DNA from: Actinomadura meyerae
GTDB taxonomy: Bacteria; Actinomycetota; Actinomycetes; Streptosporangiales; Streptosporangiaceae
NCBI RefSeq assembly: GCF_900188445.1
Contig: NZ_FZOR01000041.1
Location: 1-64,000, forward strand
DNA length: 64,000 nucleotides
Direction: 5' to 3'
In this document: positions 1 to 64,000 of the stretch, one piece after another
Layout of the letters: each line of letters opens with the position of its first letter
Numbering within the stretch: the stretch's first letter is position 1
Translations under genes and position numbers: made by a program
The notes under the pieces: model-generated
The model's database searches: none
Seen by the model: only the letters and a program-made list of their open reading frames with translations
Told to the model about the DNA's origin: nothing

Positions 1-301
1 GGGTCAGTTCGTCGGTCTCGGCCTTGCGCAACGCGGCCCCGAGCTTGGGTGAACGCGCCGACAGCAGCGCGACGATCTCCTCGACGTAGCGCCAGGCGGT
101 GGCCACCGACACCCCGAAGCCCGCGGCGGCCTCGACGAACGTCTCGCCCTTGCGCAGATGCACCAGCGCCAAGAGGGCCTGCTGGCCGGGGTTCAGCAGC
201 CGCCATCGCGACCTGATCGCCCGGCGATGGCGGCGGACGATCCCCGCCACGTACTTCAGCGTCGGGCGCGACAAATCCACGGCGGCACGGTAAAACAGCA
301 T
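1..301 (-). CDS. IS5-type transposase, N-terminal part (cut by window edge)
   Basis: Translating leftward from the ATG at 301 gives about 100 residues beginning MLFYRAAVDLSRPTLKYVAG and running off the window. The stretch GETFVEAAAGFGVSVATAWR is the helix-turn-helix that precedes the DDE domain in HTH_Tnp_4/DDE_Tnp_4 transposases (IS5 superfamily). Only this DNA-binding part is inside the window, so whether the catalytic domain is intact cannot be judged. The start codon sits directly beside a strong inverted repeat at 304-361, as expected at one end of an element or in a structured leader. The family call is good; activity is unknown. Confidence 0.75.
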   Translation of the reverse strand, partial: MLFYRAAVDLSRPTLKYVAGIVRRHRRAIRSRWRLLNPGQQALLALVHLRKGETFVEAAAGFGVSVATAWRYVEEIVALLSARSPKLGAALRKAETDELT

Positions 302-303
302 GC

Positions 304-361
304 AGAAGCTCCTGGTGAGACGGTGTGGTTGTGGTGATCAACCCGTCTACCAGGGGCTTCT
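304..361. repeat. Inverted repeat beside the transposase start
   Basis: The arms 304-323 and 343-361 are near-perfect reverse complements (AGAAGC, CCTGGT and AGACGG blocks, one mismatch and one bulge) separated by 19 bases. It lies just upstream of the transposase ATG. It may be a hairpin limiting transposase translation or part of the terminal region of the element. No target-site duplication can be tested because the other end lies outside the window. Confidence 0.55.
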
Positions 362-365
362 CTGC

Positions 366-758
366 GTCCGAGGAGACTCCATCAACTCGCGATCATGCTG
401 TGATCAATCGACCCGCCCGAGGATGAAAAAGGGTCAGTGGGCTCGGCCTGGCAAGTCGGGAGCCAAAACACCACTATGCCACTACGGCTACGGCAAACCC
501 TCAGCATGACGCGGCAGACATCTTCGTTTAAGGTGTCGGTGGCATGCGCTAACGGTCGTGGTTGCCCCGGCAACACGGCCGCGCACGGTTACGGGATTGG
601 GAAGCGGGCCGGGATCGTTAGTTGGCAGCGGTGGGTGGCGGGGTTGTGCGTGCAGCCATGCGCGCGGTATTCCGTAGGGGGTACACCGTAGACCGGCGCG
701 CGATCCCGTTCCGGCAACCCGTATCGCCGCAGCTTGAAGACCTTGAGGGGTACGGCTC
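366..758. other. About 390 bases without a recognisable gene
   Basis: No open frame here has convincing codon bias, a ribosome binding site or family resemblance. The frames present are short, rich in Arg/Pro/Ser and mutually overlapping. A short palindrome (GATCA-TGCTG-TGATC) lies near 390-405. The stretch probably contains degraded flanking DNA of the neighbouring insertion element and the downstream region of the SET-domain gene. Confidence 0.5.
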
Positions 759-1139
759 CTACCCGCGGGCAGGCGGCGAGGGGCTGAACCAGAGGGGATT
801 GGTGCCGCCGCGGGTGTAGTCGACGGTGATCTCATCGCCGGGGCTGACCTGCCGGGTGGCGATGATGTCGACGACGGCGGCGCCGAAGTCCTTGTGGTAG
901 CGGGCGTTGGCGGCGGTGTCGTGGTTGTAGAGGCTGCCGTAGCCCAGAGCGATCGCCGCGGCCCCGGCGTCCCAGTCGAAGTAGTAGTCGTACAGCATGG
1001 TGCGGTCCAGCCGGGCGACCTGGTCGGGCGGGACGAGAAGGACCGGGCACCGCTCGATGAGCTGTCCGGCGGTGAACGCGCGCCGGGCGAACACGCCTCG
1101 CCCGTGCAGCCGGGACAGGTGCAGGCGAGCCCGACTCAC
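759..1139 (-). CDS. SET-domain protein (putative protein-lysine methyltransferase)
   Basis: Predicted 126-residue protein from a GTG at 1139; an ATG at 1205 in the same frame would add 22 poorly conserved residues. It is a minimal SET domain: HGRGVFARRA near the start, then GSLYNH (the S-x-x-N-H S-adenosylmethionine-binding motif) and GDEITVDY with the catalytic-region tyrosine near the C terminus. Members transfer methyl groups from SAM to lysine side chains; bacterial substrates are mostly unknown. It is monocistronic and divergent from the ricin-type gene at 1217. No good Shine-Dalgarno marks either start, so the N terminus is uncertain. Confidence 0.75.
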   Translation of the reverse strand: MSRARLHLSRLHGRGVFARRAFTAGQLIERCPVLLVPPDQVARLDRTMLYDYYFDWDAGAAAIALGYGSLYNHDTAANARYHKDFGAAVVDIIATRQVSPGDEITVDYTRGGTNPLWFSPSPPARG

Positions 1140-1216
1140 CGCTGTCGCTGACAGACACACGAGATCGGCCACCAAAGGCGGCAGGAGGCAGAACCACGAG
1201 GTCATCAGGAGGTCAC

Positions 1217-1573
1217 ATGACAGCGGCGAACAGGAAGGCGGGCCAGGACGGCGGCCATCTCGGGCCCGCCGTCCCACCAGGCGGCGCAACTCGGGGAACG
1301 GCTGTCCGCAAGCCGACACGTCGACTTCCCGCCGTGATCGTCGCACTCGCCGCGGCCACCGCCACGCTGCCGATCGGAGGGACCGCATCCGCCGCCGGGC
1401 CGCCCGGAACCACCGCGCCGGACCCGGGCGAGACCCGCACCGCCAGCCCCACCGGATGGCGGTCCGCGTACAACAACCGATGCGTGGACGCCGACCTCGA
1501 CACGATCGGCGGCAACGGCACCAAGGTCCAGTTCTGGGACTGCAACGGCCAGCCCCAGCAGCGCTTCTACTGA
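1217..1573 (+). CDS. Small secreted ricin-type lectin fragment
   Basis: 118 residues, with AGGAGG at 1207-1212 four bases before the ATG, so the start is firm. A signal peptide is visible (basic RRLP followed by the hydrophobic AVIVALAAATATLPIGG, then an ASA-like cleavage site near residue 60). The mature part holds a single ricin-B-like subrepeat: NNRCVDAD, then GTKVQFWDCNG and QQRFY at the very end. A full beta-trefoil needs three such repeats (about 130 residues), so this is either a one-repeat mini-lectin or a gene truncated after the first repeat. A strong terminator follows at 1626. Carbohydrate binding is inferred from the family only. Confidence 0.6.
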   Translation: MTAANRKAGQDGGHLGPAVPPGGATRGTAVRKPTRRLPAVIVALAAATATLPIGGTASAAGPPGTTAPDPGETRTASPTGWRSAYNNRCVDADLDTIGGNGTKVQFWDCNGQPQQRFY

Positions 1574-1625
1574 CGCCCCGAGCGGCCGGTCGCCTTCGCA
1601 TCGGTCGGGCCGGCCGTACGCCGGA

Positions 1626-1654
1626 GTTCCGGATCCGTGACAGCGATCCGGAAC
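1626..1654. terminator. Perfect 10-bp hairpin, bidirectional terminator candidate
   Basis: GTTCCGGATC (1626-1635), a 9-base loop, and GATCCGGAAC (1645-1654) form a perfect stem between two convergent genes (ricin-type gene ending 1573 and the small gene ending 1755). No T-tract follows, which is common in high-GC actinomycetes. Confidence 0.65.
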
Positions 1655-1754
1655 GTCCGGGTGCCGCTCTTGCACGGGTCAGCGGGTGCCGGTAGTGGTC
1701 ACGTCCTGGAGGGGCGCAAGAGTTGATCTTCGCGTGATCCTGTTCGGAAACCGG

Positions 1755-2234
1755 TCAGGACGAATCGGGTGGGGAGCCCAGGACGCGGGTGACGATCTCG
1801 GCCAGATGCCGCAGGACAGACGCGGGTACGGGCTGCTTGTCGAGGCGGAAGTCGAACTCCCAGCCGCCGTCGCGGCGCCGCACCCGAATGCTGATCTTGG
1901 TTTGCAGCCAGGTGACCAGGGCCGCGATGACCACGAGGGCGGTGGCGGCGGCTTCGGTGCCGAGCTGCTCGTCGGCGGGCGGATCGGCGAGGACCGCCGC
2001 GGCCGAGGCCGAGGTGTCCGGGTCGGCCGCCAGCTCGGCGAGGAGGGTCCGCGCGGCCTGTTCATCGAGCCTTTCGGGCAGGGCGGCGGAACGGCCCGCC
2101 GCGGTGAGCAGCGCGGCCAGGAGTGCGCGGGCCTCGTCCTCCTCGGCGGGGACGTAGTCCTGGTCTGCGGACAGGTCCTCGGTGAGCTCCTGCAGCGACA
2201 GCAGGACGGAGCGGTCGGAAAGCGGCAGGGTCAT
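1755..2234 (-). CDS. Small CHAT-associated membrane-helix protein (EACC1-like layout)
   Basis: 159 residues; the ATG at 2234 overlaps the stop of the CHAT gene in an ATGA junction, so the two are translationally coupled. Residues 1-95 are acidic and alanine-rich. Residues about 100-117 form a hydrophobic helix (AAATALVVIAALVTWLQTKI). The tail is a small beta-alpha unit with IRVRRRDGGWEFDF. This order, with the gene riding with a caspase-like protease, recalls the effector-associated constant components described beside actinobacterial CHAT/caspase and trypsin systems. That assignment rests on layout, not on a recognised signature. It is the last gene of the 5999-1755 operon and probably a regulatory or anchoring partner. 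Confidence 0.6.
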   Translation of the reverse strand: MTLPLSDRSVLLSLQELTEDLSADQDYVPAEEDEARALLAALLTAAGRSAALPERLDEQAARTLLAELAADPDTSASAAAVLADPPADEQLGTEAAATALVVIAALVTWLQTKISIRVRRRDGGWEFDFRLDKQPVPASVLRHLAEIVTRVLGSPPDSS

Positions 2235-4888
2235 GACGGACTCCAGCTTCCGAAGAGGGTGAGCGCGGCCCAATGGTAGGGGTGGGCGTGCCAGGGACGC
2301 GCGGGATTCTCGATCATCGCGCGCTGGGCCGTCCAGAGTGAGCGCCACAGCGGTTGTGCCTGGCCGCGGTACGTGGCGGCGAGGAGGAGGCGCGAGCTCT
2401 CCTCGGCGACGTCCCACAGCGGCGCGATGACGGTGCGGACGCCTGCGGTCAGCAGGGCCTGGGCCAGGCCGGTGACGTCCTCGGCGGTTTCGGTGTCCTG
2501 CGCTCCGGCCGAGCAGGCGCGCAGCGTCATCAGTTCGAGCTGGACGTGGGCGGCAGCCAGGTCGCGGGGGGTGAGCAGGTGGTCGTGACGGATGTGCACG
2601 GGTTGTGCCGAGGGATGGCGGGTCGGGCGGCTGCCGGCATGGGCGACCAGGAGGCCGGAGTCGAGGTGCTCGCGCGAGTCGAAGTAGCCGTGGCAGGTGA
2701 GGTGGGCGGTGCGCGCTTCGCGGAGCGCGGCGAGGATCGCCTCCCTGGTCGCCTCGGTCCCGGTCAGCTCGCGGACCTCTCGCCCCGTCCCGTCGAACAG
2801 TTCCCCGTCGCGCTCCAGCAACTCGGGCACGAGGTCCTCGCGGGCGGCGACCCCCGCACACAGCACCGGGCCGTCACCCGGCTCCGGGGCGGCCGAGCCG
2901 GAGCGGACCACCGCGGTCGCGCTGAGGACGTACACGAGCGCGTGGCTCAGAGCGAGCGGCCCCCCGTCGGGGGTGGGCAGCGCCGCCAGCGGCAACCTCA
3001 GCAAGGGGCCGTGGGGTGCGACGAGCAGCAGGTCCCTTCCGGCCACCGTGTCGATCCAGGGTTCCAGAAGAGCACTGAGATCTTCGAGGAATGCCAGGTC
3101 ACGCCGCCAGGGCCGGCGTGGATGCAGCGGCGCCAGCGGCGGGAAGTCGTCGGGTGCGCCGTTGAAGGTGCGTTCGAGGCGGGTCGCCGCCTCTGCGATC
3201 CGCGCTCGTCCGATGGGGACCGACCACATCGCCAGGTGCCCGGTGGCGGGGACGAACACGAAGACGGCCGTCGCGTCCGCGCCGCAGAGGAAGGAGACGA
3301 ACGCCGCCTCGTTCTCGCCGGCCAGCCGCTCTCGCAGTGCCGCGAAACTGACCGGGTCGTCGCTTTTCGCCTCCTCGTGCAGGTCGAAGGCCAACTCGAC
3401 GGGAGAGGCGCCGCCCGGCAGCAGCAGCCGGTCGCCGTGCTCGGCGAGCAACGCGATCAGCCGTTCCCAGACCCTGTGGTGGGTGCGGACGACCGCGGCC
3501 CGGTCGGTCGCCTCCAGCAACTCCCCGCGCGACCGCCACAGCAGGTCGAACGCCTCCTGGCGGCCCGCCGGTTCCTCCGCCAGCAGTTCGGCCAGGTCGA
3601 GGGCGACGCGCAGTGCGTCCTGGCGGCCTTGGCCGCGTTCGTGGATCCGGCTGTGGAGGACACCGCGCAGGTCGTCCTCCGCTCCGGCACGGTCACCGCG
3701 CGCCCTTTTCAGCCGGGCCTCGCCGAGGGTGAAGGAGATCACGCCCTGTGCGCCTCCGTTGATGATGAGGCCCTCGAAAGCCGTCGGGTGGTGGCTCAGC
3801 AGGTCCGTCACCTCGTTGCCGCGCTCGTACCGGTCCGCCAGAGACCGCCGGACGAACGACCGGGTCCGCCCGTCGCTCCCTTCCCCCACGCGATAAGCGT
3901 TGAGGTAGGCGTTCGCGGCGTCCTGGTAGCGGCCCTCATCGGCGGCGAGGTCCCCGAGCCCGAACATGGCGATCGCGTGGCTGATGCCTGTCGCCCCGTA
4001 CTCCCCGCAGATCTCGAGGACGCGTGTGTAGCAGGCCCGGGCAGTCGCGGCGTCGGACATCCCCGCGATGTTGTTCAACGAGGCGACGATCTGCCCGGGG
4101 TTCCCCGCGTCCGTGGCCCGCTGGAGCAAGCGCCGGAACTCGCGGACGGCCGTACGGGGCCGTCCGGACTTGGAGTACGACGCGGCGAAGTTGGTGAGCG
4201 CCTCGAAAGCCATGCCCTCGTGACCCGCCTCCCGCGCGAACTGCGCCGACGCCGCGTAGCAGGCGCGGCCGAGTTCGTAGGAGCCGACGTCCTCGTGGAG
4301 CAGCCCCTCCATGTTGGAGAAGCGGGCGGCGGCGTACAGACCCTGCGGCCGGTCGAGGAGCAGGCCGGGCGGCGGCCCATCGGCGCTCCGGTACACGAGG
4401 ATCTCCAACGCCTCGGCCGACCTGCCGAAGCCGCGCAGCGCGTCGGCGAGCATGTGCCTGGCGGCAGCGGCGTCGGCGTAGTGCTCGGGCCGGAGCGGAA
4501 GCGCGTCGGCCTGCCGCACCAACGCCAGCGCCTCGTCCACCTGGTCGCGGCGGGCCAGCTCACCGATGGAGGTCTCCAGGACGTGACGCCGGTCGTCCTG
4601 CTCGGTCAGCTCCCGCCGCAGGTCCAGGTCGTCCGTGCTCCGGGCGTTGCGAGCGGCGGTCCGCTCGATCACCGGCCGCTGCTCCATGACGTGCCTCAGC
4701 ACCAGGGCCGCCAGCCGCGCTTCCGCAGGCCGTCCGCCATCGACAAGCCGGTCCCGCCGCTCGGTCAGGTCGGCGACCAGCGCCCCGAACGTGTACGGCT
4801 CCCGCTCGGTGACGAGCGTGGTGATGATCTCCGTGACGGAAGCGGCGGTCATGAGCCGCTCGGCCAGCCGCCGGTCGACCTCACTCAA
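2231..4888 (-). CDS. TPR-CHAT protease
   Basis: About 885 residues from a TTG at 4888 that overlaps the preceding stop by eight bases; an ATG at 4852 is the alternative start. Residues about 60-480 are helical tetratricopeptide-type repeats (ALTNFAASYSKSGRPRTAV, YQDAANAYLNAYRVG). The C-terminal third is a CHAT domain, the caspase/separase-like clan: the catalytic His lies in HLTCHGYFD and the Cys in LRACSAG, followed by TVIAPLWDVAE and a final WAALTLFGSW typical of the family. CHAT proteases cleave partner proteins when their sensor repeats are triggered, as in Craspase and bacterial gasdermin loci. Here the partners are the upstream TPR protein and the downstream small protein. The target is unknown. 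Confidence 0.85.
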   Translation of the reverse strand: MSEVDRRLAERLMTAASVTEIITTLVTEREPYTFGALVADLTERRDRLVDGGRPAEARLAALVLRHVMEQRPVIERTAARNARSTDDLDLRRELTEQDDRRHVLETSIGELARRDQVDEALALVRQADALPLRPEHYADAAAARHMLADALRGFGRSAEALEILVYRSADGPPPGLLLDRPQGLYAAARFSNMEGLLHEDVGSYELGRACYAASAQFAREAGHEGMAFEALTNFAASYSKSGRPRTAVREFRRLLQRATDAGNPGQIVASLNNIAGMSDAATARACYTRVLEICGEYGATGISHAIAMFGLGDLAADEGRYQDAANAYLNAYRVGEGSDGRTRSFVRRSLADRYERGNEVTDLLSHHPTAFEGLIINGGAQGVISFTLGEARLKRARGDRAGAEDDLRGVLHSRIHERGQGRQDALRVALDLAELLAEEPAGRQEAFDLLWRSRGELLEATDRAAVVRTHHRVWERLIALLAEHGDRLLLPGGASPVELAFDLHEEAKSDDPVSFAALRERLAGENEAAFVSFLCGADATAVFVFVPATGHLAMWSVPIGRARIAEAATRLERTFNGAPDDFPPLAPLHPRRPWRRDLAFLEDLSALLEPWIDTVAGRDLLLVAPHGPLLRLPLAALPTPDGGPLALSHALVYVLSATAVVRSGSAAPEPGDGPVLCAGVAAREDLVPELLERDGELFDGTGREVRELTGTEATREAILAALREARTAHLTCHGYFDSREHLDSGLLVAHAGSRPTRHPSAQPVHIRHDHLLTPRDLAAAHVQLELMTLRACSAGAQDTETAEDVTGLAQALLTAGVRTVIAPLWDVAEESSRLLLAATYRGQAQPLWRSLWTAQRAMIENPARPWHAHPYHWAALTLFGSWSPS

Positions 4889-5999
4889 ACCGCACCCCCA
4901 CGGTCTCCATCGCCAGGACGACGTCCTGCCGGTCGGCGTCGGTCCTCGCCGTGTCCCAGGCGAGCGCGAAGTGCTTCCGCGACCTGCCCAGGTCGCGGGC
5001 GAACGCATAGAACTGGCCGAGGTGGAAGTGGGTCTCGTGCGGGATCTCCGCCTCCGCGGCGAGCGCGTCGGCGATCGCTCTGCCCTCCGCGTAGTCCTTC
5101 CGCCCCATCGCAGCCAGCATCAGCCCGATCCGGTACTCGTGGTTGCGCGGGAACCGCCGAGCCAGGCGGCGCAGCTCGGCCATCGCTTCCGGATCGCCCT
5201 GCAAAGCCTGCTGCACCACTTCCCGGCTGCGCCGCCGCCAGGCTCGGATCCGGGCTTCGTGCTCCGGACCGTGCTCGCGCATCAGATCGAGCACCGGCGA
5301 GTGCGGAGCACGTCGCTCCAACTCCGCCAAGATGCGCTCGTATTCGCCCGGGTCGCCGGCGTTCAGCAGCGCCGCGGCGAACAGTTCGAGCGCGGTCGGG
5401 TCCTCCGGCGCCTCGCGGTGGGCGTCGCGCGCGGCGTCCAGTACCTGGTCCGGGGTGACGTCACCGTCCGGCACGGCGGCCAAGCCCGTCAGGATCCGGA
5501 CCAGCCTCTTGCGGTCGCCACTCTCGGCGACCCCTAGGGATATCCGTTCGCGCAGCGCCGCGGCCTGGTGCTCGAGCAATTCCCGGTTCTGCGCCGCTTC
5601 CCGTTCGGCCTGCGCGTACTCCGCGCGCCGCCGTTCCGCCAACGCTCGTAGTTCGGGATCGGCCGCTCCCGCGACGGCCGCCTCGAGTATCGCCGCGACC
5701 CGTCCGACCACCGGCACAGCCGACAACTCGGCCTGGGCGAGATTGAGCAGGGCGATCGTGTCGTCCGGATGTTCAGCGACATGTGCCCGCAGCACATCGG
5801 CCGCTTGCTCCGGGCGGCCCGCCATCGCCAATCCGACCGCGAGCCGGTTCACGCCGTTCGCTCCCGCGCCGGCGGCCGCGTTCTGCAGGCGTTGCAGCAG
5901 CCGTTCCGTCTCCGCGGCAGGTGCCCCCCGCAGGCGTTCGAGGACGCCGTCGTCCTCCCGATCCGATCTGAGCAGCCAGGTCCATTCGAGACCAGCCAT
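4881..5999 (-). CDS. Tetratricopeptide-repeat protein, first gene of the CHAT operon
   Basis: 372 residues; the ATG at 5999 is preceded by GGAGG (CTGGAGGGAAC-ATG), so the start is firm. The whole protein is alpha-helical with degenerate TPR units (RLAVGLAMAGRPEQAADVLR, DDTIALLNLAQAELS, ALELFAAALLNAGDPGEYER, YRIGLMLAAMGRKDYAEG). No catalytic domain or membrane segment is visible. It overlaps the CHAT gene by eight bases, so the products are made together; a scaffold or sensor for the protease is the natural inference. Confidence 0.75.
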   Translation of the reverse strand: MAGLEWTWLLRSDREDDGVLERLRGAPAAETERLLQRLQNAAAGAGANGVNRLAVGLAMAGRPEQAADVLRAHVAEHPDDTIALLNLAQAELSAVPVVGRVAAILEAAVAGAADPELRALAERRRAEYAQAEREAAQNRELLEHQAAALRERISLGVAESGDRKRLVRILTGLAAVPDGDVTPDQVLDAARDAHREAPEDPTALELFAAALLNAGDPGEYERILAELERRAPHSPVLDLMREHGPEHEARIRAWRRRSREVVQQALQGDPEAMAELRRLARRFPRNHEYRIGLMLAAMGRKDYAEGRAIADALAAEAEIPHETHFHLGQFYAFARDLGRSRKHFALAWDTARTDADRQDVVLAMETVGVRFE

Positions 6000-6135
6000 G
6001 TTCCCTCCAGGGGCACATCGCGTCCCCCCAATTCTCTCGGACCCGCTGCGCTCTGTCCTCGCTTCCGCCGCTCACGCGCAGCCCGATACGGCCGGGAATG
6101 ATCGGGAAACGACACCACCGAAGAGGCCTTCGGGA

Positions 6136-6149
6136 GGACCATGTGGTCC
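6136..6149. promoter_or_regulatory. Palindrome upstream of the CHAT operon
   Basis: GGACCA-TG-TGGTCC is a perfect 6+2+6 inverted repeat inside GGGAGGACCATGTGGTCCCG, about 140 bases upstream of the TPR gene. It could be an operator for the leftward CHAT operon. The rest of 6000-6241 holds no gene. Confidence 0.35.
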
Positions 6150-6189
6150 CGAGAAATGGCGTGGCAATGTCGCTGACTTCGGAAGACGT

Positions 6190-6212
6190 CCGTCAGTTCG
6201 CCGCTCTGACGG
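6190..6212 (-). terminator. Hairpin downstream of the SDR remnant
   Basis: CCGTCAG (6190-6196), a 9-base loop and CTGACGG (6206-6212) form a perfect stem 30 bases past the SDR stop codon, well placed to end leftward transcription. Confidence 0.45.
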
Positions 6213-6241
6213 CTGCCGCAGTAGAGGGGGCGGAAGACCGG

Positions 6242-6897
6242 TCAGGCGTTGAAGACGGCCTCGGAGCGGTCGCGGCGTTCGTGCAGGTCCCAGTACAGGG
6301 GTGCGATCTGCTCGGGCGTGGCGGTCGGGCTGCCTTCCGGGGCGTCCACGACACCCTCGCCGATCCAGGCGTTGATCGCCACGTGCCCGGCGTACACGCC
6401 GGTGCCCGCCAACTCCTTGTTCAAGTTGATCACCCAGTTGCGCAGTGCCGCCTGGGCGGCGTTGGCGTTGCCGAGCATCGGCAGCGGGTCCACCGAGCCG
6501 CCGCCGGTGGTGAACAGCAACGTCCCGGTGCCGGCCTTGCGCATGGCGGGCAGTACCGCCCGGGTCGCCGCGACGGCGCCGTAAAAGCCGTATTCGATCA
6601 TCGGCTGCAGATTGTCCACCGTGACCTGCGAGGGAGCGGCCATGGTGAGGCCGGGGACCGGGGAGTGCGGGGCCAGCGAATACTCCAGCACGTCGATGCC
6701 GCCGAAGCGGGCCTTGGCCGCGGCCAGGGCATCGGTCAGTGATGCGCGATCGAGGATGTCGGCGGGGAACGCGGCGGCGTTGATGCCTTCCCGGCCGAGC
6801 CGGCCGACCAGCGTCTCCAGCTTCTCCTTGGTGCGGGCGATCAGGGCGACGTCGAAGCCGCGGCCGCCGAAGGTGCGGGCGATGGCCAGGCCCATGC
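6242..6897 (-). pseudogene. 5'-truncated short-chain dehydrogenase (SDR) remnant
   Basis: The frame encodes an SDR from the middle of the Rossmann glycine motif onward: GGMGLAIARTFGGRGFDVAL, a DILDRASLTDALAAA segment, LFTTGGGSVDPLP and the C-terminal AINAWIGEG. The first beta strand and most of TGxxxGxG are missing. Upstream of about 6897 the frame reads into antisense sequence of an HxlR gene (the Arg/Trp-rich residues after an ATG at 7015), which is not SDR-like. The NADP-binding start is therefore lost and the gene is very probably dead, though no internal stop is present. The catalytic Tyr-x-x-x-Lys is also not evident. Confidence 0.75.
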
Positions 6898-7031
6898 CAC
6901 CGCGCGTGGAGTATGCCCTCACTCCGCTGGGCCGCAGCCTCCACCAGGTCGTCACGTCCCTGATCACCTGGGTCGCGGACCACCACGACCAGATCCGTGA
7001 ACACCGGTCCACCACCGCCCCCGCCCCGTGA
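6897..7031 (+). pseudogene. 3' fragment of an HxlR-family regulator
   Basis: The + frame reads PPRVEYALTPLGRSLHQVV, then SLITWVADHHDQIREHR to the TGA at 7031. This is the diagnostic end of the HxlR winged helix (P-P-R-V-E-Y-x-L-T-P-x-G) and its last helix. The DNA-binding N-terminal 80 or so residues are absent; upstream sequence is the antisense of the SDR remnant. The two fragments abut at 6897-6903, which points to one deletion that removed both 5' ends of a divergent regulator-enzyme pair. Confidence 0.75.
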
Positions 7032-7098
7032 TGTCCAGCGGGCCGCGGGGCCGAGGAGACCGCCCGACGCGGCCCGAAAGGGGATTACAGTCGGGCGG

Positions 7099-8205
7099 AT
7101 GTCACTGACGCGGTTGGCCGTGATCGATGATGGTGAACCGTTGAGTTTCGCGGGGCCAGGAGCGGACGTGGTCAGCGCAGGCGGCGCCGATGTCGCCGTC
7201 GGACCGGACGGGACCGTGATCGTCGCGGCGGCCGGGGACGACCTGGCGACCAGCGGGGTACGAAACCGCGACACGTTCGCGCTCGTGGGCCCTATGCCGG
7301 GTGAGCTCGCCGCCCGGTTCCTGGGTGGCTGGTCCACCGAACCGTGGCTGCGATCCGGGTCCGAGTCGCAGCCGATCCACCTGTTCGTCCGAGTCCGGGA
7401 GGGCGCCCTTTATCTGGGCACGGTCGAGCACTCGCAGAGCGGTTGGGGCACTGCCCCCTACACACTCGAGGACTGCATGCTCCGTCTCGACCCGCCCCTG
7501 GACGTCGACGTGCTGGACCAGGTGCGTCCACCGAGCCCGACGCCCGGAGCCTTGCCGGGGCTGGAGTGGCTTGACCACCTCGACCGAGACCGCACCACCG
7601 CGCTACGGATGTTCATCAAGAGCTGGTACCCGGCTCCCGCCGAGGAGTCCGCACCCGCCGCGGCGGGCGAGGTACCACCCGCACTGGCGGAGTTCTACCG
7701 GCTCGCCCACGGACGCCCGCACATCCTGGGCAGGCAGAACTTCATCCGCCCGTCCACGGACCTGCACTTCGACGAGGACGGACTGCTGGTGTTCGGCCAC
7801 GAGAACCAAGGGGCCTTCTACTGGGCGCTCGACCCGGCCGGAGACGACCCGGCGGTGTGGACCATCGAGCCGCCTACGCCCCGGCAGGCGGAGCACGAGC
7901 GGCTGAGCGGCTTCCTGGTCCAGTTCTCGCTGCACGAAGCCTTGATAAGCGCCCCCTACATCGCCACGACCGAGCCGATCCCGCGGCCGCTCGCCGATCT
8001 GCTGACCGACACGATGCGTCGAGTACCGCTCAACGCGTGGCTGTGGTCCCAGTACGAGACCTCCTTCTACGTCGCGCCCGGCTTGATCGCCCGCGTCAGC
8101 GACCAAGGCGACGGCCATTGCGGTGTATGGGTCGGTGCCGTGCACCGCAGCCTCCTGCGGCCGCTCGCGCACCTTGGTGTGCCGTGGCGAAGCTTTGACG
8201 GGTGA
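7099..8205 (+). CDS. SUKH (SMI1/KNR4)-like protein
   Basis: 368 residues from the ATG at 7099; an in-frame extension to 6997 would overlap the HxlR fragment and has no support. The C-terminal half carries the SUKH-type block: PPALAEFYRLAHGRP, then NFIRPSTDLHFDEDGLLVFG and HENQGAFYWALDP, with DDPAVW after it. SUKH proteins are best known as immunity proteins of polymorphic toxins and as regulatory adaptors. No toxin gene is adjacent, so the role here is open. The N-terminal 150 residues are beta-rich and not assigned. Confidence 0.65.
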   Translation: MSLTRLAVIDDGEPLSFAGPGADVVSAGGADVAVGPDGTVIVAAAGDDLATSGVRNRDTFALVGPMPGELAARFLGGWSTEPWLRSGSESQPIHLFVRVREGALYLGTVEHSQSGWGTAPYTLEDCMLRLDPPLDVDVLDQVRPPSPTPGALPGLEWLDHLDRDRTTALRMFIKSWYPAPAEESAPAAAGEVPPALAEFYRLAHGRPHILGRQNFIRPSTDLHFDEDGLLVFGHENQGAFYWALDPAGDDPAVWTIEPPTPRQAEHERLSGFLVQFSLHEALISAPYIATTEPIPRPLADLLTDTMRRVPLNAWLWSQYETSFYVAPGLIARVSDQGDGHCGVWVGAVHRSLLRPLAHLGVPWRSFDG

Positions 8206-8235
8206 GCCGCCACAACGCGCAACGGCCATGGTCGC

Positions 8236-8282
8236 TAGTTGGTAGTTAGACTAGGGACTGGTAGTCAGTTAGGCTACTTACC
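8236..8282 (+). promoter_or_regulatory. PadR operator/promoter region
   Basis: An AT-rich block directly before the PadR ATG contains TGGTAGT twice (8240-8246 and 8259-8265, 19 bp apart) and GACTA-8 bases-TAGTC (8249-8253/8262-8266). TTGGTA with TAGTCA 17 bases later could be the -35/-10 pair. The placement suggests autoregulation of the PadR-ABC operon. Confidence 0.5.
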
Positions 8283-8642
8283 ATGCCACGGAACATTCCG
8301 CAGCAGTGGCTCCATGGATTTCTGGACGTGTGCCTGCTGTGCCTGCTCGCTGACCGTCGGGACTACGGGAGGGGGCTGGTCGAGCGCCTCGCCGAAGTGG
8401 GCTTCGACGAGGTTCCCGGAGGGACCCTGTATCCAGCTCTCTTGCGGCTGGAGAAGCAGGGGCTCGTGCGGACGGAGAAGGAGGTCTCGCCGTCCGGCCC
8501 GCCGCGGAAGTACTACGAGCTCACCGACCTCGGCTTGGCCGCTATGCACGAGCGGCGCAGTGCCTGGATGCAGTTCCGCGCTGCGATGAGCGCCGTGGTC
8601 GAAACCCCGACCGGGACGCACGCGCCGTCAGGGGGAATGTGA
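8283..8642 (+). CDS. PadR-family transcriptional regulator
   Basis: 119 residues, a short PadR winged helix: VCLLCLLADRRDYGRGLVER, then GGTLYPALLRLEKQGLV (recognition helix) and PPRKYYELTDLG (wing). PadR proteins repress genes for efflux or detoxification until a ligand binds. The stop codon overlaps the start of the ABC ATPase (TGATG), so regulator and transporter form one operon. Direct and inverted repeats just upstream are likely its operator. Confidence 0.9.
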   Translation: MPRNIPQQWLHGFLDVCLLCLLADRRDYGRGLVERLAEVGFDEVPGGTLYPALLRLEKQGLVRTEKEVSPSGPPRKYYELTDLGLAAMHERRSAWMQFRAAMSAVVETPTGTHAPSGGM

Positions 8643-9466
8643 TGCACGACGCCTGGGGAGCGCTGCTCTACCGGCACCTGAAAGACGCCGGGATCGAGGA
8701 AGCCGAGGCCGGTGATCTGACCAACGACGCACTGGCCGAGGCGGCGGCCGCCGGGGTCGAGCCCGGTTCGATGTACGGGCCGGCAGTGTCCTATGCGGGG
8801 GCTCTGGCCCGGACTGTGCGGCAGGCCACGAGGCATGCGGCGCCACCGCCGCGCAGGCGGGGCGCGGTCGTTCTTCGTCTGAGGGACGTGACCAAGCGCT
8901 ATCGACGGCGCCAGGTGCTGCGCGGGGTGAATCTGGATCTGCACGCGGGAGAGGTCGCCGCGGTCGTCGGAGCCAACGGCTCGGGCAAATCGACGCTTCT
9001 CAACATATGCGCGGGGCTGACTCGCGCCTCGTCCGGGACGGTACAGCGCACTGAGCGGATCGGGTACGCGCCCCAGCACGACGGGGTCGCCCCCCTGCTG
9101 ACCCCGTCGGAGCACTTCAGGCTCTTCGGCGCCGCCTACCGGATGAACCCCAAGGAAGCCGTCTCCGTCGGTTCCCATCTGGCCGCCCAGCTCGGCTGGT
9201 CTCCCCGGAAGAACGTGATCGCCTCCCATCTCTCCGGTGGGACGCAGCAGAAGCTCAACGTGGTTCTCAGCGAGTTGAACCGTCCTGAACTCATCCTGCT
9301 CGACGAGCCCTATCAGGGCTTCGACCAGGACTCCTACGTCGATTTCTGGGACCAGGTCTTCCGGTGGCGCGACGGAGGCGCCGGCGTGCTGGTCGTCACG
9401 CACATGCTCCACGACCTCGACCGTGTCGACCATGTTCTGGAACTGCAGCCGATAGGCGAGAACTGA
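8642..9466 (+). CDS. ABC transporter ATP-binding protein with N-terminal helical extension
   Basis: 274 residues from the ATG at 8642 (AGGGGG seven bases upstream; a GTG at 8639 is possible). The ATPase starts at about residue 78 (LRLRDVTKRYRRRQVLRGV): Walker A GANGSGKST, signature LSGGTQQKL, Walker B LILLDEPYQGFD and the H-loop in VVTHMLHD. The first 75 residues form an extra alpha-helical domain often found on subunits that follow PadR regulators. It pairs with the permease at 9466 to form a small-molecule or lipid exporter; the substrate is unknown. Confidence 0.88.
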   Translation: MHDAWGALLYRHLKDAGIEEAEAGDLTNDALAEAAAAGVEPGSMYGPAVSYAGALARTVRQATRHAAPPPRRRGAVVLRLRDVTKRYRRRQVLRGVNLDLHAGEVAAVVGANGSGKSTLLNICAGLTRASSGTVQRTERIGYAPQHDGVAPLLTPSEHFRLFGAAYRMNPKEAVSVGSHLAAQLGWSPRKNVIASHLSGGTQQKLNVVLSELNRPELILLDEPYQGFDQDSYVDFWDQVFRWRDGGAGVLVVTHMLHDLDRVDHVLELQPIGEN

Positions 9467-10194
9467 TGCTCCTGACCGTTGCCTCCATCAGCCTGCAAGA
9501 GATGATCCGCCGGCGCGTGGCCCTGCTGTTCGTCTTCCTGCTGCCGCTGGTGTTCTACCTGGTGCGCATCGACGTGCACTGGCAGGCGATCCGCTTCCTG
9601 TCCATCGGTGTGGGCTGGGCGGTCGCGACACTGGCCCTGTTCAGCCATGTCGGAGCGCGCCGCCTCGACCAGCGCCTCAGCGTGATCGGAGCATCGCCGA
9701 CCGCCTTGTTCTTCGGCAGGCAGCTGGCGCTCGCGGCCGTCGGCGTCCTCGTCGCCGGGGTCTACTTCGGGCTGGTCGCCGTGACCCAGGACGATCTGCC
9801 GCGGCTCGCCGGAGTGGCCCTGCTGCTGGTGACGACCGTGCTGATCGGCGCGCCGCTGGGCGCGCTCGTCAGCCTCGCCATCTCCCGGGAACTCGAAGGC
9901 GCCCTCGCGCTGCTCTCCATCATGGCCCTGCAGCTTCTGGTCGATCCGGCCGGGGCGACGGCCAAACTCCTGCCGCTGTGGTCGACCCGGGAGCTGACGG
10001 CGTACGCGATCGAGGAGCACGGGTCCGGCAGCCTGAGCAGCGGGACGAGCCATTTCGCCCTGATGATGACGGTGTGCGTGCTCATCGCCTGGGGCGCCAG
10101 CGTCCTCCGCCTCAGGGCCATCCGCGTCGGCCCGGTACGGGTGCAGGAGCCGCCCCACACCGCCGCTCGAGTATCTTACTCTCAGGAGAGATAG
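9466..10194 (+). CDS. ABC-2-type exporter permease
   Basis: 242 residues; the ATG overlaps the ATPase stop codon (TGATG). About six hydrophobic segments are visible, for example ALLFVFLLPLVFYLV, VGWAVATLALFSHV, VGVLVAGVYFGLVAV, ALLLVTTVLIGAPLGALVSL and MMTVCVLIAWGASVLRL. Size and layout fit an ABC-2 membrane subunit working as a dimer with the preceding ATPase. The tail (EPPHTAARVSYSQER) is cytoplasmic and unremarkable. Confidence 0.75.
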   Translation: MLLTVASISLQEMIRRRVALLFVFLLPLVFYLVRIDVHWQAIRFLSIGVGWAVATLALFSHVGARRLDQRLSVIGASPTALFFGRQLALAAVGVLVAGVYFGLVAVTQDDLPRLAGVALLLVTTVLIGAPLGALVSLAISRELEGALALLSIMALQLLVDPAGATAKLLPLWSTRELTAYAIEEHGSGSLSSGTSHFALMMTVCVLIAWGASVLRLRAIRVGPVRVQEPPHTAARVSYSQER

Positions 10195-10272
10195 TTTCAG
10201 ACAAGATTTTCTTATATGGTATCCATGGGCGGCTTGCAGTGCACGATCACCGATCGCTGTAGTGGAGGAGAC

Positions 10273-10671
10273 ATGCCTGCTCACGGCTCCGCGCGCACCG
10301 GCGCGGACCAGGCCGCTCAAGTGCCCGCGACCGTCAACTGGGCGCTGGCCTGCATCGGGGTACTGCTCGTCGGGCACGTGTTCGCCTGGCTGTACCCACC
10401 GCAGGGCCTGACGGACGTCTTCCATCTCGTCTGGGGCGTGGCGTACGCCTGGCTGGCGCTGCTCCTGCGGCGGCCGCGCCCCTGGGCCAGGGCCTGGCTG
10501 ACGGGCCTGCTGGCGGTCCAGTTCACCGGAAGGTTCGTTGTCTTCGCGGTCAACGACGACGACGTTCTGCTCCGCACGCTCGTCGTCATCGGCTGGCTGG
10601 TGACGCTGGCCGTCTTCATCCTGCTGTGGTCGCCCGCCTCGAACCGGTACTTCGCGTCCGCTCGGGCCTGA
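10273..10671 (+). CDS. Small four-helix membrane protein
   Basis: 132 residues; the ATG at 10273 has GGAGGAG seven bases upstream, which rules out the longer frame from 10216. There are four hydrophobic segments (WALACIGVLLVGHVFAWL, VWGVAYAWLALLL, TGLLAVQFTGRFVVFAV, LVVIGWLVTLAVFILLW). No family is recognised. It lies 79 bases after the ABC permease on the same strand and could be an accessory subunit or an independent gene. Confidence 0.65.
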   Translation: MPAHGSARTGADQAAQVPATVNWALACIGVLLVGHVFAWLYPPQGLTDVFHLVWGVAYAWLALLLRRPRPWARAWLTGLLAVQFTGRFVVFAVNDDDVLLRTLVVIGWLVTLAVFILLWSPASNRYFASARA

Positions 10672-10684
10672 TCCGGCGGGACGG

Positions 10685-12013
10685 TCAGCCAGGGTTGCGC
10701 GGGGCCGCGAGGTGGTGGCCGTGGCGGCGGAGCCAGAGGGCACGGTGGCGGGCGGCCCGGCGCCGGGCCAGCCGCATCGCCGGAGCGGGCACCGGTTCGC
10801 GGCCCCACAGCCGCAGGGTCTCCAGCATGCCGCCGGCGAAGCCGGCGCCGGCCGGTGTCAGGCCGTCACCGTCGAGAAGGCTTTCGGACGCGACCAGCGC
10901 CGCCGTGCGCCAGCGTTCGAACTCGGTGTGCGCGTGCATGTCGCCCGGCCGCCGGCGGCGCTCCCTGCGCCAGAAACCCGCCACGCCGAGGTGGGCGTAG
11001 GCGCCCTGGAGCAGGCCGTAGACCGGGCGCGGGTCGTCCCGCCACGGCGCGTAGTACCGGCGGTCATGGCCGGGACGGATCATCGGGACCGCCTCGATGA
11101 GCGCCGCGAGCTTCGCGTGCTGGACCTCGTGGGCCATGATCAAGGCCAGCTCACGGGCCTCGCCGGTGGTGGAGAACGCGAGACTGCCGTGCGCCTCGCG
11201 GGAACTGGCGCTGACCTGCCCGGTGCGGGGGCCGGTGAGCGGCGTCACCGCGCGGATGCCCGCGCCGATCTCCGCGGCGGTGGGGCCGTGGCGGAGCACC
11301 AGGATCCGCCAGGCCGCCGCGAGGTCGTCCTTCCACCGCGCGAGTTCGGGCTCCGGGAGCCGGCCGCGCACCGGCATGCCGGGGAGGCGGTACGGGTCGA
11401 GGTCGTCGAGCAGCACGTCGAGGGTCAGGCCGGCGGAGGACACCCTGAGGCGGCGCAGCCCGAGCCAGCCGGGCGCGTCCGACTCCGGATCCGCGGGGAT
11501 CGCGACCCGGGTACCGGACGCCTCGACGAGCCCCTGGCCGGACGCCACCCGTACCGTCGCATGCGAGACGGGGCCGAGCACGGCCATGCCCAGAGACGGC
11601 AGCATGAGCCGCCCATCCGGCGCCGGGACGCTCACGGTGGCGCGGGCACCGGCGCGGACCGCCGCCGCGGCGGCGAGCGCGCTCAGCCGCTCCAGGCCGC
11701 CGTACGAGCGGTGGAGCCGCGCGTCCCGGATCGCGCGGCCCGCCCACGCGCCGACCGCGGGGTGGCAGATCACCTGCCGCACCGCCTCCGGGTGGACGGC
11801 CTGCAGGTCGGCGAGCATCTCGTAGGCCGCCCCGACCCGCCCCGCCGTCCGGGGGTCGCCGGACGCGCGCGCCGTCTCCGCCACGCCGCGCACCAGCAGC
11901 AGGTGCCGGCTGGCCTGGATCCCGCCGAGCATGCGCATCGCGGCGACGCCGCCACCGCCCGCGGCCAACTCCCGGAGGAGGTCAGCCGGCGGCCGGTGGT
12001 AGCGGATCTCCAT
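10685..12013 (-). CDS. aKG-HExxH-type peptide beta-hydroxylase-like protein
   Basis: 442 residues from the ATG at 12013 (AGAGG upstream), overlapping the FxsB gene by 32 bases. The mod_HExxH family is recognised by N-terminal LGGIQASRHLLLVRGV and by AHEVQHAKL with H295-E-V-Q-H299 in the C-terminal third. These proteins, once taken for metalloproteases, are now named as alpha-ketoglutarate-dependent peptide beta-hydroxylases in RiPP pathways; His residues would bind iron. Co-translation with FxsB implies it acts on the same precursor (FxsA), adding a second modification. Confidence 0.8.
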   Translation of the reverse strand: MEIRYHRPPADLLRELAAGGGGVAAMRMLGGIQASRHLLLVRGVAETARASGDPRTAGRVGAAYEMLADLQAVHPEAVRQVICHPAVGAWAGRAIRDARLHRSYGGLERLSALAAAAAVRAGARATVSVPAPDGRLMLPSLGMAVLGPVSHATVRVASGQGLVEASGTRVAIPADPESDAPGWLGLRRLRVSSAGLTLDVLLDDLDPYRLPGMPVRGRLPEPELARWKDDLAAAWRILVLRHGPTAAEIGAGIRAVTPLTGPRTGQVSASSREAHGSLAFSTTGEARELALIMAHEVQHAKLAALIEAVPMIRPGHDRRYYAPWRDDPRPVYGLLQGAYAHLGVAGFWRRERRRRPGDMHAHTEFERWRTAALVASESLLDGDGLTPAGAGFAGGMLETLRLWGREPVPAPAMRLARRRAARHRALWLRRHGHHLAAPRNPG

Positions 12014-13286
12014 CGCGCGCCTCTCGTCTCGCGGCCATGCGGGAAAGGTCGGAGGCGACCCTGGCACGGATGTGCATGATGAGCCGGAGAAGGTCAGGGC
12101 AATACACCGAGGGGTTGAGGAAACCGTTCCCGTCCCGGTAGCGGTGCGCGTAATGCCCGCCGCCGCACACCTTTTTCACCGGGCAGGACGAGCAGACCGG
12201 GCACAACGCGCGCAGACCGATCTGGCGGGCCGCGACGAACGGCGAGAGCAGCACCTCGTCGAACGAGTCGGTGAACACGTGCCGCCCCGTTTCGGGCGCG
12301 CCCGGGAATGCGGATTTGAGGCTGTCGGACTGCTCGATCGCCCCGTCGGTCTCGATCACGACCACGCCGACCGGGGACAGCCCGATCGCCTCGGTGGTGG
12401 ACGCTCCGCCGAGCAGGAGCTGGAGGATCTCCTCGAAGAGCCGCACGCCCGTCTCCCGCCGCGGCGCCGCGTACCAGCGGTCGAACACCGCGGCCAGCCA
12501 GTCGCCGTACGGGGTCTCGCCGCGGTCGCCCCGTCCGGGGGGCGGCTCCGACCAGTTCGCGTGCGGTAGCAGCAGGTCGATGGCGGGCGGGCCGTGGCTC
12601 AGCAGGGCCTCGTAGGTCTCCACCGGGTCGTTGCGCGGGTCGACCGTGCACAGCAGCCCGGCGAACAGGTGGCGGTAGGGGCCGGAGGAGAGCCGGCCGA
12701 GCGCCGCCTCGACCTCGGCGTGGCTGCCCCGCCCGTCGGCGTGGCGGCGGTGCCGGTCGTGGGCGGCCGCGGTGCCGTCCAGGCTGACCCCGACCCGGAC
12801 GTCCAGCTCGTCGAACAGCGCCAGTTCGCGGGTGCCGAGCCGGACGGCGTTGGTCTGCACGACGGCGCCCACCCGGTCGCGGCCGTCCGGGCCGGGGCCG
12901 GCAGCCCGGCGCACCGCGTCGCGGGTCGCGCGGACCGCGTCGCCGAGCAGGCCGGTCCCGGCCAGCAGCGGTTCGCCGCCGTGCAGGACGAGCGTGACGG
13001 CGTCGAGGTCGTGCGCCCGGACGTGGTCGGCGATGCGTGCGGCGGCCCGGCCGAGGACCTCGCGGGACATGGCCCGCGGGCGGCCGCGCCAGCTCTGGTC
13101 GCGGAGCTCGTAGACGTAGCAGTGGTCGCACGCGAGATCGCAGCGGCTGACGATCTTCAGGACGAACTCGCGGAACGGGGTCGGCCGCCAGCCGCCGTCC
13201 AGCAGCGCGCGAACGTCCAGCCCGGCCGGCCAGGCGTCGCCGAACGGGGGGTGCGGCGAGGCCCGAGAAGAGATTTTCATTGTCAT
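11982..13286 (-). CDS. fxsB: FxsB-family radical SAM/SPASM peptide maturase
   Basis: 434 residues (ATG at 13286; a second ATG at 13280). SRCDLACDHCYVYE gives the radical SAM CX3CX2C (C49, C53, C56); LVLHGGEPLL is the GGEP motif. The C-terminal SPASM region has CPVCSSCPVKKVCGGGHYAH and NPSVYCPDL for auxiliary iron-sulfur clusters. FxsB enzymes of FxSxx-COOH systems form cyclophane crosslinks on the FxsA peptide. The gene is divergent from fxsA (131-base gap) and overlaps the HExxH gene, so peptide and modifying enzymes share one control region. Confidence 0.9.
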   Translation of the reverse strand: MTMKISSRASPHPPFGDAWPAGLDVRALLDGGWRPTPFREFVLKIVSRCDLACDHCYVYELRDQSWRGRPRAMSREVLGRAAARIADHVRAHDLDAVTLVLHGGEPLLAGTGLLGDAVRATRDAVRRAAGPGPDGRDRVGAVVQTNAVRLGTRELALFDELDVRVGVSLDGTAAAHDRHRRHADGRGSHAEVEAALGRLSSGPYRHLFAGLLCTVDPRNDPVETYEALLSHGPPAIDLLLPHANWSEPPPGRGDRGETPYGDWLAAVFDRWYAAPRRETGVRLFEEILQLLLGGASTTEAIGLSPVGVVVIETDGAIEQSDSLKSAFPGAPETGRHVFTDSFDEVLLSPFVAARQIGLRALCPVCSSCPVKKVCGGGHYAHRYRDGNGFLNPSVYCPDLLRLIMHIRARVASDLSRMAARREARDGDPLPPAAG

Positions 13287-13417
13287 CCGGATCCGTATCC
13301 CGGCACGGCGGCGGCCGCTTCGCCCTTCGTTCCGGGCGAAAACGGACCGCCCCTTACCCGATAGTCCGTCGCGGTGAGCCCCCACCACAAAATAACATCT
13401 AATTCGGAGGTGCACCC
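13287..13417. promoter_or_regulatory. Divergent control region of fxsB and fxsA
   Basis: Both start codons face outward from this 131-base gap. An AT-rich block (ACAAAATAACATCTAATTCG, about 13386-13405) lies just before the fxsA Shine-Dalgarno GGAGG. The remainder is GC-rich with an inverted TTCG-CCC/GGGCGAA pattern near 13320-13340. No operator is certain. Confidence 0.4.
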
Positions 13418-13606
13418 ATGCCCGATCACGGAGGCGACTCGCCCGATCTTCTGCTCGATGTCAGCGCCATCCCCCTGCATGCCTTGGATGATCTCGGAGA
13501 TTCCGTGCTGGCACGCGCCCTGGACCGCTTCTTTGTGTCACTTGACACAAACTCATTCGATGCGGTCGCCGCTTTCCAGTCCGCGTTCGAGGACGATATG
13601 CAATGA
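13418..13606 (+). CDS. fxsA: FxsA-type precursor peptide with C-terminal extension
   Basis: 62 residues; GGAGG lies eight bases before the ATG. The body matches FxsA peptides: LLLDVSAIPLHALDDLGDSV, then LARALDRF and a C-terminal AVAAFQSAF. In the named family the chain ends at F-x-S-x-x-COOH. Here FQSAF occupies residues 53-57 and is followed by EDDMQ (58-62), so the motif is internal. A second F-x-S (FFVSLD) sits at 38-43. FxsB and the HExxH protein are the expected modifying enzymes. The unusual end may mean a follower to be removed or a variant recognition tail. Confidence 0.8.
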   Translation: MPDHGGDSPDLLLDVSAIPLHALDDLGDSVLARALDRFFVSLDTNSFDAVAAFQSAFEDDMQ

Positions 13607-13638
13607 CGCGTTAATGCGCCGCGCCGCCGGGGGCCGGG

Positions 13639-14553
13639 TCAGGGGTAGCGGATGGCCCTGATCTGCCGGATGAGCTCGCCGGCGCGCGGCAGCGCGGGAT
13701 CGTTCTCGGGCGCCTGGGCCAGGAGGGCGTCCGCGAGGGCGTCGAGCATCGACGCGTCCTCGTGCCGGAGAGCACGCTGGACCAGGTTGACGAGCCGGTC
13801 CCTCGTGCTGCTGCCGCGGATGTCGAGCATGCCCACATCGTCCTCGATCAGCCGGATCAGCCCCCCGACCTCGCCCGACCGGATGGGGTCCACCATGTAC
13901 AGGGCGTTCACGAGGCGCCCCTTGAGCTGTATCGGCACGCGCCCGGGGGTCGCGATCGGGGCCGGCGGCGGGGAGGCCGGTGCCGAGGCGTCGCCGAACG
14001 CGGGCGGCACCGCGCGCGCCTCGGCCTCGCCGAGCGGCGGCAGCGCGAGCGCGTCGGCCTCGACGATCCATCGCGCGATCTTGCCCACCGCGCCGCGGTA
14101 CCGGTCGCCGCCCGCTCGCTTGAGGTCGATCAGCAGGTCGTCGCCGAGGCTCCGGTGGGTGCTGTGGAGCCGGGCCACCGCGGCGGGCGGCTTCGTCGCC
14201 CCGGACCAGCGCAGCGGCATCAGGCAGCGGGTGCGCGCCGTGCCGGGCGGCGCGTTCAGCCGCTCGATCCGCGCGGCGAAGATGCCCCATTCGCGGCCGC
14301 ACCAGCGGCTCCTGCCGTAGTCGGCGGACAGCAGCGCGATCATGGAGCGCGCGGTGCGGGCCCGCTCGATGAGGACCCGTTCCCAGTCGTCACCCGGATA
14401 CAGCCCCTCGCGGTCGAGGAAGCCGGCGTCCTTGCGGTCGCGGCCGAGCAGCAGCCGGACCTCCACGTCCAGATCGTCGAAGAACCCGGCGACGAGGTCC
14501 TGGTCCACGTGGCGCGCGTAGCTGACGAAGAAGGCGTAGGGCGTCTCGGACAT
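13639..14553 (-). CDS. TIR-domain protein with C-terminal effector-associated adaptor domain
   Basis: 304 residues from MSETPYAFFVSYARH. Residues 5-150 are a TIR-like domain of the FxsC type (FFVSYARHVDQDLVAGFFDD, MIALLSADYGRSRWCGREWG). A Pro/Ala linker follows, then an about 90-residue helical domain (about 210-304) containing RALRHEDASMLDAL and ending RAIRYP. The same domain closes the neighbouring NTPase (14577-15656). Such shared end-domains behave like effector-associated domains, which pair effectors with NTPases by homotypic contact. The TIR fold may hydrolyse NAD or act as a scaffold; the usual catalytic Glu was not assigned with confidence. Confidence 0.8.
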   Translation of the reverse strand: MSETPYAFFVSYARHVDQDLVAGFFDDLDVEVRLLLGRDRKDAGFLDREGLYPGDDWERVLIERARTARSMIALLSADYGRSRWCGREWGIFAARIERLNAPPGTARTRCLMPLRWSGATKPPAAVARLHSTHRSLGDDLLIDLKRAGGDRYRGAVGKIARWIVEADALALPPLGEAEARAVPPAFGDASAPASPPPAPIATPGRVPIQLKGRLVNALYMVDPIRSGEVGGLIRLIEDDVGMLDIRGSSTRDRLVNLVQRALRHEDASMLDALADALLAQAPENDPALPRAGELIRQIRAIRYP

Positions 14554-14576
14554 GAGGCTCCAGAGGTCGCGAACGA

Positions 14577-15656
14577 TCAGGGATAGCGGATGCGCTTGAT
14601 CTGGTCGATGAGCTCGGCGACCCGGGACACCCCGGGCTCGTTCTCGGGCACGACGAGGCGGAGGGCTTCGAGCATCGCTTCGAGCATCCGCGCGTCTTCG
14701 TGCCGGAGAGCGCGGTTGGTCATATTGACGAGTGTCGCCCGTGGTGCGGAGCGCCGGACGCCCAACTTCCCGAACATGTCTTCGATCTCCGCGACCCATT
14801 CGGAGAGTTGATCGGAAAGAGGCTGAACCTCCTCCAGTGCGTTGACGAGCTGGGTCTTGTACGCCATCTCCACCTTGGGAGGCGACGGCCGCTCGGCCAC
14901 AACCGGCTGCTCGCCCGGGGGGCGTGGCTCGTCCGGGGGAGGACGACGCGGAGGCGGCACGGTCGCGCCGAGGGCGGGCATGCGGCGGCCCAGCCTCATC
15001 AGGGCGAGGCAGGTGTCGACGTCGATATCCGGTTTCCCCAGCAGCAGGTCGCCCAGTTCGCTGAGCAGCGCGGGCCGGTGGCCCACCGCCTCGGCGAGCC
15101 GTTTCGCCCGCGCCGGGTCCAGCTCGGGCGCCTTCCGCATCAGCAGGATGATGGACTCCGCGAGGGTCAACGGGCCCAGCGGGAACGTCCGGACGCCGGG
15201 CACGCCCCGGTCGCGGGGCCCATGGGCGCCATGCGAGGTCAGCAGCACGTGCGCCGGTCCGTCGGGCAGGTGCCCGTCCAGGTCCGCGGCTGACCGCACG
15301 CCGTCGTACACGCTCAGCCACCACCGCTCCGTCCCGGCGGCGTCCCCCGCCTGCTTCCGGAAGGCGTCCACCTGCGCGTCGAGGCCGTCCTCGGCGCGGC
15401 AGTCGAACCACCAGATCATGGTGTAGCGCTGGCCGAAGCGGTGGCAGTACTCCAGGGCGAACGCGGACTTGCCGGACCGCTCCAGCCCGTCGCCGTCGAC
15501 GACCAGGACCCGCTCCGTGGCGAGCAGTTCACCGACCTGCTCCAGCTCGTCGTCGCGGCCCGTGAAATGGGGGTCGCGCGGGCCGCGGCGGCAGACCGGC
15601 GGAGGCGTGCCGGGGAGGCGCAGCGGTTCGGGCAGGCTCGGGGAGTAGAGGGTCAT
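14577..15656 (-). CDS. Small STAND-like NTPase with the same adaptor domain
   Basis: 359 residues. HFTGRDDELEQVGELL leads into a P-loop GDGLERSGKS (55-64). WWLSVYDG and AHVLLTSHG are a Walker-B/sensor-like pair, FPLGPLTLAESIILL and GHRPALLSEL the usual NB-ARC elements. There is no long repeat sensor: after a Pro-rich linker the chain ends in an about 90-residue adaptor domain (LVNALEEVQPLSDQL, RALRHEDARMLEAM, terminal KRIRYP) homologous to that of the TIR protein 23 bases downstream. It is probably a switch that recruits the TIR effector by adaptor-adaptor binding. Confidence 0.75.
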   Translation of the reverse strand: MTLYSPSLPEPLRLPGTPPPVCRRGPRDPHFTGRDDELEQVGELLATERVLVVDGDGLERSGKSAFALEYCHRFGQRYTMIWWFDCRAEDGLDAQVDAFRKQAGDAAGTERWWLSVYDGVRSAADLDGHLPDGPAHVLLTSHGAHGPRDRGVPGVRTFPLGPLTLAESIILLMRKAPELDPARAKRLAEAVGHRPALLSELGDLLLGKPDIDVDTCLALMRLGRRMPALGATVPPPRRPPPDEPRPPGEQPVVAERPSPPKVEMAYKTQLVNALEEVQPLSDQLSEWVAEIEDMFGKLGVRRSAPRATLVNMTNRALRHEDARMLEAMLEALRLVVPENEPGVSRVAELIDQIKRIRYP

Positions 15657-15666
15657 GGGGCCGCGG

Positions 15667-16692
15667 TCAGGCAGGGCGTCTTCGGACCGCGTCGAGGAAC
15701 GTCCTGATCACCGCGTCGCTGAGGCCGTGCATGCGGATGGCGCGTTTGCTGAGGCCGCCGGGCAGGGGGCCGCTGTCGACCTGGACGGGGATCACGGGGA
15801 CGCCGCTTCCCGGCGGCGCGGTCAGGGCCTCCTCCCAGCCGAGGTCCTCCTCCCGCACCAGCGCCTCCATGTGCGGGGCGACGTAGTTCTGCGAGAGCAC
15901 GGCGACGACGCGCTCACCGCTGCCGCGGGCGCGGTCGACGGAGACGCGCAGGGGCTCGCTGCGTCCGGCGTTCCAGCGGACGAGTTCCACGTCGTAGTCG
16001 TAGGTGCGCAGCAGGTTGCCGAGGTACTCGGCCCAGGGCAGGTCGGCCCCGACGTAGCTGATCGCCACGGTGCGCGGCGGGTCGTCGGCCTCGGCGCGCA
16101 CCGCCACCGGCTCGGTGGTGCGGTCCGCGGAGCGGACGCCGAACGCGGGCCCGGTGGCCGCGGCCGCCGCGGGGTCGAGCGGTGCGAGGCCGGCGCTCTC
16201 GGCGTCGAAGACCCGCGCCGCGATCGCGCGCACCACGGCGTAGTAGCCGTCCTCCCCGTCCAGCCGATGGGTGCGCATGAGCTCCAGCACTCCGGCGCGG
16301 GTGGCCGGCTCGATGGCCGCGGCGGTCCAGGCCTCCGGCATCGGACGCATGATCGTCGGCACGTCGGCGGCGTCGATCGGCCGCCACCGGACGGGTATGA
16401 GGCACAGGTCGCGCGCAGGCCGGTGGGTCGCGAGCCGCTCCTCGAAGATCGCCCATTCGCGGCCGCAGTGCGGATCCCGGAGGTAGTCGGCGGAGATCAG
16501 CGCGACCATCGCCGCGGACTCGGCCGCGCCGTGGACGTCCGCGCCCCCGGCCTCGGCCAGCCATCCCTCGGCGAACAGGCCGCGCCGGACGCGCACCTCG
16601 CGTTCGAGGTCGGTGTGGAAGCGGCCGACCCACGCCCTGTCCGCACCCCGGGCGTAGCTAGTGAAGAAGTAGGTCTTCACGTCACCTCGCAT
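15667..16692 (-). CDS. fxsC: FxsC-type protein with two TIR-like domains
   Basis: 341 residues from MRGDVKTYFFTSYARG; a longer frame reaches 16881 but has no signal. Residues 5-110 form the FxsC-type TIR (YFFTSYARGADRAWVGRFHT, AAMVALISADYLRDPHCG, REWAIFEERL). Residues about 215-330 form a second TIR-like unit (RTVAISYVGADLPWAEYLGN, RVVAVLSQNYV). FxsC proteins travel with FxsA, FxsB and FxsT. The gene reads leftward into the NTPase with a ten-base gap and is divergent from fxsT across a 366-base control region. Confidence 0.8.
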   Translation of the reverse strand: MRGDVKTYFFTSYARGADRAWVGRFHTDLEREVRVRRGLFAEGWLAEAGGADVHGAAESAAMVALISADYLRDPHCGREWAIFEERLATHRPARDLCLIPVRWRPIDAADVPTIMRPMPEAWTAAAIEPATRAGVLELMRTHRLDGEDGYYAVVRAIAARVFDAESAGLAPLDPAAAAATGPAFGVRSADRTTEPVAVRAEADDPPRTVAISYVGADLPWAEYLGNLLRTYDYDVELVRWNAGRSEPLRVSVDRARGSGERVVAVLSQNYVAPHMEALVREEDLGWEEALTAPPGSGVPVIPVQVDSGPLPGGLSKRAIRMHGLSDAVIRTFLDAVRRRPA

Positions 16693-17058
16693 GCGCAGAA
16701 CACCTCTGCCCGGGGCGAGCCCCGCGCGGAGTCCGGGACGGAGGGTCGGGGACGGCCGTTGACTTTTCGTTCTCATCGTAAGGGATGAGACGCCGATGGC
16801 CGCCCCGAAGTGCGGAGAAGACCATTGGCGGGTCATAAAAGTCTGGCCATCACCGCACATCAGCGATCTAAACCAGCCCAATTCGGCCTGATGCGGTCAT
16901 GTTTCACCGGTTTTGGGACAGCCCTAAACTGGGCTCACGTGATCGTTTGAATGAATGTCACGCCAAGAGGTGAGGCAGGGGCGCAGAGTGGATATACCAT
17001 GTGCTATCCGTAGCATTTCTCAGCGGTTGTACACTTGTGTCCCAGAGTGGGGGCTAGG
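16693..17058. promoter_or_regulatory. Long divergent control region between fxsC and fxsT
   Basis: 366 bases without a credible gene and clearly more AT-rich than the flanks. Visible elements are AGCCC-TAAACT-GGGCT (around 16921-16937), GGATA-10 bases-TATCC (around 16990-17008) and TTGTACACTTGTGTC close to the fxsT start. Two divergent promoters are expected. No match to a known regulator box was recognised. Confidence 0.45.
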
Positions 17059-20000
17059 GTGACTCCACGGCGCGAAGAGGTGCCCGCCGCGGCATCCAGC
17101 GGAAAGATCGTCGCATTCCACGGCGGACAGCCGGGAATCGGCTGCTCCATGGCACTGGCGAACACGGCGTGGATTCTGGCCGACCACGGCCACAACGTGC
17201 TCGTCGCCGACTGGGCCATCGGCGCGCAGCGGCCTTCTGTCGATCAATATCTCGCCGGATTCTTTCCCAGCGAGGAGATCCCCGATGAGCAGCCGGGGAT
17301 CTTCGATGTCGTGCGGGATTACTGGGACGTCGCGCGGCACGACTCCGCTCGCGATTCCGATCTCGGCGCGCTGTGGGAGCGGCACGGGCGGATCGGCGGG
17401 CACATCCTGACCCTCGGCTGGTCCCCGGCCGGGCTCGATTCCGGCCTCGCGGGAAAGCTCGCCTACCTCGGCCCCGGCCGGCGTTCCGACGACGGGTACT
17501 GGGCCGAGACGGAGAGCTTCGACTGGAAACTGTTCGTCGAGAGCCGGCCCGGCCGCCACTTCCTCGCATCGCTGCGCACCGAACTCGCGGAGAGCGGGTA
17601 CGACTACGTCCTGCTCGACAGCCTCTCGGGGCGGCCCACCGTCACCCAGCACGGCGTCACCCACCTCGCCGACGTCCTGGTGGCCTGCTTCAAACTCGGC
17701 TACGCCCAGGAGATCAAGATCGCCGCCGAGCTGACGCGGACGCTGCGCCGGCTCACCGAGCGTCGCCCCGAAGGCCCGGTCCGGGTGCTACCCGTGCCGA
17801 TGTGGGACGACCGGAACACCCTCGACGGCATGAAGCGCTTCGCCCGCAACCGGTTCGACCCGCTGCTCCAGGTGCCCGGCGAGGGCGAGCGGGCGCGGTA
17901 CTGGGCCAACGTCACCGTCCCGGAGTCGCCCTACTTCCGGCGGCACCCGATCATCGCGGCCATCGCCGAGGACCCCGCCCAGCCGGGGACGGCGCTCAAG
18001 GCCTACGAGGCACTCGCCCAGGCCATCACCGGGGACCCCGCGACCAAGGCGAAGGCGCGCCCGGAGCCGGACCGGATGGCGCTGAAGCGTTCCCTGACCG
18101 CCCAGCCCGCGGCGGCCATGCAGGACGTGGCGATCCTGTCCTGCGTGGCGGACGGCCCCTGGGCGGACTGGATCACGTGGGTCCTGCGGAGTGCGCGGGT
18201 GCGGGTCAGGCCGTACGGCACACCGGGCTCGCCCGTCGAGACCACCATCGTGCTGCTCTCGCCGGACCTCGCGGAGGCGCCCGAGTTCGACGAGGCGTGG
18301 CCACTGATCGCGGACCTGAAGGCGGGCTCCCGCGCACGCGACGACAAGCGGCTGATCGGCGTCCGGGTCCGGGAGGGCGCGCTCCACGAGTCCCTGGCCC
18401 TCGCCGTCGACGTCGACCTGGTGCCCCACGGGGCCGACGCCGCCGCCGTGCGGCGGAAGCTGCTCACCACCTTCACCTGGCTGGACCAGCTCGAGCCCCG
18501 CGACGTGGACGCGCCGGACGCGCCCCGCTTCCCGAAGCGCCCCCCGCGTGTCCGGGAGGTCAGCGCGCCCGCGAAGAACTTCGTCGGACGGGACGGCCTT
18601 CTGCGCGACCTCCGCGACGCGCTCGTGCGCGACCGCGGCACCGGGCGCCCCACGGTGCTCACGGGCACGACGGCGATCGGGAAGAGCAGCGTCGCCGCGA
18701 TGTACGCGTGGCTGTACGCCCACGACTACGACGTGATCTGGTGGATTCCCGCCGAGGACGCCCACCAGGTGCGGACCAAGCTGGCGGAGCTGCTGCCGCG
18801 GCTGCGCGAAGGCGCCCCCACCGACGCCCACGACGCCGTCGACCAGGTCCGGCGGGCACTGGCGGCCGGTGACGGCCCGGACCGGTGGCTGCTGATCTAC
18901 GACGGCGCCGACGACCCGCGCGGGCTGGACGAGCTCATGCCGACCGGTGGGCCGGGCAACGTGCTGGTGACGTCCCGGCACGAGGGCTGGGCCTCGGCCG
19001 GGCACACCGTGCTGCCCGTCGGCCGCTTCGAGCGCGCCGAGAGCATCCGGCTCTTCCTGTCGCGCATCGGGGACTCGGACATCCCCAGGGTTCTGGCCGA
19101 CCGGGTGGCCGAGCGCCTCCACGACCAGCCGCTCGCCATCGACCAGGCGGCGGGATGGGTCGCCACGACCTGGTCGGCGGCGCAGAGCCAGGAGGATCCG
19201 CCCACGGACCGCACGCCCAGGACGCTCGTCGACGAGTACCTCGACAAACTCGGCGGCAGGGACGAGATCACCGTTCCGGCCGGCGAGGAGCGGCCCGTGG
19301 AGCTCTCCCTGGACCGCCTCGCCGGCGAGCGGGCGGCGGGGCTCTGGCTGCTGCGCGTCTGCGCGTACCTGTCGCCGGACGGTGTCGCGATGGAGCTGGT
19401 CCGCTCCGCCGGGATGCGCGAGGAGGTCGGGAGGCACGACCCGGCCCTGGGTCTCGACGTCACCGTCGACGAGGTCGTCCAGACGCTCAAGCGCTACTCG
19501 CTGATCCGGGTCGACCAGCAGCTCGGCCGGCTGTGCGTGCACCCGCACACGCTGCGGATCGTCCGCGACCGGATGACGGCGGAGGAGCGGCACACGGCCC
19601 GCGCCTCGGCGCAGGCCGTGCTGGCGGCGGCCGTGCCCGGCGACGAGGCGTCCGGCGCCCTCCGGGAACGGCGCCACCGGGAGTTGCAGCGGCATGTGGC
19701 GGCCTGCGAGCTCGGCGACACGGTGAAGGCCGCCGACCCGGTGCGCGCGTGGGCCGTCCGGCAGGTCAGGCACCTGTACCTGACCAACGACTGGCAGGTG
19801 GCCGCCGACCTGGCCGACCAGTTGCGGGCCCGCTGGACCGACGACTTCGCGGAGGGCGACCGCTACCGGCTCGAGCTGCTCGTGGAGCTCGCCAACGCGC
19901 TGCGCGAGCTGGGCGACTACGCCCAGGCCGCCCACTGGGACGAGGAGGCCGGGCGGCTGCGCGAGGAGCACCTGCCGGCCAACCATCTGCTCGGCCTGAA

Positions 20001-20994
20001 GATCCGGCGGGCCGCCGGCGCGGACCTGCGCACCCAGGGGCGGTTCGGCGAGGCGGCGCGGCTGGACGAGCGAACGCTGGACGAGTTCCGCCGGCGGCTC
20101 GGCGAGGAGCACCCGGACACGCTGCGCGAGGCCAACAACCTCGCCGTCTCGTTCCGGTTGACCGGCGCGATCGAGGCGGCCTTGGAGCAGGACCGCTCCA
20201 TCTACGAGACACGGCGCCGGGTGCTGGGCGAGCAGGCACCGGAGACCTGGCACACGCTCGTCATGCTCAGCATCGACTACCGGGAACTCGGCGACTACGC
20301 CAACGCCGTGAGCCATCTCGAGGAGGTGCTGGGCGAGCTCCGCTCCAGCGGGAGGGACAACACTCCCGCGGCCCTGCGGGCGGAGCAGGCCCTGGCCGTC
20401 ACCCGGCGGTACGCCGGCCAGGCGGAAGAGGTGCTCGAGTCCCTCACCGGCACCTGGCACCGGAGCCGCGAGTTCTACGGTCCCCGCCACCCGGCCACGC
20501 TCTCCTGTGCCGTCAGCGTCGCGGCGACCCAGGCGGCTTCCGGCCGGACCGCGGACGCACTCGACCGCGGGCGGCTCAACCTGCGGTTCTACCGGGAGGG
20601 CTTCGGAGAGTCGCATCCGTTCACCCGCGCATGCGAGGCCAACCTCTCCGTGTACGCACGCCTGTGCGGACAGCTCGCCGAGGCCCTGCCCTACGCCGAG
20701 AAGGCGTGGCGGGCGCTGCACGAGGACGTCAACGTCGGGCCGAAGCACCCGTTCACGCTCGCCGCGGAGATCGGGTACGCCAACGCCCTGGCCGCCGTGG
20801 GAAGGGCAGACGCCGCATGCGAGCACGAGCGCCACGCCTACGCCGGCTACAGCGAACGGCTGGGAGAACGGCACCCGCTCAGCCAGATCGCCTACACCAA
20901 CCTGCAGGTGACCGAGGACGCGAAGACCGGGGCCGACACCGGCCTGGACAGCGGCCTGCGCAGGGACATCGACATTGAGATTCCGTCGACGTGA
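17059..20994 (+). CDS. fxsT: FxsT: MinD-like/TIR/NB-ARC/TPR giant STAND protein
   Basis: About 1311 residues from a GTG at 17059 (GTGGGGG upstream; a TTG at 17035 is in frame). Order of parts: MinD/ParA-like domain (10-330) starting KIVAFHGGQPGIGCSMALAN; TIR-like segment (355-470, DVAILSCVADGPWADWITW); NB-ARC from NFVGRDGLLRDL with P-loop GTTAIGKSS and RWLLIYDGADDP; winged helix; then TPR repeats (900-1290; EEHPDTLREANNLAVSFR and similar). This is the FxSxx-COOH system TPR protein. The MinD-like P-loop lacks both lysines (QPGIGCS), so only the NB-ARC P-loop looks competent. It is followed after 43 bases by the duplicated protein. Confidence 0.88.
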   Translation: MTPRREEVPAAASSGKIVAFHGGQPGIGCSMALANTAWILADHGHNVLVADWAIGAQRPSVDQYLAGFFPSEEIPDEQPGIFDVVRDYWDVARHDSARDSDLGALWERHGRIGGHILTLGWSPAGLDSGLAGKLAYLGPGRRSDDGYWAETESFDWKLFVESRPGRHFLASLRTELAESGYDYVLLDSLSGRPTVTQHGVTHLADVLVACFKLGYAQEIKIAAELTRTLRRLTERRPEGPVRVLPVPMWDDRNTLDGMKRFARNRFDPLLQVPGEGERARYWANVTVPESPYFRRHPIIAAIAEDPAQPGTALKAYEALAQAITGDPATKAKARPEPDRMALKRSLTAQPAAAMQDVAILSCVADGPWADWITWVLRSARVRVRPYGTPGSPVETTIVLLSPDLAEAPEFDEAWPLIADLKAGSRARDDKRLIGVRVREGALHESLALAVDVDLVPHGADAAAVRRKLLTTFTWLDQLEPRDVDAPDAPRFPKRPPRVREVSAPAKNFVGRDGLLRDLRDALVRDRGTGRPTVLTGTTAIGKSSVAAMYAWLYAHDYDVIWWIPAEDAHQVRTKLAELLPRLREGAPTDAHDAVDQVRRALAAGDGPDRWLLIYDGADDPRGLDELMPTGGPGNVLVTSRHEGWASAGHTVLPVGRFERAESIRLFLSRIGDSDIPRVLADRVAERLHDQPLAIDQAAGWVATTWSAAQSQEDPPTDRTPRTLVDEYLDKLGGRDEITVPAGEERPVELSLDRLAGERAAGLWLLRVCAYLSPDGVAMELVRSAGMREEVGRHDPALGLDVTVDEVVQTLKRYSLIRVDQQLGRLCVHPHTLRIVRDRMTAEERHTARASAQAVLAAAVPGDEASGALRERRHRELQRHVAACELGDTVKAADPVRAWAVRQVRHLYLTNDWQVAADLADQLRARWTDDFAEGDRYRLELLVELANALRELGDYAQAAHWDEEAGRLREEHLPANHLLGLKIRRAAGADLRTQGRFGEAARLDERTLDEFRRRLGEEHPDTLREANNLAVSFRLTGAIEAALEQDRSIYETRRRVLGEQAPETWHTLVMLSIDYRELGDYANAVSHLEEVLGELRSSGRDNTPAALRAEQALAVTRRYAGQAEEVLESLTGTWHRSREFYGPRHPATLSCAVSVAATQAASGRTADALDRGRLNLRFYREGFGESHPFTRACEANLSVYARLCGQLAEALPYAEKAWRALHEDVNVGPKHPFTLAAEIGYANALAAVGRADAACEHERHAYAGYSERLGERHPLSQIAYTNLQVTEDAKTGADTGLDSGLRRDIDIEIPST

Positions 20995-21037
20995 GAAGCG
21001 TGGGAAAAGGGCGCGGCGACGCGGAACGGGGTATGTG

Positions 21038-22048
21038 ATGACGACAGAGGTCCCCGAGAACGGCAACGGGCCGAGGCTGAAGAAGACCGAGGGGCAGCCG
21101 AACCGGTCGGCGGCCGGTCTGGAGAGGCTCAAGGACCTGGCCTGGCAGACGCTGAGGACCCGCAGGGTCCAGTACGTCGCGTACTACATCCAGGGCAACC
21201 AGCAGTTCTGGCAGGACACCTTCGACTCCGACGACGAGCCCGGCATCGACTCCCTGGACGACGCCAAGCGCAAGCGCGAGTCGCTGCACACCAGCGGCCA
21301 GCAGCTGCACTACGTCGTCGCGCGTCTGGACAAGGCGTTCGTGCCGGTCCGGAGCGGGCGCCTGATCCGGTGCGTGTTCGACGTCGGCGACGGGGCGCTC
21401 TTCTACCATTCGCCCTTCGCCGGGGAGTACCTGGTGGGCGCGGCTCTGGCGGAGACACCGGCGGACGAGGCCGACGCCGCCATGGGGCACCTGTGCGACC
21501 TGGTGCGGCTGGCCCGCGGCTACGGCGGCCACCTGAACCCGGGCGGCATGCACAGCGAGTACGACGTGGACGTCGAGGAGGCCGACCTGGCCGACGACGA
21601 GCCGTACATCGAGGAGTCCGGGCTCGACGGGGCCCGTGCGGAGCTCGCCGGCCACTTCCGTGCCGCGCTCAGCCCCGAGGCGCTGCACTTCGTGACGTAC
21701 CTGGAGGGCGCCGAGCCGGTCCGGTCGGCAGACCTGCTCCGGCATCCGAAGCTGGCGGCGCTCACCGTCGACACCGACCACGACGAGCGCAGGAAGCACT
21801 ACGAGCGCATCGGCAAGCTGACCTACATCACCAGCCACCGGCTGGACCGCACCCTCCTCCCGCTGCTCGGCGGGACGCTGCGGCGCGTGGTCCTCGACGT
21901 CGAGGCGGGCGCGCTGTACTACCGGCGGCTGGGAAGGGACGCCGCCCTCATCGGCGTGACCCTCGACCAGGCCAAGGTCGCCGTGGCGGAGGCGACGATG
22001 AACACGCTCGCGCAGGCGATCGCCGACCTGGAGCCCCGGCCGGAGTGA
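21038..22048 (+). CDS. Unrecognised internally duplicated protein linked to fxsT
   Basis: 336 residues from MTTEVPENGNG, with GGAACGGGG upstream. Two about 150-residue halves repeat each other: VQYVAYYIQGNQQF against LHFVTYLEGAEPV, LHYVVARLDKAFVPVRSGRL against LTYITSHRLDRTLLPLLGG, and FDVGDGALFYHSPFAGEYLV against LDVEAGALYYRRLGRDAALI. Each half ends in a helix (MGHLCDLVRLARG, MNTLAQAIADL). No membrane segment, signal peptide or catalytic motif is evident. It follows fxsT on the same strand after 43 bases, which makes it a likely component of this Fxs locus. Confidence 0.7.
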   Translation: MTTEVPENGNGPRLKKTEGQPNRSAAGLERLKDLAWQTLRTRRVQYVAYYIQGNQQFWQDTFDSDDEPGIDSLDDAKRKRESLHTSGQQLHYVVARLDKAFVPVRSGRLIRCVFDVGDGALFYHSPFAGEYLVGAALAETPADEADAAMGHLCDLVRLARGYGGHLNPGGMHSEYDVDVEEADLADDEPYIEESGLDGARAELAGHFRAALSPEALHFVTYLEGAEPVRSADLLRHPKLAALTVDTDHDERRKHYERIGKLTYITSHRLDRTLLPLLGGTLRRVVLDVEAGALYYRRLGRDAALIGVTLDQAKVAVAEATMNTLAQAIADLEPRPE

Positions 22049-22055
22049 GCACGAG

Positions 22056-22958
22056 TCAGGGCAGGGCGGGGGCGTCGTTGCCGGAGACCTTGGCCATCCA
22101 CGCCTCGTTCTGAGCGGAGATGACGAGCTCGCATTCGGCGACGAAGGCATCGTCGTCGGCGGTGGACGGGGCGTTCCGCTCGCGCCGGGCCAGCAGCCGG
22201 GTGAGCTGCTCGGCGGTCCGGGTGTACTCCAGTTGCCGGTACTCGTACTTGGCGGCGGCGGCGTGCGTGCCGACCGCGGCGGCGAGCATCGCGAACACGG
22301 CGACCCACGCGGCGATCTCCCCCACCTGGAAGGTTCCCGCGACCGCCCCGGCGACGGCGCCCGCGGCGCCCAGCGCGGCCTCGATCCGGCGGACGATCCG
22401 GACGCTGCGGCCCATCCGCAGCGCCTTGGGCCGGTAGTAGCCGTCCAGCTGCCCCTGGATCCGCTCGGTGACGTAGGAGCCGATGCCGGAGACCGCGGGG
22501 GGTGTCCGGGTGACCGGCTCGATGCCGGTGAGGCGGGGAAGCAGGTCGGCGCCGTCGGCCTCGATGCGTTCGGCCTCGTCCAGCAGGGGGCCGGGGCCGG
22601 TCGCGCCCCGGTACCTCCCCACCCCCGCCAGGTGGACGTACACCTCCGATTTCAGCGCCTCGGAGATGGAGCGGAGGCGCGTCCAGTCGCGGACGGCGTC
22701 CGGACCCGCGGACCGCGCGGTGAGCGGGACGAGCGCGGCGGCGACGGCGGCGCCGAAGGCGAGGAGCTCGCCGAGCAGCCCGAAGTCCATCGTCTGGGCG
22801 GCCGCGGCGCCCATCACCGCGGCGGCCGCGCCGAGCACCAGGCTCGCCAGCCGGGTCCGGCCGATCAGCCGGTTGAGCCGGTCGGCGGACTGCGACCAGA
22901 CGCTCTGCCGGTCCCAGACCCGCTGGACCTCCGCGGGTCCGGTCGCCTCGCCCTGCAT
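22056..22958 (-). CDS. SLATT-like (DUF4231-type) membrane protein
   Basis: 300 residues from the ATG at 22958, which has GGGAGG eight bases upstream. An ATG at 22991 forms an ATGA junction with the preceding gene and would add 11 residues. Two hydrophobic helix pairs are separated by a soluble region (LASLVLGAAAAVMGAAAA and LLAFGAAVAAALVPL; LGAAGAVAGAVAG and WVAVFAMLAAAVGTHAA). Each is followed by a long amphipathic helix (DWTRLRSISEALKSEVY; YEYRQLEYTRTAEQLTRLL), the pattern of SLATT/DUF4231 proteins. SLATT families are predicted pore-forming effectors in nucleotide-signalled defence. Here it is coupled to an antiporter gene. Confidence 0.65.
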   Translation of the reverse strand: MQGEATGPAEVQRVWDRQSVWSQSADRLNRLIGRTRLASLVLGAAAAVMGAAAAQTMDFGLLGELLAFGAAVAAALVPLTARSAGPDAVRDWTRLRSISEALKSEVYVHLAGVGRYRGATGPGPLLDEAERIEADGADLLPRLTGIEPVTRTPPAVSGIGSYVTERIQGQLDGYYRPKALRMGRSVRIVRRIEAALGAAGAVAGAVAGTFQVGEIAAWVAVFAMLAAAVGTHAAAAKYEYRQLEYTRTAEQLTRLLARRERNAPSTADDDAFVAECELVISAQNEAWMAKVSGNDAPALP

Positions 22959-22987
22959 GCGGTCGCCTCCCTGCTGCGGCTGGGCTG

Positions 22988-24250
22988 TCATCGGTCGGCG
23001 CGGGGCGCGGAGGAGTGGACGGGCTGCTCGTCGCCGGGCCCGGGTGGAGCCGGCGCCATCCGCGCCGCCCTCACCTCCGGGGCGCCGGCGCGGGTCGTCC
23101 GGCGGGACGGGACCGGCCGGACGAGCCGGTCCCGGACGGCCGCCCACGAGCCGGCGCGCGCGTAGCCGGCGTTGGCGAGGGCGTGCAGCGCGTTGATGAC
23201 GACGATCGCGGGCGCGACGGTCGCCACCACGCCGGGGAACAGCGGGGTGAGCAGGAGCGCGAGGACGATCGCCGTGATGCCGTTCTGCTGCGCGACCGCG
23301 AGCTGGGCGCGGTCGTCGGCGTCCTGCCCGCGCGTCAGCGGGAGGCTGACGAGTGCGTGCGCCGCGAACGCGGTCACGCCGAGCACGATCCCGGCGGCGA
23401 ACAGCACCCGCACCGACAGCAGGAAGCCGACGCCGAGCACGGCGAGCACCAGGGCGGCCTGCGTCAGCTGCCCGAGCCGGCGTTCGAACGCCTCGGGGGC
23501 CCTGGCCAGGACGGGTCGGACGAAGAGGCCGACGAGCGCCACACCGAGCATCCAGAACTGGGACACCGCCACGACGCCGGCGGCCAGCAGCAGCCCGCAG
23601 CCCGCCGCGAACCCGGCGACCGTGCCCGGACGCCACTTCCGCAGCATCCACCACGCTCCGCACACCACCGCGGCGAAGGCGACGTTGGCGGCCACCCCGA
23701 GCAGGAAGCCGCCCAGGCCACCGCTCTGGAGCGCGGCCAGCTCGCCGGTGCGGTCGAGGTCGTAGGCCGCCACCGACAGCGTCGCCGCGTAGACGGTCAG
23801 CAGCGTCGTCACCGGATCGTCGAACGACGCCCACGCCAGCAGCAGCGTCTTGCCGCGCGGGGACAGCCGCGAGGAGTGCTGGAGCGCGGCGACCGAGAGC
23901 GGGTCGATCTGCGCGACCGCCACACCGAGCACCAGCGCCTCGGGGCCGGGGAACAGCGCCACCATGACCAGCGTGATGATCGTGGCCTTGACCAGCACGC
24001 CCACGGTGACCGCGAGCACCACGACACGCAGGTCCGCGCGCATCCGCGCGTGCTCGATCCCGTGGGTGCTGCCGTAGAGCCCGATGGCGAGCAGTGCCGA
24101 GACGGCGAGGAAATACGGCTGGCCGTTGACCAGATTTTCGACCCGTCCGGCTCCGGCGGCGCGGCCGGCCGAGACGCCCAGCGCGATAATGGCGAGTGCG
24201 ACGACAAATCGCCGGGCCGCCGGGCCGCGGACCATTCTTGGCGGTCTCAT
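22988..24250 (-). CDS. Cation:proton antiporter-like membrane protein
   Basis: 420 residues from MRPPRMVRGPAARR (GGGGA upstream). About 12 hydrophobic helices are visible (FVVALAIIALGVSAG, FLAVSALLAIGLYGS, ATIITLVMVALFPG). IDPLSVAALQHSSR and WASFDDPVTTLLTVY resemble the D-P/D-D-P ion-binding segments of CPA-type exchangers. The family exchanges Na+ or K+ for protons. It is translationally coupled to the SLATT-like gene downstream, an unusual pairing that may link ion flux with a membrane effector. Confidence 0.75.
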   Translation of the reverse strand: MRPPRMVRGPAARRFVVALAIIALGVSAGRAAGAGRVENLVNGQPYFLAVSALLAIGLYGSTHGIEHARMRADLRVVVLAVTVGVLVKATIITLVMVALFPGPEALVLGVAVAQIDPLSVAALQHSSRLSPRGKTLLLAWASFDDPVTTLLTVYAATLSVAAYDLDRTGELAALQSGGLGGFLLGVAANVAFAAVVCGAWWMLRKWRPGTVAGFAAGCGLLLAAGVVAVSQFWMLGVALVGLFVRPVLARAPEAFERRLGQLTQAALVLAVLGVGFLLSVRVLFAAGIVLGVTAFAAHALVSLPLTRGQDADDRAQLAVAQQNGITAIVLALLLTPLFPGVVATVAPAIVVINALHALANAGYARAGSWAAVRDRLVRPVPSRRTTRAGAPEVRAARMAPAPPGPGDEQPVHSSAPRADR

Positions 24251-24549
24251 TCGGGATGTCCCCTGTTCATAGCCCGTGGCCGCCCCCTCACGGGCCGCGT
24301 CGGCACCCACGTTCCACGTCACTACCGAGCCATTCGATAATAAGCCGCGGGCCCGCCGGTGACCACCATTCCATGAAAGATGTAACCGCGCGGTATGCGA
24401 TCTTGACGGCCCGCTCGTCGATCAGTTGAATGGCGCGAACGGAGCCGGAAATGCGGGTTCCCGCGTGGCATGCCCGGATGACCTGAAGGACCCCGATCGC
24501 CGCTGGCGTCCGAGATCGGTCCGGCCGGGCAGGCCGCGAAACGCCGGCG
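24251..24549. other. Gap between antiporter and kinase
   Basis: About 300 bases. The right side (24420-24549) follows the kinase stop and shows no gene. The left side, around 24330-24350, is AT-richer (reverse strand GCTTATTATCGAATGG) and could hold the promoter for the leftward antiporter gene. Confidence 0.4.
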
Positions 24550-26097
24550 TCACCGCACGCGCGCTACCGCGGCGACGGTGGACGGGCGCAGGCCGTTCGC
24601 CGCCCGGCGGGTCGCCATCTCCCGGACGCAGTACATCGTGATGGCCAGGGTGGCGGAGGAGCACGTGACCGGTTGCGGGTTCACGAAGGCGATGTAGGGG
24701 GTGACGGAGACCTGCCACGGGGCGATCACGGTGTCGAGAACCGCGATGGCGTTGCAGGCCGCGAGCGCGTAGCCCGCTTTGCGGGTCGAGGATCCGGTCC
24801 GGGGCGTGAGGGCGGCGGCCACGCCGAGCAGGCTCGTCAGGGCGGCGGTGGAGATGGCCAGTCTCCACCAGTAGTGGGAATCTCCCCGGTAGCTGCCGAC
24901 CGTGCCGGCGATCACCACGATGTAGATCACGGCCAGGAGGAGGGGGAGGGCGAACCGGGTCACTCTCGTCACCGCCGCGCGCAGGCGCGGGCGCGCGATG
25001 AGCGCGAGATTGCCGACGAGCCAGGCGGTGGCGATGGTGACCACGAGGGCCCCCGTCGCCGCGTCTTGGGCGTCGGAGCGGCCGTTCATATTGATCGAGA
25101 CCAGGATCGCGGTCGCGACCACGGTCAGCAGCCATACCGCGCCCGGCAGCCAGGAGCCGCCGATGGGCGGGATCCCCGCGTCCTGGGCCGGGGCCGCGTC
25201 CCGGGCCGGGACCGGGGCGCTGTCGTGCTGCCGGGTGAGCCTCCTGGTGGGCGCCGGCTGGTCGAGCCGCCGCAGGGCCTGGGCCGTGTCGGCCGCGGTC
25301 CTGTAGCGCTCGGCCGGTTCCTTCCTCAGCAGCTTGTGCACGAGAGCGTCCCACGTGCCGGGGATGCCGGGCCGCACCGAACTGGGGACGGGCGGCTCCT
25401 GGGTGAGGTGGGCGGTCAGGTAGCCGACGCCGTCGGGGGCCTGGAAGGGCAGGCGGCCGGTGATCATCTCGAACAGCAGGCATCCGAGCGCGTAGAGGTC
25501 GCTGGCCGGCTCGGGATGGCCGCGCGCCTGCTCGGGGGCCATGTACGGGGGCGTGCCGACGATGAACCCGGTGCGGGTGAGGCGGTCGCCGGTCGCGTAC
25601 GGGTCGGCCGCTCGCGCGACGCCGAAGTCGAGGACCTTCACCGCGCCGGTGTGCGTGATGAAGATGTTGGACGGCTTGATGTCCCGGTGCATCACGCCCG
25701 CCGCGTGCGCCTCGCTCAGGGCGTCGCAGATCTGCGCGCCCCAGCGGGCCGCCTCGTCCAGGGTGACGCCGCCCCTGGCCAGCTTCGCGTCCAGGCCCTC
25801 GCCCCGGACCAGTTCCATCACCAGGAACGGGGCGTCGCCGTGGTCGGGGCCGCTCTCGCCGAGGTCGTGGACGGTCACGATGTGCGGATGCTGCAGTCGG
25901 CCGGTGATCCGGGCCTCGCGCAGGAACCGGGCGCGCGCCTCGCCGCCGCGGCTTCCGCCGCCGCCGAGCGACGAGATCAGCTTGACGGCGACCCGGCGGT
26001 CCAGCGTCTCGTCCTGGGCCTCCCAGACTTCGCCCATGCCGCCCTCGCCGAGCCGTCGCACCAGGCGGTAGCGGCCTCCCAGAACCTGGTCGCGCAC
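24550..26097 (-). CDS. Membrane-anchored Ser/Thr protein kinase (PknB type)
   Basis: 515 residues. The kinase domain (1-275) is complete: GEGGMGEV glycine loop, VAVKLI lysine, HRDIKPSN catalytic loop, DFGVA, APE in YMAPEQARG and the C-lobe ASDLYALGCLLFEM. After a Pro/Arg linker come about six hydrophobic segments (LPGAVWLLTVVATAILVS, ALVVTIATAWLVGNLALI, FALPLLLAVIYIVVIAG, ISTAALTSLLGVAAAL) instead of PASTA repeats, so signals are probably sensed in the membrane. It is monocistronic. Its substrates are not indicated by context. Confidence 0.93.
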   Translation of the reverse strand: MRDQVLGGRYRLVRRLGEGGMGEVWEAQDETLDRRVAVKLISSLGGGGSRGGEARARFLREARITGRLQHPHIVTVHDLGESGPDHGDAPFLVMELVRGEGLDAKLARGGVTLDEAARWGAQICDALSEAHAAGVMHRDIKPSNIFITHTGAVKVLDFGVARAADPYATGDRLTRTGFIVGTPPYMAPEQARGHPEPASDLYALGCLLFEMITGRLPFQAPDGVGYLTAHLTQEPPVPSSVRPGIPGTWDALVHKLLRKEPAERYRTAADTAQALRRLDQPAPTRRLTRQHDSAPVPARDAAPAQDAGIPPIGGSWLPGAVWLLTVVATAILVSINMNGRSDAQDAATGALVVTIATAWLVGNLALIARPRLRAAVTRVTRFALPLLLAVIYIVVIAGTVGSYRGDSHYWWRLAISTAALTSLLGVAAALTPRTGSSTRKAGYALAACNAIAVLDTVIAPWQVSVTPYIAFVNPQPVTCSSATLAITMYCVREMATRRAANGLRPSTVAAVARVR

Positions 26098-26131
26098 TGC
26101 GGCCCCCTGCCCTCGGTTTCGCCTCGGCTGA

Positions 26132-27154
26132 TCATGCCACGCCGCCCTCGGGGGCCTCGCCTGCCCGGAGGTAGCGGTGACCGAGGGCGGTCACGTGGGT
26201 GCGCAGTTCGGGTGGGGAGACCACGTCGAAGTCGAGGCCGAGCATCCCGAGGTAGGCGGCGATCGTCTCCAGGCTGTCGGCGCCGGTGGCCAGGACGCAG
26301 CGGTCCGCGGCCACGGGTTCGACCAGGCCGACCGTCGCGTTGATGCGGGCGAGGACATGGTCGGCCGGGGCGTGGACGGTCACGCGGGCGTGGACCTTCC
26401 AGCCGGTCGCGGCCACGTTCCGCAGGACGAACGAGGTGTAGTCGCCGCCGGGCAGCGGGGTCGGGGTGAAGGACGGTCCGCCGGGCGTGCGCAGGGTCAT
26501 CAGGTCGGCTCGGTAGGCCGACCACTCGCCCGACTTCGGGTCCCGGGCGACGAGGTACCAGCGGCGGCGCCAGCTCACGAGGCGGTAGGGCTCCACCAGC
26601 TTGCGGCCCGGCGGCGCGGCCGTGGCGGACGGGGGCTCGTCGGCGGCGGGCTCGGCGGCGGTGGCGTAGTCGAAGCGGAGCTGGACGCCGTCGCGGATGG
26701 CGGAGGCGATCGCGGCGAGGAGCGCGCCGTCGGTCTCGGGGTCGGCCGCGTCGGTGTCGAGGTTCTCGGGTGCACGGGACGTGGCCTCGTGCAGGGCCAG
26801 GACCTTGCGGCGCAGCCGGTGCGGGAGCACCTGCTCCAGCTTCGCCAGGGCGCGGGCGCTGCTCTCGGAGATGCCGCCGACGCCGGCGGCCGCGCGCAGC
26901 CCGATCGCGACGGCGACCGCCTCCTCGTCGTCGAGCAGCAGCGGCGGCAGCCGGGTCCCCGCGCCGAGCCGGTAGGAGCCCGCCGCTCCCCGGGTCGCCT
27001 CGACCGGGTAGCCGAGGTCGCGCAGCCGCTCGATGTCGGTGCGTATCGTGCGGGACGTCACGCCGAGGCGCTCGGCGAGCTGCCCGCCCGTCCAGTCGCG
27101 CTGGGACTGGAACAGGGCGAGCAGCGCCAGCAGGCGCGCGGACGTTTGCAACAT
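26132..27154 (-). CDS. WYL-domain transcriptional regulator (YafY type)
   Basis: 340 residues; GGAGAG precedes the ATG at 27154. Residues 1-60 are an HTH_11 winged helix (LAERLGVTSRTIRTDIERLR). The centre is a WYL domain (LVEPYRLVSWRRRWYLVAR), followed by a WCX-like end. WYL regulators sense small ligands or nucleic acids. It is divergent from the epoxide hydrolase-like gene, and the 25-bp palindrome between them is the obvious operator for both. Confidence 0.9.
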   Translation of the reverse strand: MLQTSARLLALLALFQSQRDWTGGQLAERLGVTSRTIRTDIERLRDLGYPVEATRGAAGSYRLGAGTRLPPLLLDDEEAVAVAIGLRAAAGVGGISESSARALAKLEQVLPHRLRRKVLALHEATSRAPENLDTDAADPETDGALLAAIASAIRDGVQLRFDYATAAEPAADEPPSATAAPPGRKLVEPYRLVSWRRRWYLVARDPKSGEWSAYRADLMTLRTPGGPSFTPTPLPGGDYTSFVLRNVAATGWKVHARVTVHAPADHVLARINATVGLVEPVAADRCVLATGADSLETIAAYLGMLGLDFDVVSPPELRTHVTALGHRYLRAGEAPEGGVA

Positions 27155-27173
27155 CTCTCCAGTATCCCGGCAC

Positions 27174-27198
27174 ATATAGGAAGTGACTCTTCCTATAT
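27174..27198. promoter_or_regulatory. Perfect palindromic operator in the WYL/epoxide hydrolase gap
   Basis: ATATAGGAAG (27174-27183), spacer TGACT, CTTCCTATAT (27189-27198): ten-base arms without mismatch in an otherwise GC-rich region. It lies 19 bases from either start codon, so binding would block both promoters. Confidence 0.8.
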
Positions 27199-27216
27199 GG
27201 CTCCTACCGTGAGGGC

Positions 27217-28359
27217 ATGACGAACAAGCAGGGCTCCACCGAGATCCGTCCCTTCACCGTCTCGATCGAGCAGGCCGAGATCGACGACCTCCGCGCGCGG
27301 CTCTCCCGCACCCGCCTGCCCCGGCCGGCGGCGGCCGACGACTGGACGCTCGGCACCCCGAACGGCTACCTGCGCGAGACCGTCGAGTACTGGCGCAGCT
27401 CGTTCGACTGGCGCGCGGCCGAGGCGAGGATGAACGCGTTCCCGCACTACCTGACCGAGATCGACGGCCAGACCGTCCACTTCGTGCACGTGCCGTCGGC
27501 GGAGGCGGACGCGACGCCGCTGCTCCTGCTGCACACCTACCCGGGGTCGTTCGCCGACTACCTCGACATGATCGGCCCGCTCACCGACCCCGTCGCCCAC
27601 GGCGGCCGGGCCGAGGACGCGTTCTCGGTGGTCGTCCCGTCGATCCCCGGCTTCGGCTTCAGCACGCCGCTGGAGGGCGGCGGCTGGACGCAGGCGAGGG
27701 TCGCCCGGACGCTCGACACCCTGATGCGCCGCCTCGGCTACGACTCCTACGGCGCGCACGGCAGCGACATGGGCGCGATGGTCTGCCGCGAGCTGGGCCT
27801 TCTGAGCCCGCCCGGGTTCCTCGGGATGCACGTCCTGCAGCTGTTCTCGTTCCCGTCCGGCGACCCCGCCGAGTTCGAGGGGTTCGGTCCGAAGGAGTAC
27901 GCGGCGCTGGAGCACATGCAGTGGTTCCAGTCGGTCGGCGGCTACAACGCGATGAACGCCGCCCGCCCGCAGACGATCGGCGCGGCGGTGGCGGACTCGC
28001 CCGTGGGGCAGCTCGCCTACAGCGAACTGCTCAACTCGTTCGGCAACGGCACCAGCCTGGTGACGATCGACCAGATCCTGACGCAGGTGTCCCTCTACTG
28101 GTTCACCAACACGCAGGCCACCGCGAGCCGGTACTACTACGAGCAGGCCCGCGCGGAGGCCGATCCCGCGGTGAACACCGCGCCGACGGGCGTCGCCGTG
28201 TTCGCGGACGACTTCCAGACGATCAGGTCCCTCGCCGCCAGGGACAACACGAACATCGTGCACTGGAGCGAGTTCCCCAAGGCGGGTCACTTCGCCGCGA
28301 TGGAGGCCCCCGGCGACGTCACCGCCGACATCCGCACCTTCTTCGCCGGGCTGCGCTGA
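27217..28359 (+). CDS. Epoxide hydrolase-family alpha/beta hydrolase
   Basis: 380 residues. The N-terminal EHN segment (FTVSIEQAEIDDLRARLSRT, WRAAEARMNAFPHYLTEIDG) precedes an alpha/beta hydrolase fold. Oxyanion region HTYPGSFADYLDMI, nucleophile Asp in HGSDMGAMV, PSIPGFGFS, and the catalytic His in KAGHFAAMEAP. Such enzymes open epoxides with water by an Asp-His-acid mechanism. It is probably repressed or activated by the divergent WYL protein in response to its substrate. A TetR gene follows convergently four bases away. Confidence 0.88.
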   Translation: MTNKQGSTEIRPFTVSIEQAEIDDLRARLSRTRLPRPAAADDWTLGTPNGYLRETVEYWRSSFDWRAAEARMNAFPHYLTEIDGQTVHFVHVPSAEADATPLLLLHTYPGSFADYLDMIGPLTDPVAHGGRAEDAFSVVVPSIPGFGFSTPLEGGGWTQARVARTLDTLMRRLGYDSYGAHGSDMGAMVCRELGLLSPPGFLGMHVLQLFSFPSGDPAEFEGFGPKEYAALEHMQWFQSVGGYNAMNAARPQTIGAAVADSPVGQLAYSELLNSFGNGTSLVTIDQILTQVSLYWFTNTQATASRYYYEQARAEADPAVNTAPTGVAVFADDFQTIRSLAARDNTNIVHWSEFPKAGHFAAMEAPGDVTADIRTFFAGLR

Positions 28360-28363
28360 CCGG

Positions 28364-28954
28364 TCAGGCACCCGCCCAGATCCTGCGGAGGGGGCGCAGG
28401 CCCTCCTCCACGTACTCGGCGATCGGGCGGGTGCCGCCGTCGTCGAACCAGGATTCGAGGGCGGCGAAGTAGCCGAACGCCAGTGCGTTGGCCGCGACGC
28501 GGGCCTGGGACGGACTCAGGCCCGCGTTTTCGGCTGCCAGCAGCGGAGCGACCCGCTGGGCGGCGCGGTCGAGCGCCGCGCAGGCCGCCATGCGGACGGA
28601 CGGCTCGGTGAAGAAGTAGCGCACGCGCCGCCAGGGGCCCCGGCCCTGGGACCCGTCCGGGTCGTGCGGCGGCGCCTCGTAGCGGCGGACCGCCTGGAGG
28701 AGGCTGCCTACGGGGTCGGCGGGATCGATGATGCCGGCGACCGCGTCCGCGCTCATGGTGTCGAACTCGTCGGCGACGAGCAGCCCCTCCTTGGTGCCGA
28801 AGTAGCGGTACACCGACGACGGGGAGACCTCGGCCGCGGCGGCGATCTCCTCGATCGTGACGGCGTCGAACCCGCGCTCGTCGAAGAGGTCGAGAGCCCG
28901 TTCCTGGATGGTGCGCATGGCGTTGCGCCGCCACTGCTCGCGAAGCCCTCCCAT
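28364..28954 (-). CDS. TetR-family regulator
   Basis: 196 residues. The N-terminal TetR helix-turn-helix is clear (MRTIQERALDLFDERGFDAV, TIEEIAAAAEVSPSSVYRYF, GTKEGLLV). The C-terminal ligand domain is helical without recognised specificity. A run of palindromes at 28969-29042 lies between its start and the membrane-protein/nitroreductase pair transcribed the other way, which it probably controls. Confidence 0.88.
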   Translation of the reverse strand: MGGLREQWRRNAMRTIQERALDLFDERGFDAVTIEEIAAAAEVSPSSVYRYFGTKEGLLVADEFDTMSADAVAGIIDPADPVGSLLQAVRRYEAPPHDPDGSQGRGPWRRVRYFFTEPSVRMAACAALDRAAQRVAPLLAAENAGLSPSQARVAANALAFGYFAALESWFDDGGTRPIAEYVEEGLRPLRRIWAGA

Positions 28955-28968
28955 GGGGCGAAGTCTAG

Positions 28969-29042
28969 CAAGTGACTCTCTGCTTGAACTTGACTCTCAG
29001 CAAGTCGTACATAGAGTGACTTTCTGGAAGACAGTCACTGTC
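28969..29042. promoter_or_regulatory. Cluster of TetR-type palindromes
   Basis: Several overlapping inverted repeats sit upstream of the TetR gene. CAAG-10-CTTG spans 28969-28986. ACTTG-8-CAAGT spans 28988-29005. AGTGACT-11-AGTCACT spans 29015-29039. GACAGT-C-ACTGTC spans 29030-29042 and is a perfect 13-mer. The motif GTGACT recurs. TTGACT at 28990 could be a -35 element for the rightward genes. Confidence 0.65.
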
Positions 29043-29111
29043 TGAAAGCGCCTCCGCCGGTGCGCCGCCGGTCCGGGCGCGGACAGACCCGGCATGACGA
29101 GGAGTTCTGGG

Positions 29112-29567
29112 ATGGCAGTGCAAGCGACCGGAGCGTCGCGGCCCCGGGCGGCGATCACGGTGATGTGGGGCGGGCTCGCCCTCACGATCGTCGCGACGGT
29201 GTATCCGCTGGTCGATCTCGGTACGACGCACGTCCTGGCCGACCACGTCCGGGCGACGTACCCGGCCTATGACTCCGGGGAGGTCGACGCGGCCGTCACG
29301 GCCTATCTGGCGATCTTGTCCGTGGTGGGCGTGCTGGGGGTCCTCGGCTGGCTCGGCACGATGTGGGCGGTCCGCGGCCGCAGGGCCTGGGCGCCCTGGG
29401 CGGCGTCCGGGGTCTGGCTGGCCGCCGCCTGCCTCGCGCTCACCGGTCTGACCGTGAAGGACACCTCGGGCGAGGTGGGCCTGGCGCCGCCGCTCGCGTG
29501 GCTCCAGGTACTCCCCTGCGTGCCGGGGCTGGTGGCCGTGGTGCTGCTCTGGAGGAGGAGCCGATGA
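29112..29567 (+). CDS. Four-helix membrane protein
   Basis: 151 residues from the ATG at 29112 (GAGGAG eight bases upstream; the in-frame ATG at 29094 lacks a ribosome site). There are four hydrophobic helices (ITVMWGGLALTIVATVYPL, AYLAILSVVGVLGVLGWL, AASGVWLAAACLALTGL, VPGLVAVVLLW). No family is recognised. The stop overlaps the next start (ATGA), linking it to the nitroreductase-like protein. Confidence 0.65.
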   Translation: MAVQATGASRPRAAITVMWGGLALTIVATVYPLVDLGTTHVLADHVRATYPAYDSGEVDAAVTAYLAILSVVGVLGVLGWLGTMWAVRGRRAWAPWAASGVWLAAACLALTGLTVKDTSGEVGLAPPLAWLQVLPCVPGLVAVVLLWRRSR

Positions 29568-30064
29568 CCTCCCGCGGAGTCGCCGGCGTCTTGCGGCAGC
29601 TCGGCGGGGCGAAGCGGCGCATGTACCGCGGCGGGCGCCCGTCCGGCCCGATGCGGCTGTGGAACCGGTTCGACGCGCTGCTGTACGCCACCGGCTGGGT
29701 GCGTCCCGCCCACACCGCCGTGCTGCGGGTGCGCGGGCGGCGCTCCGGCCGGGACACCGCCGTCCCCGTCGCCGTCGCGGACGTCGGCGGCGCGGAGTAC
29801 CTGGTCTCGATGCTCGGACCGGACGCGAACTGGGTGCTCAACGTGGAGGCGGCGGGCCGGACCGCCGTGCTGGGACGGCGCGGCCGCGACGTCCCGGTAC
29901 GGCTCGAACCCGTCCCGCCCGAGGACCGGGCGCCGATCCTGCGCCGCTACGCCGCCGTCGCCCCCGGAGCGCGCCCGCACCTGCGCCTCGGCCCGGCGGC
30001 CCCGCTCGGCGAGTTCGCACGCATCGCCGAGGAGCACCCCGTGTACCGCATCCGGGAGCGCTGA
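29564..30064 (+). CDS. F420-type (deazaflavin) nitroreductase-like protein
   Basis: 166 residues, ATG overlapping the previous stop. It resembles the split-barrel deazaflavin-dependent nitroreductase (DDN/F420H2-dependent quinone reductase) group: RLWNRFDALLYATGWVRPA, VLRVRGRRSGRDTAVPV and EYLVSMLGPDANWVLNVEAA, GRTAVLGRRG. These use reduced F420 to reduce quinones or nitro compounds, consistent with an actinomycete. Co-translation with the membrane protein and proximity to a TetR suggest an inducible redox or detoxification pair. Confidence 0.8.
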   Translation: MTSRGVAGVLRQLGGAKRRMYRGGRPSGPMRLWNRFDALLYATGWVRPAHTAVLRVRGRRSGRDTAVPVAVADVGGAEYLVSMLGPDANWVLNVEAAGRTAVLGRRGRDVPVRLEPVPPEDRAPILRRYAAVAPGARPHLRLGPAAPLGEFARIAEEHPVYRIRER

Positions 30065-30084
30065 CGACGGCGGGGGCGACTCAC

Positions 30085-30101
30085 TACCTCGAATCGAGGT
30101 A
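30085..30101 (+). promoter_or_regulatory. PadR operator before the EamA-PadR gene
   Basis: TACCTCGA-A-TCGAGGTA is a perfect 17-bp palindrome ending 11 bases before the ATG at 30113. It has the form of PadR-binding sites and lies before a gene that encodes its own PadR domain, so autorepression is likely. Confidence 0.8.
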
Positions 30102-30112
30102 CTCTCTCCCCC

Positions 30113-31585
30113 ATGCCTCGTGCTTGGACGAACGGTCTGCTCGCCGCGTGGGTCACGACGACGCTGGGCGTGCCGTTCCTGCTGATCTCCATCGCCGGGC
30201 GCGCGCTGCCGGCGGACGTGCTCGCCTGCGTCCGGTTCGGGCTCGGCTGCGCGACCCTGCTCGCGGTGATGGCGGTGCGCCGCGGGGCGGCGTCCTCGCT
30301 GGCGGCGATGGGACGCCTGCTGCGGGCCAGCCCGGTCGAGATGCTCGTGGTGGGGGTGTGCAGCGCGGCACTGCCGTCCGTGCTGATCACGGTGGGCGAG
30401 CATCACGTGCCCACCGGTGTGGTGTCGCTGCTGCTGGCGGGCACGCCCGTCTGGGTGGCGGTCGGCGGCCACGTCGTGCTGCCGGACGAGCGGCTGAAGG
30501 CGCGGCAGGTGGCATGCCTCGCCCTGGCGCTCGGAGGTCTCGCGGTGCTGACGACAGGCGGGTCCCTCAAGGGGGCGTCGCCGTGGGCGCTGCTTCCCGT
30601 GGCGGCCGCGATGAGTTACGCGGTCGGCAACCTGCTGGTGCGCGCCCGGCTCCGCAAGACCGACCCGCTCACCCTCACCTGCACGCAGATGCTGGTCGCG
30701 ACCGCCGCCTCCGCGCCGTTCGCCCTCGCCCACGCGACGCGCCCCGATGGATCGCTCGGGCCGTGGCTCGCCGCGCTGGTCCTGGGTGTGGCCTGTTCCG
30801 GACTGGGCTGGTTGGCCAATACGGTGTTGATACAGCGGGTGGACGCCGTGCGGGCCTCTCTGGTGTCCTTCGCGGCACCGCTGGTCTCCGTGCTGCTCGG
30901 GGTGGTCGTCCTGGACGAGCGCCTGTCGCCGGCGCGGCTGGCGGCGGCCGGTGTCGTGCTCTCCGCCGTCGCGGCGTACGGGCTGGTGTCGCGCCCGGGC
31001 TTCCGGGGGCCGTTCGCGCGAAAGGGGCAGGCCATGCTCGAGACCGCCGTCCTCGGCTTCCTCGCCGAGCGTCCGATGCACGCGTTCGAGCTGCGGAAGC
31101 AGATCACGGCGCTGATGGGGCACGTCCGCCCGGTCAGCGACGGGTCCCTGTATCCGGCGGTGCGCCGGCTGGAGGAGCGGGGGCTGCTGACCCGGCGGGT
31201 CGAGCCCGGTTCGCGCGGGCCGGCGCGGTACGTGCTCGCGCTGACCGACGACGGCCGCGCCGAGCTGCGCCGCCGCCTCGCCGATCCCGACGACGTCGAG
31301 ATCACCGACCGCAACCGGTACTTCACGATCCTGGCGTTCCTGCACCTGCTGCCCTCGGCGGCGGGCAGGGCGGAGGTCCTGCGGCGGCGGCTGGCCTTCC
31401 TGGACGACCCGAAGCGCGGGTTCTTCGTGACCGGAGACCGCGCGCTGCGACAGGACGAACTGGACTCGCCCTTCCGGGCCGGGATCCAGCACATCGCCCG
31501 CGTCACCTCGTCGGCCGAGCGCGCCTGGCTCGCCGAGACGCTCGCCGCGCTGGAAACGGGGAAGACCCCGGCGGCCGGGGGATGA
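30113..31585 (+). CDS. EamA/DMT transporter fused in frame to a PadR regulator
   Basis: 490 residues. Residues 1-300 are a ten-helix EamA transporter in two repeats (LLAAWVTTTLGVPFLLISI, VSLLLAGTPVWVAVGGHVVL, LLPVAAAMSYAVGNLLV, ASLVSFAAPLVSVLLGVVVL). From residue 308 a complete PadR begins (MLETAVLGFLAERPMHAFEL, SDGSLYPAVRRLEERGLL, RGPARYVLALTDDG) with its C-terminal dimer helices. No stop separates them. The ATG at 31034 has AAGGGG nine bases upstream, so a free PadR may also be made by internal initiation. The palindrome at 30085-30101 is the likely operator. Confidence 0.85.
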   Translation: MPRAWTNGLLAAWVTTTLGVPFLLISIAGRALPADVLACVRFGLGCATLLAVMAVRRGAASSLAAMGRLLRASPVEMLVVGVCSAALPSVLITVGEHHVPTGVVSLLLAGTPVWVAVGGHVVLPDERLKARQVACLALALGGLAVLTTGGSLKGASPWALLPVAAAMSYAVGNLLVRARLRKTDPLTLTCTQMLVATAASAPFALAHATRPDGSLGPWLAALVLGVACSGLGWLANTVLIQRVDAVRASLVSFAAPLVSVLLGVVVLDERLSPARLAAAGVVLSAVAAYGLVSRPGFRGPFARKGQAMLETAVLGFLAERPMHAFELRKQITALMGHVRPVSDGSLYPAVRRLEERGLLTRRVEPGSRGPARYVLALTDDGRAELRRRLADPDDVEITDRNRYFTILAFLHLLPSAAGRAEVLRRRLAFLDDPKRGFFVTGDRALRQDELDSPFRAGIQHIARVTSSAERAWLAETLAALETGKTPAAGG

Positions 31586-31597
31586 CATGATCGGCGG

Positions 31598-32227
31598 ATG
31601 CCGATCGAGCCGCACCTGCTCGCCGTGTTCACGGCGACCACGATCGTCGCGCTGATCACTCCGGGGCCCGACATGCTGTTCGTGATGGGGTGCGGCGTGC
31701 GCGGCGGCGCCCGCGCCGGGCTGCTGGCCACGGTCGGCGTGATCACGGGCGACGCGCTGTACGTCGTCGCCGCCGCGGCCGGGCTCGCGGTGCTGCTGAC
31801 GGCGTTCCCGGTCGTGTTCACGGTGATACGGATCGCCGGGGCCGCCTACCTGATCTACCTCGGCGTGCAGATGATCCGGAGGCGCAAGGACGGCCAGGCC
31901 GACGACCTGGCCGGCGGCGGGATGCGGGGGCGGCGCGCCTTCCTCAACGGCGTGGTGTCGTCCATGGCGAACCCGCAGACGTTCACGTTCATGGTCGCCT
32001 TCCTGCCCCAGTTCATCAGCCCCGCGGCGGGGCCCGTCTGGCTCCAGTTCGCCATCCTGGGCGCCATCCTGATCGTCCTGGAGTTCCTGGCGGACGGAAC
32101 GGTCGGCGTCCTGGCCGGGCGGATCGGCGGCTGGCTTCGCCGGCGCCAGGCGGTGCGCCGCAGGATCGACGCCGCGACCGGGAGCGTGTTCATCGGCCTG
32201 GGCGTCACCCTCGCGGCGGAGCACTGA
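31598..32227 (+). CDS. LysE-family translocator
   Basis: 209 residues, six helices. It has the family start LLAVFTATTIVALITPGPDM with the G-P-D motif, then GARAGLLATVGVITGDALYV, AAYLIYLGVQMIR and FLNGVVSSMANPQTFTFMVA. LysE/RhtB proteins export amino acids or their derivatives. It lies 12 bases after the EamA-PadR gene and is probably co-transcribed under the same PadR operator, giving two exporters with one regulator. Confidence 0.9.
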   Translation: MPIEPHLLAVFTATTIVALITPGPDMLFVMGCGVRGGARAGLLATVGVITGDALYVVAAAAGLAVLLTAFPVVFTVIRIAGAAYLIYLGVQMIRRRKDGQADDLAGGGMRGRRAFLNGVVSSMANPQTFTFMVAFLPQFISPAAGPVWLQFAILGAILIVLEFLADGTVGVLAGRIGGWLRRRQAVRRRIDAATGSVFIGLGVTLAAEH

Positions 32228-32254
32228 CCGGGTCGGCCCGGCCCGATCGACGGG

Positions 32255-35200
32255 TCAGCGGCCCTGGTGGGTGTAGGCCGCCCAGGAGTACACGTCGTAC
32301 AGGGGGCCGTCCGGGTCGCCCTCGTCCTCTTCCATCGCGAGGAGCAACTGATCGGCCATGCCCTCCGGCGCCTCGCGGGACGGGTCGAGCATCCAGAGCT
32401 GCGCCGCCCGCAGAGCGTCGCGGGGGGACAGCCCCCGATGGAGATGCCGGTAGTAGACGAACATGAGCAGGGACGCCGCCCGGTCGGGGATCTTCCATCG
32501 CGAGCCCACGGCGGTGACCGGGCCCGCGGCGAGGATGGCCGTCGACAGGGTGAGCGCCTCGTCGTAGTCGCCCACGGCGAGGTCGCTGACGCAGGCGGCC
32601 GCGGTGACCCGGCCGCCCGGCGCGGCGGGGTCGCGGCCGTGCGCGGTCCGCAGGATCCGCTCGATCGTCAGCGGCTGGCCGCCCGCCAGGTGGAAGAACG
32701 CCGCCGTCGGCTCGTCCCCGGCGAAGGCGTGGCAGGCCAGGTGGACGTCCGACGCCCCCGGGCGGCCCGGCGCCGGGAAGCCTTCCAGCACCTCGTCCGG
32801 AGTGCCGTCGCCCGAGCGCCCGGTGAGGTCCTCGTCGCCGAGGAGGCGCGCCCCGGGGAAGAAGTGGCGACGTATCTCCTTGCATTCGATGGGGGCGTAG
32901 TAGAGGGTCCCGGACGTGTCGCTGACGATCAGCGGGTCGTCCCCGACCGGGCGGACGGGCCGCTGGGCGACGTCCACGAGCTGGCGTCCTGACACGGCGT
33001 AGGAGAAGACCGCGTCGGCGCAGGCGTAGCGCGGCGGGCCCTCCTCGCGGGGGCGCCGGCGGGCAGCGTGCCATGGCACGACGCTCAGCCTTCCCACCGG
33101 GACGAGCACCAGCCGCGGCTCCCGGCCCGGCCACTGGTCCGCGCAGAGCCGGAGCAGCGGCCGCATCACGGCCGTATGGGCCCAGTCGCACAGTGCGTCC
33201 AGGACCCGCCGCCAGCGGTTGGACGCTATGGCGTCGCGGTCGGCGAGTTCCTCGGGGGTCATGGACTGCACCGCGTTGCTCGCGTCGATGTACTCGTCCA
33301 GGATGCCGCTGTACTCGTCCATCAGGAGCGGCATCGAGAGCGGGAGCAGCCGGCCGTCCGCGGTGACGACGATGCCGGTGCCCGCTCTGCCCGGTACCGG
33401 CGGCAGCAGGTAGACCATCGCGTCGGCACCGGTCGCGGCCAGCGCCCGCGCGATGTCCGCCGTGGACGGCGGGTTGAGCAGGCGGGTCTCCGCTGAGCCG
33501 CCGGCGAGCGCGGCCAGCGCCCGGCGGCCCAGCTCGGACGGGACGGCCAGCGCGCCCTGCGCCGTGAGCAGCTCCGTCAGGTCCTGGCCGCGCTCCCACG
33601 GCCGGGTGCCGTACGCGTCGGGGGCGGCGCGCCATTCTGCGGCGAGCGGGCCGTGACCCGCGTCCGCCAGCAGGGACGGCACGTCGGCCGCGGAGGTCGC
33701 GGCGTGCAGGACGAGCCCCCGCCCGAGCTCCAGGGCGGTCACCGCGCCGCCGAGGTCGCCGTCCCGCACGTGCCAGTCGACGATCTGCTCCGCCTGCGAG
33801 TAGACCGCCCGCGCACGGGTGAGGGCCTGCCCGGTCCCCGTCTGGAGCAGGACGGCCTTGCCGTGCGCCCGCAGCGCCGCGAGACCGGCCTCGCGCGCGG
33901 CGTCGTGGCGCCCCTCCTCCCGGCGCGTCATGGCGAGCAGCATCCGCATCCCGGCCTCGATGTCGGGGTTGGGCCGCACGCCGGGATCCGCCAGCAGCCC
34001 TTCCAGCCGGGACGCGGCCTCGGCGTACCAGCCGGGGTCGCGGGTGAGCCCCCCGAGCGCGTACCGCGCGGCGGCGGCGAAGATCGCCAGCCGGAGCAGG
34101 GCGTTCGCGTCGCCCGTCCCCTCGTCCAGGCCGAGATCGGCGATCCGCATGGCCTCCTTGGCCGCCGTCCGGTCCTGCGTGCCCATCGCGATGAGCAGGT
34201 GCCCGCTGGCGGCGCGCACCAGCGTGTACGGCCGGGCCGGATGGCCGGGCGGCTGCTCGGCCAGGCCGGCGCTCAGATGATCCGCCGCCTCCAGGAGCGC
34301 GGCCGCGCCGCCGCCGCGGCCCGTCAGCCCGTGCACGATCATTCCGGTGCCGAGCTCGGTCCGCATGCGCGCCCGGTGCGGGTGCGATTCGGGCAGGGAG
34401 TCCAGCGCGGCGCGCATCTCCGCCACGCCGCGGCCGACGAGTTCGGCCCCGTCGCCGAACGCCCCGCGGACGATGTCGACCCCGGCCCGGCCCGCCCGGA
34501 GCAGCGCCGGCGAGTCGGGCGAGAAGTGGTCCTCGTCCGCGCCGGACCGCCGGAAGTACTCCGCGACGATCTCGCGGTAGTGCTCGGCGGCCCGCAGGTC
34601 CTCCAGGTCGCGGCTCTCGTTGTAGCGCCGCGTCAGCGCGCCCGCGAGGGACTCGGCCACGGTCACCCGGTCCCGGTCGTCCGGGGGAAGCTCCCGGTAC
34701 GCCGCCGTCAGGTGCCCGATCCCCTCGGCGAGGCCCGCGTCGTTCTGGCAGAGCATGATGCCGAGCGCGGCCCGTGTCCATTCCCGCCGCTCGGAGCCGG
34801 GGTCGTCGAGGGCCGCGCGCAGCAGGCCGATCGCGGTGGCGGTGTCGGCCGAGGACATGTCGTACGCCGACCGGGTCATCAGCCCGATCGCCACGTTCCG
34901 GATGAGCACGTCGCCGGGCGGGGTGCCGATGGGCAGCGTCTCCAGGGCGCGGGTCAGCCACGGCCCCGCGGCCCGCAGATCGGCCGCGTTCGAGGTGGCC
35001 TGGCCGCGCGCCGTGAGCAGCACCCCGATCAGGGCCGCGACGGTCGAGCACGCGTCCGGGTCGTCCCGCCAGTCGGGCTCGACCTCGATGAGCACGGCCG
35101 CGGCCCGCTCGATGTCGGCGAGGTCGGCGGCGCGGCCGCGGCGCGAGCGGGGCAGCCGGTCGTGCAGGGCGATCCCGAGCATGAGGCCGCTCAGCGTCCG

Positions 35201-36475
35201 GGCCTCCCCCGGTTCGAGCAGCTCCCACGCCTCCCCGGCGTGCTCGGCGATCCGGTCGAGGTCGTCGTCGGTCGCCGCGCCGTCGGCCCGCTTCGTGTAC
35301 GCGTAGGCGAGGAGGCCGGCGAGGGGCCCGCGGGCATCGTCGCGCGCCGCCGCGAGCGCGGCCCCGTAGTGCTCGATCGCCGCCGTGAAGCCCGCGCGGC
35401 GGCCGTCCGGGGACGGGTCGCGGTCGGCGCCGGCGAAATGCAGGTCGCCGAGCATCTCGCGGGCGTGCGCGGCCGTCGCCTCCCCGGCGCCGTCCAGCAG
35501 TTGCTCGTAGCGGGCGATGGCGGCGAGCCGGTCGTCCTCCGCGCCCCTCGCCTCGAAGCGCCCCCGCAGCGCGTCGGCGAGGTAGCCGATCGTCCCGGGA
35601 CGCGCTCCGGGGGCGCCGGCGACGCGGCCGAGCAGCTCCACCGCCCGCTCGGCGTCGCCGTCGCCGGGTTCGGGCGCGTCCGGCCAGGGATCGGTGCGGC
35701 GGTCCCAGTGCAGCTCTCCCAGGCGTCCCGTGACGCTCGACAGCGTCGCCTCGTCGGCGTGCCCGCCGGACTCCATGGCGGCCCGTAGCCGGGTCAGCAG
35801 GTCGATCGCAGCGTCGCGGTCCGCTCGGGCCAGGGCGATCTGGCCGTCGTCGGGGGCGTCGCCGGCGTCGAAGGCGTCGGCGAAGGCGAAGTAGCGGTGG
35901 TCGAAGCGGAGGGCCAGCGCCATGCCGTGCAGGTAGTCCAGCCACTGCCGCAGCGCGTCGCCGCCCGGGGAGTCGCCCGCCATGCGCCGGGCGCGTACGC
36001 AGTGGTCGATGGCCGCGTCCAGCTCGGCGCGCGGGACGTCCTCGTCACCGGCCATCCGTTCCTCGTACCTGTCGAGGAGCAGGGCGGCCAGGTCGGCGAG
36101 CGGTTCGCCGTCGTCCGGGTCCCCCGGGACCGACCGCAGCCAGGCGCGGAGGTGCTCGATCGCGGCGTCGCGGTCGGCCGCGGCACCGCCGAGGCGGTAC
36201 CGCTCGGCCCGCGCCTGCCCGGCGAAGGAGAGCGCGTCGGCGTGGCCCTCGTCGCCGGCGTCGAGGGCGCGGACGGCCCACTCGGTGCAGTCGATGACCT
36301 CGTCGAGGTCGGCGGCGGCCTCGGCCCGCTCCTCCGGCTCCGCGGACTCGTACCGTTCGGCCAGCGCGGTCGCCAGTTCCAGCCGCAGCGCCGCCTCGGC
36401 CCGGGGCCCGCCGGGCACCACGACGAGCCGGGTCCGCAGCCAGTTGACGTAGTCGTGCAGGTCCGCCCGCGTCAT
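32255..36475 (-). CDS. Giant TPR-CHAT protease, last gene of the eight-gene operon
   Basis: 1406 residues from MTRADLHDYVNWLR (GAGGTGAGG upstream). Residues 1-1000 are helical TPR-like repeats rich in Ala/Glu/Arg. The C-terminal about 350 residues are a CHAT domain: RLVLVPVGRLSVVPWHAA, catalytic His in DVHLACHAFAG, catalytic Cys in VTAAACVSDLA, then AGPVTAVGSRWKIPD and a closing VYSWAAYTHQG. CHAT proteases are cysteine proteases of the caspase/separase clan, switched on by partner sensing. Here the likely partners are kinase, FHA and AAA+ genes in the same operon. It is far larger than the CHAT protein at 2231. Confidence 0.85.
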   Translation of the reverse strand: MTRADLHDYVNWLRTRLVVVPGGPRAEAALRLELATALAERYESAEPEERAEAAADLDEVIDCTEWAVRALDAGDEGHADALSFAGQARAERYRLGGAAADRDAAIEHLRAWLRSVPGDPDDGEPLADLAALLLDRYEERMAGDEDVPRAELDAAIDHCVRARRMAGDSPGGDALRQWLDYLHGMALALRFDHRYFAFADAFDAGDAPDDGQIALARADRDAAIDLLTRLRAAMESGGHADEATLSSVTGRLGELHWDRRTDPWPDAPEPGDGDAERAVELLGRVAGAPGARPGTIGYLADALRGRFEARGAEDDRLAAIARYEQLLDGAGEATAAHAREMLGDLHFAGADRDPSPDGRRAGFTAAIEHYGAALAAARDDARGPLAGLLAYAYTKRADGAATDDDLDRIAEHAGEAWELLEPGEARTLSGLMLGIALHDRLPRSRRGRAADLADIERAAAVLIEVEPDWRDDPDACSTVAALIGVLLTARGQATSNAADLRAAGPWLTRALETLPIGTPPGDVLIRNVAIGLMTRSAYDMSSADTATAIGLLRAALDDPGSERREWTRAALGIMLCQNDAGLAEGIGHLTAAYRELPPDDRDRVTVAESLAGALTRRYNESRDLEDLRAAEHYREIVAEYFRRSGADEDHFSPDSPALLRAGRAGVDIVRGAFGDGAELVGRGVAEMRAALDSLPESHPHRARMRTELGTGMIVHGLTGRGGGAAALLEAADHLSAGLAEQPPGHPARPYTLVRAASGHLLIAMGTQDRTAAKEAMRIADLGLDEGTGDANALLRLAIFAAAARYALGGLTRDPGWYAEAASRLEGLLADPGVRPNPDIEAGMRMLLAMTRREEGRHDAAREAGLAALRAHGKAVLLQTGTGQALTRARAVYSQAEQIVDWHVRDGDLGGAVTALELGRGLVLHAATSAADVPSLLADAGHGPLAAEWRAAPDAYGTRPWERGQDLTELLTAQGALAVPSELGRRALAALAGGSAETRLLNPPSTADIARALAATGADAMVYLLPPVPGRAGTGIVVTADGRLLPLSMPLLMDEYSGILDEYIDASNAVQSMTPEELADRDAIASNRWRRVLDALCDWAHTAVMRPLLRLCADQWPGREPRLVLVPVGRLSVVPWHAARRRPREEGPPRYACADAVFSYAVSGRQLVDVAQRPVRPVGDDPLIVSDTSGTLYYAPIECKEIRRHFFPGARLLGDEDLTGRSGDGTPDEVLEGFPAPGRPGASDVHLACHAFAGDEPTAAFFHLAGGQPLTIERILRTAHGRDPAAPGGRVTAAACVSDLAVGDYDEALTLSTAILAAGPVTAVGSRWKIPDRAASLLMFVYYRHLHRGLSPRDALRAAQLWMLDPSREAPEGMADQLLLAMEEDEGDPDGPLYDVYSWAAYTHQGR

Positions 36476-36491
36476 GGCCTCACCTCTGACG

Positions 36492-37568
36492 TCATGGGGT
36501 CGCCTCCGAGTCGCCATCGCCCTGCGGCGGCGCGCTCTCCTGGCAGGGGGCGGCGGTTTCCGGCGCAGGCCATGACAGCGGGACCGCCGGATCGTCCGCC
36601 CAGCCGCCGAGGTACTCCGACAGCACCCGGCCCGCCGCGACGTCCCCCGTGGTGGACGTGGGCTGAGCGAACCCGACCGCGGTGTAGATCCGATCGCGGT
36701 AGCAGGTCACGAGCGCTTCGATGAGGTCGCAGTAGTTCTCCACCGCCTCCCGGACGCCCCGCATCAGCAAGGCGGTCACCAGTGCGACGCCCAGCACCCA
36801 GCCCACGGCGTACCGGGACGGGCCGAAGGTGGGCGTCCACAGGACGGCGGCCAGCGTCCACACCAGGTTCTGGCCGCGCAGCGTGACACGCCGCGACTCC
36901 TGGGCGAGCCGCGCCCGCGCGTCCGGCGGCAGCACCATCAGCAGGTGCTCCCAGCAGACGGTCAGGTTGAGGCCGTGCCGCCGCTGCACCCGTTCCACCA
37001 TCGCCGCGAGCGCGCAGCCGATGCGGGTGGGCGCCATCAGCGTGTCGGCCGCCGGGTACCGGTACAGCTCGCCGATCGCGTCCCGTTCGATCCGGCCGCG
37101 CAGCGCGTCCCGGGCCATCTCCCGCTCCGCGGCGATCAGGTCGTCGGGCAGGGCGGCCCGCTCGGGGCCGGGGGCCTGCGCCGCCCGGCGGCGGCGCGCG
37201 ATCTGGCGGCGCAGCAGCCACTCCCACAGCGGCCAGGCGGTCAGCCCGCCCGGCCGGGGCACGTCCCCCGCGATCACGTGGACGATCCGGGGCGTGGCCG
37301 CCGCGACCAGCAGCGCCGACCCGATCACCAGCGACCCCGCCAGGACGACCAGCGCCGCGTAGCCGACCGCGCCCGCCCCGTCCAGCCGGCACCAGGCGTG
37401 GCCCAGCGGGTCCTCCGGCCCGGCGGCCCGGCACGCGGTGGCGGTGCCGCCGCCGCTGACGAGCCGGGCGCTCAGGCCGATGGCCCAGAACGTCAGCGCC
37501 GCCGCCGCGACGTGCCCGGTCCACCGCTTCGTCCAGGGCCCGGCGAGCGACTCAAGAAGCTTGTCCAC
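36492..37568 (-). CDS. Membrane protein of the CHAT/kinase operon, family unknown
   Basis: 358 residues. Four hydrophobic segments in two pairs: VAAAALTFWAIGLSARLV, YAALVVLAGSLVIGSALLVA, LVWTLAAVLWTP and AVGWVLGVALVTALLM. Between them is a basic soluble stretch (WPLWEWLLRRQIARRRRAA). The N-terminal hydrophobic start is preceded by no signal peptide. The start overlaps the zinc-ribbon gene by 17 bases and its stop lies 16 bases before the CHAT start. It may anchor the complex at the membrane; nothing else identifies it. Confidence 0.7.
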   Translation of the reverse strand: MDKLLESLAGPWTKRWTGHVAAAALTFWAIGLSARLVSGGGTATACRAAGPEDPLGHAWCRLDGAGAVGYAALVVLAGSLVIGSALLVAAATPRIVHVIAGDVPRPGGLTAWPLWEWLLRRQIARRRRAAQAPGPERAALPDDLIAAEREMARDALRGRIERDAIGELYRYPAADTLMAPTRIGCALAAMVERVQRRHGLNLTVCWEHLLMVLPPDARARLAQESRRVTLRGQNLVWTLAAVLWTPTFGPSRYAVGWVLGVALVTALLMRGVREAVENYCDLIEALVTCYRDRIYTAVGFAQPTSTTGDVAAGRVLSEYLGGWADDPAVPLSWPAPETAAPCQESAPPQGDGDSEATP

Positions 37569-37827
37569 CCGCCCCTCCCGCGGGCGTCTGGGCGGCGGGA
37601 GGCGTCCGCGTCAGCACCTTGCCGTGCTCACCGCACCGGCCGCTGCCCAGCGACCCGTCGGGACGGGCGCGCTCCCTGGTCGGGCAGCCGGGCTCCGGGC
37701 AGTAGAAGTACGTCCCGGACCAGCCCGACCCGGCGCCCGGAGGCAGGATGTCACCCGAGCGGGTGCCGCTTCCGGGACGCCGCTTCTCCTCCGCGCTCCG
37801 GTCCTGCTCAACGCCTTCGTCGGTCAT
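37552..37827 (-). CDS. Small zinc-ribbon protein
   Basis: 91 residues from MTDEGVEQDRSAEEK; the first half is polar and disordered. The core YFYCPEPGCPTRERARPDG followed by RCGEHGKVL looks like a zinc ribbon with CX4C and C-G-E-H ligands. The same pattern opens the FHA protein at 40780-41322 (RCPQDPEGCPTSP, then CDTHKVKL). The operon therefore encodes two copies of one ribbon type, one free and one fused to FHA. Its role is probably protein-protein contact. Confidence 0.7.
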   Translation of the reverse strand: MTDEGVEQDRSAEEKRRPGSGTRSGDILPPGAGSGWSGTYFYCPEPGCPTRERARPDGSLGSGRCGEHGKVLTRTPPAAQTPAGGAGGQAS

Positions 37828-37858
37828 CCGTTCCCCCGTTTCCGAGCCGCCGGTGCGG

Positions 37859-40783
37859 TCACCGGTCGTCGACGACGAGATAGCCGAGCACCGCGACGGG
37901 CAGGAACAGCAGCAGGGCCGTCCAGAACGTGCCCGCGCCGCCGATCCCGGCCAGCCAGCGGGAGAGCCCCTCGCTGATCGGATTGATGAAGATGTGCAGC
38001 AGCCCGCCGAGCACTGAGTCGGCCTCGGGGCTCTCGCCCGCGAGCCAGTCGCGGAGGGCGGTGACGCCGCGATCGAACAGGTCCGGCCAGATCGCGATGA
38101 CGAGCATGGCGGCGAGGCCCGCATGGAAGACGTCCCGCGCCCGGTCGCGCCGCGCCCGCCGGCGCCGCGCCCCCCAGCCCGCGACCACCGCCAGCGGAAC
38201 GAGGATCGGCAGGTGCGCCACCGACACGTCCGCCGCCGCCCGTCCCGCGCCGGAGGTGTCGGCGAGCGGCACCTCGTGCGCGTAGACGGTGCGGATGATG
38301 ACGCACGTCCAGAGCAGCGCCGTACAGGACGCGAACACGACGGCCCCGGTTCCGACCGGCCGCTGCACCAGGGCGCGGGCGCGGACGAGCGGCTCGTAGC
38401 GCCCGCGGGCGCGGACGCCGCGCCGCATGGCGGCGCGCGCCCCGGTGCCGAGGAGGGCGGCGCAGATCAGCCCCAGCACCGCCACCGGCCCGATCCAGCG
38501 GCCGGGCACGGCGCCGAAGTCGGAGAGCAGGCCGGCCGCGAAGTCCGGCACCGGCAGCGCGTGGCTCACCGGCATCCAGCGCGGCAGGCACGCGGCGGTG
38601 AAGACGAGGACGCCGGTCACCGCGAGGAGCGGCGCATGGCGGCGCCACAGCGCGGCGATCAGGAGGGACAGCAGGAGGAGAGCCGGCAGCACCGCGACCG
38701 TGGCGTCCGCGCCCGCCCTGCCCAGTAAGGCGCCCGTCTGGGTGAGCTCCTCGGTCGGCTCCATCGTGATGTCGTCCCGGAAGGCCCTGCCCAGGACCGT
38801 CGCCGACCAGGTGCAGGCCATGAGCATGAGCAGTGCCGCCAGCGCGCCGAGCAGGCCGTAGCCCACCGCCTCGGCGGGCTCGGTCCCGATCCGCACCTTG
38901 TGCGCGGCCCTGCGGGCGATGTGCCCTTGGGCGGCCCGTTCGCGCAGCGCCTCGACCGTCGCGGCCAGGGCGCGTCCCTCCAGGCTCGCCGGATCCGCTC
39001 CGGCCGCTCGGGTCCTGAGGGCTCGCCACCACGCGGGCCCGCCGATCAGCCTGCCGCCGGTGAGCCGCAGGACGGTTCGCTGAGCGGTGCCGTCCCTCGT
39101 GACCGGGTGCGCGGACTCGCCCGCGCCCAGCGTGAGGGCGATCGCCGTCATGTAGGCGTTCGCACGCTCGCGCCCGTTCAGCGGGTCCCAGGTCATCGGG
39201 CTCTCGCCGGGCCCGGCCCGGACCTCGGCGCGCAGGGACGCGACACGGTCCTCGACCAGCCGCATGATCACCGGCACGTCGTCGGCGACCCGCAGCAGGA
39301 CGGCGCACCGGTCCTTGGGACGCCCCTGGTGGTCGCACCCGGCGTGCCCGCACGGCCGCCGCGCCGCGATGCGCAGCGCGTCCGAACCGAACAGCCGGGC
39401 GTAGACCGTGTCACCGGTGCCGGCATGCCCGGCCAGGCCCACGTCGTCGAGCCGGATCCCGTGCAGGGTGGGGACCACGTCCGGCGCGTAGGTGACGACG
39501 AAGTCCAGCACCAGCAGCGGGGCGGTGTCCGGGCTCACCGCGCCCAGCGTGCGGAGGTCGACGAGCGGGTTCCCGACGTCCTCCAGCAGCCATTTGGCGA
39601 AGTCGTTCCCCCGCGCGAGGAGCCACCGGGCCGCCTCCTCGGGCTCCCCGGCCATCGCCTCGGCGAGCGCCCGGGGGTTGTCGTAGGGGGCGCCGTGGAA
39701 GGTGATCGGGTTGGTGGCGCGCCGGGTGCCGTGCCCGGGGAGGACGGTCGGCCGGATGACGTCCGGGTCCTCCCCGGCCAGCCAGGCGCGGACCTGGGCG
39801 CCGCCCCAGCGGTCGTCGGGCTGCCGGGTGAACAGGCCCGCGAGCAGGCTGCGCCAGCGCGGGTCGGTGACGCCGTCCAGCGGCATCTCCACGTCCAGGA
39901 CGAACGTCTCCCGCACGCCGTGCTCGGTGATGTCGTTGGCGTGGTGCGTCGCGCCGGTCAGCATCAGGTAGACGATCTCGCCGAGCGACCACCACGGCGA
40001 CTCGGGCCGGCGCAGCCCGATCACGCCCTCCGGCGCGGTGTAGCCGGGAGCCGCGATGACCTGCCCGTTCATCCCGGTGACGGTCGCGCGCGCGACGCCG
40101 CCGAAGTCGGTCACCACGATCTGCTCGGACCCGTCCGCCGCCCGCCGGAACATCAGGTTGTCCGGCTTGAAGTCGATCGGGATCCGGTCGACGGGGTTCC
40201 GCCAGTACTCCAGCGCTTCGGCGAGCGCGGCCAGCAGGGCGCGGACGCGGTCGTCCGGCATCGGCCCGCCGGCGCCCTCGGCGAGGATCACATCCTCCAG
40301 GGAGGTGCCGAAGTACTCCATCTCGACCCAGCCGACCGTCCCGTACGGGGTGGTGACCTTGCCGAAGCCGCCCAGGCGCGGGGCGTGCCGGTCATAGTCG
40401 TGCTGCTTGAGGTGGCGGAGCAGGTCGAGGTCGATGGGCCGTTCCGCCCAGTGGACCTTGACGGCGACGGTCTCGCCGTCGGACCGGCGCCGCGCCTCCC
40501 ACACCACGCCCTCCGTGCCGCGTCCGCGCTCCCCGTGCGGCTCGTACTCGGCGAGCAGTTCGGGCGGGAACTGCGCGGCGCCGCGCAGCGACTCACCCAC
40601 CTCCGCGGCCCCGTTTCCCTCCCCTTGGACGGCGGTGCGCGGGCTGCCGGTGGTGTCCCCGTGCTGGATCATGGTCGGCGGGCTGCCCGTCCCGCCTTCC
40701 CCCTGGACGGTGGTCTCGGGGCTGCCCTGGCGGACGGTGGGCGGGCTGGCCAGGCGCTCGGGCCCGTCATCGGGCGGGGTCAT
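37859..40783 (-). CDS. Transmembrane Ser/Thr kinase with threonine-repeat N terminus
   Basis: 974 residues. Residues 10-52 hold four degenerate repeats (SPPTVRQG, SPETTVQGEGG, SPPTMIQHGD, SPRTAVQGEG). The kinase core (about 75-330) has EGVVWEA, VAVKVHW, catalytic IDFKPDNLMF (the HRD His-Arg is lost but D, K and N remain), DFGGVA and GYTAPEGV. A middle region carries CGHAGCDHQGRPKDRC. The last 300 residues contain about nine membrane helices. The gene overlaps the FHA gene (ATGA). The Thr repeats look like phosphorylation sites that the FHA partner could read. Confidence 0.88.
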   Translation of the reverse strand: MTPPDDGPERLASPPTVRQGSPETTVQGEGGTGSPPTMIQHGDTTGSPRTAVQGEGNGAAEVGESLRGAAQFPPELLAEYEPHGERGRGTEGVVWEARRRSDGETVAVKVHWAERPIDLDLLRHLKQHDYDRHAPRLGGFGKVTTPYGTVGWVEMEYFGTSLEDVILAEGAGGPMPDDRVRALLAALAEALEYWRNPVDRIPIDFKPDNLMFRRAADGSEQIVVTDFGGVARATVTGMNGQVIAAPGYTAPEGVIGLRRPESPWWSLGEIVYLMLTGATHHANDITEHGVRETFVLDVEMPLDGVTDPRWRSLLAGLFTRQPDDRWGGAQVRAWLAGEDPDVIRPTVLPGHGTRRATNPITFHGAPYDNPRALAEAMAGEPEEAARWLLARGNDFAKWLLEDVGNPLVDLRTLGAVSPDTAPLLVLDFVVTYAPDVVPTLHGIRLDDVGLAGHAGTGDTVYARLFGSDALRIAARRPCGHAGCDHQGRPKDRCAVLLRVADDVPVIMRLVEDRVASLRAEVRAGPGESPMTWDPLNGRERANAYMTAIALTLGAGESAHPVTRDGTAQRTVLRLTGGRLIGGPAWWRALRTRAAGADPASLEGRALAATVEALRERAAQGHIARRAAHKVRIGTEPAEAVGYGLLGALAALLMLMACTWSATVLGRAFRDDITMEPTEELTQTGALLGRAGADATVAVLPALLLLSLLIAALWRRHAPLLAVTGVLVFTAACLPRWMPVSHALPVPDFAAGLLSDFGAVPGRWIGPVAVLGLICAALLGTGARAAMRRGVRARGRYEPLVRARALVQRPVGTGAVVFASCTALLWTCVIIRTVYAHEVPLADTSGAGRAAADVSVAHLPILVPLAVVAGWGARRRRARRDRARDVFHAGLAAMLVIAIWPDLFDRGVTALRDWLAGESPEADSVLGGLLHIFINPISEGLSRWLAGIGGAGTFWTALLLFLPVAVLGYLVVDDR

Positions 40784-41322
40784 GGCGCGCTCCTGAGTTC
40801 GCCGTTCTCATCGATCTCGAACACCGGCACCTCGACGTCCAGACCGAGCCGAAGCGTGTCGCCCGGACGCAGCGGCAGCGGCGTCACGGCCCGCTTGCCG
40901 TTGACGTAGGTGCCGTTGGTGGAACGCTGGTCGGCGACCCAGAGGGTCTCGGCGTCCCAGTACAGCCGCGCGTGGTGGCGGCTGATCTGCTCGTACTCGG
41001 CGAGGCCGTCGACCTTCGCGCAGTCGGGCTCGTCCCGTCCGAGCAGCAGGCCCTCGGGCTTCACCACGAGCAGGTCGCCGAGCAGGTGCAGCGCGATCAC
41101 CGGACGGCGGCCGGACGGGGCGGAGGACGCCGCGCCGTCCGGCTGCTGGTACACCGTGCGCGGCGTGCCCGGCGCCGGCCCGGTATCCGCGCGCGGCTCC
41201 TCCGCGGGCGTCTCGACGCGCGCCGGTTCCAGCTTCACCTTGTGGGTGTCGCAGGAGCGCAGCACGGGCGATGTCGGGCAGCCCTCCGGGTCCTGCGGGC
41301 AGCGGAAGATCATGGTCGCCAT
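40780..41322 (-). CDS. Zinc-ribbon/FHA-domain protein
   Basis: 180 residues; GAGGGGG lies before the ATG at 41322. An N-terminal ribbon (FRCPQDPEGCPTSP, CDTHKVKLEP) is followed by a Pro-rich linker and an FHA domain (about 85-175) with GRDEPDC, ISRHHARL and STNGTYVNGK, the phosphothreonine-binding loops. FHA domains bind pThr peptides. The gene overlaps the kinase start by four bases and the radical SAM stop by 13, so stoichiometric production is expected. It is the natural reader of the kinase N-terminal threonine repeats. Confidence 0.9.
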   Translation of the reverse strand: MATMIFRCPQDPEGCPTSPVLRSCDTHKVKLEPARVETPAEEPRADTGPAPGTPRTVYQQPDGAASSAPSGRRPVIALHLLGDLLVVKPEGLLLGRDEPDCAKVDGLAEYEQISRHHARLYWDAETLWVADQRSTNGTYVNGKRAVTPLPLRPGDTLRLGLDVEVPVFEIDENGELRSAP

Positions 41323-41948
41323 GTGACCCCCTCGAACGTGACACCGCGGGCGCGCAGCGCCCGCTCCAGCCTTGCCATCGCGCCGCGCGCCGGGACGCCC
41401 GCGAACCACACGTTCGCGCCGTCGACCGAGAACTGCATCGGCGGGCGTTCCGGTTCGTGGTCCAGGTGGCGGTCGTAGCGGGCGTGGCCGAGCTCGGTCC
41501 GCGGCGTCAGCACCTGGTTGGCCGACCCCCGCCAGATCAGCCGGGTGGGACGGGCCGCGTCGTACCGGCCGGTGATGACGGCGTCGGCCCGGCGCAGCGG
41601 CGCCATGTCCACCTCGTCCGGCTCGTAGCCGGTGTAGACGAGCAGGTCGGCCTCGCGGCCCAGCTCGTCGCGGACGGCGGCGGCCATCTCCAGCAGCTCC
41701 GCCAGCTCGTCCGGCTGGGCCAGGGGCTCTCCCCCGCTGACCGTGAGCCCGTCCATCCCGTGCTCCAGCGCCTCGCGCCACATCCGCTCCAGGGTGGGGA
41801 GCGCCAGGTCCGAGCCGCCGGACGGGCTCCAGGTGTCGCGGGCCAGGCACCCCGTGCACGCCAGCGGGCAGCCCTGGAACCAGACGACCATCCGGCGTCC
41901 CGGGCCGAGCGCGGTGATGGGGCAGGACACCCGGCTCACGCGGGGCAT
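41310..41948 (-). CDS. Radical SAM activase-like protein (NrdG type)
   Basis: 212 residues, a short radical SAM fold without SPASM. VWFQGCPLACTGCLARDTW contains CX3CX2C; DGLTVSGGEPLAQPDEL is the GGEP motif; DLLVYTGYEPDEV follows. Size and order resemble glycyl-radical activating or NrdG-like single-cluster proteins. No glycyl-radical enzyme (ribonucleotide reductase or pyruvate formate-lyase type) is in the window. It overlaps both neighbours by 13 bases, so it belongs to the operon. A protein- or nucleotide-modifying role is inferred. Confidence 0.85.
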   Translation of the reverse strand: MPRVSRVSCPITALGPGRRMVVWFQGCPLACTGCLARDTWSPSGGSDLALPTLERMWREALEHGMDGLTVSGGEPLAQPDELAELLEMAAAVRDELGREADLLVYTGYEPDEVDMAPLRRADAVITGRYDAARPTRLIWRGSANQVLTPRTELGHARYDRHLDHEPERPPMQFSVDGANVWFAGVPARGAMARLERALRARGVTFEGVTWRP

Positions 41949-43912
41949 CGGTCCACCTTCAGCCGCCAGGTGTCGCCCTCGGGCTCCATGTCGAGCACCG
42001 TGATCTCCTCACCGGGGGTGGGCGGACGGTCGAACAGCTCGGCCGCCAGGGGGTTCACCAGGGCCGCCTCGACGGCGTTCAGCACGCCCCGGCCGCCGTG
42101 GTCGAGCCGGGCCCTGGCCGCGAAGCGCAGCGTCTCGAAGGCCTCGTCGCCGATCGTCAGGCGCGCGCCGTGCCGGTCGGCCACCCGGCCCACGACGGAG
42201 TCGAGCGCGCGGTTGAGGATCCGCGGCACGTGCTCGGGCTGGATGAAGTCCATGACGATGAAGTTGTCGCCGAAGCGGTTGCGCAGCTCGGGCCGCCGGA
42301 TCGTCTCGTCGAAGAACGTCCGGAACGCCTTGTCGAGGGCCTGCCGCACCTTCTCGGGGTCGTCGGTGTACTTCAGCCTGCGCTCGATGTCACCGGTCTT
42401 GGTGACGACCCCGAGGTTGGAGGTGAACACGAGGACGGTCTCGGTGAAGTGCACGGTGGCGCCCCGGCCGTCGGTGAGCCGGCCGTCCTCCAGGATCTGC
42501 AGGAACAGGTCGTAGAGCCGGGGGTGCGCCTTGTCGATCTCGTCGAACAGCAGCACGCTGATCGGGTTGGCGCGCACCGCGTTGATCAGCTCGCCGCCCG
42601 CGTCGAACCCGACGTAGCCGGGCGGCGCGCCGATCAGCCGGTCCCGCGCGTGCTCCTCGGCGAACTCGCTCATGTCGAACCGGATCGGCTCGGCGTCGTC
42701 GCCGAGGATCAGCTTGGCGATGCCCTTGGCCAGCTCGGTCTTGCCGACCCCGGTCGGGCCGGACAGGAACAGCACGCCGCGCGGCCGGTTCGGCGAGCTG
42801 GACGCCTGCGCGCCGGTGAGCCCGGTGACCGAGCGCTGGAAGATCTGCAGGGTCCGCGCGACCGCCCGCTCCTGGCCGATGACCTGCGCGTTGAGGATCT
42901 TCTCCCCCCGCTCGATCTTGGCGCGCAGCGCGGCGTCCGCCCACGGGTTGTCCAGCACGCCGACCCGGTAGAGCCGGACCGCCTCCTCCAGCCGCTCCAG
43001 CGGCAGGCCGCGGTGCTCGGCCATCCGGCCGATCGCCATCAGCTCCACGAGCTGCATCCCGTGGGTGATCCCGGCGAGCCGCCGGGCGGCCTGGGCGCGC
43101 TGCTCCGGCCCGGCGCCCGGGTCGACGTCGCGGAGCGCGTAGGCGGCCACGCGCTCCCGCTCGCCGAGCAGCGGCTCGGGGATCGCGATGACCCGCAGCC
43201 GCCGGCTGTCGGCGCCGAACTCGGGGGCGAGGTGGTCCTGCCGCTCGGTGACCCAGAAGATCGTGTTGTACGGCGTGACGCCCGGTCCGCGCACGGGCAT
43301 CGCGGTGTGCCCGAGCGCCTCCGCCACGGTGAACAGGTCGCGGCCGAGGTCGCCGGCCTCGGAGTCGCCGCGGCCCACGCGGGCGGCGTAGGGGAAGACG
43401 AGCCCGATCGCGGCACCGCGCCAGCGCACCACGTCCACCAGGACCTGCCGGATCCGGGACAGCCGGACGGCGTCGGGGTTCTCACCGCGTCCGGGACGCG
43501 CCGCGTCGGCCTGGGACATCTCCCGCAGCGACTCGGGGCACGCGGGCTGCCCCGAGTCGGTCAGGGACAGCGGCCACAGCACCATCAGCTGGTCCAGCGG
43601 GCTGTGCTCGCCGAGCGCGCCGTAGCCGTGCCCGCGGCACACCCGCATGATGACGTCCTGCAGCGAATGCATGACGATCTCGCCCGAGCCGTCCTCGGCC
43701 GGCAGCGGGTACTGGTCGCGGACGTTGCCGGTCAGCAGGATCTGCGGATGGGTCAGCAGCGCCATGTCCAGTTCGCGGACCCAGGCGGGCAGGGCGGCGG
43801 CGCCGGGCGGCACCGCTCCTCCGGCGGGCACCGCTCCTCCAGTCGTCGGCGCCCCTCCGGTCGCCGTGGCTCCACCGGTCATCGGGGCCGTCACCGGCAC
43901 GTCAGCGGTCAT
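41936..43912 (-). CDS. Clp/Hsp100-like AAA+ ATPase
   Basis: 658 residues. After a Gly/Thr/Ala-repeat start, residues 45-320 look like a degenerate first AAA module (ILLTGNVRDQYPLP, NTIFWVTERQDHLAPEF, RVIAIPEPLLGERERVA) without a P-loop. The second module is intact and ClpB-like: VIGQERAVARTLQIFQRSV, Walker A GPTGVGKTELAK, PPGYVGFDAGGEL pore loop, Walker B LLFDEIDKAHP, FTSNLG sensor and RNRFGDNF. It probably unfolds or remodels a partner, for example to present it to the CHAT protease. It overlaps the coiled-coil gene by 11 bases. Confidence 0.88.
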   Translation of the reverse strand: MTADVPVTAPMTGGATATGGAPTTGGAVPAGGAVPPGAAALPAWVRELDMALLTHPQILLTGNVRDQYPLPAEDGSGEIVMHSLQDVIMRVCRGHGYGALGEHSPLDQLMVLWPLSLTDSGQPACPESLREMSQADAARPGRGENPDAVRLSRIRQVLVDVVRWRGAAIGLVFPYAARVGRGDSEAGDLGRDLFTVAEALGHTAMPVRGPGVTPYNTIFWVTERQDHLAPEFGADSRRLRVIAIPEPLLGERERVAAYALRDVDPGAGPEQRAQAARRLAGITHGMQLVELMAIGRMAEHRGLPLERLEEAVRLYRVGVLDNPWADAALRAKIERGEKILNAQVIGQERAVARTLQIFQRSVTGLTGAQASSSPNRPRGVLFLSGPTGVGKTELAKGIAKLILGDDAEPIRFDMSEFAEEHARDRLIGAPPGYVGFDAGGELINAVRANPISVLLFDEIDKAHPRLYDLFLQILEDGRLTDGRGATVHFTETVLVFTSNLGVVTKTGDIERRLKYTDDPEKVRQALDKAFRTFFDETIRRPELRNRFGDNFIVMDFIQPEHVPRILNRALDSVVGRVADRHGARLTIGDEAFETLRFAARARLDHGGRGVLNAVEAALVNPLAAELFDRPPTPGEEITVLDMEPEGDTWRLKVDRCPA

Positions 43913-45212
43913 GGCGCCGCTCCCTCGCCCGCTCGTTCGTCCGCCCGGCGGAGTGCCTGCGGCGGCGCCTCGACCGGGTCTGCTCGACCGCCTGCCAGGA
44001 CTCCTCGGCGGCGGCCGGCGGCGGCATCTGGCCCGGTCGCAGGCGGTAGGACCGCCGGATGTCGAGCCCGCGCCAGTCCTTGGCCAGGTCCCGCACCTTG
44101 TCGTTGAAGCTCATGTCGCAGAACGCCTGCTGGGCGGCCGTGTCGACGAGCGGGTCGGGCTCCTCGCCGGGTGCGAGCACCACGCTCGCGCGCATGCTCC
44201 CCCGGCTTCCCTGCATGGTGACGCGCAGGGCGTAGCGGTCGGCGCGCCAGGCGCCCGGCGGGGCGCCGGCGGCGTGCTCGGCCCGCGCCAGCCGGTCGCG
44301 GAAGTCCTCGCCGAGGTCGACGATCCGGTCTCCGTCCGCGGCCAGGACGGTGGCGAAGTCCTCGCCGACCTCGCAGCCGATCTCCCGCAGCGCCTCGGCC
44401 GTGGCCGCCGCGACCTTGTCCGCGGCCCGCTCCCGGGCGGCGGCGCGGTCCGCCTCGGCGACCGCCTCGGTGACCAGGTCCGAGACGGCCTCCAGGTCCG
44501 ATCCGTGGTCGATGGCGGCGAGCAGGCGGGGCCGGTCGGCCTCGGCGGCGTGCCGGGCCAGGGCGCGCAGCCCCGCCCTGGTCCGCTCGTCCTGGTCGCT
44601 CTTCGCACGGCGCTCGATGGACGCGACCACGCGCTCCTCCAGCGTGCGCAGCGCCGTGCGCGCGGCCTGCACGGTCCGAGCCGTGGTGATGCCGGACGTC
44701 AGCGCGGCGAGCCCTTCGAGGTCGTCGGCGTGGCAGCGCGCGGCCTCCTCGGTCAGCAGGTCCTCGGCCCGGACCAGCAGCGACTCCCTGACCTCGGTGA
44801 CGTCCCTCTCCCGCAGCGCGGAGCCCTCGCTCCGCGCCGGCGCCCCGCCGTCCGCCGCGCGGGTGCGTGCGGCCGCGGGCCGCGACGTGCGCGGGGGCCG
44901 GTGCCGCGACAGCCGTTCCGCCAGCTCACGCGTGGCCAGCCGGCCGGACTCGTCACGGAGCGTCCCGACCACCGCCTCGGCCGCGGCCACCCGCGCGGCC
45001 AGCGCGTCCGCGCTCTCGCCGGTGCCCGCCTCGGCGATGTCGGACGCCCCGGCGCGCAGGTCGCGGCTCCCCTTCCGGCGCAGCCGCTTCTCGAGCTGCC
45101 GGGCCTCGGCGCGCAGCTCGGCGAGGCGCGCGGCGAGTTCGCGGCGCCGGGCCTGCTCGCGCGCGGCCTCGGCCGCCGCGTAAATCCAGCCATAGCCTTC
45201 GGAACCGCTCAT
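43902..45212 (-). CDS. Coiled-coil protein, first gene of the eight-gene operon
   Basis: 436 residues from MSGSEGYGWIYAAAEAAREQ. Residues 8-330 are almost all helical with heptad-like Ala/Leu/Arg/Glu patterns (ARLAELRAEARQLEKRLRRK, ARAALRTLEERVVASIERRA form). A small compact region follows (YALRVTMQGSRGSMRASVVL, then AFCDMSFNDKVRDLAKDW), and the tail is very basic (RSRRRRRHS, ERARERRHDR). No family is recognised. It leads the operon behind a good promoter and may be the sensor or scaffold; the basic tail could touch nucleic acid or membrane. Confidence 0.75.
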   Translation of the reverse strand: MSGSEGYGWIYAAAEAAREQARRRELAARLAELRAEARQLEKRLRRKGSRDLRAGASDIAEAGTGESADALAARVAAAEAVVGTLRDESGRLATRELAERLSRHRPPRTSRPAAARTRAADGGAPARSEGSALRERDVTEVRESLLVRAEDLLTEEAARCHADDLEGLAALTSGITTARTVQAARTALRTLEERVVASIERRAKSDQDERTRAGLRALARHAAEADRPRLLAAIDHGSDLEAVSDLVTEAVAEADRAAARERAADKVAAATAEALREIGCEVGEDFATVLAADGDRIVDLGEDFRDRLARAEHAAGAPPGAWRADRYALRVTMQGSRGSMRASVVLAPGEEPDPLVDTAAQQAFCDMSFNDKVRDLAKDWRGLDIRRSYRLRPGQMPPPAAAEESWQAVEQTRSRRRRRHSAGRTNERARERRHDR

Positions 45213-45277
45213 GAGACCCCCTGTCTCCCCGTCGCGCAACGGCCGGCGCGGCTTCCCCCGGCCGCCCGGCGCGAATG

Positions 45278-45305
45278 ATGATAAGACCGAATTCAGGTTT
45301 TTCAA
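45278..45305 (-). promoter_or_regulatory. Promoter of the eight-gene operon
   Basis: Read leftward: TTGAAA (45305-45300), a 16-base spacer AACCTGAATTCGGTCT and TATCAT (45283-45278). It stands in a local AT-rich pocket and ends 66 bases before the first start codon. Both hexamers match the housekeeping sigma consensus well. Confidence 0.65.
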
Positions 45306-45424
45306 TGGGAATGCCGAGGCCACTAAAAGCCACAAATGATCATCAGCCTGGACGGAACGACCCGACATTCGTCCGGGATCCGCCGTACTGTAGTTATTCG
45401 CCGATATAGCCGGGGAGGTCGCGC

Positions 45425-46057
45425 ATGGCGGTACCGGACGCCATCAAGGCGCTTGCCGAGCATTGGGACGACACGGTCGGTGACCTGGACGAAGACCGGT
45501 TGCGCGCCATCGCCGCCGCCGGTCCGCCGGGCGACTCCGGCGACGCGGCCGTCCGCGCGGCCGCCCGGCGGGTGGCCGACGTCGTGGCCGCGGCGCTGCC
45601 CCGGCGGCACCCGGTGCACCGCGCGCTGACCGGGGGGACCCGGCTCGCCGTCGGCGACTGGACGGGCGCGAGGCCGGATCTGGCCGCGGTCACCGCCCTG
45701 GCCGCGGGCGCGCTGGCCGAGCGCGAGGCCGACGCGCGGCTCCTGGCCGCCCCGATGGTGCCGTGGGACGAGGTGCGCCGCCGGGGCATCGGCCTCGACG
45801 CCGACGACCTGATCCGGCTGGCCCCGCCGTCCGGCGGCGACCGCGCCCCGGCGTTCCAGTTCGACGACGCGGGCGCGCCCCGCCCGGTGGTGCTCGCGGT
45901 CAACCGGCTGCTCGCGGTCCGCGACGACCCGTGGGGCGTCGCCGACTGGTGGCTGGGCGGCAACGCCTGGCTCGCCGGCGTCCCCGCCGACCTCCTCGGC
46001 GAGGTCGACGACGAGACGCTGGTGAGCGCCGCCCGGGCCGAGACGGCGGTGGGCTGA
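45425..46057 (+). CDS. RES-associated antitoxin (Xre/ParS-MbcA-like)
   Basis: 210 residues; GGGGAGG precedes the ATG. The C-terminal part carries the antitoxin end-domain: AFQFDDAGAPRPVVLAVNRL, then DDPWGVADWWLGGNAWLAG and PADLLGEVDDETLVSAA. In RES-Xre pairs this domain plugs the toxin active site. The N-terminal 120 residues are helical without an obvious HTH, so DNA binding is uncertain. The RES gene begins three bases after the stop. Confidence 0.8.
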   Translation: MAVPDAIKALAEHWDDTVGDLDEDRLRAIAAAGPPGDSGDAAVRAAARRVADVVAAALPRRHPVHRALTGGTRLAVGDWTGARPDLAAVTALAAGALAEREADARLLAAPMVPWDEVRRRGIGLDADDLIRLAPPSGGDRAPAFQFDDAGAPRPVVLAVNRLLAVRDDPWGVADWWLGGNAWLAGVPADLLGEVDDETLVSAARAETAVG

Positions 46058-46060
46058 GCC

Positions 46061-46732
46061 GTGCCGTTCACCGCGCCCCCGACCGCGGCCAAGACGACCC
46101 CGAACCGCACCGTGCTGCCGGCCGGCACGCGGCTGTGGCGCGTCCACCGCGGCACCCGCGGCCCCGGCGACTTCAAGCCGGTCCCCGCCGACCCGCACTT
46201 CGGCGGCGGCCGCTTCGACAGCATCCCCGGCGACGACGAGTACCCCTACCTCTACGCGGCGCCGGACCCGCGGACCGCGCTGCTGGAGACCCTGGTCCGC
46301 AGCATCCCGTTCGACGACCGCGGCGTCCGCTACCTGCGCCGCGCCGCGCTCGCCGGCATGGTGATCTCCGCCGTGGAGAGCACGTCCGACCTCGCGCTGA
46401 TCTCGCTGCTTACCAGCGCCGACCTGGCCGCCGCCTGCCAGGACGAATGGCTGATCCACGCCGAGCCGCACGAGTACCCGCAGACCCGGCGGTGGGCCCG
46501 GTGGCTGCGCGGGCACGCGCCGTGGGGCCAGGGCCTGCTGTGGCCGTCGCGGCGCGACATCGGCCGGCCGTCCGCGATGCTGTTCGGCGACCGCGTCGAC
46601 CCCGGCGAACTCGCCCCGGTGCCCGGTTCGGCGGTCGCGCTGGACGACGCCGCGGGCGCCCGCTGGCTGAACGAGCAGCTCGCGCCGTACCGGATCCGGG
46701 TCAAGCCGCCCCGTTCCCCACGCCGCGGCTGA
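46061..46732 (+). CDS. RES-domain toxin (NAD+-degrading)
   Basis: 223 residues from GTG at 46061. RES motifs are present: LPAGTRLWRVHRG (Arg), GGGRFDS (Arg), YPYLYAAPDPRTALLETL (Tyr and Glu), with Ser/Asn-rich residues missing in the short C-terminal part. RES toxins cleave NAD+ and stop growth unless bound by the antitoxin. Its gene is the second of a two-gene operon divergent from the CHAT/kinase operon. Linker and C-terminal end are basic (PRSPRRG). Confidence 0.85.
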   Translation: MPFTAPPTAAKTTPNRTVLPAGTRLWRVHRGTRGPGDFKPVPADPHFGGGRFDSIPGDDEYPYLYAAPDPRTALLETLVRSIPFDDRGVRYLRRAALAGMVISAVESTSDLALISLLTSADLAAACQDEWLIHAEPHEYPQTRRWARWLRGHAPWGQGLLWPSRRDIGRPSAMLFGDRVDPGELAPVPGSAVALDDAAGARWLNEQLAPYRIRVKPPRSPRRG

Positions 46733-46845
46733 CCCCGCTGACCCCGCGAACATCCTCCGCACCCTTCTCTATCCGGCGTCCAGAACCGGACAAAGCCCAG
46801 CCAACCAGCGGGTCTGGTCGCGATCCGGGCCGGATTCGGGCGCGA

Positions 46846-47931
46846 TCAGGGCAAGGCGGTCCGCTCGCGGTCGCGGGCGCGGAGCCCCTTCATGACGGCT
46901 TCCGCCGTGGCGGCGCTGCGGGCGATGAGGTGGACGTCCCACTCGCCGGACCGCATCTCCGGTTCGAGGGCGCCCCACAGGTAGGCGAAGGCGGTGTGCG
47001 GGGGCAGGCCGCCGCGGCCGGCGCCGAACACCGGGAAGCACAGCGAACGCAGCGACGGCTCGTGGCGCGCGCGCTCGTCACGTGCCAGCGCGAACACGTT
47101 GCGGACGGCGCGGACGACCGCGGATGCTTCGACGTCGTAGGTGTCGGTCCGGGGACGGGGCACCGCGACGGCCGCGTGATAGACGCGCTTGACGCCCTGG
47201 GCCCTCAGCTCACCGGGCGAGGTGGGGACGACGGTGCCCGCGAGGAGCGGGATGCCCTCTCGTCCTTCCTTGCGCAGCCATTCATGCAGCTCGTCCTGCA
47301 GCACGTCCTTGGAGATGGCCCCCATCGCGTCGCGCGTCGCCGCGGCACTGCGCAGGCTGGCGGAGAACGTGGAGCGGAACGTCTTGGACATCTCCAGGTA
47401 CACGTTCTCGGACGAGACCAGGACGTCGACGCCGTGCAGGGTCTCCACGGGCTTGCGGTGCAGCGTCACCGCGCCCGCCGGCACGCTCACCTCGACACTG
47501 CCGCCCAGCGGGACGCCACCGGTGTCGGGCAGGGCGGCGGGGCACAGGTCCAGGATGCGCTGCGCCAGGTTGTCGATGACCAGGCGTTCCTGGCGCTTGC
47601 GGAACCGCTCGACGCTGACGCCGTAGACGGCGGCGGCCCGGCTGCGGCGGTCCTGGGCGGGCCAGTCGCGGGTACCGGGCACGAGGCCGAAGGTGTAGGC
47701 CGTCGCGGTGTCGAGGTTGCCCGCGAGGCCGGTCGCGGCGCGCTCGATGACGCGGGTCAGCGACGAGCGCACGCGGTCGTCGCCCACGGGGAGGCCCAGT
47801 GCCATGGCCGCGGCGCTCAGCGCGGGGAGGTCGACCTCGTGCAGGCGCAGCAGCCCGCGCTCGCGCACGGCGCGCAGGTCGGCGACCAGCGCGGCGTGGC
47901 CGAATGAGGCATGGCTGGTTTCGGAGGGCAT
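46846..47931 (-). CDS. Macro-domain protein with helical N terminus
   Basis: 361 residues from MPSETSHASFGHAAL; no strong ribosome site, so the start is tentative. Residues 1-160 are helical (DRVRSSLTRVIERAATGL, QERLVIDNLAQRIL). From about 175 a macro domain follows: VDVLVSSENVYLEMSK, GIPLLAGTVVPTSPGEL, GVKRVYHAAVAVP and LCFPVFGAGRGGLPP, the ADP-ribose-binding loops. Macro domains bind or remove ADP-ribose and act as readers or reversers in NAD-linked conflict. It lies next to the RES pair, convergent with the toxin gene. Confidence 0.8.
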   Translation of the reverse strand: MPSETSHASFGHAALVADLRAVRERGLLRLHEVDLPALSAAAMALGLPVGDDRVRSSLTRVIERAATGLAGNLDTATAYTFGLVPGTRDWPAQDRRSRAAAVYGVSVERFRKRQERLVIDNLAQRILDLCPAALPDTGGVPLGGSVEVSVPAGAVTLHRKPVETLHGVDVLVSSENVYLEMSKTFRSTFSASLRSAAATRDAMGAISKDVLQDELHEWLRKEGREGIPLLAGTVVPTSPGELRAQGVKRVYHAAVAVPRPRTDTYDVEASAVVRAVRNVFALARDERARHEPSLRSLCFPVFGAGRGGLPPHTAFAYLWGALEPEMRSGEWDVHLIARSAATAEAVMKGLRARDRERTALP

Positions 47932-48079
47932 GCCGCCATAGTCGCAATCGCGACCGGAAGCCGCGACCGTTCTGGTTTGGGTCGCCCTAATCCGGCCATC
48001 GGGGGCACCCGGCCGCGCCATGTGACGCGGACCGGTGGCTCTCCGGCGCGGAGGTCCACCGGTCCGCATGCGAGCCGGT

Positions 48080-48472
48080 TCACGCCGCCTGCGTGAGGAC
48101 GCCCTCCGAACGGAGGATCCTGCGGGCGACGTACCGCTTCTTCCGCCAGCACAGCTGGGCGTGCAGCCGGATGAACCCGGCCTGCGTGGTGAACTGCGAC
48201 ACCCAGATCTGCACGGCACACCCGCCCCCGTCGAGCGGCTCGTAGTCCACCGAGATGGTCGGGCTGTGCAAGCGCAGGAGGGGCCGGAAGTTGTCCACCC
48301 CGAGGCCGTCGGTGCGCCGCCAGATCTTGCCGAACGACTCGTGGACGACCCGCCTCGCCTCCTCGGGCGGGAGCGCGGTCAGGACCTCCACCTGCTGCCG
48401 CCCCGCCACCTGCGTGAAGACCGCCCAGCCGAGCACCAGGAGGATGCCCGCGACGATCAGGAAGCCCGTCAT
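48080..48472 (-). CDS. Small N-terminally anchored protein
   Basis: 130 residues. One N-terminal membrane helix (MTGFLIVAGILLVLGWAVF) is followed by a soluble domain with alternating strands (LRLHSPTISVDYEPLDGGG, CAVQIWVSQFTTQAGFIRLH) and a basic C-terminal helix (CWRKKRYVARRIL). No family is recognised. It starts four bases after the stop of the 52-residue zinc protein, so the two are one operon. Confidence 0.6.
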   Translation of the reverse strand: MTGFLIVAGILLVLGWAVFTQVAGRQQVEVLTALPPEEARRVVHESFGKIWRRTDGLGVDNFRPLLRLHSPTISVDYEPLDGGGCAVQIWVSQFTTQAGFIRLHAQLCWRKKRYVARRILRSEGVLTQAA

Positions 48473-48476
48473 CGGT

Positions 48477-48635
48477 TCACTTCTTCCAGTGGCCCTCGTG
48501 CTGCGGGCAGACCTGGCCGGTGTTCCGGCACTTGCTGCACGTCAGCCGGCCCCCCAGCGGACCGCTGCCCGACCGGCCCCCGTTGCAGCCCGGGCAGTCC
48601 TGGAGCGTCCGGTAGCACTTCTGGCACTGACTCAT
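48477..48635 (-). CDS. 52-residue multi-CxxC zinc protein
   Basis: Leftward translation from the ATG at 48635 gives MSQCQKCYRTLQDCPGCNGG, then a Gly/Ser loop, LTCSKCRNTGQVCPQHEGH and WKK. Three CxxC pairs and a C-P-Q-H end form a compact zinc ribbon resembling the DnaJ zinc-finger or rubredoxin-knuckle type. GGGGAC lies upstream. It is very short but the Cys spacing leaves little doubt that it is coding. Its partner is the anchored protein downstream. Confidence 0.65.
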   Translation of the reverse strand: MSQCQKCYRTLQDCPGCNGGRSGSGPLGGRLTCSKCRNTGQVCPQHEGHWKK

Positions 48636-48782
48636 CGTGTCCCCGCTTTCCCCGTAGGTACGAACTTGCCATTACTTGTACCAATAGGGGGGCAGGAAAT
48701 CTATGCCGCGCCCGGCGGACGACCGGGACGCGGCCGGATCGCGACCGGCGAATCACCGGGCCGGCGGGGCCGGGCTTATACA

Positions 48783-48827
48783 TTCCCCGTATTTCCACGG
48801 GGAAATGGGCCTGTATTTCCCCGGAAA
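48783..48827 (-). terminator. Tandem hairpins after the MarR gene
   Basis: TTCCCCGT (48783-48790), loop ATTTCC and ACGGGGAA (48797-48804) form a perfect 8-bp stem. Inside it ATTTCC-ACGG-GGAAAT is also palindromic. A second related repeat, TTTCC-CC-GGAAA, lies at 48816-48827. The block is AT-rich and sits 23-67 bases past the MarR stop codon. It may be a terminator, or an operator for the leftward zinc gene. Confidence 0.5.
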
Positions 48828-48849
48828 AATGATCTTTATTGGACGGGGA

Positions 48850-49398
48850 TCAGGCGTCGAGTGTCGCGGCGAGCCGCTGGAGGAGCTCGGCGAGCCGCTC
48901 CCGTTCCGGCTCGGTGAGCCCGGCCAGCAGGCGGCGCTGGTTGTCGAGGTGGGCGGCGAGCAGCTCGTCGGTGAGGGCGACGCCCTCGGCGGTGAGCGTG
49001 ACGAGGCGTCCGCGCGAGTCGTGCTCGGCGACGGTCCGGCTCACCAGGCCGCGGGCTTCGAGGCGGTCGACCCGCTTGGTGATGGCGCCGGTGGTGACCA
49101 GGACGGTGCGGCTGAGCTCGCCCGCCGACAGCGCGTAGGGCGGGCCGGAGCGGCGCAGCGCCGCGAGGACGTCGAAGTCGCCGTTGCCGAGGCCGGCGGC
49201 GGCGAACAGCGGGCGGAGCCGCTGGTCGGCCGCGTCGGTGACGCGGAAGAGCCGGCCGATGACCAGCATCGGCGTCGCGTCGAGGTCGGGCCGCTCGCGG
49301 TCCCACTGCGCGACCATGGCGGCGGTGGCGTCGGTGGCGTCGGCGTCGGCGTCGGTGGCGTCGGCCTCGGTGGCGTCGGTGGTGGCGTGGGGCTGCAT
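48850..49398 (-). CDS. MarR-family regulator
   Basis: 182 residues from the ATG at 49398; the longer frame to 49440 would overlap the operator and the divergent start codon. It begins with an Ala/Asp/Thr-rich tract encoded by a GGCGTC repeat, then the MarR winged helix: FDVLAALRRSGPPYALSAGE, LSRTVLVTTGAITKRVDRLE and GLVSRTVAEHDSRGRLVTLT. MarR proteins sense oxidants or phenolics. Its operator palindromes overlap the start of the divergent Rv2466c-type reductase. Confidence 0.88.
   Translation of the reverse strand: MQPHATTDATEADATDADADATDATAAMVAQWDRERPDLDATPMLVIGRLFRVTDAADQRLRPLFAAAGLGNGDFDVLAALRRSGPPYALSAGELSRTVLVTTGAITKRVDRLEARGLVSRTVAEHDSRGRLVTLTAEGVALTDELLAAHLDNQRRLLAGLTEPERERLAELLQRLAATLDA
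49321..49392. repeat. GGCGTC/GGTGGC microsatellite inside the MarR gene
   Basis: Successive GGCGTCGGT and GGCGTCGGC units encode an Asp-Ala-Thr run near the MarR N terminus. Such slippage-prone repeats can vary in copy number. It has no counterpart in the conserved MarR fold. Confidence 0.7.
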
Positions 49399-49412
49399 GC
49401 CGTTGATGATAT

Positions 49413-49445
49413 CTTCCACGGAAGCTAAAATAACTTCCATGGAAG
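49413..49445. promoter_or_regulatory. Two MarR-type palindromes at the divergent start
   Basis: CTTCCACGGAAG (49413-49424, one mismatch) and CTTCCATGGAAG (49434-49445, perfect) are 21 bp apart, two helical turns. The second contains the ATG of the rightward gene (49439-49441), so bound repressor would also block ribosome access or reflects a leaderless transcript. Confidence 0.8.
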
Positions 49446-50056
49446 ATAATCTTGCCTCCCCGGCCCGGGTCGTCTGCTACTTCGACGCCGCCTGCCCCTT
49501 CGCCTGGATCACCTCCCGCTGGCTGCTGGAGGTCGAGCGGCTGGAGCCGGTCGACCTGGGCTTCCGCATCATGAGCCTGTCGGTGCTCAACGAGCACCGC
49601 GACATCGAGCCGTGGTACCGCGAGTTCAACGACCGCGCCTGGGGCCCGGCCCGGGTCTGCACGGCCGCAGAACTCGAGCACGGCACCGGGATCCTGCGCG
49701 ACCTCTACACCGCGCTCGGCAACCGCATCCACGTGCAGGGCAACAAGGACTACGACACCGTCATCGCCGACGCTCTGGACGAACTCGGGCTGCCCGCGTC
49801 CCTGGCCGAGGCCGCCGCCACGGACGAATATGACGAGGCTCTGAGGGCCAGGCACCAGGCCGCACAGGACGCCCTCGGCGAGGAGGGCGGCACGCCCCTC
49901 GTCACCCTCGACGGCGCGACCTTCTTCGGTCCCGTCCTGAGCGTCGCACCGAAGGGGAAGGAGGCCGTCCGGCTGTTCCAGTCCCTGAGGACCCTGGCCG
50001 GGATGGACGCGTTCGCCGAGCTGAAGCGGTCTCGGGGCCCACTCGACTTCAGCTGA
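49439..50056 (+). CDS. Rv2466c-type mycothiol-dependent nitroreductase (DsbA fold)
   Basis: 205 residues. Alignment by eye to Rv2466c is strong throughout: FDAACPFAWITSRWLLEVE, MSLSVLNEHRDIEPWYREF, RAWGPARV, LYTALGNRIHVQGNKDYDTV and TFFGPVLSVAPKG. The family reduces nitro-prodrugs and electrophiles with mycothiol through a C-P-W-C site. Here the site reads C-P-F-A, so the second Cys is missing and a monothiol mechanism is implied. No leader is visible: the operator covers the ATG. Control is by the divergent MarR. Confidence 0.85.
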   Translation: MEDNLASPARVVCYFDAACPFAWITSRWLLEVERLEPVDLGFRIMSLSVLNEHRDIEPWYREFNDRAWGPARVCTAAELEHGTGILRDLYTALGNRIHVQGNKDYDTVIADALDELGLPASLAEAAATDEYDEALRARHQAAQDALGEEGGTPLVTLDGATFFGPVLSVAPKGKEAVRLFQSLRTLAGMDAFAELKRSRGPLDFS

Positions 50057-50223
50057 GCCGGGCGTCCGGGGAGGAGGCGGCAGGCGGACGTGACGTGGGG
50101 CTCATCCGCCCCCGACCCCTTGCATGGGACAAGGCGTCTCAGTAAATTCCGCGGCAGGGCCGGGCCCGCGGAGCCGGCCGTGCCGCGGGCGAGACGGGAT
50201 CCGCCGCGAACGAGGAGGTCTCG

Positions 50224-51222
50224 ATGACGCTGTCCACCACCACCGGAGCCGAGCCGTTCGACCAGGAGTACCGGGACCTGCTGCGGACGCTGTCCGAAGG
50301 GTCGGTGCACCGGCGCTTCGACCCCTTCCTCGACATCGACTGGGACGCGCCGGAGTTCGCCCTCGACCCGGACGACCCGCGCTGGGTGCTGTCGCCGGAG
50401 ATCGACCCGCTGGGCGCGACGCGCTGGTACCGGGAGCTGCCGCTGGAGCGGCGGATCGAGATCGGGAAGTGGCGGATGGCCAACTCGATCAAGGTCGGCG
50501 CGGCGTTCGAGAGCATCCTGATCCGCGGGATGATGCAGTACATCATGCGGCTGCCGAACGGGTCGGCCGAGTTCCGCTACTGCCTCCACGAGATGACCGA
50601 GGAGTGCAACCACATCCAGATGTTCCAGGAGCTCGTCAACCGGATCGGCGTCGACGTGCCCGGGATGCGGCCGTGGTTCCGGCGGCTGTCGCCGCTGATC
50701 GGCGTGGCGGGCGGCTACGCGCACGTGGTGCTGTTCATCGGGATCCTCGCGGGCGAGGAGCCCATCGACCACTACCAGAAGGCCCTCATCCGGTCGGGCG
50801 AGCGCGTCCCGCCGGCGATGCTGCGCACGATGGAGATCCACATCGCCGAGGAGGCGCGGCACATCTCCTTCGCCGGGGACTTCCTGCGGGTGCACGTCCC
50901 GCGGATGGGCCGGGTGAGCCGGGCGGCGTGCGCGCTGGCGTTCCCGCTCGCGATGCGGTGGCTGGCCGGGGAGATCATGACGCCGCCGCGCTCGTTCGCG
51001 AAGCGGTTCGGCATCCCGCGCGAGGTCTACAAGGAGGCGTTCTGGCGCAGCCCGCACTCGCGCGCGATCCTCGCCGGGTACTTCGGCGACATGCGCAGGC
51101 TCGCCACCGACCTCGGGCTGATGACGCCGGCGGCCGAGCGCCTGTGGAGGCTCCTGCACATCGACGGGAAGCCGTCGCGGTACCGCGGCGAGCCGCACCG
51201 CGAAGCGCGCGGGCTCGCCTGA
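50224..51222 (+). CDS. AurF-like diiron oxygenase
   Basis: 332 residues; GAGGAGG lies before the ATG. Four-helix diiron motifs are visible: ESILIRGMMQYIM, EMTEECNHIQMFQEL (E-x-x-H) and HIAEEARHISFAGDFL (E-x-x-H), the pattern of p-aminobenzoate N-oxygenase AurF and relatives that oxidise amines to nitro groups. The stop overlaps the ferredoxin-reductase start (TGATG), so the next gene probably supplies electrons. The substrate is unknown. Confidence 0.85.
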   Translation: MTLSTTTGAEPFDQEYRDLLRTLSEGSVHRRFDPFLDIDWDAPEFALDPDDPRWVLSPEIDPLGATRWYRELPLERRIEIGKWRMANSIKVGAAFESILIRGMMQYIMRLPNGSAEFRYCLHEMTEECNHIQMFQELVNRIGVDVPGMRPWFRRLSPLIGVAGGYAHVVLFIGILAGEEPIDHYQKALIRSGERVPPAMLRTMEIHIAEEARHISFAGDFLRVHVPRMGRVSRAACALAFPLAMRWLAGEIMTPPRSFAKRFGIPREVYKEAFWRSPHSRAILAGYFGDMRRLATDLGLMTPAAERLWRLLHIDGKPSRYRGEPHREARGLA

Positions 51223-52823
51223 TGCCGCACGTCGTCACGCAGTCGTGCTGCGGCGACGCGTCCTGCGTCTACACGTGCCCGGTCAACTGCATCCACCCGA
51301 CACCGGACGAGCCGGACTTCGCGACCGCGGAGATGCTCTACATCGACCCGGCCGCCTGCGTCGACTGCGGCGCCTGCGTCTCGGCGTGCCCGGTGGACGC
51401 GATCAAGCCGCACACGAAGCTGTCGGAGGACGAGCGCGACTTCCTGTCGGTCAACTCCGCCTTCTACGACGCCCCGCGCACCCGGCCGCTGCTCGCCCCG
51501 ACGGTGCCGCCGCTGCGCGTCCGCGAGCGGCCCGCGCCCCTGCGGGTCGCCGTCGTCGGGTCGGGACCGGCCGCGATGTACGCGGCCGACGAGGTGCTCA
51601 CCGTCCCCGGCGCGCGCGTCACCATGTTCGAGCGGCTCCCGGTGCCCTACGGGCTGGCGCGGACGGGCGTCGCACCCGACCACCGCCGGACGCGGAAGGT
51701 GGCCGCGCAGTTCGACGCCATCCGCGCGCAGGACGGCCTCGACCTGCGTCTCGGCGTCGAGGTCGGCAAGGACGTGACGCACGATGACCTCCTCGCCGGC
51801 CACCACGCGGTCGTCTACGCGGTGGGGGCCTCCACGGACCGCCCGCTGGACGTCCCGGGGGCGGGGCTGCCCGGCACGGCGTCCGCCACCGAATTCGTCG
51901 CCTGGTACAACGGGCACCCCGACTTCGCCGACCGGACGTTCGACCTGTCGCACCCGCGCGTCGTCGTCATCGGCAACGGCAACGTCGCGCTGGACGTCGC
52001 CCGCATCCTCACCATCGACCCGGACTCCCTCGCCGGGACCGACATCGCGCCCGCCGCGCTGGACGCGCTGCGCCGCAGCCGGGTCGAGGAGGTCGTGGTC
52101 GCCGCCCGGCGCGGCCCGGCGCAGTCGGCGTTCACCCTCCCGGAGCTGATCGGCCTCCGCACCGCGCCCGGCGTCGGCCTCGCCGTCCCGCCGGACGACC
52201 TCGGCCCAGAAGGGGCGGGCGGGCCCAAGCTCGACGTGCTGCGCGGCCTCGACCCCGACCCGGCGGCGCCGCGCCGGATCCTGCTGCGGTACCTGCTGTC
52301 GCCGCTGCGGATCCTCGGCCGGGACCGCGCCGAGGGCGTCGAGTTCGGCCGCAACGCGCTCGCCGGGGACGGCGTCGAGCCGACCGGGCGGACGGAGACC
52401 GTGGACGCCGGGCTGGTGCTGACCGCGATCGGCTACCGGGGGCTGCCCGTCCCCGGCCTGCCGTTCGACGGCGCGACCGGCACCGTGCCGAACGAGCGGG
52501 GCCGCGTCGTCGACCCGGCGACCGGCCGGGCGGTGCCGGGCACGTTCGTCGCGGGCTGGATCAAGCGCGGCCCGACCGGTTTCATCGGCACGAACAAGTC
52601 GTGCGCGCAGGAGACCGTCCGGGCCCTGGTGGACGACTACAACGCGGGCGTCCTCGCCGAGCCGCGCACCGGTTCCGGCTCCGCGTCCGGTTCCGGCTTC
52701 GCGTCCGGTGCCGGCTCCGGCGAGCGGCCGGTCATCCGCTCGACGACCGTCCTGAGCTCCGTCTTGGGGTCGATCACGAGGCCCAGGGACCGGGCGGCGC
52801 CGTCCAGCATGAACCAGGCGTAG
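51222..52823 (+). CDS. Ferredoxin-fused ferredoxin-NADP+ reductase (FprB type)
   Basis: 533 residues. Residues 1-90 are a seven-iron or 2[4Fe-4S] ferredoxin (CVYTCPVNCIHP, CVDCGACVSACPVDAIKP). From about 108 a FAD/NADP reductase follows (VAVVGSGPAAMYAADEVL, YGLARTGVAPDHRRTRKVA, VIGNGNVALDVARIL, FVAGWIKRGPTGFIGTNK). A Gly/Ser-repeat tail of about 50 residues (GSGSASGSGFASG) follows and overlaps the 3' end of the convergent TetR gene by 187 bases. It is coupled to the AurF-like oxygenase and is its probable reductant. Confidence 0.9.
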   Translation: MPHVVTQSCCGDASCVYTCPVNCIHPTPDEPDFATAEMLYIDPAACVDCGACVSACPVDAIKPHTKLSEDERDFLSVNSAFYDAPRTRPLLAPTVPPLRVRERPAPLRVAVVGSGPAAMYAADEVLTVPGARVTMFERLPVPYGLARTGVAPDHRRTRKVAAQFDAIRAQDGLDLRLGVEVGKDVTHDDLLAGHHAVVYAVGASTDRPLDVPGAGLPGTASATEFVAWYNGHPDFADRTFDLSHPRVVVIGNGNVALDVARILTIDPDSLAGTDIAPAALDALRRSRVEEVVVAARRGPAQSAFTLPELIGLRTAPGVGLAVPPDDLGPEGAGGPKLDVLRGLDPDPAAPRRILLRYLLSPLRILGRDRAEGVEFGRNALAGDGVEPTGRTETVDAGLVLTAIGYRGLPVPGLPFDGATGTVPNERGRVVDPATGRAVPGTFVAGWIKRGPTGFIGTNKSCAQETVRALVDDYNAGVLAEPRTGSGSASGSGFASGAGSGERPVIRSTTVLSSVLGSITRPRDRAAPSSMNQA

Positions 52824-53419
52824 GCGGCGATCTCGGCCACGACCTCCGGGCGCGGCCTGCGCGGGGCGGGTTCGCGCACCCACTCCGTCAGCATCCCCTC
52901 GACCATCGTCACGATGGCCAGCGGGAGCGACTCCAGGCCGCGGTCGTCGAGGTCGAACGTCCCCAGGAACGCGCCGATGATCTCGCGCGCCCGGACCGCG
53001 ATCCGGCCCCGGAGGCTGGTGACGGCGTCGGCGCCCGCGCGGTCGTCGTGGGTCGGCCCCTGCCCCATGAAGTCGTGCAGGCGGGGGTGCTCCGACATCC
53101 ACCCGGCGACGGTGTCGACGGACCTGCGGAGGATCTCCTCGACCGAGCCGTCCGAGATGTCGAGCTTGGCCGCCAGCGTGCCCGCGAAGTCGTCCACGAG
53201 GTGGGACCTGATCCGGCGGTCGAGGTCGTCGCGGTCGGCGAACCGCCGGTACACGACGGACTTGGCGAGCCCGGCCCGCTTCGCGATCCGCTGCACCGGA
53301 ATGTGCGTGCCGGGCGGGGTCTCCTCGATCAGCTCGACGGCGGCGCGCAGGATCATCAGCTCGCGGGCGGAGTTGTGCTCCTCCCAGCGCGCCTGGTACC
53401 CGCTCTCCGCACCCGCCAT
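52637..53419 (-). CDS. TetR-family regulator
   Basis: 260 residues. The N-terminal HTH is clear (LMILRAAVELIEETPPG, PVQRIAKRAGLAKSVVYRRF, ADRDDLDRRI). The C-terminal ligand domain is helical, and the last 35 residues are a Pro/Glu-rich tail (EPAPDAKPEPDAEPEP) encoded opposite the reductase gene tail. It may regulate the oxygenase-reductase pair or itself. The long antisense overlap means transcription of each could affect the other. Confidence 0.88.
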   Translation of the reverse strand: MAGAESGYQARWEEHNSARELMILRAAVELIEETPPGTHIPVQRIAKRAGLAKSVVYRRFADRDDLDRRIRSHLVDDFAGTLAAKLDISDGSVEEILRRSVDTVAGWMSEHPRLHDFMGQGPTHDDRAGADAVTSLRGRIAVRAREIIGAFLGTFDLDDRGLESLPLAIVTMVEGMLTEWVREPAPRRPRPEVVAEIAAYAWFMLDGAARSLGLVIDPKTELRTVVERMTGRSPEPAPDAKPEPDAEPEPVRGSARTPAL

Positions 53420-53519
53420 CGGCTCCCTCTCGCACCGGTCGACCCACCGACTCTACCGACCCGGCCACCCCGCGGACCCGGCCCCCTCGTCCGCGCATGG
53501 TTGCGATAACGGCTGATCT

Positions 53520-53541
53520 GTTCGCACTTTGTTCACGTCTA
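53520..53541 (+). promoter_or_regulatory. PHO-box-like direct repeat before phoD
   Basis: GTTCGCACTTT followed directly by GTTCACGTCTA gives two 11-base units with the GTTCRC core of actinobacterial PhoP sites. It lies about 140 bases upstream of the PhoD start and before an AT-rich TTATCT that could be a -10. Phosphate-starvation induction is the inference. Confidence 0.55.
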
Positions 53542-53679
53542 TCACTGCGATGTTCGCAAAACAAGACGTTATCTTTTCTGGCACGCCGACCTATGATCAG
53601 CAGCGGTCACCCGGCACCGCCCGCCCACCCCGGGGCGGAAGGGCCGCCTCGCGCTGCCCTCGATCAACCGGAGGTCTGC

Positions 53680-55290
53680 ATGTCTTCCCACGTCAGTCCG
53701 CTGTCGCGGCGGAAGTTCCTCGGCTGGAGCGGGGCCGGCGCGGCCACCGTGCTGCTCGGCACCGGCGCGCTCGGCGCGTCCGCCGCGCACGCCTACACGT
53801 TGCGCAAATCTGGTCTCTTCACATTGGGCATCGCATCGGGTGACCCGGCCCCGGACGGCTTCGTGCTCTGGACCCGGCTGGCGCCCGACCCGTTCGCCGC
53901 CGACGGCAGGGGCGGGATGCCCGACCGCCGCATCAAGGTGGAGTACGAGGTCGCGCACGACGAGGGCTTCCGCCGGATCGTCCGGCGGGGCGAGGCCGTC
54001 GCCGCGCCCGAGCTCGGCCACTCGGTGCACCCGGAGATCTCCGGGCTCGCGCCCGGCCGCGAGTACTTCTACCGCTTCCGCGCCGCCGGGGAGATCTCAC
54101 CGGTCGGCCGCACCCGCACCATGCCCGCCGCCAGGTCGCTCCCCCGCGAGCTGTCGTTCGGCGTCGCGTCCTGCCAGGCGTGGCAGGACGGCTACTTCAC
54201 GGCCTTCGACCACATGGCCCGGGAGGACTTCGACCTCATCGTCCACCTCGGCGACTACATCTACGAGTACGAGATCACGAACAACAACCGGCGGGGGGTG
54301 ACCGTCCCGCCGCAGTTCGGGACGGAGACCTTCGACCTGGCCCGGTACCGCCTCCAGTACTCGCTCTACAAGGCCGAGGAGCCGCTCCAGCGGGCGCACG
54401 CGCAGTGCCCGTGGATCCACACCCTGGACGACCACGAGGTGGCGAACGACTGGGCGGGCGACACCGTCATCATGGGCCGGAACCCGAACCCGGACCCGGC
54501 CGAGTTCGCCGCCCGCAAGGCCGCCGCCTTCCAGGCGTTCTACGAGAACCTGCCGCTGCGCCGCGCCCAGATGCCCGCGGGCCCCGACATCCGGCTGCAC
54601 CGGCGCATCTCCTACGGCCGCCTCGCCGACTTCACGATGATCGACACGCGCGGGCACCGCGACATCCAGGCGTGCTCGTACGGCAACGGGACGGGCCGCA
54701 CCTCGTCCTGCGACGAGCGCTTCGACGCCGCCCGCACCATCCTCGGGGACGAGCAGCGCCGCTGGCTGCTGGACGGCCTGGCCCGCTCCCGGGCCCGCTG
54801 GCACATCCTCGGCAACCAGATGCCGATGGGCGAGACCGACTGGGACGAGGGCCCCGGCAAGGACGTGTGGGTCGACCCGTGGGACGGCTACGTCGCCGAC
54901 CGCGACAAGGTCCTCGCCGCCGCGCACGAGCACGGCGTCCGGAACCTGGTCGTGCTCAGCGGCGACCGGCACCAGAACTACGCCGTCGACCTCAAGCGCG
55001 ACTTCGACGAGCCCGGCTCGCCGACCGTCGCCACCGAGTTCGTCACGACGTCGGTCACCTCCGGCGGCGACGGCGCCGACATGGACGACCTCGGCCGCAC
55101 GTTCCTGGCCGCGAACCCGCACATGCGGTTCTTCAACGCCCAGCGCGGCTACATCCGGGTCAACGTCGACCGCGACGCCTGGCGCAGCGACTTCCGCGTC
55201 CTGCCGTACGTCACCAGGCCGGGCGCGCCCGTCTCCACCCGGGCGTCCTTCGTCGTCGAGGACCGCCGCCCCGGCGTCCAGCCCGCCTGA
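53680..55290 (+). CDS. phoD: PhoD-family alkaline phosphatase/phosphodiesterase
   Basis: 536 residues; GGAGG lies before the ATG at 53680. A twin-arginine signal (SRRKFLGWSGAGAATVLLG, then ASAAHA) marks Tat export. The PhoD domain is complete: LGIASGDPAPDGFVLWTRL, FGVASCQAWQDGYFTAFDHM, HLGDYIYEYE (metal Asp), HTLDDHEVANDWAG, MPMGETDWDEG and VVLSGDRHQNYAVDL. PhoD enzymes release phosphate from mono- and diesters outside the cell using Ca and Fe. A strong terminator follows. Confidence 0.95.
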   Translation: MSSHVSPLSRRKFLGWSGAGAATVLLGTGALGASAAHAYTLRKSGLFTLGIASGDPAPDGFVLWTRLAPDPFAADGRGGMPDRRIKVEYEVAHDEGFRRIVRRGEAVAAPELGHSVHPEISGLAPGREYFYRFRAAGEISPVGRTRTMPAARSLPRELSFGVASCQAWQDGYFTAFDHMAREDFDLIVHLGDYIYEYEITNNNRRGVTVPPQFGTETFDLARYRLQYSLYKAEEPLQRAHAQCPWIHTLDDHEVANDWAGDTVIMGRNPNPDPAEFAARKAAAFQAFYENLPLRRAQMPAGPDIRLHRRISYGRLADFTMIDTRGHRDIQACSYGNGTGRTSSCDERFDAARTILGDEQRRWLLDGLARSRARWHILGNQMPMGETDWDEGPGKDVWVDPWDGYVADRDKVLAAAHEHGVRNLVVLSGDRHQNYAVDLKRDFDEPGSPTVATEFVTTSVTSGGDGADMDDLGRTFLAANPHMRFFNAQRGYIRVNVDRDAWRSDFRVLPYVTRPGAPVSTRASFVVEDRRPGVQPA

Positions 55291-55326
55291 CAGCCCGCCC
55301 GACCGAAACAGCCGGCCTGACCGGAG

Positions 55327-55359
55327 CCGGACCGGGCCGGCGGGAATGGCCCGGTCCGG
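55327..55359 (+). terminator. phoD terminator
   Basis: CCGGACCGGGCC (55327-55338), a 9-base loop and GGCCCGGTCCGG (55348-55359) form a perfect 12-bp GC stem 36 bases after the phoD stop. It insulates phoD from the PIN-FHA operon. Confidence 0.8.
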
Positions 55360-55437
55360 GTGGTCGGCGGCGCGATATCGCGGATAGTGTCGGGCGGCAC
55401 GGGCGCTTGGGAATTCACCGAACCGGGGTGTTGTGCG

Positions 55438-56538
55438 GTGGGCCGTTGGGATGCCGTCATCGATGTCTCGAACGTGTGCTGGTCGGCGTACCTGCCGCCG
55501 CTCGGCAGGCGCACCCCGCGGTGGCACCGGCTGGAGCTGGTCATGGCCGCATGGCGGGAGCGGCACGGTGACGACGTGCGCTTCGACCTCGTCGCGGACG
55601 ACTCATTGGTGCGCTCGCTCGACGACGTCCGGGAGTTCCGGCGGCTGAAGGCGTCCGGGGCGCTGGTGACCCGGCCGGTGGCCGACTCGCTGATCCTGGA
55701 GCGGGCGCGGGACCGCGGCCTGCACGTCATCACCCGCGACCACTACGTCGACCACCGGATCGACCACCCCTGGATCGAGCGGTCCCCCTCCCGGTTCCAC
55801 TGCTGGAGCACTGAGGAGGGGGCCGTCCGGTTCGCGCCGCTCGGCATCCGGCCGTGCAGCCCGCAGACGGTCTCCGTGGCGCGGGAGGGCAAGGACCTCA
55901 AGCGCGCCCGCCTGGACGCCCGGAACCCGCGGCACCGCCGGATCCTGGAGACCCGCTGGAAGTGCGCCGACGAGCAGTGCGTGCAGGCGGCGCAGTGGCA
56001 GGACCAGCTGCTCGTCTGGCCCGCCCTGAACCGGGCCGGGGACCCCGTGTGCCCGTCGTGCCGCACGCCCCTGGTCGGGCTCGGGCCGCGCGATCCGCTG
56101 TTCGAGGTCGTGGTGGCCGAGCGCGCGTCCGGCACCGAGATCACGCGGTTCCCGCTGGAGACCGGCCAGCCGGTGGTCGTCGGGCGCGGCAGCGCGCTCA
56201 AGGGGGTGAACCTCGCGCTGGACGGCGCCGCCCACCGCGACGCGCTGAAGAAGGTCAGCCGGCGGCACCTGCTGCTGCGGATGGACGAGGACCGGCGCCT
56301 GGCCGCCACCGACCTCGGGGCCACCAACGGGACGGAGGTGGAGTACCGGGCGCAGCAGGGCTTCCAGGCACCGAAGGCGGTGCAGCCGGGCAAGGACGTC
56401 TTCCTGGGCTTCAAGGACCGCCTCGTGCTCGGCGGTACCGTGACCCTGCGCCTCTCCGGCCGCCGTTTCAGCACAATGGCCGAATCCGCGCATCCGCCCG
56501 GCCCGGAAATAGACGGATCCAAGACACTCTTCACCTGA
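55438..56538 (+). CDS. PIN/NYN-like nuclease fused to an FHA domain
   Basis: 366 residues from GTG at 55438 (GGGGTG upstream); the frame is open to 55360 without signal. Residues 1-130 look like a NYN/PIN RNase core: WDAVIDVSNVCW with an early Asp, FDLVADDSL and DSLILERARDRGLHVITRD with further acids. A zinc ribbon follows (KCADEQCVQAAQW and CPSCRTPL), then a C-terminal FHA domain: VVVGRGSAL, KVSRRHLLL and GATNGTEVEY. It leads the five-gene operon. Phosphothreonine marks made by the kinase at 61385 could recruit or switch the nuclease. Confidence 0.75.
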   Translation: MGRWDAVIDVSNVCWSAYLPPLGRRTPRWHRLELVMAAWRERHGDDVRFDLVADDSLVRSLDDVREFRRLKASGALVTRPVADSLILERARDRGLHVITRDHYVDHRIDHPWIERSPSRFHCWSTEEGAVRFAPLGIRPCSPQTVSVAREGKDLKRARLDARNPRHRRILETRWKCADEQCVQAAQWQDQLLVWPALNRAGDPVCPSCRTPLVGLGPRDPLFEVVVAERASGTEITRFPLETGQPVVVGRGSALKGVNLALDGAAHRDALKKVSRRHLLLRMDEDRRLAATDLGATNGTEVEYRAQQGFQAPKAVQPGKDVFLGFKDRLVLGGTVTLRLSGRRFSTMAESAHPPGPEIDGSKTLFT

Positions 56539-56602
56539 CTGCCGGGTTTTCCGGAAGTAGTAGCTTTAGCGCACTTAGCGTCGTTACGCTTTCCCGGTGC
56601 TG

Positions 56603-58036
56603 ATGAGCCTGACCCGAGTGGGGGCCGCACGGCAGGCTGTGAGCAGGGGTCTCGTCGTCACGGGAGCGGATCCGGAACGGATCGCCCGCGCCCTGACCGG
56701 CGTCCCGCTGCCGCGGCTCGGCGGGGTCCCGCTGACCGTCGCCCCCCAGGAGCGCACCGCCGGGCTGCTGCTGCTCAGCAGCCCCCTCACCTGGATGGGC
56801 GGACCGGACGCCCGGGACGAGGCGTTCGCCGCGCTCGGCCAGGCCACCGCGCAGCTCGCCGGGGCGGCCCGGTCGTCGGGCGGGCGGCTGCTCCCGACGG
56901 CGGTGACCCTCGGGGACGCCCCGCCGGTGCTGGGCGGCGACCTCCACGAACTGGAGGTCCTCGATGCCTCCGAGCAGGAGGTGCTCTGCAACGTCCTCCG
57001 CCGCTACGTGCCCGTGCTCATCGCGCTGTCGGGGCGCGGCGTCGTCGGGACGGGCGCCCCGGTCGACCGGGTGGGGTCGCGCCGCCTCATCGAGTCCACC
57101 GAGCATCTGGCGACCCGCTACCTGGCGTCGACGTCGCCCCGGCACCTGGAGCACGTCCGGGCCGAGCTGCGCCGCGGCGGCCTGGCGCGGCTGGAGCAGA
57201 TGGACGTCGCGCCCGTGGTGCATCCGGACGGCACGCGCACCGTCCTCGTCCGGTGCATGGACGCGCAGGCGTCGCTGGCGGTGACGCGCGCGCACGCCGT
57301 CCTGCTGTGCGCCCTCGCGCTGCACGCCCGGCGGCTCGTCCGGGACGGGCGCCGGGAGGGGCACGTCTCGCAGCGGCTGCTGGAGGAGAACCGGGCCCGC
57401 GCGATCGCGGACGGCATGCGCGCGTCGCTCGGCGTGGACGCCGCCAGGCCCGGCAAGCAGCAGGGCGGCCGCCCCGGCAACGCGGGACGCGACGCGGCGG
57501 CGGAGCCGCAGCGCCGCCGGGCACTGCTCGCGGCGCGCGACCTGCTGACCGAGCGGCGTGCCGAGATCGGCAACATCGACGCGACCGCGGCGGAACTGGC
57601 CCCGCTGCTCATGATGATCGACCTGCCCGGCCTGGGGGTGCCGTTCCGGCGTGCGGACGACGTCCTGCGCGGCTGGGCGGCCGGGGGCCCCGCGGTGCTG
57701 GAGGCGAAGCTGCTGGAGAGCCTGTGCGACGGCGGCGTTGGCGGCACCGGCGGGACCGTCGTCGGCGAGCTGCGCGCGGCGCATCCGGGCAAGATCGGCC
57801 TGATCCTGGAATCGTGGCGCACCGCGCTCAGCGCCCCGCCGCCCCAGCCGCGGAACACGCGCAAGCCGCCGAACCGTAGCAAGGGCGGCTCCGGGCGCGG
57901 CGGCTCGGCCCAGAACAGAGGCGGCTCCGGGCAGAACAGAGGCGGCGCCGGACGCGGCAAGGGCGGCGCAGGACAGCGCAGAGGCGGCCACGGACAGGGC
58001 GGCTCCGGGCAGGGTCGAGGCGGGGGCCAGGGATGA
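56603..58036 (+). CDS. Possible GCS2-fold protein with an RGG tail
   Basis: 477 residues from the ATG at 56603 (GTG at 56597 is alternative; no clear ribosome site). The core has RRYVPVLIALSGRGVVGTGA, VGSRRLIESTEHLATRY, VVHPDGTRTVLVRCMDAQAS and ALALHARRLV, an order reminiscent of glutamate-cysteine ligase (GCS2) folds. That is a tentative fold guess. After residue about 420 the tail is a run of RGG/GSG repeats (GRGGSAQNRGGSGQNRGG and so on), like RNA-binding RGG boxes. The stop overlaps the next start (ATGA). Confidence 0.5.
   Translation: MSLTRVGAARQAVSRGLVVTGADPERIARALTGVPLPRLGGVPLTVAPQERTAGLLLLSSPLTWMGGPDARDEAFAALGQATAQLAGAARSSGGRLLPTAVTLGDAPPVLGGDLHELEVLDASEQEVLCNVLRRYVPVLIALSGRGVVGTGAPVDRVGSRRLIESTEHLATRYLASTSPRHLEHVRAELRRGGLARLEQMDVAPVVHPDGTRTVLVRCMDAQASLAVTRAHAVLLCALALHARRLVRDGRREGHVSQRLLEENRARAIADGMRASLGVDAARPGKQQGGRPGNAGRDAAAEPQRRRALLAARDLLTERRAEIGNIDATAAELAPLLMMIDLPGLGVPFRRADDVLRGWAAGGPAVLEAKLLESLCDGGVGGTGGTVVGELRAAHPGKIGLILESWRTALSAPPPQPRNTRKPPNRSKGGSGRGGSAQNRGGSGQNRGGAGRGKGGAGQRRGGHGQGGSGQGRGGGQG
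57880..58032 (+). repeat. Tandem GGCGGC/GGCTCC repeats encoding the RGG tail
   Basis: Imperfect 18-21-base units such as GGCGGCTCCGGGCAGAAC recur five to seven times in frame and encode Arg/Gly-Gly boxes. The unit spacing matches the protein repeat, so it is a coding repeat that can expand or contract, not a CRISPR array. Confidence 0.75.
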
Positions 58037-59322
58037 CCGACGACTTCACCGGTGACATCGACATCGTCCTGGACCTGCGCGGCTACAAGCCCGCGGTGAC
58101 CGAGGCGAAGGATTTCGGCGCCCTCTGGGACCAGCTCGAACCCGCCCTCCTCGGCCGGGACCTGAGCGAGCGTCCCGCCTTCTACCTGGACACCCCGTCG
58201 GACGGGTCCGTGGGCATCCAGATCGCAAGGCTGCGGCCGGGCGGCGTCGGCCCGGTGCGACCCGAGACCCGGTTCAACGTCGTGGCGGTGCGGGAGCGGC
58301 CCCGGCTGCGGTACCGCTGCCGGGTCTGCGCGGGCCAGGGCACCGGCACCTACGGGCCGTTCGTGTGCCCGGAGTGCCGGCAGGCCGGGCAGGACGACCG
58401 GATCTGCGACGAGCACGTCGTGGTGCTGGCGGGGGCCCTGACGTCCACCTGCCCGGAGCACCGGCCCGGCTGCGCCCACCAGGGCTGCCCGGCACCGGCC
58501 ACGTTCCGCTGCGCGGGGAACCGCTGCCGCAGCAGGACGGCGTGGTGCGACGCGCACCGGCGCGGCCACCCCCGCAACCCCGACCTCGACTACTGCCCGT
58601 CCTGCTACGACGTCCACTTCCCCGTGTGCGAGGAGCCGTCCTGCCGGGGCGTCGGGACGGTCGCCTGCGAGTACGTGCTGGAGAAGGCGACGGGCCGCCA
58701 GTGCGGCCGCCGCTCGTGCACCCGCCACGCCCACCGCTGGCAGGTGTACGGGGGCGAGCGCGTCGGGCTCGGGCTGTGCCGCCAGCACCGCGCCCAGCAC
58801 GGGATGACGGCCGACGACGTGCTCACCCAGATCGTGGTGGCGTCCGCCGTCCGCCGCCCCGCCATGCGGCCGCCGTCGCTGGCGGGCTTCGCGCACAACC
58901 TCCGCAACGCCGACCACCGCCGGCTCGCCGTGGACTACCCGGCCATCAACGCGCGCCTCGCCAAGCTGTACGCCGAGCTGAAGGGCACCAAGGTGCGGAT
59001 GCGGGACGCCGACCGCCACCTCGCCGCCTGGAAGCGGCAGGTCGAGGCGGAGACCTCCGCGTCGGCCGAAGGGGAGCGCATCCTGGAGCGGCTGCGGATG
59101 CTCGTCCGGCAGTACGACCGGCGGTACGGGGAGCCGATCGCGGAGAGCCTGCGGCTCGTCCAGTACAAGGCCGCGACCGCGCAGCGCCCCGGCCTGCTGT
59201 TCGTGGACGTGGCCGAGGACCTGCGCGGCCTGTTCGCCGGGAAGGGGCGCAAGCACCTCATGGCCTACAGCGACCAGCTGGGGCTCCAGGTCAGGCTCGA
59301 AGGGGGAGGCGGACGCCGATGA
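58033..59322 (+). CDS. Cysteine-rich multi-zinc protein with helical tail
   Basis: 429 residues, ATG overlapping the previous stop. Residues 95-255 contain successive zinc sites: CRVCAGQGTGTYGPFVCPEC, CDEHVVVL, CPEHRPGCAHQGCPA, CAGNRCRSRTAWCDAHRRGH, CPSCYDVHFPVCEEPSCRG and CGRRSCTRHAHRW. The order recalls RING/B-box or RBR-type assemblies, but no single family was recognised. Residues 290-429 are helical (INARLAKLYAELKGTKVRM) and end in FAGKGRKHL. It probably bridges the other products of the operon. Confidence 0.75.
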   Translation: MTDDFTGDIDIVLDLRGYKPAVTEAKDFGALWDQLEPALLGRDLSERPAFYLDTPSDGSVGIQIARLRPGGVGPVRPETRFNVVAVRERPRLRYRCRVCAGQGTGTYGPFVCPECRQAGQDDRICDEHVVVLAGALTSTCPEHRPGCAHQGCPAPATFRCAGNRCRSRTAWCDAHRRGHPRNPDLDYCPSCYDVHFPVCEEPSCRGVGTVACEYVLEKATGRQCGRRSCTRHAHRWQVYGGERVGLGLCRQHRAQHGMTADDVLTQIVVASAVRRPAMRPPSLAGFAHNLRNADHRRLAVDYPAINARLAKLYAELKGTKVRMRDADRHLAAWKRQVEAETSASAEGERILERLRMLVRQYDRRYGEPIAESLRLVQYKAATAQRPGLLFVDVAEDLRGLFAGKGRKHLMAYSDQLGLQVRLEGGGGRR

Positions 59323-61379
59323 GCCGCGCGTTGCTGGACTCCGGGTCGGGGCGGCTCGTCCTCGTGCCCGACGGCGGCCCGATCGGTCTCGACATGGTCG
59401 GCGTCCCCATGTCGGTCGGCGCCGGCCACGCCCTGCTCACGGTCGAGAACGAGACGGTCGGCCGGGCGGCGGTCCGGCTGTCGCCGCTGCCGCAGGTCCC
59501 GGACGGGGTCCTCGCCGTGGGCCGGGGCCTGGCCGCGAACCTCGGCGTCGACGCGGGCCAGAAGCGCTGGCGGCTGGACGCGGCCCAGCCGGTCGACGCC
59601 GCCCGGCTGCGCGTCGAGCTGCTCACCGAGGACTCCATCGACGCGGTGGTGTCCGGCCTCGCCGCCGCCGGGCTGCCCGGCCGGGTGCTGTGGCACGGCA
59701 CCGGGGACGAGAGCTACCTGTGGGTCGACGACGTCCCGTACCGGGTGCGGGCGATCGACACCGGCGGCCGCACCGACGTGGTCGCGCGCATCACCGAGCG
59801 CACCGAGGTGGAGCTGTTCGCGGCGGGCGTCCGCAGCGGCGTGGACATCGTCATCCTCGCCGACTGCAGCGGCTCGATGGGCGTGGACGACATCGAGCGG
59901 TACGGCGAGGGCGCGCCGCCCCCCGGTCGCTTCGCCGGACGGCTCCCCGGTCGCGCTCCCGCCGGACACGGCGGGCGGATCAGCCGCACGCAGGCGCTCC
60001 GCCAGGCCCTCTACGACCTGCTGGAGGTCCGGCTGAAGGTGAACGGGCGCGTCTCCCAGGTCGCGCTCGTCGACTTCACCGAGCGGACCTCCGCCCGGTT
60101 CCCCCGCGACGGCGGCATGGTCGAGCTGGACGGCTCGTCCCCGCCAGAGCTGATCAACGAGTTCCGGGCCGCGATCGCCGTCCTGTCGGCGCAGGACGGG
60201 CGGGGCACCGACATCGGCAACGCGCTGCACGAGGCCGCCAACCTGCTCTACTACAGTGGCCGCCCGGACAACGAGAAGCTCATCGTGCTCGTCAGCGACG
60301 GCGCCCACTGGACGCCGCGCGGCGACCAGGGCACGGGCGAGGTCGTCCGGGCGTCGGAGGAGCCGGTCAGCCTGATGGCGCACCTGCACGCCAACACCGG
60401 GATCAGGCTGCACGCGATCGGGATCAGCACGCCGGAGCTGTACCGGCACTGGACGATGGCCAACGGCTTCGCGTTCAACCCGGTGCTGAACCCGAACCAC
60501 GACCTGCTGGAGCAGCTCGTGGCGGTCGGCGGCGGCGACCCCACGACGATCGGCGGCCTGGACGTCCTCGCCGCGTACTTCTCCGGGCTCGGCGCCGGCA
60601 TCACCCGGACCGTCCGGCTCGACCGCGCGCCCGCGCGCCGCTCCGGCGGGCCGTTGCCCCAGGAGGCCGCCGCCGTCCTCGCGAAGCTCGGGCGGGGCAC
60701 GGCGGACGGCGCCACCGCCGCGCGGGCCCGGCTCGCCGCGGACCTCGGCGAGCTGGTCGGGCGGTGCAACACCGAGGCGGCCCGGGTCTACGACAGGCCG
60801 CTGTTCGACTCCGCCAAGGCGAAGAAGACCATCCAGCGCGCCATCGAGAGCGGCGGCTCCGAGGAGCGCGACCTCATGTACTTCAGCCGCGACGTGCTCG
60901 CGTTCAAGCCGGTGACGCCGCCGCCGGGCACCCGGCAATCCCTGCTCGACCGGCACGACGACCTCGTCCGCTACCTCGACGGCATCCGCGCGGTCAGCGC
61001 GGGCGGCAACGTCGACTACCCGGCGCTGGACCGGCTGGTCGGCGCGGCCGTGCACGACCCCGGCAGGGCGATCGAGGCCGCGTCGGACCGCCTGCTCGGG
61101 CTGCTGCGCGGCTGGTACGAGGCGGCCGCGGCGCACGAGCCCGTCCGGCAGACCATGCCCGGTTCCGGCGCGCCGGACGCCGCCGCGCCGGACCGTGCCG
61201 TGCCGGACGCCGCCGGGGCGCGCTCGACCGGCGACGTGCTCGCGTCGTCGGGACCGGACGGCGGAGCGGCCCGGAGCGCCGACCTCGACGGCCCGACGCT
61301 CGACGGCCCGACGGTCAGCGGGCCGGCGTCCCCGAGAGGCGGCTCGGCCGCCTCCGGCGGATTCCGGTTCCGGGACTGA
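59319..61379 (+). CDS. vWA-domain protein with beta-barrel N terminus and DGPT tail
   Basis: 686 residues, ATG in an ATGA overlap. Residues 1-165 form a beta-rich module (RLVLVPDGGPIGLDMVGVP, LLTVENETVGRAAVRL) that could be a double-psi barrel. The vWA domain (about 174-400) has a full MIDAS start DIVILADCSGSMGVDD (D182, S184, S186), then GRGTDIGNAL with Thr, and LIVLVSDGAHW. The C-terminal 100 residues are disordered with repeats LDGPTLDGPTVSGPA. vWA proteins bind partners through a metal. The Thr repeats may be FHA ligands once phosphorylated. Confidence 0.85.
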   Translation: MSRALLDSGSGRLVLVPDGGPIGLDMVGVPMSVGAGHALLTVENETVGRAAVRLSPLPQVPDGVLAVGRGLAANLGVDAGQKRWRLDAAQPVDAARLRVELLTEDSIDAVVSGLAAAGLPGRVLWHGTGDESYLWVDDVPYRVRAIDTGGRTDVVARITERTEVELFAAGVRSGVDIVILADCSGSMGVDDIERYGEGAPPPGRFAGRLPGRAPAGHGGRISRTQALRQALYDLLEVRLKVNGRVSQVALVDFTERTSARFPRDGGMVELDGSSPPELINEFRAAIAVLSAQDGRGTDIGNALHEAANLLYYSGRPDNEKLIVLVSDGAHWTPRGDQGTGEVVRASEEPVSLMAHLHANTGIRLHAIGISTPELYRHWTMANGFAFNPVLNPNHDLLEQLVAVGGGDPTTIGGLDVLAAYFSGLGAGITRTVRLDRAPARRSGGPLPQEAAAVLAKLGRGTADGATAARARLAADLGELVGRCNTEAARVYDRPLFDSAKAKKTIQRAIESGGSEERDLMYFSRDVLAFKPVTPPPGTRQSLLDRHDDLVRYLDGIRAVSAGGNVDYPALDRLVGAAVHDPGRAIEAASDRLLGLLRGWYEAAAAHEPVRQTMPGSGAPDAAAPDRAVPDAAGARSTGDVLASSGPDGGAARSADLDGPTLDGPTVSGPASPRGGSAASGGFRFRD

Positions 61380-61384
61380 CTGAC

Positions 61385-63187
61385 ATGTCCGACTGGTACT
61401 CCGGCCCCCGCCCGGGCTGGCGCGTCGGCCCGGACCACAGCCCGGACGAGTACACGCTGGTCGAGGCGGTCACCAGGGGCGGGGAGGGCGACGTGTGGCT
61501 CGCCCGCCGCATCCAGCCGGACGGTCGGCAGCGCGGCGGCGACTGGGCCATCAAGATGCTGCTCACCGACCACCCGGCCGTGACCCGCAACGGCGACGAC
61601 CCCGAGACGCTGCTGCGCAAGTGGAACGACCGCTGGTACAAGAGCCACCTGGACAGCAGTGACCTGCACACCATCCCCGGCATCGTCGTCCCGGCGCAGA
61701 CCTTCGGCGGCCCGGCGCCGCACCCGCCCGGTGAGGCGCGGGACGGGGAGCGCGGCCTCTACATGGCCACACCCTGGATCGAGGGGACCGACCTGCGCAG
61801 GTGGCGGGAGGCCGCCGCGCCCCGCGACCTGCCGAACGTCGTCACCGAGGTGTGCCGGATCGTGGACGCCCTGCACGACCTCGGCCGCGTCCATGGCGAC
61901 ATCTCGCCCGGCAACATCATGGTCGGCCCGGACGGGCGAGTCTCGCTCATCGACTTCACGTTCATGCGGTTCACCGAGCTGTCCCGGACCACGGCCGCGA
62001 TCACACCGGGCTTCGGCGCCCCGGAGGCCGCCGACGAGTCCACCGTGCGCACCGACGCCTACGCGGTCGGCGCGGTCGTCTACCACCTGCTGACCGGGCA
62101 GAAGGTCCCGACCGCGCCGTCCGGGCTGCCGGCACGCGACGCGGCGCGGGCGGCCGAGCGGGTCCTCGGCCGCCAGGGGTGGTCGCGCGAGGTCGCGGAC
62201 CTCGTCACGGAGGCGCTGTCACCGGACCCGTTCCGGCGCCCGGTGCCGCTGCGCCCCTGGGCGCACCGCCTCACCGCGCTGCTCGACGCCGAGGCCGGCC
62301 GGGTGACGTGCGTGGACGTGGTGAGCGACGTCCGGGACGAGCGGATCACGGTGACGGGGTCGCTGCTCGGCCTGGCCGCGTCGGGCCCCTGGCGGCCCCC
62401 GCCGGACGGCCCGCGCGCCGCCGCGCACACCGCCGCCGAACTCGACGGAACGGGACGCCTCGTCGTGTTCGCCGTCGACCCGCAGGACGGCCTGTGGGCG
62501 GCCGTGGACGGACGCTGGCACCGGGTCACGGACCGTCCGGTGCGGGGGCGGCCGGCGGTCGCGCGGGCGAGCGACGGCGGCGTGGTCTGCGTCGTGCTCG
62601 GCCCCGACCAGGTCCTGGCCCATGACCTCGCGGCGGGCGAGACCGGCTTCCGCGAGCGGGTCTTGAAGGAGGGCCTGCGGCCCGACAGCGCGGTGGGCCC
62701 CGTGATCACCCGCCCGGACGGCCCGCTCGTCGCCCTCTACCGGGAGGGCCCGGAGCTGTTCACCATCACCGACGGGCTGGTCGAACCCGTCCTCGCCGAG
62801 TTCCGGCCGGAGGCGGCGGCGCTCGGCATCAGCCGCTGGGGCGACCTGGAGGTCCTGGCGGTGGACGGCTCCACCGGCGAGCTCGTCGCCGTCGAGCAGC
62901 TCTCCGGCGGATGGGCGCCGCCCATGCCGATACCGTGCCCGGTGCCCGTCGGCAACATCGCCGTCCTCGACCACCGGGAGGGCCGCACCATCGCCGTCGC
63001 GGGCCCGCGAGGCGTGTGGGTGATGACCACCGGCGGGCCGTGGGAGCCGCTGGACGACACCCGTCCCGCCGAGCGCGTCGTGCTCCGGCCGACGCGGAGC
63101 TGGCGGATGCAGCTCGCCGCGCTCGCCGGCGGCCGGGCGTCCTGCTGGGCCGAGGACCACACGAAGCGGTGGGTCCCGCAGGACTGA
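61385..63187 (+). CDS. Atypical Ser/Thr kinase with propeller-like C terminus
   Basis: 600 residues. The kinase core (25-300) has RGGEGDVWLARR, WAIKMLL (K57), a catalytic loop VHGDISPGNIMV with an H-G-D start as in aminoglycoside-type kinases, LIDFTFMRF in place of DFG, and APEAADESTVRTDAYAVG. Residues 310-600 are short beta repeats with regular Gly/Asp/Trp (GRLVVFAVDPQDGLWAAVDG, LVALYREGPELFTITDG, AVAGPRGVWVMTTGGPWEP), a likely beta-propeller. It is the last gene of the operon, five bases after the vWA gene. Confidence 0.85.
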   Translation: MSDWYSGPRPGWRVGPDHSPDEYTLVEAVTRGGEGDVWLARRIQPDGRQRGGDWAIKMLLTDHPAVTRNGDDPETLLRKWNDRWYKSHLDSSDLHTIPGIVVPAQTFGGPAPHPPGEARDGERGLYMATPWIEGTDLRRWREAAAPRDLPNVVTEVCRIVDALHDLGRVHGDISPGNIMVGPDGRVSLIDFTFMRFTELSRTTAAITPGFGAPEAADESTVRTDAYAVGAVVYHLLTGQKVPTAPSGLPARDAARAAERVLGRQGWSREVADLVTEALSPDPFRRPVPLRPWAHRLTALLDAEAGRVTCVDVVSDVRDERITVTGSLLGLAASGPWRPPPDGPRAAAHTAAELDGTGRLVVFAVDPQDGLWAAVDGRWHRVTDRPVRGRPAVARASDGGVVCVVLGPDQVLAHDLAAGETGFRERVLKEGLRPDSAVGPVITRPDGPLVALYREGPELFTITDGLVEPVLAEFRPEAAALGISRWGDLEVLAVDGSTGELVAVEQLSGGWAPPMPIPCPVPVGNIAVLDHREGRTIAVAGPRGVWVMTTGGPWEPLDDTRPAERVVLRPTRSWRMQLAALAGGRASCWAEDHTKRWVPQD

Positions 63188-63190
63188 CCG

Positions 63191-63213
63191 CCGCCGGGAC
63201 AGACCACCGGCGG
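63191..63213. terminator. Hairpin between convergent operon end and permease
   Basis: CCGCCGG (63191-63197), a 9-base loop and CCGGCGG (63207-63213) lie just past the kinase stop and before the convergent permease stop at 63225. It can serve both directions. Confidence 0.6.
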
Positions 63214-63224
63214 GCGCGGGACGG

Positions 63225-64000
63225 TCAGGTGGCGGCGGTCCGGGTGCGGCGCCGGGCGCCGATGAGGCGCTGCAGGGCGATGAAGCCGAACAGCAGGACG
63301 CCGATGGCGATGCGCGTCCACCACGAGCTGAGCGTGCCCTCGAAGCTGAGGATGGTCTTGATGACGCCGAGGACGAGGACGCCGAGCACGCTGCCGACGA
63401 GGTAGCCGGACCCGCCGGTGAGGACGGTCCCGCCGATGACGACGGCGGCGATCGCGTCCAGCTCCATGCCGATCGCGTGGGTCGGGTCGCCGGACAGGGT
63501 GTAGAGCGCGAACAGCACCCCGCCGAGCGCGGAGCAGAACCCGCTGATCGCGTACACCTGGATCTTCGTCCGGCCGACCGGCAGCCCCATCAGCATCGCC
63601 GACTGCTCGTTGCCGCCGACGGCGTAGACGTTGCGGCCCGTCCGCGTCCATTGCAGGACGACCGCGCCGATGGCGAACACGACCAGCGCGGTGAGCGCGC
63701 CGTAGGAGATGTGGTCACCGCCCGGCAGGTGCAGGGAGTTCAGCGCGAGGGTGTCGAAGAACCCGTTGTCGATGGAGATCTGGTTCTCGCTGAGCGTCAG
63801 GCACAGGCCGCGCGCCAGGAACATCCCGGCGAGCGTCGCGATGAACGGCTGCACCTGGAACACGTGGATCATGTAGCCCATCGCGGTGCCGAACAGCGTC
63901 CCGAACGCGAGCACCAGCGGGATGACGACCGGCGCGGGCAGGTGCAGCTTCATCGTGCCGATCGCGCACAGCATCCCCGACAGCGCCACCATGGAGCCCA
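63225..64000 (-). CDS. Sugar ABC transporter permease, YjfF-like (runs off the window)
   Basis: At least 258 residues of the C-terminal part are present; the frame stays open leftward past 64000, where GSMVALSG continues the usual IDLSVGS block. Family features: FQVQPFIATLAGMFLARGL, SENQISIDNGFFDTLA, GRNVYAVGGNEQSAMLMGL, MELDAIAAVVIGGTVLTGGS and SVLGVLVLGVIKTIL. It fits the RbsC/YjfF group that imports pentoses or galactofuranose with YtfT/YtfR partners, which would lie outside the window. Confidence 0.9.
   Translation of the reverse strand, partial: GSMVALSGMLCAIGTMKLHLPAPVVIPLVLAFGTLFGTAMGYMIHVFQVQPFIATLAGMFLARGLCLTLSENQISIDNGFFDTLALNSLHLPGGDHISYGALTALVVFAIGAVVLQWTRTGRNVYAVGGNEQSAMLMGLPVGRTKIQVYAISGFCSALGGVLFALYTLSGDPTHAIGMELDAIAAVVIGGTVLTGGSGYLVGSVLGVLVLGVIKTILSFEGTLSSWWTRIAIGVLLFGFIALQRLIGARRRTRTAAT

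Follow-up and report, generated by a model that had tools for sequence, protein, structure and literature searches.

An operon of kinase and protease genes was found next to an NAD+-toxin-like gene pair in a 64,000-nucleotide stretch of Actinomadura meyerae DNA (the window), and this arrangement suggests a system of bacterial immunity or self-shutdown that has not been described before. Inspection of the open reading frames confirmed eight leftward genes (g1 to g8) at 32255..45212 on the minus strand. From g1 to g8 the gaps between them are −11, −13, −13, −4, +31, −17, and +16 bases, so that five of the seven junctions overlap, and TTGAAA-16-TATCAT (45278..45305, minus strand) was the single promoter-like site in 45150–45480, where shuffled sequences gave a mean of 0.1 (sd 0.3). 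The site lies inside the divergent spacer and downstream of an alternative g1 start at 45368. The sequence-only reading, which had described eight leftward genes with several overlapping starts and stops behind one promoter, was right on each of these points; its description ended before a divergent partner–RES pair (45425–46732) and a Macro-domain gene (46846 to ~ 47931).

The first gene of the pair encodes a 210-residue protein (the partner; 45425..46057, plus strand), proposed to be the RES antitoxin on the basis of its position adjoining RES, fold matches and bridging homologues. The second encodes a 223-residue RES-domain protein (46061..46732, plus strand; PF08808, 6.4e-20), the proposed NAD+ phosphorylase toxin. 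The RES residues R27, R51, E76, and S163 were invariant in 11/11 sequences, and a RES domain with conserved predicted catalytic residues, preceded directly by an antitoxin-like gene, is what the pair shares with the RES-Xre/MbcTA/NatRT group. The active-site list of NatT includes two Arg and a Ser in addition to Tyr and Asn, and the comparison with the window RES protein covers Arg/Arg/Ser only. The C-terminal half of the partner leads by sequence, through the bridging homologues, to Xre/MbcA-like proteins adjoining RES genes, and its predicted fold weakly matches that of NatR, the antitoxin of the RES toxin NatT. The window partner differs from that group, however, in an extra helical N-terminal half and in the genes associated with it, which encode a CHAT protease, in many cases a Macro protein, and activators that vary. 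It differs also in that no Pfam antitoxin model recognizes it. Two relatives (P0169 and P0187) carry the UniRef label ‘DUF2384 domain-containing’, a label unconfirmed by Pfam. Sequence searches of solved structures returned no informative match for the partner and none for its bridging relatives, only weak ParT matches among antibody chance matches for the window RES protein, and no match for the RES protein of a related locus (L090), while tblastn of the partner against 72,556 plasmid records gave no match at 1e-5. A RES–TIR fusion was found by computation. The Macro-domain protein (46846..47931, minus strand; PF01661, 5.4e-5) is ~ 361 residues long from the ATG at 47931, with longer starts possible.

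At the far end of the operon, g8 (32255..36475, minus strand) encodes a protein of 1406 amino acids with a caspase-like CHAT domain (PF12770, 5.3e-33), in which His1249 was kept in 8/8 and Cys1295 in 6/6 of the sequences reaching each position. This His–Cys dyad groups the product with the predicted CHAT cysteine proteases. It had previously been read as a TPR-CHAT protease; the CHAT assignment stands, and no TPR was detected by Pfam at E 0.1. Similarly, the g7 product (36492..37568, minus strand; 358 amino acids from a GTG start) had been called a 4-helix membrane protein, and only two hydrophobic segments exceeded the threshold used. The g6 product (37552..37827, minus strand) is a small Cys/His zinc-ribbon-like protein of 91 amino acids, so described from its sequence, that had no Pfam match.

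The g5 gene (37859..40783, minus strand) encodes a 974-residue Ser/Thr kinase (Pkinase, 1.6e-15) with eight hydrophobic segments by hydropathy, and its residues K109, D204, N209, and D226-F227-G228 were kept in 11/11 sequences. Its N-terminal tail contains four T-x-x-Q repeats (T16, T24, T37, and T50; 40625..40738, minus strand) against 0.62 expected (p 0.001), and these repeats are proposed as putative docking sites for an FHA domain. Such a domain (5.8e-16) is found in the 180-residue g4 product (40780..41322, minus strand), behind an N terminus that is zinc-ribbon-like from its Cys/His content. An FHA–kinase fusion was found by computation. A second kinase–FHA set in the same genome (G000:C42) carries the Thr code TxRD, compared with TxxQ in the window set.

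The g3 product (41310..41948, minus strand; 212 amino acids) is an NrdG-like radical SAM protein (Fer4_12, 3.2e-27) in which C27, C31, and C34 were kept in 12/12 sequences; the NrdG model matched it at 4.5e-25, which falls under that model's own cut-off. The neighboring g2 gene (41936..43912, minus strand) encodes a ClpB/ClpC-like AAA+ ATPase of 658 amino acids (AAA_2, 1.8e-43), examined also through its Walker motifs and through a predicted model. In an alignment of 21 sequences, the window included, the Walker A/B pattern was absent from the first AAA+ module in every case, and both Walker A and Walker B were present in the second. Foldseek aligned the g2 model with ClpC/ClpB chains over ~ 650 columns at TM 0.39–0.49 with an rmsd above 10 Å, and the match is therefore one of domain order only. 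These results agree with the earlier description of a Clp-like ATPase with a degenerate first module, a radical SAM activase-like protein, a zinc-ribbon FHA protein, and a Thr-repeat membrane kinase. The operon opens with g1 (43902..45212, minus strand), a coiled-coil-like protein of 436 amino acids (488 from the in-frame ATG at 45368) with no Pfam match, a homologue of which lies immediately upstream of the AAA+ gene in 11/11 window-type loci, including the window. The 371-residue protein upstream of AAA+ in locus L053 showed no similarity to g1 at the threshold used, and the two are equivalent by position only.

Recurrence of the eight families in distant actinomycetes had been named as the outcome that would support the earlier reading. 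The first scan for loci relied on exact peptide patterns and was not exhaustive. Six of the families were found together in Streptomyces, Kitasatospora (where no CHAT gene lay alongside), Nocardia/Lentzea, Catenulispora, and Actinomadura. The genes g6 and g7 were not constant: for g6, tblastn of the compared loci at E 1e-3 yielded no match, and a g7 homologue was present in 3/11 window-type loci (and in L032, L033, and L035). The partner and RES, on the other hand, were present in all 11 assessable window-type loci and so matched the AAA+ gene in constancy. The eight-gene unit as such was therefore rejected. A partner profile identified 45 loci in a 295-genome sample of one genus, among which RES was present in 45, CHAT in 43, and Macro in 41, in varying gene orders. 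CHAT would be expected in ~ 0.7% of 20-kb stretches, and the association of these genes is well supported. No retrieved stretch combined the kinase/AAA+/radical SAM genes, present in 21 loci, with a C14 caspase, present in 18, and two loci of the window's genus had Hsp70 in place of either.

The best interpretation of these data, to which we give about an even chance, is that the locus encodes a conflict or self-shutdown system made up of two parts. The effector part would comprise the partner as an antitoxin-like protein, RES as an NAD+-destroying toxin, the CHAT protease, and Macro as a binder or hydrolase of ADP-ribose derivatives; the activator part would comprise the membrane kinase, the FHA protein, the coiled coil, the ClpB-like AAA+ remodeller, and the NrdG-like radical SAM enzyme. 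A trigger would activate the kinase, the TxxQ tail would be phosphorylated, and the FHA protein would be recruited to the phospho-Thr repeats and, together with the coiled coil, would recruit the AAA+ machine. The latter may then remodel or deliver the CHAT protease or the partner–RES complex, perhaps once a subunit has been modified by the radical SAM enzyme. Once the partner was cut or pulled out, RES would be released and NAD+ phosphorolysed, leading to growth arrest or cell death, and the ADP-ribose-1''-phosphate so formed would be bound or cleared by Macro. Each step of this cascade, its trigger, and the radical SAM role are inferred, as are the earlier suggestions that the AAA+ protein feeds the CHAT protease and that the radical SAM protein is a modifier. 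A more specific version, put forward tentatively and at less than even chances, is that the locus represents a new class of programmed shutdown in which a CHAT protease frees an NAD+-phosphorolysing toxin from its antitoxin. CHAT itself would be controlled by activators of chaperone or caspase type that can replace one another. In the window this gate would consist of a phosphothreonine-coded kinase–FHA pair together with a radical SAM enzyme and a ClpB-like remodeller, and the distinct Thr codes (TxRD and TxxQ) would keep the two kinase–FHA circuits insulated from each other.

The distribution of the genes bears on whether the cascade is instead a dormancy or developmental switch, one that senses envelope or nutrient stress and has a purpose other than phage defense, with RES lowering NAD+ reversibly and Macro clearing the product. 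A related AAA+ gene is carried by 65/65 genomes of the window's genus, in locus L024 within a kinase–AAA+–radical SAM–FHA set that has no RES, and NatT is reported to promote persister formation through NAD depletion (PMC11535050). The RES form is patchy, however, with the window-type AAA+ in 3/65 congeners (own genome included) and in 1/295 genomes of the one-genus sample, that genome being the sample's chosen center. Furthermore, related AAA+–radical SAM pairs lie next to helicase-like and PIN genes on proteobacterial plasmids, and in L054 next to an integrase, ArdA, and a restriction subunit. Such a switch is considered unlikely, if with an appreciable chance of being correct. At wider scale, the AAA+ profile at 1e-100 was found in 6/296 genomes of a class sample (own genome included) and the partner profile in 6/396 genomes of a phylum sample (own genome and three distant weak matches included), and of 49 pattern matches that might have placed the AAA+ N-terminal module in viruses, none was confirmed.

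It could also be that AAA+, and not CHAT, removes the partner, kinase-gated unfolding stripping the antitoxin off RES while CHAT works in parallel as an effector and cleaves other proteins, of the host or of phage. The second AAA+ module is intact, no ClpP-type loop pattern was found outside the pore motif in the 21 sequences of the g2 family, and L014 has RES, the partner, and AAA+ without CHAT in its 21-kb stretch. Note, however, that partner–RES–CHAT loci without AAA+ were common in the retrieved stretches (the 18 with C14 caspase and a further five with CHAT and neither module), so that CHAT accompanies RES more constantly than AAA+ does, and this division of labor is judged unlikely. That partner–RES is an ordinary addiction module stabilizing the locus and unconnected to the kinase–protease part is very improbable, since although chromosomal toxin–antitoxin pairs can be selfish (PMC7280312), a free addiction pair would not follow one protease family into 43 of 45 loci, with Macro in 41 and in differing gene orders.

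The two-part reading was also compared with known systems. The threonine-phosphorylation pathway of type VI secretion, PpkA-Fha-ClpV, unites a membrane Thr kinase, an FHA protein, and a Clp-class ATPase, as the window does, whereas the window proteins scanned include no secretion components and comprise a toxin pair, a protease, and a radical SAM enzyme. Craspase (type III-E CRISPR TPR-CHAT) resembles the g8 product in its large size, in the C-terminal position of the CHAT domain, and in the conserved His/Cys, but the proposed substrate of the window CHAT is a toxin–antitoxin pair and its neighbors are kinase/FHA/AAA+/radical SAM, C14 caspase, or Hsp70. Among the eight operon and ten neighboring proteins there were no type VI secretion structural genes, no Cas7-11 (RAMP) family or CRISPR protein by Pfam, and no vWA. 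With respect to the PADLOC models Mokosh and PDC-S37, in a Rhizobium relative (L052) a single protein next to the AAA+–radical SAM pair combines kinase-like with helicase-like parts, and L053 has an MkoA-like protein, whereas the eight operon proteins of the window include no such helicase. PADLOC (2023), run on these eight proteins only, gave no full-length system match and returned partial AAA+ and kinase matches (one MkoA kinase-region match, 0.0043) and a marginal viperin match. The NTP-dependent conflict systems described by Kaur et al. 2020 have MoxR-vWA or double-GTPase components at their core. Like the locus, they combine a chaperone-type NTPase with effectors and occur in multicellular actinobacteria; their listed parts include Macro, kinase, FHA, caspase, Hsp70, and radical SAM domains, and RES and CHAT are not whole words in the main text of that paper (PMC7159879). 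The window differs in having a ClpB-like AAA+ of the AAA_2/ClpB class, not a MoxR, together with an NrdG-like radical SAM protein. Literature searches found no publication with the same gene composition, in keeping with the earlier statement that the full set was not recognized as a named system.

If true, the proposal would bring caspase-like proteases and NAD+-destroying toxin–antitoxin pairs together within a single circuit in multicellular bacteria, and would give candidate functions to several unnamed protein families. It would also provide a natural case of one effector cassette placed next to differing activators (AAA+/radical SAM, caspase, or Hsp70), and the phosphothreonine repeat code would offer a readable handle on FHA specificity. 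Finally, it raises the question of what role an NrdG-like radical SAM enzyme plays next to a Clp-type ATPase, a pairing that extends from actinomycetes to proteobacterial plasmids.

Eight genes, all on the minus strand, were found at 32255-45212 of the window behind one promoter-like site, with g1-g8 junction gaps of -11, -13, -13, -4, +31, -17 and +16 bases, and this arrangement bears out the sequence-only reading of overlapping leftward genes with a single promoter. They encode a coiled-coil-like protein without a Pfam match (g1, 43902-45212), a Pfam-recognized AAA+ protein (g2, 41936-43912), an NrdG-like radical SAM protein (g3, 41310-41948), a zinc-ribbon-like FHA protein (g4, 40780-41322), a kinase with eight hydrophobic segments (g5, 37859-40783), a zinc-ribbon-like protein (g6, 37552-37827), a membrane protein (g7, 36492-37568) and a CHAT protein (g8, 32255-36475). 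The last had been described as TPR-CHAT; the CHAT part stands, but Pfam at E 0.1 showed CHAT alone. No full-length assignment for the operon proteins was found in NCBIfam or PADLOC.

The eight genes had been taken as the full extent of the locus, which overlooked three neighbors. On the opposite strand, 212 bases from g1, starts the partner (45425-46057, +), a 210-residue protein without a Pfam family, followed by a RES-domain protein (46061-46732, +; Pfam 6.4e-20) and then a leftward Macro-domain protein (46846 to about 47931, -; Pfam 5.4e-5). Elsewhere in the window, 2231-5999 (-) encodes a second CHAT protein of 925 residues with TPRs (CHAT 1.2e-39, ahead of the genome's two other CHAT matches), with a TPR protein upstream. 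At 17035-20994 (+) lies a 1319-residue protein with a strong TPR match and weak TIR and AAA_16 matches, resembling a TIR-NTPase-TPR immune receptor, and at 55360-56538 (+) a 392-residue protein that matches FHA at 8.9e-6 and NYN-ribonuclease very weakly, at 0.13.

Searching with the AAA+ protein gave 5863 relatives at 1e-60, of which the best 120 were listed; the remainder probably include ordinary Clp proteins. When species genomes were scanned for patterns from the AAA+ N-terminal module, 10 loci were returned, and one further window-type locus was present in a genome of the window's own genus (G006). With one locus entered once (L030 = L021) and the cut-off L017 left out, the set comprised 11 loci: the window, L012-L016, L018-L021 and L028. 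The predicted recurrence of all eight families held for g1, g2, g3, g4 and g5, each present in 11/11, and for CHAT in 9/11 (absent in L014; L016 stops at a contig edge), but g7 was found in only three. The partner and RES were present in all 11 and Macro in 3. In L012 the CHAT gene lies upstream of g1, between g1 and the partner-RES pair; L020 encodes FHA and kinase as a single protein; and L018 carries a RES-TIR fusion, with which L019 aligns across the same region. L012, from a metagenome-assembled genome, has its AAA+ gene split over two reading frames (9986-11844).

All 11 kinases retain K109, D204, N209 and DFG. T-x-x-Q repeats were enriched (p 0.05) in 7/11 kinase tails, the exceptions being L012 (PTVVR twice), L013 (one TxxQ), L014 (p 0.08) and the FHA-kinase fusion of L020. 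Paralogous kinases carried T-x-x-D/E repeats instead (5/5 examined), and the threonine repeats may be read as FHA docking sites. The window's genome holds both repeat types, the second in L024 (G000:C42:182000-201900), where a paralogous DUF4282-kinase-coiled coil-AAA+-radical SAM-FHA set adjoins a translation-GTPase-like gene, presumably typA; no RES or CHAT match was found in L024. A related AAA+ gene was present in 65/65 genomes of the window's genus and the window type in 3/65, the surroundings of the related gene being examined in L024 and in L022, in another genus. Walker patterns were absent from AAA+ module 1 in 21/21 sequences, and no ClpP-type loop pattern was found in these outside the pore motif; the protein is therefore more likely to act in remodelling than in feeding ClpP.

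The genus of Streptomyces sp. Root431 (G365, locus L013), chosen as the centre, was surveyed in 295 genomes. The AAA+ profile matched 22 of these at 1e-120, G365 alone being of the window type; 20 other loci (L032-L051) and that of G641 were examined. Kinase, AAA+, FHA and Macro were present in all 14 loci L038-L051, in a gene order differing from the window's. Within the boundaries of the cut stretches, 13 of these loci also have radical SAM, 10 have the partner and RES, and 9 have CHAT; for L038-L040 and L047, partner, RES and CHAT were found just beyond the stretch (L076-L079). No partner or RES was found in the six loci L032-L037, four of which had CHAT, three of these also with a g7 relative. 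The partner lay within about 13 kb of AAA+ in 16 of the 22 genomes.

The partner profile was run on 295 genomes drawn likewise, taken as the same sample since genome handles coincide, and gave 45 places in 39 genomes. A tblastn tally over every one of these places (1e-6) gave RES in 45, CHAT 43, Macro 41, kinase 20, radical SAM 19, C14 caspase 18 (Pfam confirming both of two scanned), coiled coil 15, FHA 12, and AAA+ 17, or 21 counting L038-L040 and L047. Within about 9.5 kb per side, less at some contig ends, 18 loci had the caspase and 21 kinase, AAA+ or radical SAM, none both and six neither (Fisher p 8e-8, kinship of loci ignored). Among the caspase loci, one (L088) includes a coiled-coil relative. 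The CHAT background was 35 in 11 whole genomes, partner loci included, or ~0.7% per 20 kb. Nine further partner places in the window's genus had CHAT in 9 (one at 2.7e-7 only), RES in 8 (not L098), Macro in 5 (one gene common to L099 and L100) and kinase or radical SAM in L098, L100 and L101. From these tallies, partner-RES-CHAT, mostly with Macro, forms a recurrent cassette with varying neighbors. Hsp70 stands beside it in L095 (3.1e-93) and L096 (2.8e-96), the latter also with two CHAT genes and a weak, below-cut-off TerD-like match (1.4e-4).

An AAA+-radical SAM pair was also found on proteobacterial plasmids, of Rhizobium, Acinetobacter and Moellerella (L052, L053 and L054, the three records read out of 20). 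Adjacent to it are PIN, kinase-helicase or helicase-like genes, the last matching MkoA or PDC-S37 in PADLOC; in Moellerella, an integrase, ArdA and a restriction subunit also lie nearby. These neighbors favor a defence role for the pair, short of proof for the window; the plasmid loci are possibly a separate defence system.

No gene set of this composition was found in published work among the matches listed from open-access PMC, preprints excluded; in the passages covered, PMC7159879 and PMC8195603 concern other systems. RES proteins are described as NAD+ phosphorylases in toxin-antitoxin pairs (PMC9503650; PMC11535050). The genes present, their fusions and co-occurrence, and the catalytic residues are observed; each causal step of the best-supported order of action is our inference. 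The kinase would act first, then FHA, which would engage AAA+ together with the coiled coil and radical SAM proteins; AAA+ would act on CHAT, and CHAT would bring about loss of the partner, leaving RES active and leading to NAD+ loss.
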